From Myxococcaceae bacterium (GTDB lineage Bacteria; Myxococcota; Myxococcia; Myxococcales; Myxococcaceae), in assembly GCA_019694595.1 (NCBI GenBank), contig JAIBBQ010000053.1, positions 1 to 34,610 of the forward strand: DNA of 34,610 bases, in the 5' to 3' direction. A program made the translations under genes and the position numbers. Position 1 is the stretch's first letter, and every line of letters begins with the position of its first letter. This document shows, one piece after another, positions 1 to 34,610 of this stretch. The notes under the pieces are model-generated. The model was not told where the DNA came from. It saw nothing but the letters and a program-made list of their open reading frames with translations, and made no database searches.

Positions 1-499
1 TGGGCGCGGCGGGGCTCGCCGCACCCTTGGCCGGAGCGGCCGCGGGGGGCGGAGGCGGCTTGGGCGCCGGGCGCGCCGGAACGGTGGCGCGCACGGTCGG
101 CCGCACCAGTGACGGGCGCGACGCCGGCCGGTCCTCACCGTCGGTCCGGGCCCGCGCATCGCCCATGTCGATGCGGCCGCGGAAGCTGGCGCCGTCGACG
201 ATGATCACCCGCGGCGCGCGGATGTCGCCGACCATGCGGCCTTCCTGGGTGAGCTCGACGCTCTCGGACGCGGAGATGTTGCCCACCACCACGCCCGAGA
301 CGATGGCGTTCTTCACCGAGACGTTGGCCTTCACGATGCCCGACGGCTCGACGATCAGCGTCTTGGTGAGGCTGAGCTCACCTTCGACCCGGCCGCGGAC
401 CGTGAGGTCTTCATCGCCCGTCAGCTTGCCGCTGATGAGGATCGACTGACCGACCACCGTGTTGTCGGTGGCCGTGGAACCGAATTCCTTGGCCGCCAT
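1..499 (-). CDS. bacP: Bactofilin with Pro/Ala-rich C-terminal extension (BacP-like), truncated by window edge
   Basis: Bactofilins are polymerising cytoskeletal proteins with a right-handed beta-helix core; in M. xanthus BacNOP form polar scaffolds that position partner proteins. Reading the minus strand from ATG at 499 gives MAAKEFGSTATDNTVVG and then a repetitive core with the spaced hydrophobic/Gly pattern of the family (for example GDIRAPRVIIVDGASFRG near residues 92-109). After about residue 115 the sequence becomes Pro/Ala/Arg-rich and runs off the window still open. The start follows the upstream bactofilin stop by 3 nt, and an AGGAGC Shine-Dalgarno lies inside the end of that gene. 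Third place in a bactofilin triplet plus a long tail is what distinguishes BacP from BacN and BacO, so the symbol is inferred from arrangement and tail, not from a search. The C-terminus and the downstream genes (padC-parAB in M. xanthus) are not visible. Confidence 0.85.
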   Translation of the reverse strand, partial: MAAKEFGSTATDNTVVGQSILISGKLTGDEDLTVRGRVEGELSLTKTLIVEPSGIVKANVSVKNAIVSGVVVGNISASESVELTQEGRMVGDIRAPRVIIVDGASFRGRIDMGDARARTDGEDRPASRPSLVRPTVRATVPARPAPKPPPPPAAAPAKGAASPAAP

Positions 500-502
500 G
501 GG

Positions 503-826
503 TCAGCGCTCCTTGACGTCCATGTCGACGTTGCCCTTGAACGAGGCTCCGTCGGCGATCAGGATTCGCGGGGCCTTGATGTCGCCCACCACGCGGCAGT
601 CGGTCTTCAGCTCGACCTTGTCGCTGGCGACGATGTTGCCGGTGACCCGGCCCGCGACGTCGACGTTCTGGGTGTCGATGTCCGCCTCGACGACGCCCGA
701 GCTCTCGACGAAGAGGCTTTCCTTCAAGGAGATCTTGCCCTTGACCGTGCCCTGGATGACGAGGTCCTCGTCACCCGAGATCTCGCCGTCGATGACGATG
801 CTGGAACCGATGATGGTGTTGGCCAT
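503..826 (-). CDS. bacO: Bactofilin (BacO-like)
   Basis: Short single-domain bactofilin of about 107 residues, essentially only the beta-helix core. The N-terminus MANTIIGSSIVIDGEISG, the middle VVEADIDTQNVDVAGRVTG and the end DIKAPRILIADGASFKG show the regular hydrophobic repeat of the family. The protein would polymerise without nucleotide in the cytoplasm, probably co-assembling with its two neighbours. ATG at 826 is chosen because the upstream paralogue also starts with MAN. An in-frame GTG at 835 has a better-spaced GGGAG ribosome site and would add three residues (MHA), so the start is uncertain by 9 nt. It lies 42 nt (34 nt from the GTG) downstream of the first bactofilin and 3 nt before the third, clearly one operon. 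The symbol is assigned by order within the triplet. Confidence 0.88.
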   Translation of the reverse strand: MANTIIGSSIVIDGEISGDEDLVIQGTVKGKISLKESLFVESSGVVEADIDTQNVDVAGRVTGNIVASDKVELKTDCRVVGDIKAPRILIADGASFKGNVDMDVKER

Positions 827-868
827 TGCGTGCACTCGCGCTCCCTCGCGGGAACGCCTCCTTCCTCG

Positions 869-1210
869 TCAGATGTCGTCCGGCAACTTCACTTCCATCT
901 CGATGGAGCCGTTGAACACGGCGCCGTCTTCGATGACCACGCGGGGCGCCTTCACGTCGCCTTCGACCCGCGCGGTGTTGTTGATCGCGACCCTGGCGCT
1001 GGCGTCGATGTTGCCCGACGCCTCGCCGTTGATGGTCAGCTCGTCGGCGCGGATGTCGGCCTCGACCTTGCCGCTCGACTCGATGGTGAGGTGATTCTTG
1101 AGCGCGATCTGCCCTTCGACGCGGCCTTCGATCACGAGATCGCCGCCACCCGACAAGCTCCCGCGGATGGTGATGCCCTTCCCGATGATGTTGATCTGAT
1201 CGTTCGCCAT
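869..1210 (-). CDS. bacN: Bactofilin (BacN-like)
   Basis: First and short bactofilin of the triplet, 113 residues, consisting of the beta-helix core with brief ends. It starts MANDQINIIGKGITIRG and carries the family repeat (SSGKVEADIRADELTING, DVKAPRVVIEDGAVFNG). It is closely similar to the next gene, so the pair looks like a tandem duplication. ATG at 1210 is preceded by AGGGGA at a reasonable distance. The alpha/beta hydrolase gene ends 37 nt upstream on the same strand, so transcription may begin upstream of the hydrolase. Cytoskeletal scaffold function is known for the family; the particular partner here is not visible. Confidence 0.88.
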   Translation of the reverse strand: MANDQINIIGKGITIRGSLSGGGDLVIEGRVEGQIALKNHLTIESSGKVEADIRADELTINGEASGNIDASARVAINNTARVEGDVKAPRVVIEDGAVFNGSIEMEVKLPDDI

Positions 1211-1247
1211 GTTGAGCGTGTCCCCTCGCGACGCGCGGTCTTGTAGG

Positions 1248-2084
1248 TCAACGATGCGCAGATATCCAGCGTGAGATTTTTTCCCACACGGCTTCTTTTC
1301 CGATCTCGCACATGACCTCGTGACGGAAGCCCGGCTCCTCGACGTACGTCTTGTCGGCGCTGCCGATCGTCTCGAAGAACGCGCGCGCCGCGGGCGTGGA
1401 CACGAGCCCGTCGTCGCCGCCGGTGATCATGAGCAGCGGCGTGGTGATCGATCGCCCCTGCCCTTGCAGCGCCTCGGTGGCGCGCGTCGAGCCGACGAAG
1501 AAGCCGGGCGTCACGGTGTCGAAGAAGAGTGGGTCGGCCGACGTTTCCTGCTGCCACGACTCGTCGCGCGACAGCACGCTCACCGGAATGCCGCTCTTCA
1601 TGCGCAGGTTCGGCGTGATGCGCGCGAGCACCTTGCCCGCCATCACCTTCACCGCCGGCGCCTCGAAGGCCACCTTGAGCAGCGGCGCGGTGAGCACGAT
1701 GCCCTTGAGCCCTTCCGGCCGGCGAAGGACCCAGTGCAGCGACACCAGGCCGCCGTGCGAGTGGGCGAGCACGAAGGTCGGCAGGCCCTGGGCGAGGCCG
1801 CGCAGCCGTGCCCAGAACACCTCGAGGTCGTCGACGTAGTCGTCCCAGCGGGTGCAGCCCCCACGGGAACCTTCGGCCTTGCCGTGGCCGCGGTAGTCGA
1901 ACGCCATCACCCCGAAGCCCTGCGACACCAGGTGCTCCATCACCCGGCGGTAGCGCCCCGAGTGCTCGGCGTGGCCGTGCACGATGCCCACCCACGCGGT
2001 GGGCGCCTGGTCGGGAACGAACGACTGCCAGTAGAGCTTGGTGTTGTCGCGGGCGGAGAAGAAGCCCTCGTCGCGGCGCGCCAT
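1248..2084 (-). CDS. Alpha/beta hydrolase, monoacylglycerol lipase / serine aminopeptidase S33-like family
   Basis: A 278-residue cytoplasmic alpha/beta hydrolase with no signal peptide. The oxyanion-hole region is IVHGHAEHSGRY (about 34-45), followed by FDYRGHGKAEG. The nucleophile elbow reads LAHSHGG with Ser109, the first Gly of G-x-S-x-G being Ala. The acid is probably Asp225 in TGGDDGLV and the base His255 in PGFRHE. This layout is typical of monoglyceride lipase/lysophospholipase relatives (Hydrolase_4), so a small ester or monoacylglycerol substrate is likely but the substrate cannot be read. The gene lies 37 nt upstream of the bactofilins and 35 nt downstream of the TPR gene, all on the minus strand. 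Confidence 0.85.
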   Translation of the reverse strand: MARRDEGFFSARDNTKLYWQSFVPDQAPTAWVGIVHGHAEHSGRYRRVMEHLVSQGFGVMAFDYRGHGKAEGSRGGCTRWDDYVDDLEVFWARLRGLAQGLPTFVLAHSHGGLVSLHWVLRRPEGLKGIVLTAPLLKVAFEAPAVKVMAGKVLARITPNLRMKSGIPVSVLSRDESWQQETSADPLFFDTVTPGFFVGSTRATEALQGQGRSITTPLLMITGGDDGLVSTPAARAFFETIGSADKTYVEEPGFRHEVMCEIGKEAVWEKISRWISAHR

Positions 2085-2119
2085 AAGGCGGCAGACTCTT
2101 CAGGACTTGGCGCGGCGAG

Positions 2120-3973
2120 TCAACGATCCGTTCCCACCTGCATGCGCTTGAGCTTCTTCTCGAGCCCCACCTTCTGCTCGCGCGTCTCCGCGAGGTCGGG
2201 GTCGAAGGCGAGTGCTTCCAGGGCCGAGCGGTACTGCGCGACCGCGTCCACCGTGCGGGAGACCTTGGCGTACGCGTCGCCCAGGTGCTCCGCGATGGTC
2301 GGTTCCCCGGGCGAGAGCGCCATCGCCCGCTCCAGGGTGGCCACGGCCTTCGCCAGATCGCCCCGGCGGAAGTAGACCCAGCCCAGCGAGTCGAGGAACG
2401 CGCCGGTGTCGGGCTTGAGCTCCAGCGCGCGGAGCACCAGCCGTTCGGCCTCGTCGAAGTCGGCGCCGCGGTCGGCCAGGGTGTACCCGAGAAAGTTGAG
2501 CGCGTTGGCGTTGTCGGGGTTGAGCTCCAACACCGCGCGCATCTTTTCCTGCGACTTCTGGGCCTCGCCGTGCCGCGAGTACACCGCGCCCAGTGAGAAG
2601 AGCAGCAGCTCGTCGCGCGGCCGCTTCTTGAGCGCCTGGGTCAGCAGGCTCACCGCGTCGGCCAGCCGCCCCTGCCGCTCGTAGAAGCTGGCCACCGCTT
2701 CCACCCGGTCGGAGCTCGGCTTCGACTCCGCCGCCGCGAGGAGCAGGCGCTCTGCTTCCTTGGGCTGCCCTGCGCGTTCGTGGGCGCGGGCGAAGGACTC
2801 GGTGAGCGCGGCGCTCTCGGGCCGCTCGTTGACCAGCTGGGCGAAGAGGTCGAGCGCGGCGCGGTGCTGCCCGGCCAGCGACAGCGCCGAAGCGCGGTGC
2901 AGCCGCGCCTCGTGGAAGAGCTCCCCGGCTTCACGGCCCACCATGGCGTAGGCCTCGGCGGCCTTGAGCGGCCTGCGCAGCCGTTCCTGGACCAGGCCCG
3001 CGTAGAAGTGGAGCCTCGGCTCGGTGCCCTCGGCGCGCGCGGTCTCGAGCACCTCGGCGGCCTCGTCGAGGTGCCGGGTGGCCAGGTACGAGAAGGCGAC
3101 CTTCACCGCGAGCTCGGCGTCGCGAGAGAGCGACAGCAGCTGATCGAAGTAGCCCTTGGCCGAGGCCAGCTGATCGCGCCGCAGCGCCAGGCGGCCGGCC
3201 GCGAGGAGCACGTCGCGGTTCTCGGCGTCGCGCAGGAGCGCCTCGTTCCAGGCTTCCTCGGCCTTCGCGAAGCGGTCGCTGCTCTCGTAGATCTGGGCGA
3301 GCGCGACCCAGGCTTCCTCGTCGCCGGGGTCGCGTTCCACGGCGCGCACCAGCATCTTCTCGGCCCGGGTGGCGTCGCCGCGCTCGGCGAAGGACAGCCC
3401 GAGCTTGCGAAAGCCGATGGGCTCTCCCGGCAGCGCATCTCCGAGCTGCTCCACCACCTTCATGGCGTCGTCGGGGCGCCCCTGGTCGAGCCAGAGCTGG
3501 GCGAGCATCAGGTAGCCGTCGGGGTCCTTGGGGCGCAGGCGAATGGCGCGCTGCAGGTGGGTGCGCGCCCGGGTGACGCGCTGGCTCTCGTAGAGCACGC
3601 GCCCCATGAGCAGCTGGGCGGGGGCGTAGTCGGGCTTCTTGTCGATCGCCTTCTGCAGCGCCGCCTCGGCGCGGTCGAGCTCGTCGAGCCGCGCGTACTC
3701 TTCCGCCATCGAGGTGAGCAGGTACGGGTTGCCGTCGTCGCTGGCGAGCGCCAGGCGCAGCTCGTCGAGCGCGCCGCGGTGGTCGCCGGAATGGTGCCGG
3801 ATCCGGGAATTCAGGAAATGGGCGTAGCTGGCGGCGCTGGAGAAGCGCTCGGCGTCGGGGTCGTTCGAGCCCATCGCCTCGCGCATCGCCTGGAGATCGA
3901 CCGCGGGGCGCTTGGGCGGAGGCGCCGCCCAGGCGAGCGAGACGGCCACCACGGTGAGGACTGCCCAGCGCAT
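2120..3973 (-). CDS. Exported tetratricopeptide-repeat protein
   Basis: A 617-residue protein with a short signal peptide (MRWAVLTVVAVSLAWA, likely cut before APPPK) followed almost entirely by TPR helices. Repeats are seen from about residue 45 to 600, for example YLLTSMAEEYARLDELDRAE, ALNFLGYTLADRGADFDEAE and FLDSLGWVYFRRGDLAKA. The last two form the conserved LN-x-LGY / LDSLGW block common in bacterial periplasmic TPR proteins. A protein-scaffolding or complex-assembly role in the periplasm is likely; the partner is unknown. ATG at 3973 is supported by the signal peptide. It is divergent from the OmpA-type gene, with 108 nt between the two starts. Confidence 0.85.
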   Translation of the reverse strand: MRWAVLTVVAVSLAWAAPPPKRPAVDLQAMREAMGSNDPDAERFSSAASYAHFLNSRIRHHSGDHRGALDELRLALASDDGNPYLLTSMAEEYARLDELDRAEAALQKAIDKKPDYAPAQLLMGRVLYESQRVTRARTHLQRAIRLRPKDPDGYLMLAQLWLDQGRPDDAMKVVEQLGDALPGEPIGFRKLGLSFAERGDATRAEKMLVRAVERDPGDEEAWVALAQIYESSDRFAKAEEAWNEALLRDAENRDVLLAAGRLALRRDQLASAKGYFDQLLSLSRDAELAVKVAFSYLATRHLDEAAEVLETARAEGTEPRLHFYAGLVQERLRRPLKAAEAYAMVGREAGELFHEARLHRASALSLAGQHRAALDLFAQLVNERPESAALTESFARAHERAGQPKEAERLLLAAAESKPSSDRVEAVASFYERQGRLADAVSLLTQALKKRPRDELLLFSLGAVYSRHGEAQKSQEKMRAVLELNPDNANALNFLGYTLADRGADFDEAERLVLRALELKPDTGAFLDSLGWVYFRRGDLAKAVATLERAMALSPGEPTIAEHLGDAYAKVSRTVDAVAQYRSALEALAFDPDLAETREQKVGLEKKLKRMQVGTDR

Positions 3974-4081
3974 GCGTCTGATCGAAAGTGTAGTGCCGGC
4001 ACCACCGTCTCACCACCCACCCTCGACTTTGACCTAGAGTGCCGCGCTTCCAGGGCCCCACACTTCCGTACCTCCCCCACC
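3974..4081. other. Divergent intergenic region between the TPR and OmpA-type genes
   Basis: This 108-nt gap separates two genes transcribed away from each other, so it must hold two promoters unless leader transcripts overlap. A TTGACC hexamer on the plus strand (about 4029-4034) resembles a -35 box but has no good -10 partner at 16-18 nt. On the minus strand a TACACT resembles a -10 without a clear -35. No operator-like repeat is obvious. Confidence 0.4.
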
Positions 4082-6310
4082 ATGCGCATTCTTGTCCTGC
4101 TGTCTCTGCTGCCCTTCGCCGCCGCGGCGCAATCCGAGTGGAGCACCTTCCCCTCGAGCCCGCCGGCTGCCGTCGACGCTGGCATCCCCGCGCCGCCGCC
4201 CACCCCGGCGCCGGCGGTCGCCCCCAAGGCGACGACGCCCGACGTCGCGCCGGCGCCTTCGCGCGACAACTTCGACCCCGACGCCAAGCGGCGGGTGGAA
4301 GAGCGGCTGCGCGCCGCCGAGGCGGGCAAGGCGGTGCCCCAGAACAGCCCCACGCCGGGCGCCAAGCCGGGCGCGGCCGCTCCGGGCGCTGCGGCGTCGA
4401 CCGACGACGCGCCGGTGATCGCGCGGAAGGAAGAGTTCCTCGCCGGCACCGCGCCGCGCAGCCCGTCGACCATCGGCGCGGCCTACAACGCGCCGCAGAA
4501 TGCCCGCGTCACCGTGGGCGGCGCCAGCATCGGGCTCCTGCACAACGTGTCCAGCGCCCGGCTGGGGCCCAAGGGCGTGCTGCGCTTCGCGTTCCTCGGC
4601 GAGTACATGAACCTGGGCGACTTCCCGGTGCGCAACGCCGGCGACGTGCGCACCGCCGGCACCTTCGCGGTCAGCTTCCAGCCCTTCGAGTGGGGCGAGG
4701 CGTTCCTGGCGTACGGCGCGACCGCCAACTCCTCGAGCCGCACCTCGCCCAACCTCATCCAGGCGCTGGGCGACCTGACGGTGGGCGTCAAGGTGTCGCG
4801 GCAGTGGGTGAAGGGCCTGTGGGCGGGCCTCGACCTGCGGCTGCTCACCTACTCCGGCGTCGGCAACCAGAGCCTCGACCGCTTCGCGGTGGGCTTCCAG
4901 CCGCGCGCAGTGGTGGCGTACGACGTGCGCGCGGTGGCCCCCAAGGTCCCGCTCATCGGGCACCTGAACCTGGGCGCGCAGATCGACAACACCGGGGCAC
5001 TGCTGCAGACCACCCGCCCCAACGCCTCCGAGGAATTCGCGCTGGGCATCAACCGCTACCAGCGCTTCTCGCTGGGCGTGGGCCTGGAGGTGCCGCTGCC
5101 GTACGTGGCGCCCTTCGTGGAGTACTCCCTCGCGGCCCCGCTGGGCACGCCCGCCACCGGGCTGGTCGGCCCCGACGGCAAGACGGTCGACCCCGGCGCC
5201 GCGATGGCGAACCGGCTGGGCCTGGGCCTCAAGGTGACCGCAGTGAAGGACCTGACGCTGACCCTGGGCGTGGACCTGGGCCTGAGTTCGCAGGTGGGCC
5301 TCGGCATTCCCGCCACGCCGCCGTGGAACTTCCTCTTCGCGGCCAGCTTCAACATCGACCCCTTCCAGCGCGGTGAGACCAAGCTGGTGGAGACGATTCG
5401 CGAGCGCAAGGTCGAGCAGAAGGCCGAGGCCAAGCCGACCCGCGTCGAAGGCACGGTGGTCGATGCGCGCACGCGCAAGCCGGTCTCGGGCGTGATCGTC
5501 GCCATGGTCGGCGCGGGCCTGCCCCCGGTGGCCTCCGACGTGGACACCGGCCGCTTCCTCACCCACGACCTCAAGGGCGCGACGGTGAAGCTCAAGGCCT
5601 CGAAGGACGGGTACAAGGAGATCGAGCAGGAGCTCAAGCTCGAGGCCGGGAAGACCGCGAAGATCGAGCTGGCGCTGGAGGCGGAAGAGAAGAAGGCCGC
5701 CTTCGAGCTCACCGTGGCCTCGAAGAAGAAGCCGGTGACCGCCACGGTGGCCTTCGTGGGCGCGGCGAACCAGTCGGCCTCGACCACCGAAGCGAACAAG
5801 GACCCGGTGCACGTCGAGGTGCTCGCCGGCACCTACACGGTCAACGTGACCGCCGAAGGGTACCTGTCGCAGACCAAGGAAGTGCAGATCTCCGCGGGCG
5901 GCTCGATGCCGCTCTCGTTCGATCTCACCCCCGCCCCCAAGAAGTCGCTGGTGATCTTCAAGGACGACAAGATCGAGATCCTCCAGCAGGTGCACTTCGA
6001 GACCGGCAAGGCGACCATCCTGGGTGACTCGTTCGCCCTGCTCCAGCAGGTGGTGGACGCCGTCATCCGCAACAACGTGAAGCGCCTGCGCGTCGAAGGG
6101 CACACCGACAACCGCGGCGACAAGGCCTTCAACCAGAAGCTCTCGGAAGATCGCGCCCGCGCGGTCGCCGACTTCCTCATCGGCCAGGGCATCGAGAAGA
6201 GCCGCGTCGAGTCGGCCGGCTACGGCGACGGCAAGCCGGTGGCGCCCAACCTGACCGCGCGCGGCCGCGAGCTGAACCGCCGCGTGGAGTTCCTGGTGCT
6301 GGAGCGCTGA
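4082..6310 (+). CDS. Outer-membrane protein: beta-barrel, carboxypeptidase-regulatory-like domains and C-terminal OmpA domain
   Basis: A 742-residue protein with signal peptide MRILVLLSLLPFAAAA cut before QSEW, then a disordered Pro/Ala-rich stretch to about residue 130. Residues ~140-430 have the alternating aromatic/Gly strands of an outer-membrane barrel (SIGLLHNVSSARLG, LRFAFLGEYMNLGDF). Residues ~450-615 hold one or two carboxypeptidase-regulatory-like beta domains (VEGTVVDARTRKPVSGVIVA; TYTVNVTAEGYLSQTKEV). From ~625 to the end is a complete OmpA peptidoglycan-binding domain: QQVHFETGKATI, EGHTDNRGD, LSEDRARAV, VESAGYG, NRRVEFLV. The protein would span the outer membrane and clasp the cell wall. 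ATG 4082 is chosen for the signal peptide; the open frame extends far upstream without one. It is first in a plus-strand operon. Confidence 0.88.
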   Translation: MRILVLLSLLPFAAAAQSEWSTFPSSPPAAVDAGIPAPPPTPAPAVAPKATTPDVAPAPSRDNFDPDAKRRVEERLRAAEAGKAVPQNSPTPGAKPGAAAPGAAASTDDAPVIARKEEFLAGTAPRSPSTIGAAYNAPQNARVTVGGASIGLLHNVSSARLGPKGVLRFAFLGEYMNLGDFPVRNAGDVRTAGTFAVSFQPFEWGEAFLAYGATANSSSRTSPNLIQALGDLTVGVKVSRQWVKGLWAGLDLRLLTYSGVGNQSLDRFAVGFQPRAVVAYDVRAVAPKVPLIGHLNLGAQIDNTGALLQTTRPNASEEFALGINRYQRFSLGVGLEVPLPYVAPFVEYSLAAPLGTPATGLVGPDGKTVDPGAAMANRLGLGLKVTAVKDLTLTLGVDLGLSSQVGLGIPATPPWNFLFAASFNIDPFQRGETKLVETIRERKVEQKAEAKPTRVEGTVVDARTRKPVSGVIVAMVGAGLPPVASDVDTGRFLTHDLKGATVKLKASKDGYKEIEQELKLEAGKTAKIELALEAEEKKAAFELTVASKKKPVTATVAFVGAANQSASTTEANKDPVHVEVLAGTYTVNVTAEGYLSQTKEVQISAGGSMPLSFDLTPAPKKSLVIFKDDKIEILQQVHFETGKATILGDSFALLQQVVDAVIRNNVKRLRVEGHTDNRGDKAFNQKLSEDRARAVADFLIGQGIEKSRVESAGYGDGKPVAPNLTARGRELNRRVEFLVLER

Positions 6311-6314
6311 GCGC

Positions 6315-7901
6315 TTGCGACGCGCGCTGATCGCGGGCCTGGCGCTGCACGCCTTCGCGGGCTGCAGCGGCGACGGCTCGATGATGATGGTGGTGAAGGA
6401 CCCGCCGCGGGTGTTCCTCACCGCGCCGGAGAGCACGCAGATCGCCCCCACCTTGAAGGTGTCGGTGAACGTGTCGGGCTGCGAGAAGGTCCAGGGGCTC
6501 GAGATCTACTCGGGCAGCCGGTTCGTGAAGATCGCCGAGAACCTCACCAGTCTCCCGGTGGCCTTCGAGATCCTCCCCGCGGAGCTCGGCGCGGACTTCG
6601 CCATGGGCATCGCGGCGCACCTGACTCTGCTCGCCAAGGCGACCTGCAAGGAAGACGGCCGGCAGAACACCTCGGTGCCCCTGGGCGTCGTCTTCTTCCC
6701 GGTGGCGAGCGTGGTGGGGCCGGTGTCCGGTGCGGGCGCCGCGCTGCCCGACAGCTTCTACGCCGAAGGGGGCGTGGCGGGCGCGCCGACCACCTTCGTC
6801 GGCTGCATCGGCGGCGGCTCGGGCACCGCGCTCGCCCGGGTGGACACCACGGGCCGGGTGCTCAAGGTGAACCCCACGCCGCTGCCCTTCCCCTGCTCCA
6901 TCTTCTCGCAGATCTCCGACCGCACCGTGGCGACCGGCACCCGGTGGCTCTTCGAGAACGACGTGGGGGCCTTCTCCTTCGATCTGGATCTCAACGTGCT
7001 GTCGGTGGTGAAGGGCAACATCACCGCCTTCGGGGTGGCGCACGACGGCGACGCGCTCACGTGGGATCGCACCGCCACCAGCGGCCCGGCGCTCTCGCGC
7101 ATCGCGGCCAAGCCCACCGGGGCGAGCAACGTGGTGTGGACCGGGTTCGTCAACGGCATCATGGCGAACTCGCCCATCACCGACGCCTCGAAGGGCAGCG
7201 TGCTGACCCTGATGTGGCGCAGCGAGATCGGCAGCAACCAGGGCACGCTGGTGCTGCAGCGGCTCAACGACGCCAACGGCGCCGCGCTGGGCGAGAACAC
7301 GCTCGACACCATCGCATACGGCGCGCTCGACACCCCGGTCATTCCCGCCTCGGTGTTCAGCCCGCAGGGCGACATCGTGTACTTCTCGTACCAGGGCTCG
7401 GGCAGCGCGCTGCAGTCCGGGCTCCTCGCCTGCCCCACGCTCTCCACCGGCTGCAGCACGGGGAGCAAGAAGTGGCAGAGCGCGCTCTTCGACGGAATCA
7501 TCACCGCCGCGCTGCCGTACTCGAACGGGAGCATCATCGCCGCGGTGAGCGCGAACCAGACGCGCTTCTTCGCCGCCAGCTCCGGCTTCCCGCTGAGCAC
7601 CAACGGCATCAAGGCGCAGGGCAGCCTGCAGGCCCAGGCGGTGCAGCCCGGCGTGGCGAGCGACTTCTACATGCTGAGCGGGCCCAAGGGCGGCTACCCC
7701 ACCGAGCTCATCGCGGTGGACGCGCCCGACAAGGGCGAGGTCTACCGGCTCACCATCGAAGGCGGGCAGACGCCGCTGAGCGCGCTGTCGATGGCGATCG
7801 ACGAAGGCGGTACGCCGTGGCTGCGCGTGGGCCCCAACCAGGTGAAGCCGCTGCCGCTGTCGCAGTACCGCACCGCGCGCGGCGCCACGCCGAACCCATG
7901 A
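6315..7901 (+). CDS. Predicted lipoprotein of unknown function
   Basis: A 528-residue protein starting at TTG 6315, only 4 nt after the OmpA-type gene, with a GGAG about 10 nt upstream. The start is supported by the lipoprotein signal MRRALIAGLALHAFAGC with Cys17 in an A-G-C lipobox. After the Cys comes a short Ser/Gly/Met linker, then an Ig-like beta segment (about 32-120: VFLTAPEST, LKVSVNVSGCEKVQGLEIYSG). A long Gly/Ser/Ala-rich beta region follows, consistent with a propeller-like fold, with several Cys pairs (VGCIGG, ACPTLSTGCSTG). I do not recognise a family. The context suggests an outer-membrane or periplasmic partner of the upstream barrel protein. Confidence 0.75.
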   Translation: MRRALIAGLALHAFAGCSGDGSMMMVVKDPPRVFLTAPESTQIAPTLKVSVNVSGCEKVQGLEIYSGSRFVKIAENLTSLPVAFEILPAELGADFAMGIAAHLTLLAKATCKEDGRQNTSVPLGVVFFPVASVVGPVSGAGAALPDSFYAEGGVAGAPTTFVGCIGGGSGTALARVDTTGRVLKVNPTPLPFPCSIFSQISDRTVATGTRWLFENDVGAFSFDLDLNVLSVVKGNITAFGVAHDGDALTWDRTATSGPALSRIAAKPTGASNVVWTGFVNGIMANSPITDASKGSVLTLMWRSEIGSNQGTLVLQRLNDANGAALGENTLDTIAYGALDTPVIPASVFSPQGDIVYFSYQGSGSALQSGLLACPTLSTGCSTGSKKWQSALFDGIITAALPYSNGSIIAAVSANQTRFFAASSGFPLSTNGIKAQGSLQAQAVQPGVASDFYMLSGPKGGYPTELIAVDAPDKGEVYRLTIEGGQTPLSALSMAIDEGGTPWLRVGPNQVKPLPLSQYRTARGATPNP

Positions 7902-8422
7902 GCGTCGAGGCGACCGCGGGCCTGTCGCCCCTGGGGCAGCTGCACGGCACCCACCGCGCGACGGCGCTCGGCTGGCTCTTCTCCGGGCTGGTGGCGTTTC
8001 CGGCCGCGGCCGCCTGCGCGTACTTCGCGACCCACGGCCGCACCGCCGGCAGTCCCAGGCTGTGGGTGGGCGCCCTGGTGCTGGCCGGCGTCGGGGTGTG
8101 GATGCTGCGCGAGTTCCTGCAGCTGCGGCGTCTGCGCGTCGAGCGCTACGACGGTGGGCTGGTGATCGCCAGGGGAGCGCACCGTCAGCAGCTCGGCTGG
8201 GGCGACGTCGTCAGCGTCGACGCCGAGTACGTGCCCGGCGCGACGAAGCAGGGCACGGCCGACCCGGGGAACCTGGTCAACCTGCTGCTCACCTTCGGCG
8301 GCGGCAGCACCGCGCTCCCCAAGGAGCTCGAGGGGTTTCGAGCGCTGGCCGAGGCGATCCGCGCGCACACCGCCGCGCGCTGGCGCACGGTGTTGATCAA
8401 GAACCTGATGCACCGGTCCTGA
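7898..8422 (+). CDS. Small inner-membrane protein with PH-like C-terminal domain
   Basis: ATG 7898 overlaps the lipoprotein stop (ATGA), giving 174 residues. Two predicted membrane helices (about 25-47, GWLFSGLVAFPAAAACAYF, and 56-74, LWVGALVLAGVGVWML) are followed by a cytoplasmic domain. That domain has the strand pattern of bacterial PH-like proteins: LRVERYDGGLVIARG, LGWGDVVSVDAEYVPG, LLLTFGGGSTALP, then an amphipathic helix FRALAEAIRAHTAARW. Such domains often bind lipids or regulate membrane proteins; the specific role here is unknown. It ends a three-gene operon and faces a convergent gene 22 nt away. Confidence 0.75.
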   Translation: MSVEATAGLSPLGQLHGTHRATALGWLFSGLVAFPAAAACAYFATHGRTAGSPRLWVGALVLAGVGVWMLREFLQLRRLRVERYDGGLVIARGAHRQQLGWGDVVSVDAEYVPGATKQGTADPGNLVNLLLTFGGGSTALPKELEGFRALAEAIRAHTAARWRTVLIKNLMHRS

Positions 8423-8444
8423 CCGCGAGCGGCCCTCTGCCCTC

Positions 8445-9428
8445 TCAGCAGTCGTTGAACCGCTTCACGATCGCGTTGCCCTTGAACGTGTAGCCGTAGC
8501 GGCAGCCGACCTGCTCCGAAGCGACGGCAGCGCCCGAGCGCCCCACCAGGGTGCGCGTGGTGCGAGTGCTGTTCCAGCTCCACGTCTTGGCAGTGAGCCA
8601 CTTGCCGGCGTCGTCGAACTCCACCGGGTAGCTCGCCACGTAGAAGGTTCCGCCCTGGGGCGCGGCCTTGATCGACTCGTTGAAGACCTTGAGCCGGTCA
8701 CCCGAGAGCTTGGCGCGGTTGGCTTCCCACAAGGCCTTGCGCGCAGCGAACTGGCTCTGGGCGGCGAGCTCCTTGCCGGCCTTCTTCTCCATCAGCTTCT
8801 CCAGGTTGGCCTCGATGCCCGCCTTCCCTGCTTCCATGGCCGCGTACTGCTTCGGGTAGCGCTCGCGCGGGCACTTCGCGGGCAAGCGGTTCAGCGCCTT
8901 GCCGCAGTTGCGAATGGCGTTCTCCATGTCGCGATCGTTGTCGACCTTCACGTAGCCGGCCATGTCGTCTTCCCAGACGCACTCGTTGCGGGCTTCCTCG
9001 ACGGGGACCTGACAGGCCCCGAGGTTCTCCCAGAGCTTCTCCTGCTCCTTGGCGCGAGCGGCCTTGTTGGTCAGGTCCACCGCGCGCTGGGCGAGGCCGT
9101 TGCACCGCTTGGCCCAGGCCTCGACGCTCTGCCCCTCGAGCGCGACCTTGGCGATCGCGGGGCACTGCGTCAGCACCTGCCGCAGCTTGGTGGCGTAGTC
9201 GTCGTAGGAGTACTTGAAGTCGCTGGCGTTGAAGGACTTGTAGCCGAGCTGCTGCTCCGCATCTTGGCAGGAGCGGATCGCAGACAGCGCCACCCCCGAC
9301 GTGGCCGGCGTGCGCTCGCAACCGCCCGCCGCGGCGAGGCCAGCGCGGAACACCACGGCGAGGACGGCGACGGTGAGCACCGTCCGCAGTGGCAACTCGA
9401 CCGCGTACTGAAAAGTTCGATGACGCAT
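8445..9428 (-). CDS. Cys-rich exported protein of unknown function
   Basis: A 327-residue protein with an N-terminal hydrophobic segment (about 13-33, LPLRTVLTVAVLAVVFRAG, then LAAA) that looks like a signal peptide or anchor. The mature part is helical and charged, with ten cysteines (GGC, SC, QC, RC, AC, EC, NC, KC, GC and a C-terminal DC), so disulfides in the envelope are likely. The end reads RYGYTFKGNAIVKRFNDC. ATG 9428 has a strong AAGGGAG ribosome site nine nt upstream. I do not recognise the family. It lies 87 nt after tlyA on the same strand and may be separately transcribed. Confidence 0.7.
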   Translation of the reverse strand: MRHRTFQYAVELPLRTVLTVAVLAVVFRAGLAAAGGCERTPATSGVALSAIRSCQDAEQQLGYKSFNASDFKYSYDDYATKLRQVLTQCPAIAKVALEGQSVEAWAKRCNGLAQRAVDLTNKAARAKEQEKLWENLGACQVPVEEARNECVWEDDMAGYVKVDNDRDMENAIRNCGKALNRLPAKCPRERYPKQYAAMEAGKAGIEANLEKLMEKKAGKELAAQSQFAARKALWEANRAKLSGDRLKVFNESIKAAPQGGTFYVASYPVEFDDAGKWLTAKTWSWNSTRTTRTLVGRSGAAVASEQVGCRYGYTFKGNAIVKRFNDC

Positions 9429-9515
9429 GAGTGTGTCGCTCCCTTGTCATCTGGACGGCGCGCCAGCCGATCCGACGCAGAGAAATTTCAGGAGCGGGAG
9501 GAAACGGCCCGGACG

Positions 9516-10253
9516 TCAGTCGGGGCGCCGTGCCGCCAGGAGGGCTTCGACGTTGCCCGCAGGCCCGGGGACGGTCGAGTCCACCACCCCGAGCACGGTG
9601 AGCCCGCGCTCCGACACCCACGAGCGGATGCGCTCGATCACCTCGGCACGGACCGCCGCGTCGCGCACCACGCCGCCCTTCCCCACCTGCCCCGGGCCCG
9701 CCTCGAACTGGGGTTTGACCAGCGCCACCAGCAGGCCGCCGGGCGACAGGCGCTCCAGCACCGCGGGCAACACCAGGGTCAGCGAGATGAAGCTGACGTC
9801 GATCACCACCACCTGCACCGGCTCGGGCAGCTCGGCCTCGGTGAGGTGCCGCGCGTTGACCCGTTCGCGGGAGATGACGCGCGGATCCTTGCGGAGCTTC
9901 TCGTGGAGCTGCGCGTAGCCCACGTCGATGGCGTGCACCCGCACCGCGCCGCGCTGGAGCAGGCAGTCGGTGAAGCCTCCGGTGCTGGCACCGATGTCGG
10001 CACAGACCGCGCCCTTCACCTCGAGCCCGAAGTGGTCCAGCGCCCCGGCGAGCTTGAGCCCCCCGCGCGAGACGTACGGCATCACCTCGCCCTTGAGCCG
10101 CAGCTCGGCTTCGACCGGCACCCGGGTCCCCGGCTTGTCGACGCGCTGATCGTCGACCACCACCTGCCCGGCGATGATCAGCGCCTGCGCCTTGGCCCGC
10201 GACTCGGCCAGCCCTCGCTCGTGCACCAGCACGTCGAGCCGCTCCTTCTTCAC
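9516..10253 (-). CDS. tlyA: TlyA family RNA (cytidine-2'-O)-methyltransferase / hemolysin A homologue
   Basis: A 245-residue protein with an N-terminal S4 RNA-binding domain (MKKERLDVLVHERGLAESRAKAQ, to about residue 60) joined to an FtsJ/RrmJ-type Rossmann methyltransferase. The S-adenosylmethionine motif DIGASTGGFTDCLL sits near residues 90-103; VVVIDVSFISL and VALVKPQFEAGPGQVGKGGVV follow. In mycobacteria TlyA 2'-O-methylates 16S and 23S rRNA and affects capreomycin sensitivity; that activity is inferred here by family. Length is normal. It starts at GTG 10253, overlapping the dxs stop by 4 nt (GTGA), so translation is coupled. dxs followed by tlyA is a common bacterial order. Confidence 0.93.
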   Translation of the reverse strand: MKKERLDVLVHERGLAESRAKAQALIIAGQVVVDDQRVDKPGTRVPVEAELRLKGEVMPYVSRGGLKLAGALDHFGLEVKGAVCADIGASTGGFTDCLLQRGAVRVHAIDVGYAQLHEKLRKDPRVISRERVNARHLTEAELPEPVQVVVIDVSFISLTLVLPAVLERLSPGGLLVALVKPQFEAGPGQVGKGGVVRDAAVRAEVIERIRSWVSERGLTVLGVVDSTVPGPAGNVEALLAARRPD

Positions 10254-11971
10254 CGGGGCTCCAGCAGCGCCCGCGCGGCCCGGGCGAGGCCGGCGGCGTC
10301 GAGCCCGAGCTCCGCGCGCTGGGTGCGGGCCTCGCCGTGGGGCACGAAGCGATCGGCGGGGAGCCCGAGGAGCCGCACCCGGGGAGACAGGCCCCGCCGC
10401 GCCAGCGCCTCGAGCACCGCTTCTCCGAGGCCGCCGCGGGTGGTGGCTTCCTCGGCGACCACCAGGGCGCCGCCGATCGACGCCAGCGCCGCCTCGTCGA
10501 GCGGCGAGGCGCGCACCGCGTCGAGCACCGCCCAGTCGCCCTGCGCGGCCTCGAGCGCGGCGAGCCCGAGCGGCCCCAGGGTCACGAAGGTGAGCGGCGC
10601 ACCGGGGCCCCCCTTGAGCCAGCGCGCGCCGCCGCCCAGGGCCGGGAAGCCGGGGGGCGTCGCGGGGACCGTGCCCCGGGGAAAGCGAATGGCCACCGGG
10701 TGGGTCGCCTGGAGCGCGCGCGACAGCAGCGCGGGGACGTCGTCGCCCACCACCGGCGCGGCGACCTCCACGCCCGGGAGCGCGCGCAGCATGGCCACGT
10801 CGAACGCGCCCTGGTGGGTGGCGCCGTCAGCCCCCACCAGGCCCGCGCGATCCACCGCGAAGGTGACCGGGAGCCCGGGGAGCGCCACGTCGTGCACCAG
10901 CTGGTCGAAGGCCCGCTGGAGGAAGGTCGAGTAGATGCAGCACACCGGCCGGGCGCCTTCTCGGGCGAGGCCAGCGCAGAAGGCCACCGCGTGCTGCTCG
11001 GCGATGCCCACGTCGAAGACGCGGTCGGGGAAGCGCTGCTGGAGCCCCACCAGCGAGGACCCTTCGAGCATCGCCGGGGTCACCGCCACCACGCGGGGGT
11101 CGGCCGCCATCGCGGCTTCCAGCGCGGCGGCGAAGGCGTCGCTGAAGGTCGCCTGCCCCTGGCGCGAGCGCACCAGCTTGCCGTCGCGCAGCTCGTACGG
11201 CCCCATGGCGTGCCCGCGGGTGCGGCGGTCGTCTTCCGCGGGGGCGAACCCCTTGCCCTTCACCGTGTGCACGTGGAGCACCGCGGGCCGCGGCGAGTCG
11301 CGCAGCGCGGTGAGCGCGGAGATCAGCGGACCGAGCGCGTGGCCGTCGACCGGCCCCAGGTAGGTGAAGCCGAGCGACTCGAAGAGCCGCCGAGCCTGGT
11401 GCTGCAGCGCGTGGGGAATCGCCCCCACGTTCTGCGAGATGCTCATGCCGTTGTCGTTGAGGACGATCTTGAGCGGGGGCCCTTGTCCGGTCGCGTTGTT
11501 GAGCCCCTCGAAGGACAGCCCGCTGGTGAGCGCGCCGTCACCGACGATGGCCACCACGTGCCCCGGGAGCCCCACCCTCGCCTTGCCGTGCAAGAGCCCC
11601 AGCGCCACCGAGACCGCGGTGCCCGCATGGCCCGCGGCGAAGGCGTCGTGCTCGCTTTCCCGGGGGTCGAGGAAGGGCGCGATGCCGCCTGCCTGCCGCA
11701 GGGTGCCGAAGCGGTCCGCCCGCCCGGTGAGCAGCTTGTGCGCGTAGGCCTGGTGACCGACGTCGAAGACCAGGCGGTCGACGGGCGTGCGGAAGACGCG
11801 GTGCAGCGCCACCGTGAGCTCCACCGTGCCCAGCGACGCGCCGAGGTGACCACCCACCAGGCCACAGACGCGCACCAGCTCGGCGCGGAGCTCGGCGCAC
11901 AGCCCGTCGAGCGCCTCGGGCGCGAGCTGGCGGACCTCCGCCGGCGTGCGCGCCCGCAGCGGGGTCGTCAA
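10250..11971 (-). CDS. dxs: 1-deoxy-D-xylulose-5-phosphate synthase, compact form
   Basis: Condenses pyruvate and glyceraldehyde-3-phosphate to DXP, the first step of the MEP isoprenoid route, using thiamine diphosphate. Seen in order: GGHLGASLGTVELTVALH, FDVGHQAYAHKLLTGR, the ThDP/Mg motif GDGALTSG...NDNGMSISQNVG, GPVDGH, VKGKGFAPAE, the catalytic-Glu motif GIAEQHAVAFCAGLA, DRAGLVGADGATHQG and RFPRG. At 573 residues it is shorter than the usual ~620: between NVGA and LFESLGF only 11 residues remain where I recall about 50 in the E. coli enzyme, a known flexible linker. All catalytic motifs are intact. Start TTG 11971 overlaps the ispA stop and leaves a normal N-terminus. Confidence 0.95.
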   Translation of the reverse strand: MTTPLRARTPAEVRQLAPEALDGLCAELRAELVRVCGLVGGHLGASLGTVELTVALHRVFRTPVDRLVFDVGHQAYAHKLLTGRADRFGTLRQAGGIAPFLDPRESEHDAFAAGHAGTAVSVALGLLHGKARVGLPGHVVAIVGDGALTSGLSFEGLNNATGQGPPLKIVLNDNGMSISQNVGAIPHALQHQARRLFESLGFTYLGPVDGHALGPLISALTALRDSPRPAVLHVHTVKGKGFAPAEDDRRTRGHAMGPYELRDGKLVRSRQGQATFSDAFAAALEAAMAADPRVVAVTPAMLEGSSLVGLQQRFPDRVFDVGIAEQHAVAFCAGLAREGARPVCCIYSTFLQRAFDQLVHDVALPGLPVTFAVDRAGLVGADGATHQGAFDVAMLRALPGVEVAAPVVGDDVPALLSRALQATHPVAIRFPRGTVPATPPGFPALGGGARWLKGGPGAPLTFVTLGPLGLAALEAAQGDWAVLDAVRASPLDEAALASIGGALVVAEEATTRGGLGEAVLEALARRGLSPRVRLLGLPADRFVPHGEARTQRAELGLDAAGLARAARALLEPR

Positions 11972-12867
11972 TTCGAGCGCTCCACCGAGTACACGGCGAG
12001 GGCGGCGAGCGCGCCGGGCGTGGTCTCGAAGGCCTGGGCGGCCGAGACCGCGGCCTGGGCGTGCTCCTTGGCGAGCGCGCGCGACCGCTCGAGCCCCACC
12101 ACCGCCGGAAAGGTGTGGCGCCCGGCGTCGGCGTCGGCGCCGGTCGGCTTGCCCATGGTCTCCGCGCTGGCGGTGACGTCGAGCACGTCGTCGGCGATCT
12201 GGAACGCCAGCCCGATGGAGTCGCCGAACCGGTCGGCAGCGGCGAGCTGCTCGGTCGACGCACCGCCGGCGATGGCGCCCATGCGGCAGGCGGCCTTGAG
12301 CAGCGCGCCGGTCTTCATGCGGTGCAGGCGCACCAGGTAGTCGAGCTCCGCGGGCCGGTCCTCGGCGATGTCCAGCACCTGCCCGCCGACCATGCCCCGC
12401 GCGCCCGCGGCGTACGCGAGCTCGTGGGTCAACGCGGCGCGGACCTCGGGGCGGCCACCCGGGCCGCCGGCCACGGAAGCGAGCGCATCGGTGAGGAGCG
12501 CATCGCCCGCGAGAATGGCCATCGCCTCGCCGTAGACCTTGTGGTTGGTCGGCCGGCCGCGGCGCAGGTCGTCGTCGTCCATCGCCGGCAGGTCGTCGTG
12601 GATGAGCGAGTAGGTGTGGATCATCTCCACCGCCACCGCGGCGTCGTTCGCCGGCTCTCCCCCGCCCTGCGTCGCGCGGGCCGCCGCGTCGGCGAAGGCG
12701 AGCACGAGGATCGGGCGCAGCCGCTTGCCGCCGGCCATCAGCGAGTAGCGCATGGCTTCGACCAACCGCGCCGGGGCGTGCGTCGCGACGCGGTTGAGGC
12801 GCTGATCGAGGAGAGATTCGACCCGGGTCTTCTGGGTCGAGAGCCAGGCGTCGAAGTCGAAGGACAT
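11968..12867 (-). CDS. ispA: Farnesyl (geranylgeranyl) diphosphate synthase, polyprenyl synthetase family
   Basis: A 299-residue trans-prenyltransferase that condenses IPP with allylic diphosphates in the cytoplasm. Motifs: GGKRLRP (46-52), the first Asp-rich motif IHDDLPAMDDDD (89-100) followed by LRRGRPTNHK, and the second, FQIADDVLD. The two-residue insertion in the first motif and the preceding HTYSL with Tyr at the -5 position fit bacterial type II FPP synthases such as E. coli IspA. Product length cannot be fixed by eye. ATG 12867 is chosen because MSFDFDAWLSTQ aligns with family N-termini; a GTG at 12909 would add 14 non-homologous residues. It lies between xseB and dxs, a conserved neighbourhood. 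Confidence 0.9.
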   Translation of the reverse strand: MSFDFDAWLSTQKTRVESLLDQRLNRVATHAPARLVEAMRYSLMAGGKRLRPILVLAFADAAARATQGGGEPANDAAVAVEMIHTYSLIHDDLPAMDDDDLRRGRPTNHKVYGEAMAILAGDALLTDALASVAGGPGGRPEVRAALTHELAYAAGARGMVGGQVLDIAEDRPAELDYLVRLHRMKTGALLKAACRMGAIAGGASTEQLAAADRFGDSIGLAFQIADDVLDVTASAETMGKPTGADADAGRHTFPAVVGLERSRALAKEHAQAAVSAAQAFETTPGALAALAVYSVERSN

Positions 12868-12911
12868 GGGCGCGGGCTCTCTACCCGAAGTCCGCCCTGC
12901 CGGCACCACGC

Positions 12912-13229
12912 CTAGAAGGGCACGTCTTCGTCGTCCCCGGCCGGCGCCGCGGGCTTGCGCCCCCCGGTCGCGGGCTTGGTGGCGGCGGGCGCCGGGGCGT
13001 CCGACACCTCGAGCGGCGCGGCGCGGCCGTCGTCGCTCAGGAGCTGCTCGATCTTCTTCTCGGCCTCGCTGAGCAGCCGCTCGCCCTGCTTCACGAGCTT
13101 CACGCCTTCCGCGAAGCGATCGAGCGAGGCTTCCAGCGAGAGCTCGCCACCCTCGAGCGACTCCACGATGGCCTTGAGGCGGGCCACCACGTCGCCGTAC
13201 TCCTCGCGCTTCTCGCTCTTGCCGGTCAC
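12912..13229 (-). CDS. xseB: Exodeoxyribonuclease VII small subunit
   Basis: A 105-residue protein whose first 75 residues are the XseB helical hairpin: ARLKAIVESLEGGELSLE, ASLDRFAEGVKLVKQGERLL, SEAEKKIEQLL. This is the characteristic LE-x-GELSLEESL pattern that binds the XseA coiled coil. The last ~30 residues are an Ala/Pro-rich tail ending in acidic DDEDVPF. It works with XseA to degrade single-stranded DNA to short oligonucleotides. Start GTG 13229 follows an AAGGCG. The gene is 34 nt after xseA and 44 nt before ispA. Confidence 0.92.
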   Translation of the reverse strand: MTGKSEKREEYGDVVARLKAIVESLEGGELSLEASLDRFAEGVKLVKQGERLLSEAEKKIEQLLSDDGRAAPLEVSDAPAPAATKPATGGRKPAAPAGDDEDVPF

Positions 13230-13263
13230 GAAGTCGCCTTCTGGCAGAGGCCGCGCGCGAGCG

Positions 13264-15000
13264 CTACCGCTTCCCCTTCTTCACCGCGGTCACCTTCGCC
13301 TCGAGCTCGTCTTCCCGGGCGAGACGCACCACCACCACCTCGCCCGGCTGCACGTCGTCGGCCGAACGGATGACCGGCCCCTGCGCGCCCTTGCGCGGAA
13401 TCGCATAGCCCCGCCGGAGGATCGCCAGCGGGCTCAGCGCATCGAGCCGCTGCGCCTGGCCGGCCAGGGTGTCCCTGCGGCGGGCGATGGCGCGCGAGGC
13501 AGACGGCCCCAGCCGCTGCTTCCACTGGGCGAGCGCGGCCTTGCCGGCGCGAATGGCCCCCTGGGGCGACTCGTGGCGCAGCCGGGCGGACATCGCGCCC
13601 AGCTCGGCGCGCTCCTCCCGCAGGCGGACCAGCAGCACCCGCTCGAGTCGACGCGACAGCTGCTTGAGCTCGGCCCGCACCGCCTGCACCCGGGCCTGGG
13701 GTCGGGCGAGCTGCAGCCGCTGGGTGAGCACGCGCAGCGAATCCTGGCCATCGCGCAGCTGCCGCCGCAGGGCCGCGGTGCCCGCCTCGGTGAGCTCCGA
13801 CAGCTCGAGCCGGGCCTGCGACAGCTTGCGCCGCGGGTCACCCAGCTCGCCCTTGAAGCCGCGCAGCTCGGCGCGCCGGTCGTTCACCAGTCGCCGGGCC
13901 GACCGCTCGAGCCGCGAGCGCGCCTGGGCGAGCTCGAGCAGGAGGTCGGCGAGCACCGGGGCCACCAGCTCCGCGGCGGCGCTCGGCGTCGGCGCCCGCA
14001 CGTCGGCCACGAAGTCGGCCAGGGTGGTGTCGATCTCGTGCCCGACCGCGCTCACCACCGGCACCGGGCAGTCGAAGATCGCGCGGGCGACCGGCTCCTC
14101 GTTGAAGGACCAGAGATCCTCCACCGAGCCACCGCCGCGCGTCACCACCAGCACGTCGATGCGCTGGCGCCCGAGCCGGTGAATCGCCCGGGCGATCTCC
14201 AGCGCGGCCCCATCTCCCTGCACCCGGGTGTTGGCCACCAGCACCGCCAGCCGCGGGTGCCGCCGGTGCAGGACCTTGAGGAAGTCCTTGAGCGCCGCGC
14301 CGCTGACGCTGGTCACCACCCCGATGCGCCTGGGGAGCCGGGGCAGCGCGCGCTTCGGCCGGATGCGCTGGTCGCCGAACAGCCCTTCCTTGAGCAGCTT
14401 CGCCTTGAGCTGCTCGAAGGCGAGCGCCATCGCCCCCACGCCGCTCGGCTGCAGCGCGTGGGCCACCAGGCTGTAGCGGCCCGCGGGCTCGTAGAGGTCG
14501 ATGCTGCCTTCGGCGACCACCTTGAGCCCGTCGCGCAGCGCGAACTTGAGGCGACGGGTGGTGCTCTCCCAGACCTTCACGTCGATCGAGGCGTCGCCGT
14601 CTTTCAGGGCGAAGTACCAGTGCCCACGGGCGTTGGGGCCGCGGAAGCCCGACACCTCGCCCTGCACCAGCACGCGGGCGAACTTGGGCTCCAGCGTGTC
14701 CTTGAGCGCCCGGGTCAGCTCGCCGACCGAGAGCACCCGCGGCGCCTTGGGCGTCTGCGGCTGCAGCGGCTGCAGGGGCGCGGGTGCGGGCGCGCGCCAG
14801 GCCGGCACGGGGGCCGCGGCCGGAGCCGGCACCTCGGGCGGCGGCGGCCGGGTGAAGACCGGGTGCGCCGCCACGGGCCCCTTCGCGGGAACGGCAGCAG
14901 CGCTGCTGGTGGTGGCGGCGGGAGCCTTGGGCTTCGGCTCCGGCGCCTTCTCGGTGTCCGGCGCCGGCGAAGGCCCGCCGAAGAGATCGGCCTGCTTCAC
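13264..15000 (-). CDS. xseA: Exodeoxyribonuclease VII large subunit, with N-terminal Pro/Ala-rich extension
   Basis: Catalytic subunit of exonuclease VII. From about residue 91 the standard enzyme begins (RVLSVGELTRALKDTLE): an OB-fold (LVQGEVSGFRGPNARGHWYF, ALKDGDASIDVKVW), then the catalytic core with RIGVVTSVSGAALKDF, VVTRGGGSVEDLWSFN and VVSAVGHEIDTTLADFVAD, then a long charged coiled coil (~330-500) and the C-terminal segment LAILRRGYAI. The first ~90 residues are an Ala/Pro/Lys linker of low complexity not found in typical XseA (about 450 residues). GTG 15000 overlaps the stop of the upstream FHA gene by 4 nt. The alternative is that translation starts inside the linker, but no better site is evident. 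Confidence 0.93.
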   Translation of the reverse strand: MKQADLFGGPSPAPDTEKAPEPKPKAPAATTSSAAAVPAKGPVAAHPVFTRPPPPEVPAPAAAPVPAWRAPAPAPLQPLQPQTPKAPRVLSVGELTRALKDTLEPKFARVLVQGEVSGFRGPNARGHWYFALKDGDASIDVKVWESTTRRLKFALRDGLKVVAEGSIDLYEPAGRYSLVAHALQPSGVGAMALAFEQLKAKLLKEGLFGDQRIRPKRALPRLPRRIGVVTSVSGAALKDFLKVLHRRHPRLAVLVANTRVQGDGAALEIARAIHRLGRQRIDVLVVTRGGGSVEDLWSFNEEPVARAIFDCPVPVVSAVGHEIDTTLADFVADVRAPTPSAAAELVAPVLADLLLELAQARSRLERSARRLVNDRRAELRGFKGELGDPRRKLSQARLELSELTEAGTAALRRQLRDGQDSLRVLTQRLQLARPQARVQAVRAELKQLSRRLERVLLVRLREERAELGAMSARLRHESPQGAIRAGKAALAQWKQRLGPSASRAIARRRDTLAGQAQRLDALSPLAILRRGYAIPRKGAQGPVIRSADDVQPGEVVVVRLAREDELEAKVTAVKKGKR

Positions 15001-16694
15001 CGGTTGCCGAGCTTCGCCAGCCAGCGGGCGGCCTTCTCGTGCAGCTCGTCACCGGCCGGCGTCATCTGCACCACCTTCTGCAGCACCGCCGCCGCCTCGT
15101 CGGGGCTCTGGTCCTTCAGCGAGTACCCCTGCTGGTAGAGCTCGGTGGCGGTCTTGCGCGCCTCGGCGACGATCGCCTGGGCGCCGGAGTTCCCCGGGTC
15201 GGCGGCGAGCACCTTGCGCGCGTTCTCGGCGGCGGTCGCCCAGTCCCCGGCGGCCTTCGCTGCCGCGGCCTTCTTGTAATAGGCGCCGGACACCCGCACC
15301 GAGATGTTGTGCGACTGGGGCGTCAGCTCACCGCCGGAGATCTTCTTGTCGAGCTCGAGCAGCGCGAGCAGCTCGTTGGGCGAGAGCGAGTCGGCCTTGC
15401 GCGAGCGCTCGTCGAACTCCTGGATCTGCCGCATCAGCGTCTTGCACTGGGCGCTCTTCGCGGCGCACTCGTTGGCCATGGCGAGCGCACCGGTCTTGTC
15501 GCCGGTGGCGTAGCGGCGCTGCACCTCGACCCAGGGCGTCGGCGCCGGCCCGCTGTTGTCGACCTTCACCGGGTGATCGATGCGGTTGATGGCCGCCTCG
15601 GCCACCTTCTTGAACTCCAGCGCGTCGCGCTGATCGGGAATGGCGCCCAGCACGTCGTTCGCGACGTTGAGCAGCTCGGTCATCTTGGCGCGATCGCCGG
15701 TCGCCGCCAGCAGCGCGCGGGCGGCGTCGAGGTTGCCCTTGAGCTTCACCTCGAGCTTCGCGCGCAGCTCGTCGCGCCGCTCGAACTGCTGGGTGTCCTT
15801 GGTCACCTGGGAGAGCGCCTTGGAGGCCTTGGAGACCTCGTTGGCTTCCAGCGCCGCCGCGCACTCGTCGAGCAGCTGCTGGTTGGGGATCTCCTTGATG
15901 GTGACGTCGAGGTAGCGCTTCACCGCGCCCTGCGCGTAGCCGGGCTCGAGCTCCTCGAGTTCCTCGAACTTGGCCTTGGCCTCGGTCCACTTGCCGTTGC
16001 GCGCGAGGTTCTTGCCTTCCTGGAAGATGGCCTGCCGCTCGGCGAGCGCACGCTGCTTGTCGGCTTCCACCTGCTGCACCTGGGCGGCCTTCTTGTTCTG
16101 GATCACCTTGTAGGTGAACCCACCCGCCATCACGATGCCCACGAGCCCGGCGATGCGAATGAAGCGCTTGCGCTTGGCCTGCGCGAGCTCGGGCCCCTGG
16201 GACAGCGTCCGGCTGCGCGCGAGCGGCCGGCCGCGGGGCATCGACACTTCGCCCATGCTGTTGCGACGCGGCACCGGGCGACGCGCCGGCGCATCTTCGA
16301 CCAGCTGGAGCTCGGAGTCGCCCAGGGTGATCACGTCACCGCTGGACAGCGGCGTCTCTTCCGAGATGGTGACGCCGTTGACCATGGTGCCGTTGCCGCT
16401 GCCCATGTCGCTCGCCGCCCACCCGGCCTCGGTGCGCCGCAGGAGCACGTGCTTGCGCGACACCGAGGTGTCGGCGATCGACACCGCGTTCTCGGCCGCG
16501 CGGCCGATCACCACCTCATCGCCGTCGAGCGGAAACTCCTGCCCCTGCGCCGGCCCCGCGCTGCAGACCAGCTTGGCGCCGCCTCCGATGGCCCGCTGCG
16601 CCCCGGTGGGCCGCCGCGCCCGGACCGGTGCCGACGCCGCGGGCTGCTGCCCCGTGGGTCGACGGCGGGCCGGAGTTCCATTGGGGGGTGCCAT
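14997..16694 (-). CDS. FHA-domain transmembrane protein with periplasmic repeat helices
   Basis: A 565-residue protein. Residues 1-38 are basic and disordered. An FHA phosphothreonine-binding domain covers ~40-130: VVIGRAAENAVSIADTSVSRKHVLL with the key IGR, SRKH and then GSGNGTMVNG. After a linker, one membrane helix (~175-195, IRIAGLVGIVMAGGFTY) puts the remaining ~370 residues outside the cytoplasm. These are charged, TPR-like or coiled-coil helices (KFEELEELEPGYAQGAV, RKVLAADPGNSGAQ). It probably reads Ser/Thr-kinase signals on the inside and contacts envelope proteins outside. Start ATG 16694 has GAGAGAGG upstream. It follows another FHA gene and precedes xseA with overlap, so it ends the Tad-type operon or bridges it to the DNA-repair genes. 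Confidence 0.85.
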   Translation of the reverse strand: MAPPNGTPARRRPTGQQPAASAPVRARRPTGAQRAIGGGAKLVCSAGPAQGQEFPLDGDEVVIGRAAENAVSIADTSVSRKHVLLRRTEAGWAASDMGSGNGTMVNGVTISEETPLSSGDVITLGDSELQLVEDAPARRPVPRRNSMGEVSMPRGRPLARSRTLSQGPELAQAKRKRFIRIAGLVGIVMAGGFTYKVIQNKKAAQVQQVEADKQRALAERQAIFQEGKNLARNGKWTEAKAKFEELEELEPGYAQGAVKRYLDVTIKEIPNQQLLDECAAALEANEVSKASKALSQVTKDTQQFERRDELRAKLEVKLKGNLDAARALLAATGDRAKMTELLNVANDVLGAIPDQRDALEFKKVAEAAINRIDHPVKVDNSGPAPTPWVEVQRRYATGDKTGALAMANECAAKSAQCKTLMRQIQEFDERSRKADSLSPNELLALLELDKKISGGELTPQSHNISVRVSGAYYKKAAAAKAAGDWATAAENARKVLAADPGNSGAQAIVAEARKTATELYQQGYSLKDQSPDEAAAVLQKVVQMTPAGDELHEKAARWLAKLGNR

Positions 16695-16808
16695 CGTCGA
16701 AGGCCTCTCTCATTCCGCGGACTTGCAGCCACCTGGCGTCCGCGTCCAACCGGCGGATTGTGACAAGGAGAGCGCCAGGCGCCAAGGATCAGTTCCAACC
16801 ACATCCTC
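16695..16808. other. 114-nt gap between the two FHA genes
   Basis: The gap holds no ORF. On the minus strand there is a TTGTCA and a TTGGAC hexamer but neither has a convincing -10 at the right distance, and a small GCGCC-T-GGCGC palindrome at 16772-16782. A secondary promoter for the FHA-xseA-xseB-ispA-dxs-tlyA genes could lie here, which would make sense for housekeeping genes behind a Tad operon, but it cannot be identified by eye. Confidence 0.3.
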
Positions 16809-18743
16809 TCACAGCTGGTAGCGCGTGAGCGCCTCGTCGGCGAGGGCCTGGCAGCGGTGATCGCGCCCCGGAAAGGCCAGCGGAACGGCCTCGAGGATCT
16901 CCTTCGCCTTCTCGGGGTTGCGCAGCTCCATCTGCTTCTTGGCCTCGAGCAGCATCGCCCCGCACTCGCGGTCGAGCTGCACGCCGAGCTCGTCGGCCTT
17001 GCGGCGCGCCTGCTCGAAGAGACCACCCCGCTCGCTCTCGGGCACCGACAGCAAGGTCTGCCACGCGTGGCGGTACTCCTTCCAGGCCCGGTACACGTTG
17101 TCGGCGCTCACGTCGCGCTGCCCGTAGAGCAGCGTGGCCTGCTGGAGCTGCTGCTTGGCGGTCCGCAGCGCGGAGGCCTTGTCGATGGCCAGCACCGGCA
17201 AGAGTTCGACCGACAGCTCGCTCACCTGCCAGGTCTCCCGCGCCGGCGGGTTGTGGACCTGATCGAAGACCAGGAGGTTGTCTTCGCCGCGGTGAATCAC
17301 GCCCGGCTGGATCAGCACCTCGTCGAGGCGGTCGGGCACGCCGATGTCCGCGGGGACCGAGCCCACCAGCGTGCCGTTGACGGTGATCGACACCTCGTCA
17401 CGGGAGATGTCGCGCGCGGCGAAGCGGACGATCACCGCAGTGTCGGTGGGCGCATTCACCAGGAAGGTGAACTGCTTCTCGTCGACCGCCAGGTAGTCGA
17501 CCCCGTCCCCCACTCCGAAGCTCGCGTGCACCGGCGACAGGCCCAGCTCGTGGGGCTCGGGCGGCAGCTCCACCGCCGGCGCCGGCCACGCGAGGCGGCC
17601 GATCATCCACCCCACGACCAGCGCGACGACGGTGACCACCCCGGCGACGATCACCCGGCTGCGGGGCTCGAGCTCCTTCCACCAGAGCCCGAGCTGCCCG
17701 GCGAGCGTCTTCTGCGCGCGCCGGCGAATGCGCGCCCGCTCGGAAGCGAGCAGCTGCACCTCGACCTCGGACGTCTGGGGAGGGTTGGTGACCTCGTCGG
17801 AATCGACCAGCGGCGCATCGGCCCGCGTCGCGACGTCTTCCGCCTTCGCCAGGACGCTGGGGACCCGGACCTCGGTCATCTGCTGGGCGACCTCCGACGC
17901 GCGCTTGAGCGCCGACGACGGCACCAGACCGGTCTCCTTGTCTTCGGCTGGCGGCGGAGCGACCTCGGTCTTCTGTTCCTGCAGCGGCTTCGGGAGCCCC
18001 GAGGGGAGCGGGATCAGCGGCGCCACCGCGGAAGGCCGGGGGCCTCCACGGCCCAGCGGCGCCGACCCCTTGGGGTGCGTGGGCTCCTCGGTGGCCCTGG
18101 GCGCGCCCGCGTGGGAACTCTCCGGCGGCCGGGGGGCCGACACGCGGGGCCGGGTCGGCCCTTCGAGGTCGGGGCCGGTCCGCTCCGCGCTCACCTCCAG
18201 CGCCTGGCCGCGGGGGGCGGTGGGGTCTTCCGACATCGCCGCCCTGCGCCGGGGGTCGATCGCCTCGCCCGACGCGGTGATGATCTCCTCGTCGTCGACG
18301 GCGTGCGGCTCGGCCACCAGCGGCGCGAACGGCCCCGCAGCCTCGTCACCGGTGGCCGCCGCGGACCCTGCGGCGGGGAACTCACCCGTCCGGCGGCGCT
18401 GCTCGACCTGCAGGCCCACCGGGCGCAGCTTCTTGCCGTCGTCGTCCGGCCCCAGATCGATGAAGGACACCAGCGCCGCGCCGATGCCCAGGGCGTCTCC
18501 GGTGGCCAGCGGCCTCGGAGCGCGCACCGCCTCGCCGTTGAGCAAGGTGCCGTTCGAGCTCGCGAGGTCCTCGACGAGGTAGCGGCCGCCCGCCTGGAAG
18601 ATGCGGGTGTGGACCTTGGAGACCCCGGCGTCGGGCAGCACCAGATCGTTCTCGTCGGCGCGGCCGATCTTCACCTCCGACCGGGTGACGACCAGCTGGG
18701 TTCCCTCGCGAGCGCCCCGGGTGATGAGGAGCTGGAACGACAG
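16809..18743 (-). CDS. FHA-domain transmembrane protein of the Tad-like operon (probable CTG start)
   Basis: The FHA domain reads FQLLITRGAREGTQL, VVTRSEVKIGRADENDLVL, VSKVHTRIF, LVEDLASSNGTLLNGEAV, with all phosphothreonine-binding landmarks (IGR, S-x-x-H-like, SSNGT). The first strand lies upstream of the first conventional start (GTG 18674), and the frame is closed by the tadC stop at 18747, so a CTG at 18743 giving 644 residues is the likely start. A long Pro/Glu/Ala-rich linker (~120-320) leads to one membrane helix (~365-388, VIVAGVVTVVALVVGW). A beta-rich outer domain follows (VSITVNGTLVGSVPADIG, VFDQVHNPP), then helices. It starts 3 nt after the tadC stop, so it is probably part of the apparatus or its regulation. 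Confidence 0.8.
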   Translation of the reverse strand: MSFQLLITRGAREGTQLVVTRSEVKIGRADENDLVLPDAGVSKVHTRIFQAGGRYLVEDLASSNGTLLNGEAVRAPRPLATGDALGIGAALVSFIDLGPDDDGKKLRPVGLQVEQRRRTGEFPAAGSAAATGDEAAGPFAPLVAEPHAVDDEEIITASGEAIDPRRRAAMSEDPTAPRGQALEVSAERTGPDLEGPTRPRVSAPRPPESSHAGAPRATEEPTHPKGSAPLGRGGPRPSAVAPLIPLPSGLPKPLQEQKTEVAPPPAEDKETGLVPSSALKRASEVAQQMTEVRVPSVLAKAEDVATRADAPLVDSDEVTNPPQTSEVEVQLLASERARIRRRAQKTLAGQLGLWWKELEPRSRVIVAGVVTVVALVVGWMIGRLAWPAPAVELPPEPHELGLSPVHASFGVGDGVDYLAVDEKQFTFLVNAPTDTAVIVRFAARDISRDEVSITVNGTLVGSVPADIGVPDRLDEVLIQPGVIHRGEDNLLVFDQVHNPPARETWQVSELSVELLPVLAIDKASALRTAKQQLQQATLLYGQRDVSADNVYRAWKEYRHAWQTLLSVPESERGGLFEQARRKADELGVQLDRECGAMLLEAKKQMELRNPEKAKEILEAVPLAFPGRDHRCQALADEALTRYQL

Positions 18744-18746
18744 GGC

Positions 18747-19658
18747 TCAGCCCCCGACGTTGCCGAACATGAACTGGAAGACGATGGGCCCGAAGAGCAC
18801 CATGAACACCGTCGGAAAGATGCAGGCGATCAGCGGGAACAGCATCTTCACCGGCGCTTCGTTGGCGAGCTTCTCGGCCCGCTGGGTGCGATCGATGCGC
18901 AGCTGGGTCGACTGGATGCGCAGCACCTTGCCGAGCGAGGTGCCCATCTTGTCGGCCTGCACCAGGGCGGTGACGAACTGGGTCAGCGGCGCCAGGTCGA
19001 CCCGGGCGATCATCGCCTTGAGCGCTTCCTCGCGGGTCTTGCCCATCTTGAGCTGCTTGAGCACCACCTGCAGCTCGTCGCGCAGCGGGCCCGGCTTGCC
19101 CTTCTCGACCACCTTCTGCAGCCCGGCGGTGAAGTCGAGGCCCGCTTCCACCGAGAGCGTCAGCAGGTCGAGGTTGAACGGGAGCGCACGGCTGATCTGC
19201 AGGTGGCGCTTCTTGACCTGATCGTTGACCCAGATGAGCGGGTAGAAGAGCCCGAGCAGCGCGCCGAAGAAGGCCATGGGCAGCGGCCAGCCGATGCCGT
19301 TGACCAGGAAGAGCGAGACCGCGAGGCCGATCACGAAGCCGACTTCCTGCATGGCCATGATCTCTTCCGGCCGGTACCCGCTCAGCTCCTGCAGCCCGCT
19401 CTTCACCAGGTTGCGGGCCATGCGCGACTCGTAGCCCGGCCACATGAACGAGCGGTTCACCGCGCCGAGCTGGCGCAGCACCACGTTGCGCACGCCGCTG
19501 ACGCCGGCCGACTCTTCGCGCACCTCGTTGATGAACTTCTCGAACAGGTTGGTCCACAGCCCGTAGAGCAGGAAGCTCACCGAGCCCGCGGCGAGCAGCG
19601 ACGCGCCGATGACCAGGGCGGTGGTGATGGCGTTCTGCAGGGCGCTGGGTTCGTTCAT
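18747..19658 (-). CDS. tadC: TadC-like inner-membrane platform protein (T2SS F domain)
   Basis: A 303-residue polytopic protein. Membrane helices appear at about 13-32 (TALVIGASLLAAGSVSFLLYG), 107-140 (FVIGLAVSLFLVNGIGWPLPMAFFGALLG) and at the C-terminus (LFPLIACIFPTVFMVLFGPIVFQFMFG). Between them is the cytoplasmic T2SSF domain (SRALPFNLDLLTLSVEAGLDFTAGL, ELQVVLKQLKMGKTREEALKAM, VQADKMGTSLGKVLRIQS). TadB and TadC together form the platform through which the ATPase drives pilin assembly. It starts at ATG 19658, 12 nt after tadB, and is followed after 3 nt by the FHA gene. The usual order cpaB-...-tadB-tadC supports the name. Confidence 0.9.
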   Translation of the reverse strand: MNEPSALQNAITTALVIGASLLAAGSVSFLLYGLWTNLFEKFINEVREESAGVSGVRNVVLRQLGAVNRSFMWPGYESRMARNLVKSGLQELSGYRPEEIMAMQEVGFVIGLAVSLFLVNGIGWPLPMAFFGALLGLFYPLIWVNDQVKKRHLQISRALPFNLDLLTLSVEAGLDFTAGLQKVVEKGKPGPLRDELQVVLKQLKMGKTREEALKAMIARVDLAPLTQFVTALVQADKMGTSLGKVLRIQSTQLRIDRTQRAEKLANEAPVKMLFPLIACIFPTVFMVLFGPIVFQFMFGNVGG

Positions 19659-19670
19659 GGCAGGCCCCGG

Positions 19671-20516
19671 TCAGATGTCGATGTTGACGATGCGCCGGAT
19701 GATGAGCATCCCCAGGATCTCCATCACGCAGATCGCGGAGACGAGCACGTAGCCGAACCAGTGATCGAGCATCGGCTGCATGAGGTCGGGCCGCATGTAG
19801 TTGAGCACCATGCCGAGGATCAGCGGCATCGCCCCCACCACCCAGCCCTGCAGCTTGCCCTGCGACGTCAGCGCGTCGATCTTCCCTTCGAGCCGGAAGC
19901 GCTCGCGGATGGTGACCGAGAGCGTCTCGAACATCTCGGCCATGTTGCCGCCGAGCTGCCGGGAGATGTTGGTGGCGGTCACCACCAGCTCGAGGTCGTC
20001 GCTGCCCACCCGGCGCGCCATGTTCACCAGCGCCTCTTCCATGGGCACGCCGAGCTTGGCTTCCTTCACGAAGAGCCCGAACTCCTGGGTGAGCGGCGGC
20101 TGCGCCTCGCGCGCCACGTGCTCGATCGACTGCTGGAAGGTGAGGCCCGCCTTGAAGGCGTTGGCCATGGCCTGCAGCGCGTCGACCAGCTGGGTGTTGA
20201 ACTTCTTGATGCGCGCGTTGCGGTAGTAGCGGACCAGCAGCATCGGCAGGAAGAAGCCGAAGATGAGCCCGCCGATCGCCACCAGCGGGTTGATGAGCAG
20301 GTAGCTCATCATGCCGATGAGGAACATCGACGCGAAGTTGAGGATCAACATCTGCCGCGGGTCGATGAACAGGAACATGTCGCTCAAGTCGTTCATCGAC
20401 TTGACGATGTAGCGCTCCTGGTACTGCTCGTACGCTTTCGACAGCACGCCGAAGATCGCCAGGCTCAGGAAGAACACCGAGCCGGTGACCAGCAGGAGGA
20501 CGATGGTGCCGAGCAT
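19671..20516 (-). CDS. tadB: TadB-like inner-membrane platform protein (T2SS F domain)
   Basis: A 281-residue polytopic protein with an N-terminal helix (4-25), a helix pair (~56-96, LILNFASMFLIGMMSYLLI / PLVAIGGLIFGFFLPMLLV), a cytoplasmic T2SSF domain (~100-225: LVDALQAMANAFKAGLTFQQSIEHV, GVPMEEALVNMARRV, QLGGNMAEMFETLS, EGKIDALTSQGKLQGWV) and C-terminal helices. QLVDAL-x-x-MANAFKAGLT is the typical TadB signature. It would bind the assembly ATPase, which is not encoded in the window. It lies between cpaB (27 nt) and tadC (12 nt). Confidence 0.9.
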   Translation of the reverse strand: MLGTIVLLLVTGSVFFLSLAIFGVLSKAYEQYQERYIVKSMNDLSDMFLFIDPRQMLILNFASMFLIGMMSYLLINPLVAIGGLIFGFFLPMLLVRYYRNARIKKFNTQLVDALQAMANAFKAGLTFQQSIEHVAREAQPPLTQEFGLFVKEAKLGVPMEEALVNMARRVGSDDLELVVTATNISRQLGGNMAEMFETLSVTIRERFRLEGKIDALTSQGKLQGWVVGAMPLILGMVLNYMRPDLMQPMLDHWFGYVLVSAICVMEILGMLIIRRIVNIDI

Positions 20517-20543
20517 GGCGGGCGGGTCTCCTCGCGCTGACCG

Positions 20544-21362
20544 TTACTGCCCGCCCGGCGTCGGCTTGCTCTCGCTGGCGGTCCCGCGGATGACCTGGAT
20601 GGTGTTGAACCGCTTCGCCTGGAGCACGCGGGTGCGCTCACCCGACAGCAGGGTGTTGATGGTCGCGCGGCCGCGCTCTTCCAGCGTGTCCACGTCGTCC
20701 TCGTTGCGCAGGCTCATGGTGAGCGAGCCGAGCTCCTGGGCGAGCACGAGGATCTCGGCTTCTTCGGGGATCACCAGGAGGCTGACGTTGTTGTAGTCGC
20801 GCTGGCTCTCGGGAATCAGGTTCACGTTGGTGGTGCCGGTGATCTTCCCGGTCGCGAGCACGATCACGTTCTGCAGCAGCGTCACCGCCACGTTCTCGTT
20901 GGTCTGCGGGTCCTTGAAGGTGCCGATGAGGTCGACGTGATCGTTCGGGCGCACCCAGCCGCCGACCGAGGTCGACTTGCCGGCGTCGATGGTGATGGCG
21001 CGCGCCTTCTTCTGCACCTTGGTCGACAGGCGCTCGGCGGCCTTGGTGGTCTCGAACTGGCTCCACAGGAGCGGGTCGCCCGCCTGCACCGGCACCAGCA
21101 CCTTCTGGTTCACCACGTAGTTCGCGGAGTCGGGCTTCACCACCGACGAGGTGACGAACTGCTCGGGCACCGAGCGCTGGGACACCATGTCGAAGGTCAC
21201 CACCTGGCCTTCGGCGATGTCGACCGCGGCGACCACCACGGGGATGAGGTTCCACCCCTTGCGAACGTCGTTCTCCTTCTTCCGGATGGCGTTCCACGCG
21301 ACGAAGCCGGCCACGATGCCGAGCACGATCGCGACGATGAGCGGGGTCTTCCCCTTGAGCAT
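20544..21362 (-). CDS. cpaB: Flp pilus assembly protein CpaB/RcpC
   Basis: A 272-residue protein with a single N-terminal membrane helix (TPLIVAIVLGIVAGFVAWNAI, about 5-25). A periplasmic SAF-like domain follows (VVVAAVDIAEGQVVTFDMVSQRSVPE, about 46-70), then VLVPVQAGDPLLWSQF and the CpaB C-terminal region (KARAITIDAGKSTSVGGWVRPNDHVDLIGTF, VTLLQNVIVLATG, VSLLVIPEEAEILVLAQE). CpaB proteins work in the periplasm with the Tad secretin, possibly binding peptidoglycan. Start ATG 21362. A good promoter-like sequence lies 60-90 nt upstream, so this gene likely opens a transcription unit running through tadB, tadC and the FHA genes. Confidence 0.92.
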   Translation of the reverse strand: MLKGKTPLIVAIVLGIVAGFVAWNAIRKKENDVRKGWNLIPVVVAAVDIAEGQVVTFDMVSQRSVPEQFVTSSVVKPDSANYVVNQKVLVPVQAGDPLLWSQFETTKAAERLSTKVQKKARAITIDAGKSTSVGGWVRPNDHVDLIGTFKDPQTNENVAVTLLQNVIVLATGKITGTTNVNLIPESQRDYNNVSLLVIPEEAEILVLAQELGSLTMSLRNEDDVDTLEERGRATINTLLSGERTRVLQAKRFNTIQVIRGTASESKPTPGGQ

Positions 21363-21421
21363 GGGCAGTGGCTCCGGACGGCGGTTCGAACTGTCAGGGA
21401 TTGTCGGTGGAAGCGGGTGAA

Positions 21422-21450
21422 ATGGTACCGGCCGCCGATCTGCCCGTCAA
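21422..21450 (-). promoter_or_regulatory. Sigma-70-type promoter candidate for cpaB
   Basis: On the minus strand TTGACG (21450-21445) and TACCAT (21427-21422) are separated by exactly 17 nt. The -35 matches the consensus at five of six positions and the -10 at four of six. Transcription would start near 21415, giving a leader of about 50 nt before cpaB. It sits in the only sizeable gap inside the Tad region. Found by eye only. Confidence 0.45.
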
Positions 21451-21459
21451 AAGGGACTT

Positions 21460-22137
21460 TCAGTCACCTGACTGTGGTGGCGTGTCGGGGTTGAACACAC
21501 CCCGCAGCTCGACCGCGGCGCCGCGCTCGTCCGACAGCAGCGCCGGGCGGCCGTCGCCGTCGATTCCCACGAAGCGCAGGCTGAAGCTGACGGCGTCGGG
21601 CCCGACCGCCACCAGCACCGTGCCGGGCGGTCGATCGCCCTGCTCTTCCCCCGAGGCGACCGAGGGCTCGACGCGGGCGAAGAGGCGGCCCCGGTACGCG
21701 AGCGGCACCGTCTCGGCGGCCTTCGCGAGCGCCTGGGACCAGGCGGCCAGGTCCCTCGGCACCTCGCCGTGCTGCTGGAGCGTGCCGTTCATGGGAAGGA
21801 ACAGCTCGCGGCCGGTGGCGAGGAACAGCGCGTTGGCCCCGGCGGCCGAGCGTCGGGACACGTCGTGCCCCTGGGCTGCCAGGCTCGAGGCGAGCGCCAC
21901 CAGGATGCCGCCGCTCGCCCACAGCGGGGCCGACCGCCGACGCACGAGCGAGGCGAGCAGCACCACGGCGCCGACCAGCGCCAGCAGCGCGGCGGCGAGG
22001 CCCAGGGGCGAAGGCGCGGTGCCGCAGTGGTAGGGCTGCGCGAGCGCGCGCCAGAGCTGCTCGACTTCGGGGTGGATGCCGGCGACCGCCGCGGCCGCGA
22101 GCCCGAGGAAGGAGACCGCGTGCACGGCGCGCAGCAC
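21460..22137 (-). CDS. Membrane protein of unknown function in the Tad-like locus
   Basis: A 225-residue protein with about three N-terminal hydrophobic helices (~4-21 AVHAVSFLGLAAAAVAG; ~44-66 LGLAAALLALVGAVVLLASLV; ~72-88 ASGGILVALASSLAAQ). A soluble domain of about 130 residues follows (ALFLATGRELFLPMNGTL, VPLAYRGRLFARVEPSVASGEEQ, VLVAVGPDAVSFSLRFVGIDGDGRPALL). The soluble part looks like a small beta domain, similar in layout to pilus accessory or ExbD-like proteins, but I recognise no family. Start GTG 22137, 18 nt after the small prepilin gene. Position between prepilin and cpaB suggests an apparatus-specific role. Confidence 0.65.
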   Translation of the reverse strand: MLRAVHAVSFLGLAAAAVAGIHPEVEQLWRALAQPYHCGTAPSPLGLAAALLALVGAVVLLASLVRRRSAPLWASGGILVALASSLAAQGHDVSRRSAAGANALFLATGRELFLPMNGTLQQHGEVPRDLAAWSQALAKAAETVPLAYRGRLFARVEPSVASGEEQGDRPPGTVLVAVGPDAVSFSLRFVGIDGDGRPALLSDERGAAVELRGVFNPDTPPQSGD

Positions 22138-22155
22138 GAGGGCGCCGACGCTCGC

Positions 22156-22383
22156 TCAGGGGAACGGCAGGTTCAGCACGAAGTAAAACGAGTCGTAGTA
22201 GGTCTGGTACGCGTCGAGGAACAGCTCGATGAGGTTCTTCGGGTTCCCGCCCGGCCCGGGAATCATCTTCACGCTGCCGATGGCCAGCAGGCCGACGATC
22301 AGCAGCCAGTTGATCATCGAGTACTCGACCATCGCCTGCCCTCTCGGGTGGCGGCGCTCACGGGCTGGGCGTTGGTTCCGCAT
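22156..22383 (-). CDS. Small Flp-like prepilin
   Basis: A 75-residue protein with a basic leader ending in Gly15, followed by QAMVEYSMINWLLIVGLL. This is the type IVb/Flp prepilin pattern: Gly at -1, Glu at +5, Tyr at +6 and a hydrophobic stalk. Cleavage would leave a 60-residue pilin, typical of Flp subunits. The C-terminal part is Pro/Gly then aromatic-rich (YQTYYDSFYFVLNLPFP), which may mediate subunit packing. It is the best candidate for the major pilin. ATG 22383 lies inside the 3' end of the preceding gene (26-nt overlap), so translation is probably coupled. The prepilin peptidase is not in the window. Confidence 0.75.
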   Translation of the reverse strand: MRNQRPARERRHPRGQAMVEYSMINWLLIVGLLAIGSVKMIPGPGGNPKNLIELFLDAYQTYYDSFYFVLNLPFP

Positions 22384-23098
22384 GCTCGACCCCCAGTGTA
22401 GGCGTTCCAGGCGGCGGCAGCACCATCCGCCCTTTGGCCCCGGTCCCGAAATCGCGGACTTCCATCGAATGGCCGATGGCGGGGATCTCGATCTTGGCCA
22501 GGTGCAGCACGGGCACCGAGCGAGAGACCCAGAACCGCTTGAGCACGGTGCTCTTGATGCGTACCTCGACCGGCACCGCCGAAACCGTGCCGGCGAGGGT
22601 GAGCAGCCGGGTCTCCGCCCCCTTCACCGTGCGCACGCCCATGTCCCTGGCTGCCGCCTCGGGGTTGGCCGGGGGCGGAGCGCTCGGCGGCGCGGTGAAG
22701 AGGCCTTCGATGGCCCGGGCGTCGAGCTCGCGGACCGGGTCGAGGCCCACCGCCGCGTACGCCCGGGTGACGTTGGCCGCGGTGAGCGGCTGCCCCTTCA
22801 CGCTCAGCACGCGGACCTGCGCGAGCGGCGCCTTGAACTCGTGGTGCTGGCCGAACTCGATCTCCATCCACCACGCGTCGCGGCCCTTGGCGTCGGTCTC
22901 TTCCCCCACCACGGCCATGCGCCAGTACGCCTCGCGCTCGCCGCCCGAGCTCAGCTTGAAGGTGACCCAATCGCCGACCTTGGTGTCACCGGTGCCTTCG
23001 AAGTGGGACCCGAGCGCCTGCCCCAGCGGGCTGGTGAACGGCGCCGGCGGCCCGGCGACCGACATCGGCGCGGCGGCGAGGAGGAGCGCGAGGATCAC
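22358..23098 (-). CDS. Exported protein of unknown function in the Tad-like locus
   Basis: A 246-residue protein starting at GTG 23098, overlapping the upstream stop by 4 nt. A signal peptide is visible (MILALLLAAAPMSVAG, cleavage before or near PPAP). The mature protein is beta-rich with repeated short charged strands (VGDWVTFKLSSGGEREAYWRM, DAWWMEIEFGQHHEFKAPL, VRVLSVKGQPLT). A Pro/Ala linker near residue 150 precedes a second region (TLAGTVSAVPVEVRIKST, VPVLHLAKIEIPAIGHS). No family recognised. A periplasmic assembly factor or outer-surface component is an inference from position only. Confidence 0.7.
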   Translation of the reverse strand: MILALLLAAAPMSVAGPPAPFTSPLGQALGSHFEGTGDTKVGDWVTFKLSSGGEREAYWRMAVVGEETDAKGRDAWWMEIEFGQHHEFKAPLAQVRVLSVKGQPLTAANVTRAYAAVGLDPVRELDARAIEGLFTAPPSAPPPANPEAAARDMGVRTVKGAETRLLTLAGTVSAVPVEVRIKSTVLKRFWVSRSVPVLHLAKIEIPAIGHSMEVRDFGTGAKGRMVLPPPGTPTLGVEHAEPTPSP

Positions 23099-23832
23099 TT
23101 CTTCTTCACCTTCTGCGCCTTGCGCACGTCCTGGATCTCCGCGTTGGGCACCGCGTCCGGCCGATCGCTGCGGGTCCAGCTCTCCTGCAGGGCGGTGAGC
23201 TGCGGCTCGACCGCGAGGAAGGTGAGCACCACCTGCTCGCCGTCTTTCCCCAGCTCGAGCACCCGCTGCACCTGGCCGTTCAAGGTGACCTTCTCGTCGT
23301 GCGCGAGCTGGAACCCGCTCGCGGTGAGCGGCGCCACCACCTGGTCGACCGCCGCGTTGATCGGCTTCTCGACCAGCGCGGTGCGGCTGAAGGTCGCGCC
23401 GCCGTCGTCGCGCGCGTGCGTCTCGTGAGCGAAGAGCGCGCCTTCGAGGCCAGGCACCGGAGGGGCGGGCACCTTCTCGGGGCGAACCCACAGGTCCTTG
23501 AGCACGGTGAAGGCGAGCGTCTTCTCCTCGTAGCGGCGGACCACCACCGACCGCACCAGCCCTTCGCGCGTGTAGAACGCGGAGACGACCCCCTCGTCGC
23601 GGAAGTCTCCGTCCTGGGTGACGGGGTAGCCTTCCTGCTTCCACTGCTTGGCGAAGAAGGCGGCGACCTTGGCCGGCGGGTCGGCGGTCACGAAGTACGC
23701 CACCCGGTAGTACTCGCCGCCGATCACCAGATCGTTGCCGATGCGGGTGTGCACGGTGCCCGGGTACACCGCGAGCGGCTGCTCGGCCGAGGCGAGACCA
23801 GCGACGAGCAGCGCCGCGACCGCCCACCTCAT
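23095..23832 (-). CDS. Exported protein of unknown function in the Tad-like locus
   Basis: A 245-residue protein with signal peptide MRWAVAALLVAGLASA cut before EQPL. ATG 23832 overlaps the stop of the TadE-like gene by 4 nt (ATGA). The mature part has mixed alpha/beta character: GGEYYRVAYFVTADPPAKVAAFFAKQW, VVSAFYTREGLVRSVVV, TLAFTVLKDLWVRPEKVP, VAPLTASGFQLAHDEKVTLNG. The C-terminus is very basic (KAQKVKKK). The fold is not recognised. It is translationally coupled to the next exported protein, so the two may act as a pair in equal amounts. Confidence 0.7.
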   Translation of the reverse strand: MRWAVAALLVAGLASAEQPLAVYPGTVHTRIGNDLVIGGEYYRVAYFVTADPPAKVAAFFAKQWKQEGYPVTQDGDFRDEGVVSAFYTREGLVRSVVVRRYEEKTLAFTVLKDLWVRPEKVPAPPVPGLEGALFAHETHARDDGGATFSRTALVEKPINAAVDQVVAPLTASGFQLAHDEKVTLNGQVQRVLELGKDGEQVVLTFLAVEPQLTALQESWTRSDRPDAVPNAEIQDVRKAQKVKKK

Positions 23833-25013
23833 GGCCTGGGGCTCTCGCAGTCCATCTTCTTGTTGTTGCTCTCCTTGTCGGAGTTGGGCGGGGGCCCGGG
23901 CACCGTGGGGTCGTCGGCCATGGGGTTCATGCAGCCCATGAAGTACTCGCCGCGCGCCCGGAACATCTGCCGGTAGAGCGAATCTCCGAGCACCACCGTG
24001 TCCCGGAACGGGGAGGTGTCGAAGCAGGCGCGCTGGTTGGCGTCGAGCTTGCTCGCCCCCTTGACGTTGTTCATGCCAGCCCAGCCTTCGGCGCCGGTGT
24101 TGAAGTCGCGGCAGCCGTGATCGTCGCCGCCGTGCTCGTAGCGGTTGGAGACGACGTAGGCGGACTGCAGCGGCATCGGGATCACGTTGGCGATGAAGCT
24201 CGCGACGTTGCCCACCGGGCCGAAGTCGGCGAGGTCCGCGGTGAGCCCCAGGTGCATCATGCGCCGGACCTGCGAGTAGAGCCCGGTGGGAGAGCCGAGG
24301 AAGTTGAGGCCGGCGCGCGGGGCGCCGAGCCCGAAGGCGCGGGCCCGGGAGTTGGTGCCGTCGGTGAGGTCCCACCCGCTCGCCACCAGCGTGTACCGGT
24401 TGTTCACCGGGCGGTTGTTGAGGCTGCGCCCGCCGTAGACGTCGGAGCCGAAGAAGCCGGTGCCGCCTTCGTCGAGGAAGTGCTGGGGCAAGATGCGGTT
24501 GTCGGTGCGCAGCGTGGTGCTGACCGTGACCTGCCCCTTGGTGTTGAAGCCGAAGCGTTTGTAGAAGAACCGCGAGCTGTCGTTGAGCGCCGACAGCGCC
24601 TTCTGGAACGGCCCGGGGAGGCTCGCCGAACCGAGGCCGGGGATTCCGGTCTCGAACGCGGGAATGTCCTCGTTCACCACCTCGGTGGTGAAGCCGCCCC
24701 ACCCCATGAACATGTTGCCGGTGGTGGTGTCCTCGATGGAGTCGAGGTCCTTGTACCGATCGGTCGCTTCCTGCACCGCCTGGTCGTGCGCGAGCTGGAA
24801 GGCGTGGTCGTGGTTCGCCTGTCCGTAGTCGTCGAGCGTGTACGCGGTCATCTCCCACGCCATGTACCGGGTGGCTTCCTGCACCTTGAGCTGCACCCGG
24901 GCGAGCTCGGCGAGGTACATGCTCCAGAGGAGGATCACGACCAGCACCGGCGCCAGGAGCGCCAGCTCGGTGATCGCCGCGCCGCGAGGCGCTCTGGGGG
25001 CCGGGCGCCGCAT
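23829..25013 (-). CDS. Large TadE-like pseudopilin
   Basis: A 394-residue protein. The N-terminus MRRPAPRAPRG followed by AAITELALLAPVLVVILLW has the prepilin signature (Gly11 at -1, Glu16 at +5) and one membrane segment (~17-37). The next helix, LARVQLKVQEATRYMAWE, is typical of TadE. The rest, about 340 residues, is a large extracytoplasmic domain rich in Asn/Gly/Phe (FFYKRFGFNTKGQVTVSTTL, GSDVYGGRSLNNRPVNNRYTL) with four or so Cys and a Pro-rich, Lys/Asn-rich end. Normal TadE proteins are under 200 residues, so this is a minor pilin fused to an unknown domain, perhaps at the tip. Starts 2 nt after the upstream stop. Confidence 0.8.
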   Translation of the reverse strand: MRRPAPRAPRGAAITELALLAPVLVVILLWSMYLAELARVQLKVQEATRYMAWEMTAYTLDDYGQANHDHAFQLAHDQAVQEATDRYKDLDSIEDTTTGNMFMGWGGFTTEVVNEDIPAFETGIPGLGSASLPGPFQKALSALNDSSRFFYKRFGFNTKGQVTVSTTLRTDNRILPQHFLDEGGTGFFGSDVYGGRSLNNRPVNNRYTLVASGWDLTDGTNSRARAFGLGAPRAGLNFLGSPTGLYSQVRRMMHLGLTADLADFGPVGNVASFIANVIPMPLQSAYVVSNRYEHGGDDHGCRDFNTGAEGWAGMNNVKGASKLDANQRACFDTSPFRDTVVLGDSLYRQMFRARGEYFMGCMNPMADDPTVPGPPPNSDKESNNKKMDCESPRP

Positions 25014-25015
25014 GG

Positions 25016-27088
25016 TTAGTGGGTGATGATCTTCTGGGGAATGCTCTTGAGGAGCCCCGGCAGCGCATTCGACACCTCGTTCACCACCGGCAGCGAGTAG
25101 CGGCCTTGCCAGACGGAAGCGAGGCGCGGCTTCCAGTAGGGGTTGAAGAAGTTGGGCTGCTCCGTCCAGCTCCCGGGGCGGTGGTAGTACGTCTGCCCGC
25201 GCGAGATGACGTTGAGCCCCGAGGAGAAGGCGAGGAACTTCTTCCGGGTGTTGTCGAGCTCGAGCTTGGTCGGCCGCACGAAGTCGATCTTCAGCGTGCC
25301 GTCGGGGTTGAGCAGCGCCGGCGCGTTGCGGGTGGCGCCGGAAGGGTCGGCCTTGGGGTTCTGCAATTCCTCGGGCGACTTGTGGAACACCGCCCAGGTC
25401 GACGGCTGGTTGAACTCCGTCGCGCGCGAGGCCGCGGTGTTGAGGCTCGGACCGCCGCCGCTGCCGAAGCGCGGCTCGAGGCAAGGGCCGGCGAACTCTC
25501 CGGGCTCGAAGTGCGGGAACGGAGCCAGCCCCTTCCAGGGGTGGTTGCCGTCGTACACCGGCCGCACGTTCGCCACGTAGATGTCCTGCGAGGGGATGCC
25601 GAAGGCGATGCTCTTGCTCACCTTGGACAGGCCGATGTCGGCTTGGTTGTTGCCCAGGCCCCCCTGGGGCCGGTCGAACGCCAGGCGCGCAGCCCGAGGC
25701 AGCAGTCGGCCGGGCGAGGGCTCTCGAACGAGGCGGAAGTGAACGCCCCCCGACGGGTGGCCCGGGTTCTCGGAGTCGTTCATCGCCCAGATGCTGGGCT
25801 TCACAGCGTTGTGGAAGCTGCCGGTGTCGACCTGGTCGAACTCGCCGTAGTTGGGGTCGCCCCAGCACCTGTTGGGGTTGTCGCCCGGGGCGCACGCGAA
25901 GGGGTTGTTGAAGATGCCGATCTTCCTCGGGCCGAAGGAGATCTTGTAGATGTCGTCGGAGCCAAGGTTGTCGCCCTGCGCGAGCAGCGACATCGGCTCG
26001 TTGGGCAGGTCGCGAGCGTCGCGCATGTAGTTGCGCCACCGATCACGCCCCTGATCCATCACCGCGAACCTGGTGCTCAGCATGCGCGTCTGTCCGCGCT
26101 TGAAGTCGGGGATCAGGTTGGCGATCACGCCACGCAGCGGGTCGAGCCACGAGAAGAGCGGGAACATCTGCGCCGGCTCGCGATCGGTGACCCACGCCGG
26201 CAAGCCGTAGTTGGGCCCTGCGGGAACGTTGTCCGCGCCGAAGCGGGTGGCGTTGGTGACGTTGCCCATCGATCGCTTGGCGCGCGCCACCTTGTCGTTC
26301 TCGTTCACCGCGTCGACGTCGAGTGGCCGGGTGAAGCCCAGGGGGCGCCAGAAGCTCACCCCGGCTTCGCTGTAGTGGGCGCGCTCGAAGATGCAGCTGG
26401 AGATGAGCCCCAGCCCGGTGCGGGCGAAGTCGTTCGACAGGTTGGGGTCGTTCATCGCCACCACGTCCTGCGACGTGCTCTGGACGTGCGTCATCGCCGA
26501 GTAGAGCGTCGCCTGCGCCAGCCCGGTGAGGACCTGGTTGAGCACCCGGTAGCTGGGGATCACCAGCCTCCCGAGGAACTCGTCGAGCTTCGAGCCTTCG
26601 AGCACGTCCTGGTAACCGGCCACGAACTTGCGCAGCAGCTGGCCGATGGAGTTGATCAACTTGAGGATCGCGCCCACGTACGGAATGGCTTCCAGCACCG
26701 GGCAGATCGCGGTCCACGGGATGCTGAGCCCCTTGCCCGGGGCGCACTTGTCGATGGAACTGAAGAGCCCGTAGATGTCGGTGAGGAACGCTTCCAGCGC
26801 GTATGCGGCGGACAGCGTCGACTGCCACACCATCGCCGCCACGTAGTGCGAGACGTGGGTGCGGTTGACGAAGGCGTAGAGGTTGAAGGCGCGCGATTCC
26901 ATCGCCGCCATCGAGTACGCGGCGGAGTCGGCGGTGTTCTGCAGCTTCACCCGCTCGTGAATCGTGTGACCCAGGTTCACCGTGGTGAGCACGGCGATCG
27001 CCAGGATCAGCATGAACAGGCAGCCGAGCACCATCGCCTGCCCTTCGCGGCGCTTCATTCCCTGACGCAAGGAGCGGGTCCACAGCAT
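25016..27088 (-). CDS. Large TadG-like protein with Tad domain
   Basis: A 690-residue protein. After a basic N-terminus (REGQAMV) comes one membrane helix (~19-40, VLGCLFMLILAIAVLTTVNLG) and the Tad-type motif VKLQNTADSAAYSMAAM, which marks TadG/TadE-like proteins (pfam 'Flp pilus-assembly TadE/G-like'). The +5 position after Gly is Leu, not Glu, so it is probably an anchored rather than a processed subunit. The ~640-residue outer part contains aromatic and Asn-rich stretches with scattered Cys (DKCAPGKG, AICPVLEAIP, SSCIFERAHYS, FACAPGDNPNRCWG) and no domain I recognise, such as a von Willebrand A MIDAS. ATG 27088 follows GAGGACGCC at good spacing. Gaps to neighbours are 8 and 2 nt. Confidence 0.8.
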   Translation of the reverse strand: MLWTRSLRQGMKRREGQAMVLGCLFMLILAIAVLTTVNLGHTIHERVKLQNTADSAAYSMAAMESRAFNLYAFVNRTHVSHYVAAMVWQSTLSAAYALEAFLTDIYGLFSSIDKCAPGKGLSIPWTAICPVLEAIPYVGAILKLINSIGQLLRKFVAGYQDVLEGSKLDEFLGRLVIPSYRVLNQVLTGLAQATLYSAMTHVQSTSQDVVAMNDPNLSNDFARTGLGLISSCIFERAHYSEAGVSFWRPLGFTRPLDVDAVNENDKVARAKRSMGNVTNATRFGADNVPAGPNYGLPAWVTDREPAQMFPLFSWLDPLRGVIANLIPDFKRGQTRMLSTRFAVMDQGRDRWRNYMRDARDLPNEPMSLLAQGDNLGSDDIYKISFGPRKIGIFNNPFACAPGDNPNRCWGDPNYGEFDQVDTGSFHNAVKPSIWAMNDSENPGHPSGGVHFRLVREPSPGRLLPRAARLAFDRPQGGLGNNQADIGLSKVSKSIAFGIPSQDIYVANVRPVYDGNHPWKGLAPFPHFEPGEFAGPCLEPRFGSGGGPSLNTAASRATEFNQPSTWAVFHKSPEELQNPKADPSGATRNAPALLNPDGTLKIDFVRPTKLELDNTRKKFLAFSSGLNVISRGQTYYHRPGSWTEQPNFFNPYWKPRLASVWQGRYSLPVVNEVSNALPGLLKSIPQKIITH

Positions 27089-27096
27089 GGCGTCCT

Positions 27097-28089
27097 CTAC
27101 AGGCCCCACGACGGGTTCAGGTGCATGATCCACTTGCGGTGGAAGTTCGACTGCATGCGCATCGAGTGGGTCGCGGTGAGCGGCAGGAAGTACCGCCGGC
27201 CGATGAGCTTGCTGAGGATGGGGATGTCGCCGCTCGCCAGGCCCCAGAGCACGCGCATCTCGGGCTGGTAGAGCGAGTCGAAGCCCTTCTGGTGGCGGAT
27301 GCCCCGCCCGCCGCCCTGCAGCGAGCTGGCGTCGCCGCTCTTGCCCAGCATGTTCTCCTTGGTGGTGCTCGAGCGCTCGATGCCGCCGTAGAGCGCCACG
27401 TCGGCGTTGGCCGCGAACCACGACAGGAAGATGACCTGGTTCGCGAACGGCACCTTCATCTCGTACCAGTAGCGCAGCCGGATCGAGAGCACCGTGCTCT
27501 TGCGGTAGATCTCCTGGTCCTTCGTGCGCACGTCGAGGTTGAAGAACTCGGCGAACTTGGTGAAGGGCGTCTCCGGGAAGGCGTCGGGCCCGTCGAAGTC
27601 GAGCTCCTTCCAGTTCACGCCGTCGGGCAGCCGCCACAACGTCTCGATGGGCGTGAAGTACGCCGGGTTGACGGTGTCGACGCGCACCAGCCCGAGCAGG
27701 TTGGCGCCGTTGAAGCTCGCCGGCACCACGCCGTTGTTCCACTGCAGCTTGCCGAGCGCGTCGTCGTAGAGCGAAGCCAGGGCCCACGTCTTGCCGAGCT
27801 GGAGGATGTCGTCGGTGCGGCCCATGGTCGGCAGCAACGCGACGATCGCCGCGTCGTGCATGCGCTCGTTGTTGCCGTTCCACACCACGCCTGCGCGCAC
27901 CGCCTGGTACGCGGCGTACTCGGTCATCAGCCGCGCCTGCTGCACCAGCGTCAGCTGCACGATGCCCAGGCAGAAGAAGACCATCAGCGGCATCACCAGC
28001 GCCGCCTCGATGGCCGCCTGTCCTCTCCTGGCTGTGGCGCGCAGCTGCCTCACGGTTTGATTATCCGGGCGAGCGTCGAAGGCCTGCAT
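27097..28089 (-). CDS. TadE-like pseudopilin
   Basis: A 330-residue protein opening the Tad-type gene chain. The leader ends in RRG with Gly23, then QAAIEAALVMPLMVFFCLGIV: Gly at -1, Glu28 at +5 and one membrane segment (~29-48). The helix QQARLMTEYAAYQAVRAG matches the TadE family continuation (usually ...A-x-x-AAR-G). About 260 extracytoplasmic residues follow (VDTVNPAYFTPIETLWRLPDG, KSTVLSIRLRYWYEMKVPFANQ, RRYFLPLTATHSMRMQSNF). It is larger than ordinary TadE. Start ATG 28089; the preceding 139-nt gap contains inverted repeats and probably the promoter. Confidence 0.82.
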   Translation of the reverse strand: MQAFDARPDNQTVRQLRATARRGQAAIEAALVMPLMVFFCLGIVQLTLVQQARLMTEYAAYQAVRAGVVWNGNNERMHDAAIVALLPTMGRTDDILQLGKTWALASLYDDALGKLQWNNGVVPASFNGANLLGLVRVDTVNPAYFTPIETLWRLPDGVNWKELDFDGPDAFPETPFTKFAEFFNLDVRTKDQEIYRKSTVLSIRLRYWYEMKVPFANQVIFLSWFAANADVALYGGIERSSTTKENMLGKSGDASSLQGGGRGIRHQKGFDSLYQPEMRVLWGLASGDIPILSKLIGRRYFLPLTATHSMRMQSNFHRKWIMHLNPSWGL

Positions 28090-28180
28090 CGGTCAGTCGG
28101 CCCAAGCATTTCGCGATCTTGTGGGACCAGCGCACTCCACGGTTCGTCAGGGGAGCTGACAGTTTTGCTCCTGAACCCCC

Positions 28181-28200
28181 CGAATTTCCTCTGAAATTCG
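28181..28200. promoter_or_regulatory. Perfect 8-bp inverted repeat upstream of the Tad-like operon
   Basis: Arms CGAATTTC and GAAATTCG flank the 4-base loop CTCT (plus strand). This is an unusually AT-rich palindrome in very GC-rich DNA, about 92-111 nt upstream of the first TadE-like start and 29-48 nt past the RluA-type gene stop. No T-run follows on the minus strand, so it is not a classic terminator. It could be an operator or the core of a leader structure; a second imperfect pairing (28146-28174: GTCAG/CTGAC and GGAGC/GCTCC) lies next to it. Confidence 0.35.
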
Positions 28201-28222
28201 AAGGCGACGCCCCCGAAGCCCC

Positions 28223-28235
28223 GGCGTTTCACGCC
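28223..28235 (-). terminator. Short hairpin at the end of the RluA-type gene
   Basis: GGCGT and ACGCC pair around a 3-base loop and overlap the stop codon of the pseudouridine synthase gene. On the minus strand a GGGG-rich stretch, not a T-run, follows. It may stabilise the mRNA end or act as a weak terminator; the evidence is only the five-base arms. Confidence 0.2.
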
Positions 28236-28876
28236 TGGCGCAGGGTGGCGAGGGCCTCGGCCAGGTCGCCAGGCAGGGGCGCTTCGACCTCCAGCCGGAC
28301 GCCCCCGAGCGGCAGCGAGAGCGTGCTGGCGTGCAAGGGCGTGCGCGCGAGGCCGAACCTGGGCTCGCGGTGCCCGTACTGGTGGTCGACGAGCAGCGGG
28401 TGGCCGAGCGACGCCAGGTGCACCCGGATCTGATGGGTGCGACCGGTGTGGGGCACGGCGCGCACCAGGGTGGCGCCGCGCAGCGCCTCGACGGGCGTGA
28501 AGTCGGTGCGGGAAGCGAGGCCCTGCTCGCCGGGCCGTGCGAGGCGCACCTTGCCGCCGCGGATCTTCACCAGGCCTCGTTCGACGGTGACGCTCGAGGC
28601 GAGCACCCCTTCCACCAGCGCGAGGTAGCTCTTGCCGACCTCGCCGTGCTCGAAGGCGCCGTTGAGCGCGCGGTGGGTGTCGGCGTCGAGCGCGAAGGCG
28701 AGCGCGCCCGTGGTGTCGCGATCGAGCCGGTGCACCACCCACACGCTGCGCCCGAGCTGGGCCTCCAGCTGCGCGCGCACGCAGTCGCCGCCGTCGCGGC
28801 CGGGAATCACCGGCACCCCGGCGGGCTTGTCGACCACCACCACCTGCGGGTGCGCGAGCAGCACCCGCAGCGTCAT
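28229..28876 (-). CDS. RluA family pseudouridine synthase
   Basis: A 215-residue protein that isomerises uridine to pseudouridine in rRNA or tRNA. The catalytic motif HRLDRDTTG (Asp in RLD) lies at about residues 50-58, preceded by VVVDKPAGVPVIPG and followed by KSYLALVEG, PHTGRTHQIRVHLASLGHPLL and the late segment RTPLHASTLSLPLGG. There is no N-terminal S4 domain, so it resembles the short RluA/TruC/RluC-catalytic-core type; the exact target base cannot be told. ATG 28876 overlaps the stop of the inactive M16 subunit by 4 nt. It ends a long, tightly overlapping gene chain. Confidence 0.92.
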   Translation of the reverse strand: MTLRVLLAHPQVVVVDKPAGVPVIPGRDGGDCVRAQLEAQLGRSVWVVHRLDRDTTGALAFALDADTHRALNGAFEHGEVGKSYLALVEGVLASSVTVERGLVKIRGGKVRLARPGEQGLASRTDFTPVEALRGATLVRAVPHTGRTHQIRVHLASLGHPLLVDHQYGHREPRFGLARTPLHASTLSLPLGGVRLEVEAPLPGDLAEALATLRQA

Positions 28877-30225
28877 CCGAGATCCTTGGGGCTCACCACC
28901 TGCACCGGGCCCAGGTCCTTCACCTGGGGGGCGATGGCCTTGGCGTTGCCCACCAGCACCAGGGTGAGCGCGTCGGGCTCGGGCAGGTGCCGCGCGGCGA
29001 CGGCGGCCGCGCGCTCGCGGGTCACCGCCATCACGCGATCGCGGTACTTCTCGATCCAGTCGGCGGGGAGCCGGTAGGTGTCCACGTCGGCGATGGCCCC
29101 GGAGATGGCGTCGTTGGTCTCGAGCCGAGTCGGGTACAGCCCGGCGAGGTAGCGCTGCACGGTGGCCAGCTCGGCCGGGGTCGGGCCCTTGGCCTTCATG
29201 CCCGCGATCTGCGCGCGGGCGATGTCCACCAGCTCTCGCGTCGACTCGGTCTTGGTGAACGACGAGAAGGCGAAGGCCCCCGCGGCGCGCAGGGTCTCGA
29301 AGTGGCAGCCGGCGCCGTACGAGAGCCCCCGCTTCACGCGGATCTCCCGCATCAGCCGCGAGGTGAAGCCGCCGCCGAGCGCGGTGTTCGCCACGCCCAG
29401 GGGAATCTGGTCTTCGTGCCCGCGCTGGATGCCGCTCGCCCCCAGGCGCACCTGCACCTGGCTCTGCTCGGGCTTGTCGACGATGGTCACCTGCCCTGCC
29501 CTGGTCGCGCGCGAGAAGCGCGGCAGCGGCGTGAGCTCGCTGGTCGGCCGCTTCCAGCTGCCCAGGGCCGCCTCGAGCCGCGCCACCACCTTGGCCGGCT
29601 CCACGTCGCCCACCACGTAGAGACTGGCGCGCGCGGGCGTGAAGAGCGCGCGGTGGCGTTCCACCAGCGCAGGGCGACCGAGCGTCTCCAGCGAGCGCTG
29701 GGTGCCGGTGAGGTCGAGGCCGTACGGGTGCTCGCCCCACACCGCACGCTGGAGCGCCCGCTCGGCGAGCGAACCCGGGTCGTCGAGCTCGTTCGACAGC
29801 TGCGCCAGGGTGCGCCGCCGGGCGAGCTCCACCTCGGCGTCGGGGAAGTCGGGCTGGGTGGCGACCGCCGCCAGCAGCTCGAGCTGGGAATCGAGGTGCC
29901 GCGACGGGGTCTGCAGCGCGACGCCCACCGTGTCCTCGCTCGCCCACGCACCCAGGGACGCGCCCACGAAGTCCACCGCGTCGGCGATCTGGTCGGCGCT
30001 CTGGCCGGCGGCGCCGCGCCGCAGGAGCCGCACCGTGAAGTCGGTGAGCCCGGGCACGCTGATGGGGTCGTGCGCCCCACCTTCCTGGATGAGGAGCCGC
30101 AGCGAGACGAGCGGCAGCGCGCCGCGCTTCACCACGTGCACCGTCACCCCGTTGCTCAGGGTGAAGGTCTCCCTGCGGGGGGCCTCGAGCGGCCGCAGCG
30201 TCACCACCGCGCTGGAGCGCTTCAC
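28873..30225 (-). CDS. M16 peptidase-like subunit lacking the zinc motif
   Basis: A 450-residue M16 (pitrilysin/insulinase clan) protein from GTG 30225. Fold landmarks are clear: FTLSNGVTVHVV, LPLVSLRLLIQEGGA, then the substrate-side motif LMREIRVKRGLSYGAG (Arg/Tyr that bind the peptide C-terminal half). Where the zinc-binding H-x-x-E-H should be, after PGL at residue 60, the sequence is TDFTVRLL with no His or Glu pair, so it cannot bind zinc. Two-subunit M16B enzymes pair one zinc subunit with one such partner. It overlaps the active subunit by 4 nt, and together they would form the heterodimer. No signal peptide seen. Confidence 0.9.
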   Translation of the reverse strand: MKRSSAVVTLRPLEAPRRETFTLSNGVTVHVVKRGALPLVSLRLLIQEGGAHDPISVPGLTDFTVRLLRRGAAGQSADQIADAVDFVGASLGAWASEDTVGVALQTPSRHLDSQLELLAAVATQPDFPDAEVELARRRTLAQLSNELDDPGSLAERALQRAVWGEHPYGLDLTGTQRSLETLGRPALVERHRALFTPARASLYVVGDVEPAKVVARLEAALGSWKRPTSELTPLPRFSRATRAGQVTIVDKPEQSQVQVRLGASGIQRGHEDQIPLGVANTALGGGFTSRLMREIRVKRGLSYGAGCHFETLRAAGAFAFSSFTKTESTRELVDIARAQIAGMKAKGPTPAELATVQRYLAGLYPTRLETNDAISGAIADVDTYRLPADWIEKYRDRVMAVTRERAAAVAARHLPEPDALTLVLVGNAKAIAPQVKDLGPVQVVSPKDLG

Positions 30226-31529
30226 GCGTTCACCGCCTGCGGCACCAGCGTCACCACCGAGCGGCGCTCGGGCCGGAGGTACTTCTTGGCCGCCGCCTGC
30301 ACCTGCGCCTTGGTCACCTGCTCGTAGCGCGAGGCGAGCGCCAGGCCCTGCCGCCAGTCGCCGAGCATCGTCTCGTACGTCCCCAGCGCGTGGGCGCGGC
30401 CGTTGTTGGTGGACAGCTCGCGAATCAGGTGCGCCGAGAGGTTGTTGCGGGCCTTCTCGACCTCGCGATCCTCGAGGCCGTGCTCCTGCACGCGCTCGAG
30501 CTCGGCGTAGAGCGCGGCCTCGGCCGCCTTGGGGTCGGCGCCGGGCTTGAGCTCCATCGCCACCAGGAACGCGCCGGGGTCGAAGCGCCAGGTCCAGTCC
30601 ACCGACACCGAGACGGCCATCTCCTGCTGGTAGACGAGCGCCTTGGTGAGCCGGCTCGACTGGCCGACCGACAGCGCGTACTGCAGCACGTCGAGCACCA
30701 GGGTGTCGGGGTCGTCTCCGCGCGGGCCGCGCCAGGCGACCAGCAGCGACGGCGACTGGGCGGGGTGGCGCACCTCGGCGCGGCGCTCGCCCTTCTGCTC
30801 CGGCTCGGCGTCGAGCACCGGCGGCGCGGCGGGCCCCGGCTTGATGCCGCCGTAGCGCTTCTCGAGCAAGGCGAGCGCTTCCTTGGGGTCGAAGTCGCCC
30901 GACAGCCAGAGCGTGGCGTTGTTGGGCGCGTAGTACGTGCGGAAGTAGTCGAGGCAGTCCTGACGGGAGATGGCCTCGATGTCCCGCTGCCAGCCGATCA
31001 CCGGCCAGCGGTAGGGGTGCGCCTTCCACACCAGGCTCGAGAGTTCCTCGTCCATCAGCCCGGCGATCTCGTTGTCCACGCGCAGGCGGCGCTCTTCCAG
31101 CACCACCTGGCGCTCGCTCTCGAGCATCTTGGGAGTGACCTGGAGCGACTGCATGCGGTCGCTCTCGAGGTCGAGGACCGTGGGCAGCGCCTCGGCCATG
31201 AAGTCCTCGTAGTACACGGTGACGTCGTTCGAGGTGTACGCGTTCGAGGTGCCGCCGCTGGCCTCGAGCACCTTGTCGAATTCGCCCGGCCCGAAGCGCT
31301 TGGCGCCGTTGAACATCATGTGCTCGAAGAGGTGGCTGATGCCGGTGGCGCCGGGGCGCTCGTTGCGCGAGCCCACCTTGAAGAACGTGTAGAGCGTGCA
31401 GGTCGGCACCGCGTGCGACGGCAGCAAGCGAACCTTGAGCCCGTTGCGCAGCGTGTGCTCCCTGACCGACTTCGCCAGGGGCTGGAGCGCGGGGGGAATC
31501 ACGGGCTTGGAGATCGAGGGGCGCTTCAC
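30222..31529 (-). CDS. M16 family zinc metallopeptidase, catalytic subunit
   Basis: A 435-residue peptidase with the inverted zinc motif HLFEH at residues 66-70 (GISHLFEHMMFNG) and the third ligand Glu near 146 in VVLEERRLRVDN. TLRNGLKVRLLPS precedes and VGSRNERPGATG leads into the motif, as in processing-peptidase-like M16B proteins. GTG 31529 is chosen from a GGAG 10 nt upstream and the typical N-terminal strand; the reading frame is open further upstream but overlaps the hydrolase gene and has no family similarity. Works with the neighbouring zinc-less subunit. Length is usual for an M16B subunit. The peptide substrate is not evident. Confidence 0.93.
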   Translation of the reverse strand: MKRPSISKPVIPPALQPLAKSVREHTLRNGLKVRLLPSHAVPTCTLYTFFKVGSRNERPGATGISHLFEHMMFNGAKRFGPGEFDKVLEASGGTSNAYTSNDVTVYYEDFMAEALPTVLDLESDRMQSLQVTPKMLESERQVVLEERRLRVDNEIAGLMDEELSSLVWKAHPYRWPVIGWQRDIEAISRQDCLDYFRTYYAPNNATLWLSGDFDPKEALALLEKRYGGIKPGPAAPPVLDAEPEQKGERRAEVRHPAQSPSLLVAWRGPRGDDPDTLVLDVLQYALSVGQSSRLTKALVYQQEMAVSVSVDWTWRFDPGAFLVAMELKPGADPKAAEAALYAELERVQEHGLEDREVEKARNNLSAHLIRELSTNNGRAHALGTYETMLGDWRQGLALASRYEQVTKAQVQAAAKKYLRPERRSVVTLVPQAVNA

Positions 31530-31542
31530 GGGTCGGGGACTC

Positions 31543-32586
31543 CTACGGCTGGGCATCGAGGAAGTTGAGCAGCGGGGTGAAGACGTCGTGTGGCGCGTGG
31601 TCGCCGACGACCAGGTCCATGTGACCGTACTCCGCACCCGCGCCGTTCGCAGGGCAAACGAGCAGCCACTGCTTGGGGCCGCCGAGGGCGCGGTACCCGT
31701 CGCGCACACCTGGCGTGAGCGCGATGTGATCGAGCCGGGCGGCCACCACCAGCACCGGGGTGTGGACCTGCGACAGCCCCGCGCGGAAGTCGAGCTGCCC
31801 GTCGGCGCTGGCGAAGCGGCCGGTCGCCATCCACCCGCGGAACTGTTCCAGCACCCCGCTGGAGATGTCGGCGGTGCCGTACGCGAACAGCGCGCGCATC
31901 ACCGGAACGGGGGTATTCGACGGCTCGTAGAACAGGCGCTGAAGCGGCGCGTCGGCCAGCCCGTGAAACGGCGCAGCGAGGTGGGCGCCGAAGGCGGTCG
32001 GAATCGAGAAGCCCACGGGCACCAGCGCGCCGAAGCGCTCGATCACCGGCTCGACGCGGGTCCCCCAGTCGAGCCGGGTGGGCGAACCCAGCGTGACCGC
32101 GGCGTGCACGCCCTGTCCGCCCTGCGACAGGTACGCGTAGAGGACCAGGCCCCCCATGCTGTGGCCGACGAAGTCCACCGGGCCCGCGTGGGTGACGCGC
32201 TCGATCTCCTGCAGCGCGGTGGGGAGATCGTCCTTCCAGAACACGTCGAAGGCGTACCCCGGTGGCCGACCGCTGCCGCGGTCGGGATCGTCCGACGAGC
32301 CGGTGCCGCGCAAGGACAGCGTCCACGCCTCGCGGCCGTGCGCCACCAGCCAGCGCGCCAGGCTGTGGCCCTCGTCGAGGTCCATGTTGCGGGAGTTCGC
32401 GGCGACGCCGTGCAGCAGGAGCACCGGCGGGCCCTTGGGCAGCGTGGGGGTGCGGTAGCGCACCAGCTCGAGGCCGTAGCCGTCACTGGTGCGCGGCCGG
32501 TACGTCTCGGTGGCCACCGGCCGCGGCGCCACGTGCACGCAGCCGCTGGCGAGACAGAGCGCGATCGCCGTCAGCGCCACCCTCAC
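31543..32586 (-). CDS. Lipoprotein alpha/beta hydrolase
   Basis: A 347-residue protein from GTG 32586 with a lipoprotein signal MRVALTAIALCLASGC (lipid on Cys16). The hydrolase fold shows LLLHGVAANS (oxyanion), the nucleophile elbow VGHSMGG with Ser143, and the His motif near the end (EYGHMDLVVG). The acid is probably in VLVVAARLDHIALTPG. It resembles lysosomal/gastric-lipase-like AB hydrolases (SDGYGLELVRY, LDEGHSLARWLVAHG, TLSLRGTGSSD). It would act at the outer membrane or periplasm on an ester, unknown. It overlaps the preceding related gene by 4 nt and precedes the M16 pair by 13 nt. Confidence 0.85.
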   Translation of the reverse strand: MRVALTAIALCLASGCVHVAPRPVATETYRPRTSDGYGLELVRYRTPTLPKGPPVLLLHGVAANSRNMDLDEGHSLARWLVAHGREAWTLSLRGTGSSDDPDRGSGRPPGYAFDVFWKDDLPTALQEIERVTHAGPVDFVGHSMGGLVLYAYLSQGGQGVHAAVTLGSPTRLDWGTRVEPVIERFGALVPVGFSIPTAFGAHLAAPFHGLADAPLQRLFYEPSNTPVPVMRALFAYGTADISSGVLEQFRGWMATGRFASADGQLDFRAGLSQVHTPVLVVAARLDHIALTPGVRDGYRALGGPKQWLLVCPANGAGAEYGHMDLVVGDHAPHDVFTPLLNFLDAQP

Positions 32587-33530
32587 GGCAGCGGCTCCTC
32601 GAGGAACGCGACGATGGGCGCCCACACGTCTCGGGCAGCCTTCGCGCCGCGCAGGAGCGACAGGTGGCCATAGTCTTCCGCCGCGAGCTCCGCCGACGAG
32701 AGGCTGAGGATTCTCACCTGGGCCCGGGGAGCGAACTCACGCAAGGGCGCGGCGAGCTCGGGCCCCACCCAGCCGTCGGCGAGGCCCAGGACCAGGATGG
32801 TGGGGCGGTCGAGCCGGGAGAGCCGGGCGCGCACCGAGTCACCCGGGCCCAGCTCGAGATCGTGGCGCTGCATCCACCGCAGCAGGGAGCGCGCCCGCCG
32901 AGGGCCGAGATCCCCGAGCAACGCGAGCTGGGTCGACAGCTCGCGCGGAGGAATCGTGCTGCGCACCGCGAAGAGCTGTTCCAGCGCGGCGCGGCCGTCG
33001 GGATCCTGCGCCAGGCTCGAGAGCGCGCCGCCGGCATGGAGCACCTTCTCCACCAGCGCGCTGGGCACGTCGGCGTCGGCCGGGGTGGCGATCGCCGCCA
33101 CGCGCCCCACTCTCCCGGCGAACTCGACCGGCACCGCGGCGAGCGCCAGGGCCCCCGCCCAGCCGTGCGCCACCAGGTCGAAGGTCGGCTCGGGAATGGC
33201 GCGGGCCACCGCGGGGAGATCGCGCAGCACGAGGTCCACGAGCTCACCGTCGGGACCGGGAGCCGCCGCGCCCTGCCCGCGCAGCTCGGCGACGTAGACG
33301 GTGCGCCCCCGGGCCACGAGCGCGCGCGCCAGCCCGCGGCCGTCGAGATCGAAGAGCTGCCGCCCGAAGCCCAGGTCGGCGATCAGCAGCACCGGCCGCT
33401 GTCCCTCACCCCGCCCCGGCGGCGAGTACCGGTACAGCGCCACCGCTGCGCCGTCGGACGCCACCACCTTGCGGTGCGAGACCTCGAGCTGGCCCTGCGC
33501 CAGCGCCAGCACGGCGAGCACTGCGATCAC
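32583..33530 (-). CDS. Alpha/beta hydrolase-fold protein lacking the nucleophile (probable pseudo-enzyme)
   Basis: A 315-residue homologue of the next gene, sharing its layout: HRKVVASDGAAVALYRYSPPG, DLDGRGLARALVARG, TVYVAELRGQG, then FDLVAHGWAG where the partner has DFVGHSMGG. Aligned, the catalytic Ser is Gly123. The oxyanion region is also changed (ADLGFGRQ in place of LHGVAANS). The late His is kept (EDYGHLSLL). It is therefore probably inactive as a hydrolase and may bind a ligand or the partner. The first ~12 residues (MIAVLAVLALAQG) look like a short signal peptide. GTG 33530 overlaps the response regulator stop by 4 nt. Confidence 0.8.
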   Translation of the reverse strand: MIAVLAVLALAQGQLEVSHRKVVASDGAAVALYRYSPPGRGEGQRPVLLIADLGFGRQLFDLDGRGLARALVARGRTVYVAELRGQGAAAPGPDGELVDLVLRDLPAVARAIPEPTFDLVAHGWAGALALAAVPVEFAGRVGRVAAIATPADADVPSALVEKVLHAGGALSSLAQDPDGRAALEQLFAVRSTIPPRELSTQLALLGDLGPRRARSLLRWMQRHDLELGPGDSVRARLSRLDRPTILVLGLADGWVGPELAAPLREFAPRAQVRILSLSSAELAAEDYGHLSLLRGAKAARDVWAPIVAFLEEPLP

Positions 33531-34189
33531 AGCTCGACCAGCCCCGCCTTGAGCGCGAGCACCACCGCCTCGACGTGCGAGTTGACGCCCATCTTCTTGT
33601 AGAGGTGAGAGAGGTGGGTGCGCACCGTGCGCCGCTCCATCGCCATCACCTCGCCCACCTCGGCGTTCGACAGGCCCTTGGCGACGTACCGCAGCACGTC
33701 GAGTTCCTTCTCGTTGAGGCCCCAGGGGTTGGTCGTCTGCTGCGGCTTGCCCTGGACCGAGTGGAAGTAGTTCCAGAACCGTTTGGCGATCACCGCCTCG
33801 ATGACCGTGCCGCCGTCGAGCACCTCGCGGATCGCCGAGCGGATCTTCTCGGGCCCGACGCGCTTGACCAGGTAGCCGGCGGCGCCTGCCTTCACCGCCT
33901 CGTACACCTTCACCTCGTCGTCGAACGAGGTGAGCACCAGGATCTCCACCGCGGTGGTGCGCGCGCGCACGCGGCGGGTGACCTCGATGCCGTCGATGCC
34001 CGGCAGCTCGAGGTCCATCAGCACCACCTGCGGCTGGAGTTCGACGATCTCCGCCACCGCGGCCTCGCCTTCCTGCGCGGTGCCCACCACGGTGAGCTCG
34101 GGGAAGAGCGAGAGCGCCTTGAGCAGGTTCTTGAGCAGCGGCGCCTGGTCCTCGACCACGTACACCCTGACCTGCGCGTCGTCGCTCAT
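33527..34189 (-). CDS. NarL/FixJ-type response regulator
   Basis: A 220-residue two-domain regulator. The receiver domain (1-~125) has the acidic pair Glu13-Asp14, phosphoacceptor Asp59 in VVLMDLELPG, Thr87 in LVLTSFDD and Lys109 in YLVKRVG. The C-terminal LuxR-type helix-turn-helix (~150-215) reads LNEKELDVLRYVAKGLSNAEVGEVM, RRTVRTHLSHLYKKMGVNSHVEAV. It would be phosphorylated by a histidine kinase, not visible in the window, and bind DNA as a dimer. ATG 34189 overlaps the upstream stop by 4 nt. Heading the chain of hydrolase and peptidase genes suggests co-expression, not necessarily control of them. Confidence 0.93.
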   Translation of the reverse strand: MSDDAQVRVYVVEDQAPLLKNLLKALSLFPELTVVGTAQEGEAAVAEIVELQPQVVLMDLELPGIDGIEVTRRVRARTTAVEILVLTSFDDEVKVYEAVKAGAAGYLVKRVGPEKIRSAIREVLDGGTVIEAVIAKRFWNYFHSVQGKPQQTTNPWGLNEKELDVLRYVAKGLSNAEVGEVMAMERRTVRTHLSHLYKKMGVNSHVEAVVLALKAGLVEL

Positions 34190-34610
34190 CGCTTGCCCCG
34201 GAACACGGGCTGCATCTTCACCGTCTTGCCCGCCACGAACGACTGTTTTTGCTCGTCGCGCTCGCGGGTGCGCTGGTCGATCACCGCGATGGAGTGCACG
34301 CCCGGAGCCACCGGCACGTTCTCGGGCTTCACGCACACCTGGTCGCCGTCGATCTCCACCCGGGCTGGCCGGTCGAGCACCACCGTGAGCAGCGCCGCGC
34401 CCCGCTTCACCGGGGCGTCGTAGCAGTCGAGCACCGGCGGCGGCGCCGGCTTGGGCACCACCGGCGGCGGCACGGGCCTGGGGGCGACGGGGAGCTTGAC
34501 CTCGAGCACCCGCGCCGGCGGCGGCCGGTACGCCGGCAGGCGGTTGGAACCGCGCCACCAGAAGAGCCCCACCACCACCAGTGCCCCGGTGAAGAAGAAG
34601 GCCCCCGCGA
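34186..34610 (-). CDS. Membrane protein with C-terminal PEGA-like domain, truncated at window edge
   Basis: Only the C-terminal ~141 residues are visible; the frame is open to the edge, so the start lies outside. A membrane segment (AGAFFFTGALVVVGLFWW) sits right at the edge, followed by a Pro-rich linker (RPPPARVLEVKLPVAPRPV) and a small domain of about 80 residues. That domain has LTVVLDRPARVEIDGDQV, then APGVHSIAVID, reminiscent of PEGA domains (short beta sandwich with G-x-H near the end). One Cys pair-like CYD and CVK are seen. PEGA domains often follow a membrane helix of Ser/Thr kinases or histidine kinases, but the N-terminal part needed to say so is missing. Confidence 0.65.
   Translation of the reverse strand, partial: AGAFFFTGALVVVGLFWWRGSNRLPAYRPPPARVLEVKLPVAPRPVPPPVVPKPAPPPVLDCYDAPVKRGAALLTVVLDRPARVEIDGDQVCVKPENVPVAPGVHSIAVIDQRTRERDEQKQSFVAGKTVKMQPVFRGKR

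Follow-up and report, generated by a model that had tools for sequence, protein, structure and literature searches.

A contig that carries CpaB, TadB and TadC together with pilins of a Tad-like apparatus, and no ATPase, secretin or peptidase beside them, raises the question of whether the apparatus is incomplete or has its remaining parts elsewhere. The stretch of DNA analyzed here, referred to as the window, is such a contig in its entirety (C130, 34,610 bp), and it comes from a 7.28-Mb draft genome of 394 contigs that is 99% complete and 0.3% contaminated. The first-pass annotation had taken it for a Tad-like apparatus, possibly related to the Kil system of Myxococcus xanthus, a pilus with which this soil myxobacterium kills prey bacteria upon contact (PMC8460266, PMC12075869). 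We analyzed the identity of the cluster, the whereabouts of the seemingly missing parts, and a set of uncharacterized genes that accompany its tip pilins.

Gene content of the window and orthology with M. xanthus

The CpaB, TadB and TadC proteins, the Flp-like prepilin and the three TadE/TadG-type proteins initially assigned to 18747–28089 on the minus strand were all confirmed, and Pfam and NCBIfam profiles supported the core calls (Table 1). The interval itself was drawn too narrowly: the cluster is larger, and the two FHA genes at 14997–18746 belong to it as well. On the minus strand the order is KilM4, KilN4, KilL4, X4, the 4656 type, KilK, the 4654 type, KilB, KilG, KilH and the two FHA genes; downstream follow xseA, xseB, ispA, dxs and tlyA, with bacN, bacO and bacP at a greater distance. 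The frame of KilK at 22156–22332 was lengthened to 22383 by an upstream start. KilK, KilL4 and KilM4 each contain a prepilin cleavage site of the form G|xxxxE. Pfam Bactofilin matched the frames at 2–499 and 503–835. The MXAN numbers of KilK, KilL4, KilN4 and KilM4 follow PMC12075869, and 4654, 4656 and 4657 were assigned by gene order.

Table 1. Annotated features of contig C130, with percent identity to M. xanthus
Feature	Position	Strand	Evidence
bacP, bactofilin (cut by contig end)	2–499	(-)	78%; same order as M. xanthus
bacO, bactofilin	503–826	(-)	93%; same order as M. xanthus
bacN, bactofilin	869–1210	(-)	81%; same order as M. xanthus
tlyA	9516–10253	(-)	Reciprocal best hit (47–78% across tlyA to xseA); same order
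dxs	10250–11971	(-)	As for tlyA
ispA	11968–12867	(-)	As for tlyA
xseB	12912–13229	(-)	As for tlyA
xseA	13264–15000	(-)	As for tlyA
FHA + TPR protein (start codon uncertain)	14997–16694	(-)	Pfam FHA 1.1e-16 and TPR; reciprocal best hit L089:12487-14148, 39–40%
Second FHA protein (frame open to 18746, start uncertain)	16809–18674	(-)	Pfam FHA 3.4e-17; reciprocal best hit L089:10918-12372, 45% over FHA domain, 35% over C-terminus
KilH, TadC/CpaH-type inner-membrane platform	18747–19658	(-)	T2SSF 1.5e-18; reciprocal best hit, 71%
KilG, TadB/CpaG-type inner-membrane platform	19671–20516	(-)	T2SSF 1.1e-15; reciprocal best hit, 79%
KilB, CpaB/RcpC	20544–21362	(-)	RcpC/CpaB 2.7e-22 and SAF; TIGR03177 pilus_cpaB 2.3e-53; reciprocal best hit, 79%
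Uncharacterized 225-aa protein, MXAN_4654 type by order	21460–22137	(-)	Reciprocal best hit, 45%
KilK, Flp-type adapter prepilin (MXAN_4655)	22156–22383	(-)	Reciprocal best hit, 57%; cleavage site G|QAMVE
Secreted 246-aa protein, MXAN_4656 type	22358–23098	(-)	Reciprocal best hit, 44–46%; model resembles RseB/LolA fold
X4, secreted 245-aa protein, MXAN_4657 type	23095–23832	(-)	Reciprocal best hit, 53%
KilL4 minor pilin (MXAN_4658)	23829–25013	(-)	Reciprocal best hit, 37%; G|AAITE; TadE 0.005, below cut-off
KilN4 large tip pilin (MXAN_4659)	25016–27058	(-)	Pfam Tad (TadE/G-like N-terminus) 7e-8; full-length reciprocal best hit, 46%
KilM4 minor pilin (MXAN_4660)	27097–28089	(-)	TadE 8.5e-11; reciprocal best hit, 62%; G|QAAIE

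When GTDB species genomes were scanned with a KilG profile, 58 named loci emerged, including that of M. xanthus AM003 (L089). All 12 cluster II genes of the contig, from KilM4 through the two FHA genes, are collinear reciprocal best hits of genes at the M. xanthus locus in the same orientation. These results bear out the suspected Kil-like identity. That this is kil gene cluster II, in a myxobacterium belonging to the M. xanthus family, has in our estimate a probability of roughly 0.92. Kil is already a known system; the organism is new to it. The predatory function of the locus is inferred from orthology. Since identity to the M. xanthus counterparts is only 35–46% for KilL4, KilN4 and the FHA proteins, the prey range may differ.

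The comparison extends to the whole of the M. xanthus system (MXAN_3102-3108 and MXAN_4648-4661), with which this genome shares gene content, order, orientation and flanks at both loci, as well as an FHA-fused ATPase, a separate KilP, LMN tip modules and the placement of Tip4 inside cluster II. The two organisms differ in that M. xanthus has one KilP and four tips, whereas this genome has two KilP-like pilins in tandem and five tip modules. In addition, M. xanthus has a predicted frame of 204 aa between 4654 and KilB for which no counterpart was seen on the contig.

Location of the ATPase, secretin and peptidase

As the first-pass annotation had observed, the window contains no ATPase, secretin or A24 peptidase. 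Profile searches of the genome returned 14 T2SSE, six secretin and three A24 matches, every one of them off contig C130. The further claim that the apparatus lacks these parts was not borne out, as a dedicated set of all three was found on contig C292 of the same genome. This contig encodes two lipoprotein-like proteins, an FHA protein, KilA (the peptidase), KilC (the secretin), KilF (an ATPase fused to an N-terminal FHA domain), KilD and the product of a polA-like gene. The order FHA-KilA-KilC-KilF-KilD is that of M. xanthus cluster I, and the arrangement fits MXAN_3102-3108 as set out in PMC8460266 and PMC12075869. Identity to M. xanthus was highest for KilC (84%) and KilF (79%), followed by the FHA protein (56%), KilA (49%), KilD (39%) and the lipoprotein-like proteins (30–36%). 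Given that cluster I is present in the M. xanthus order on another contig, the apparatus is not incomplete but distributed over two loci, and parts seem to be missing from the window because it is one whole contig of such a split system. The arrangement of Kil in M. xanthus over two loci, one of them near bacNOP, agrees with cluster I on C292 and with bactofilin genes 78–93% identical to those of M. xanthus on C130.

The genome also contains a canonical Tad set, with the peptidase, Flp, TadE, CpaB and CpaC on C97 (L029) and CpaE, CpaF, TadB and TadC on C219 (L014); these genes probably form one operon split at the contig ends. Its existence would allow the contig to encode an ordinary adhesive Tad pilus, not involved in predation, whose ATPase and secretin are supplied by this second system. 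However, the second set comes with a CpaB, TadB and TadC of its own, and identity to KilG is only 25% for its TadB, compared with 79% for M. xanthus KilG. Moreover, the genome has a dedicated cluster I arranged as in M. xanthus, and synteny at both loci identifies the system as Kil. Borrowed machinery was rejected on synteny and identity as highly improbable. Even less probable, and rejected on the same grounds, is a decayed or partial Tad system truly devoid of the three parts that the window does not contain, given that the window is one complete contig and that all three are intact frames on C292, 49–84% identical to M. xanthus KilA, KilC and KilF.

The canonical Tad/Flp pilus, represented by Caulobacter cpa and by the genes on C97 and C219, shares with Kil the CpaB protein, the TadB/TadC platform, Flp and the TadE/G pilins. 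In Kil, by contrast, the core genes are split over two loci, FHA proteins have been added, and tip pilins are exchanged as cassettes. CpaE was not recognized at either Kil locus. The contig does not fit a canonical contiguous Tad locus, in which the ATPase, secretin and CpaE lie beside TadB/TadC. Two tandem genes for KilP-like (Flp-like) pilins were found on C180 (L156:998-1723). Their products are ~56–59% identical to each other and ~59% identical to an M. xanthus candidate that was picked by Flp profile and is not tied to MXAN_5121 by locus tag. Separately, both genomes encode an orphan CpaF-like ATPase without an FHA domain and ~46% identical to KilF (C72, L015, in this genome; C13, L147, in M. 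xanthus), which in the stretch read stands away from other Tad genes.

The Tip4 cassette and a fourth tip gene

Across the 58 loci, KilB-G-H is essentially constant, and the Tip4 pilins and the 4654, 4656 and 4657 types are gained and lost together. All of the latter occur in loci of Myxococcus, Pyxidicoccus, Citreicoccus, Hyalangium and Archangium, whereas Corallococcus loci have kept KilK and carry neither the Tip4 pilins nor the three accessory types. The 4654 type accompanies Tip4 genes or KilK-4656-4657 fragments and is absent from Tip4-less loci. In two Archangium genomes the Tip4 block, including KilK, is inverted relative to KilB. The Tip4 cassette is inherited as a unit with its three accessory genes.

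X4 belongs to a recurrent class of genes. In each tip module examined (four in M. xanthus, five in this genome), a gene that we call X is located next to kilL or separates it from kilM; X mostly follows kilL, and in the C277 module it sits between kilL and kilM. Its product is 200–290 aa long and usually has an apparent signal peptide. The five complete kilM-N-L-X modules of this genome are Tip4 and those on C31 (L148), C149 (L149, where KilM was located with a KilM profile), C240 (L150) and C277 (L151). X1/2-type proteins constitute one family, with 24–39% identity and E values down to 1e-34, and in the 30 X1/2-type loci (one per genome) a KilL-like frame was always present within 1.5 kb. X4 and X3 are weakly similar (E 0.002), and BLASTP of X4 against X1/2 gave no significant match. 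A weak profile match between X1/2 and X3/4 (hhalign probability 29%) suggests that all may belong to a single X superfamily.

The association of X4 with its tip pilin holds across the order. A strong X4 match was obtained in 53 of 145 genomes, exactly the 53 that have a full-length KilN4, although the Fisher p-value of this co-occurrence overstates independence because the genomes are related. More informative than the counts is that X4 is missing throughout some genera, Corallococcus among them, in which the remainder of cluster II is retained. In 51 of the 53 genomes, the KilN4 start lies ~3.3 kb upstream of X4 on the same strand. Another 30 matches to the X4 profile were weak, and 25 of these lie 2.8–3.8 kb downstream of another KilN-type start.

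The main text of PMC12075869 never names 4654, 4656 or 4657. The 22 profiles used there correspond, by our own count, to ten kil genes together with 12 L/M/N genes, so that X seems to have been left out. We consider the chances about even that every Kil tip is a four-gene module, composed of KilL-M-N and its own secreted X, to which Tip4 adds the 4654 and 4656 types, and that these partners either load or protect the pilins or form part of the delivered weapon. If true, a four-gene tip module would explain how different tips assemble on one shared pilus. As a separate observation, M. xanthus has a lone KilN4 paralogue of 692 aa on C362 (L143:2959-5037), which shares 70% identity with the KilN4 of that species and has no adjoining kilL or kilM, and second full-length KilN4 matches occur in four other genomes.

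Predicted structures and possible roles of X4 and the 4656 type

Neither X4 nor the 4656 type matched a Pfam domain, X4 gave no match to the DUF1795/Eag family up to E 5, and Pfam matches to the 4654 type were all sub-threshold. The structure model of X4 is of low confidence (pLDDT 72, pTM 0.54) and consists of two beta-beta-alpha-beta4 halves, which suggests two helix-grip domains. Its C-terminal half aligned over ~95 residues with SciW (Z 10.0), DcrB (9.5) and EagT6 (9.1), and its N-terminal half resembles BamC (Z 7.0). Profile comparison of the two halves with each other gave no match (probability 1.7%). Thioesterase II and similar proteins, the top Foldseek matches of X4, were discarded because their TM scores were below 0.2. 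The model of the 4656 type (pLDDT 82, pTM 0.77) matched RseB/MucB with a Foldseek E of 2e-5, TM scores of 0.37–0.40 and VIA-align Z scores of up to 9.8 over 155 residues; LolA was less close. The similarity of the 4656 type to RseB/MucB and LolA/LolB is a tentative one of predicted fold, at 8–14% identity, and this protein differs from them in being linked to Tip4 and in having no known lipoprotein-sorting role.

The clients of Eag chaperones are T6SS effectors, and their site of action is the cytoplasm. X4 shares with the Eag/DUF1795 chaperones and DcrB the predicted fold of its C-terminal half only; unlike Eag proteins, it looks secreted, has two domains and displays no detectable sequence similarity to them. 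According to PMC12881460 and PMC7773334, Eag chaperones stabilize the transmembrane segments of these effectors, and by analogy X could shield the hydrophobic helices of tip pilins in the periplasm. We tentatively propose the 4656 type and X4 as dedicated periplasmic chaperones of tip pilins. For X4 and its counterparts at other tips, the suggestion that they hold cognate tip pilins before assembly is tentative and somewhat less than an even chance, as it leans on a model with a pTM of 0.54 and on a common fold; the weak profile match as the sole link between X1/2 and X3/4 also weighs against it.

In Vibrio cholerae, TcpB docks TcpF. X proteins might similarly be a non-pilin fourth component of the tip or a secreted effector docked to it, in keeping with their apparent signal peptide, their tight linkage to each tip and their divergence between tips. 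In that case X4 or the 4656 type could itself be what lets Tip4 kill independently of T3SS*, an activity for which no toxin has been identified (PMC12075869); the 4654/4656/4657 trio does go with Tip4. On the other hand, X4 and the 4656 type have no Pfam toxin or enzyme domain, their models resemble cavity-bearing chaperones and carriers, and X also accompanies Tips 1–3, which do not kill without T3SS* (PMC12075869). We regard a role as tip component or effector as somewhat less likely than one as chaperone.

The analysis shows which genes are present and in what order, their orthology, the prepilin sites and the co-inheritance; a probable mechanism can be drawn from M. xanthus experiments and Tad biology. 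Published work on M. xanthus describes a KilP pilus that is polymerized by KilF, tips that are coupled by KilK/KilO, and killing of the prey. By extension, clusters I and II and KilP would together produce a Tad-type pilus where the cell touches its prey. KilF would drive KilG/KilH, and KilP would be polymerized through KilB and KilC. X4 and the other X proteins may hold their own tip pilins in the periplasm before assembly, with KilK coupling the KilL4-M4-N4 tip to the pilus. The tip would then recognize and kill prey, and a T3SS-like apparatus would complete lysis. The X genes offer a lead on two questions left open in PMC12075869: how tips are selected by one pilus, and what the source of T3SS*-independent killing by Tip4 is.

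For the needleless T3SS*, the analysis covered the export gates, and each of the two T3SS-type gates of M. xanthus has an orthologue in this genome (82% and 62% identity). A third, flagellar-type export gate lies beside FlhB-/FlhF-like genes on C112 (L159), and flagellin-, FliD- and FliS-like genes are found at C85:1-8471 (L012). In this genus of the Myxococcus family, a two-locus Kil apparatus is intact alongside flagellar genes and a second Tad system. Judging from these sequences, a relative of Myxococcus that carries Kil appears to be flagellated.

Follow-up and report, generated by a model that had tools for sequence, protein, structure and literature searches.

In the window (the whole stretch of DNA that was analysed, 34,610 nt of contig JAIBBQ010000053.1 from a Myxococcaceae bacterium, assembly GCA_019694595.1), two alpha/beta-hydrolase genes, here called A and D, lie in tandem between a response regulator gene and two M16 genes. 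Listed in the direction of transcription, the features are:

34186..34608, minus strand: C-terminal end of the regulator's upstream neighbour, in a relative a Ser/Thr kinase gene; truncated by the contig end
33527..34189, minus strand: NarL-type response regulator gene, directly upstream of A and sharing a GTGA overlap with it
32583..33530, minus strand: A, pseudo-hydrolase gene of 315 aa with a GTG start; hydrophobic N-terminus, Gly123, Asp252 and His289
33162..33164, minus strand: Gly codon 123 of A, at the nucleophile elbow
32583..32586, minus strand: GTGA overlap of the A stop and the D start, read from the sequence
31543..32586, minus strand: D, lipoprotein alpha/beta-hydrolase gene of 347 aa; lipobox Cys16 and triad Ser143/Asp286/His322
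30222..31556, minus strand: M16a peptidase with HLFEH, a conserved neighbour downstream
28873..30222, minus strand: M16b pseudo-peptidase without HxxEH, a conserved neighbour downstream

The start codon of A sits within the stop of the regulator gene, whose product matches Response_reg (E 1e-23) and GerE (E 2e-15). The fragment at 34186-34608 gave no family match, and no histidine kinase was seen beside the regulator (window 33527-34608, minus strand); in both loci that were scanned for it, the regulator is preceded by a Ser/Thr kinase gene.

What sets the two hydrolases apart? A and D are homologous over nearly their full length (29% identity, E 1e-15), as the first-pass annotation had proposed for these tandem genes. 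In the alignment, Gly123 of A (LVAHGWAG) stands opposite Ser143 of D (VGHSMGG). In an AlphaFold2 model (mean pLDDT 91.9 for A from a 12-row alignment; 89.6 for D from 16 rows), Gly123 occupies the nucleophile-elbow position, where strand 117-122 turns into helix 123-132. The oxyanion His-Gly, H59-G60 in D, has become A51-D52 in A, and the triad acid and base, Asp252 and His289, are kept. The same annotation had read A as a hydrolase with Gly for the nucleophilic Ser, an altered oxyanion segment, and a retained fold and late His; all of this agrees with the alignment and with the alpha/beta-hydrolase model.

In structural comparison, the model of A falls within the alpha/beta-hydrolase fold (1000 of 1000 chains aligned at Z >= 8), and the best matches to both proteins, near full length, are gastric and lysosomal acid lipases (PDB 1k8q, 1hlg and 6v7n). 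The closest in each case is dog gastric lipase, 1k8q, with Z 31.0, 287 aligned residues and an rmsd of 2.8 for A, and Z 37.6, 329 residues and 2.9 for D. Because these matches extend over nearly the full length, A appears to retain the whole fold including the cap region. The likeness has its limits: identity to the acid lipases is only 14-20%, A is without the nucleophile and the oxyanion His-Gly, and D, which keeps the triad, is a bacterial lipoprotein. Sequence profiles searched against solved structures gave gastric lipase as the best match for D (1e-22) and an entry named OsmC family protein for A (6e-12), and with Pfam Abhydrolase_1, A scores 25.4 bits, just below the cut-off of 25.8, and D is above it with 51.4. 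SglT (NF058544) was matched by one of 19 A rows (E 0.0009), and at 16 bits against a curated cut-off of 300, the A of genome G041 is not a member of that family. Taken together, models and motifs suggest that A is probably an exported protein.

D, judged by the same kinds of evidence, looks like an intact lipase/esterase-like lipoprotein hydrolase. Alignment of 15 sequences shows its triad (Ser143, Asp286 and His322) and its oxyanion H59-G60 unchanged in all 15, in line with the active lipoprotein hydrolase of the first-pass annotation. The lipobox pattern was matched by 23 of 29 D leaders, and inspection by eye placed a Cys after a hydrophobic leader in the remainder. D of the window is not a class I PHA synthase (TIGR01838; 32.7 bits against a curated cut-off of 622.65). 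Four genomes (G003, G007, G027 and G088; loci L173, L174, L175 and L176, respectively) encode a diverged lipoprotein of the D clade with the elbow motif [GA]YSLGA, and have no A.

How old is the exchange of Ser for Gly? A profile search of 195 genomes of the phylum returned 28 A matches of at least 202 bits in 27 genomes, the best match below this set reaching 174 bits and carrying the motif GHSMGG; a 29th A came from the record of isolate OFTM289 (L091). Among the named carriers are MAGs that bear the labels Archangium sp., Archangiaceae, Myxococcaceae and Myxococcales. The A homologues have Gly at the nucleophile site without exception (29/29, Ser in none), as opposed to Ser in 69/69 other related hydrolases, both counts referring to distinct sequences left from 261 matches after removal of duplicates and of those with fewer than 230 aligned residues. 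The contrast exceeds what chance would give, and homologues that keep Ser, named in the first-pass annotation as a refutation, are absent from the set. The Gly codon itself varies (GGC in 20, GGG in 8 and GGA in 1 of the 29). In an IQ-TREE phylogeny of 98 rows, all Gly rows fall on one side of a single branch (support 100/97), consistent with one change, and this clade is not nested within D; the A sequences of G042 and L091 form long branches, and their exact positions are unsure. Across eight genome pairs, dN/dS ranged from 0.09 to 0.30 for A and from 0.12 to 0.20 for D. A is thus under purifying selection, and its loss of Ser is old and fixed across all homologues found. Since the nucleophile is always lost, in myxobacteria and close relatives, next to an intact D, we read A as a maintained protein with a job rather than as a decaying gene. 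With a conserved catalytic residue lost and the protein maintained, A is a probable pseudoenzyme.

Conservation within A centres on the former active site. Gly123, Asp252, Glu258 and His289 are all invariant in a 17-row alignment and are among the only six invariant columns once the deepest members are included (19 rows); among 312 positions, His289 ranks first, Gly123 third, Asp252 fourth and Glu258 seventh. Asp252 and His289 are present in 28 of 28 rows long enough to cover them. In the 29th, from the MAG G023, both are encoded downstream of an in-frame stop; in the tree and conservation sets this sequence is represented by the part before that stop, hence its gap at both positions. The same MAG (L039 / L089) combines the in-frame TGA in A with a frameshift that splits D, reflecting either real decay or an assembly error. 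As to a replacement nucleophile, which would have undone the first-pass view of an inactive protein, Ser, Thr or Cys fills at most 21 of 29 rows in any column of A (T149 reaching the highest count), and no such residue is conserved. The backbone at the elbow has a strained geometry that favours Gly after loss of Ser. The constancy of Gly123 consequently indicates that the elbow was kept, and by itself not that it functions; a continued importance of the pocket is hinted at more strongly by the survival of Asp together with His.

The genomic context ties A to D. A is followed immediately by D in 29/29 cases (truncated by contig ends in G002 and G056), and the two genes overlap by exactly 4 nt in 26 of them, the exceptions being 1 nt in G004, 11 nt in G010 and a gap of 127 nt in G001. 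A response regulator is located directly upstream of A in 25/29; none was detected beside A-D in G037 (both copies), G042 and L091. The usual order in family f1 is kinase C-terminus, response regulator, A, D, M16a, M16b and RluA. We examined ten further regulator regions, from genomes without A and from G042. In six (G022, G121, G095, G110, G014 and G008) the order is regulator-M16a-M16b-RluA with neither A nor D, and these six genomes contain no A-family match and no match at the level of the D partner elsewhere; in the other four (G007, G028, G163 and G042) the regulator is located elsewhere. Given that regulator-A-D also occurs in genomes of families f2, f3 and f7, it is simpler to suppose that A and D were lost together, as one unit.

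The M16 genes may form a second pair of this kind. HxxEH is present in 26/26 M16a homologues and in 0/25 M16b homologues, and by this sequence criterion M16a/M16b look like a typical active/inactive heterodimer. One locus would thus harbour two enzyme/pseudo-enzyme pairs, M16a/M16b and A/D, which could be coincidence or more.

Do A and D also evolve together? In a mirror-tree comparison of distance trees (15 genomes, 6 families), A-D had a partial r of 0.19 (p 0.12), no higher than the background set by the genes around them, with M16a-M16b as a control at 0.68 (p 0.0005); an unexpected D-M16b signal of 0.60 marks the test as noisy. The first-pass annotation had suggested that A is produced together with D as an inactive regulatory or binding partner. 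Co-production is supported by co-encoding in every genome found to have A and by the recurrent 4-nt overlap; binding or regulation of D by A finds no such backing from co-evolution. Lack of a mirror-tree signal and the four genomes having a D-clade protein, albeit one with the changed motif [GA]YSLGA, and no A also mean that an obligate A-D contact is not supported. The 127 nt between the genes in G001 speak against a partnership as well, and shared operon membership alone is no proof of contact.

What, then, is the role of A? We tentatively favour, with a probability of about 0.45, a non-catalytic protein of the acid-lipase fold that lost its Ser once and is, at the envelope, a prozyme-like or pseudo-subunit-like partner of D. 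Accordingly worded, an exported, stably folded, acid-lipase-like A would have lost its nucleophile a single time, in an ancestral member of the class Myxococcia, and would since have been kept as a non-catalytic protein, produced together with D, a putatively intact lipase or esterase of the same fold. At the cell envelope, the retained pocket (the Gly elbow and Asp252-His289) might bind an ester or lipid ligand, or hold A in a D-compatible conformation, and A could thereby gate D, present substrate to it or stabilise it. A functional pairing of A and D is likely, their physical pairing unproven; we only infer that A binds a ligand, that it touches D, and which way any effect would run.

A could instead be an independent receptor or binding protein of the envelope, working for the kinase and response-regulator part of the operon; it would have a ligand or its regulation in common with D, with no contact between them. 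We consider this doubtful. It would fit the regulator directly upstream in 25/29 and the Ser/Thr kinase before it in the two loci scanned, as well as the absent co-evolution signal and the full fold and cap region kept in A. The constant partner of A, however, is D and not the regulator, given the A-D pairs with no regulator detected (both copies in G037, G042 and L091), and the regulator for its part persists without A in the six syntenic loci.

Retention of Asp252-His289 could equally mean residual chemistry. A would then still be an enzyme and would target a molecule akin to the substrate of D, its dyad either serving as general base towards water or substrate or catalysing a reaction other than hydrolysis. 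The former triad positions ranking 1, 3 and 4 of 312 point this way, as do the invariant Asp, Glu258 and His (19/19 rows) and the contrast to human NDRG3, a non-enzymatic relative by fold that is described as having lost all three triad residues (PMC7022630). Yet the oxyanion His-Gly of A is replaced too, no conserved substitute nucleophile exists, and human DPP10 has Ser exchanged for Gly at the nucleophile and is inactive, with His and Asp still hydrogen-bonded, and modulates channels (PMC4350108). Retention alone is therefore no proof of chemistry, and we regard an enzymatic A as unlikely.

It is likewise improbable that A is not dead at all and represents a nucleophile-less alpha/beta-hydrolase family, its best-conserved features being the retained Asp-His dyad and Gly elbow. 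Such a family would carry out acid-base chemistry on a lipid or ester made or used by D, or would be an obligate sensor of that ligand. Least credible by far is that A arose as a duplicate of D and is now degenerating. The A gene of G023, one of the 29, does have an in-frame stop, with D frameshifted in the same MAG, but recent decay to a pseudogene is ruled out by Gly in 29/29 with synonymous codon turnover and dN/dS of 0.09-0.30, and A forms one old clade outside D.

The favoured reading, a non-catalytic A acting with D, makes the pair a variant of a known pseudoenzyme class. Neuroligins, Drosophila yolk proteins and mycobacterial MPT51 beside Ag85A are non-catalytic relatives of alpha/beta-hydrolases or lipases, belonging to subfamilies other than that of A. 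Neuroligin is described as a catalytically inactive, ligand-binding esterase (PMC5385555). DPP10 resembles A in being a maintained non-catalytic protein with Gly at the nucleophile site and Asp and His kept; it differs in being a eukaryotic relative of S9B peptidases with a beta-propeller, and in having a potassium channel as its partner and not a paralogous hydrolase. For FAM20A and AdoMetDC, a review states that inactive homologues activate or inhibit an active partner by heterodimerising (PMC10211241). The AdoMetDC prozyme and FAM20A are, on that basis, like A as proposed here, an inactive homologue kept as the partner of an active enzyme; their folds are unrelated, and heterodimers are proven there and only proposed for A-D. 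Similar in gene arrangement is the M16B family, for which active/inactive heterodimers are established, the prokaryotic TTHA1264/TTHA1265 and SPH2681/SPH2682 among them (PMC12731061). As with A-D, adjoining genes encode the active and the inactive homologue; unlike A-D, these are zinc peptidases of another fold in which both halves are established as needed for activity. A literature search listed no open-access paper on a tandem pair of the A-D type. Here, the nucleophile was lost only once, at a point that the phylogeny locates, a putatively active paralogue is fixed next to it and genomes exist from which the pair is jointly absent, which makes the purpose of a dead hydrolase directly testable in two small proteins.

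Individual genomes depart from the common arrangement. G037 carries two A-D pairs on separate contigs (L048 and L049), with Gly in both A copies. In G042, a 261-aa protein with no Pfam match (L172:8921-9706, minus strand) is encoded directly upstream of A-D, at the usual place of the regulator. A itself has a lipobox-like leader in G009 (L037 1547-1680) and in G042 (L172), and may thus be membrane-anchored in both.
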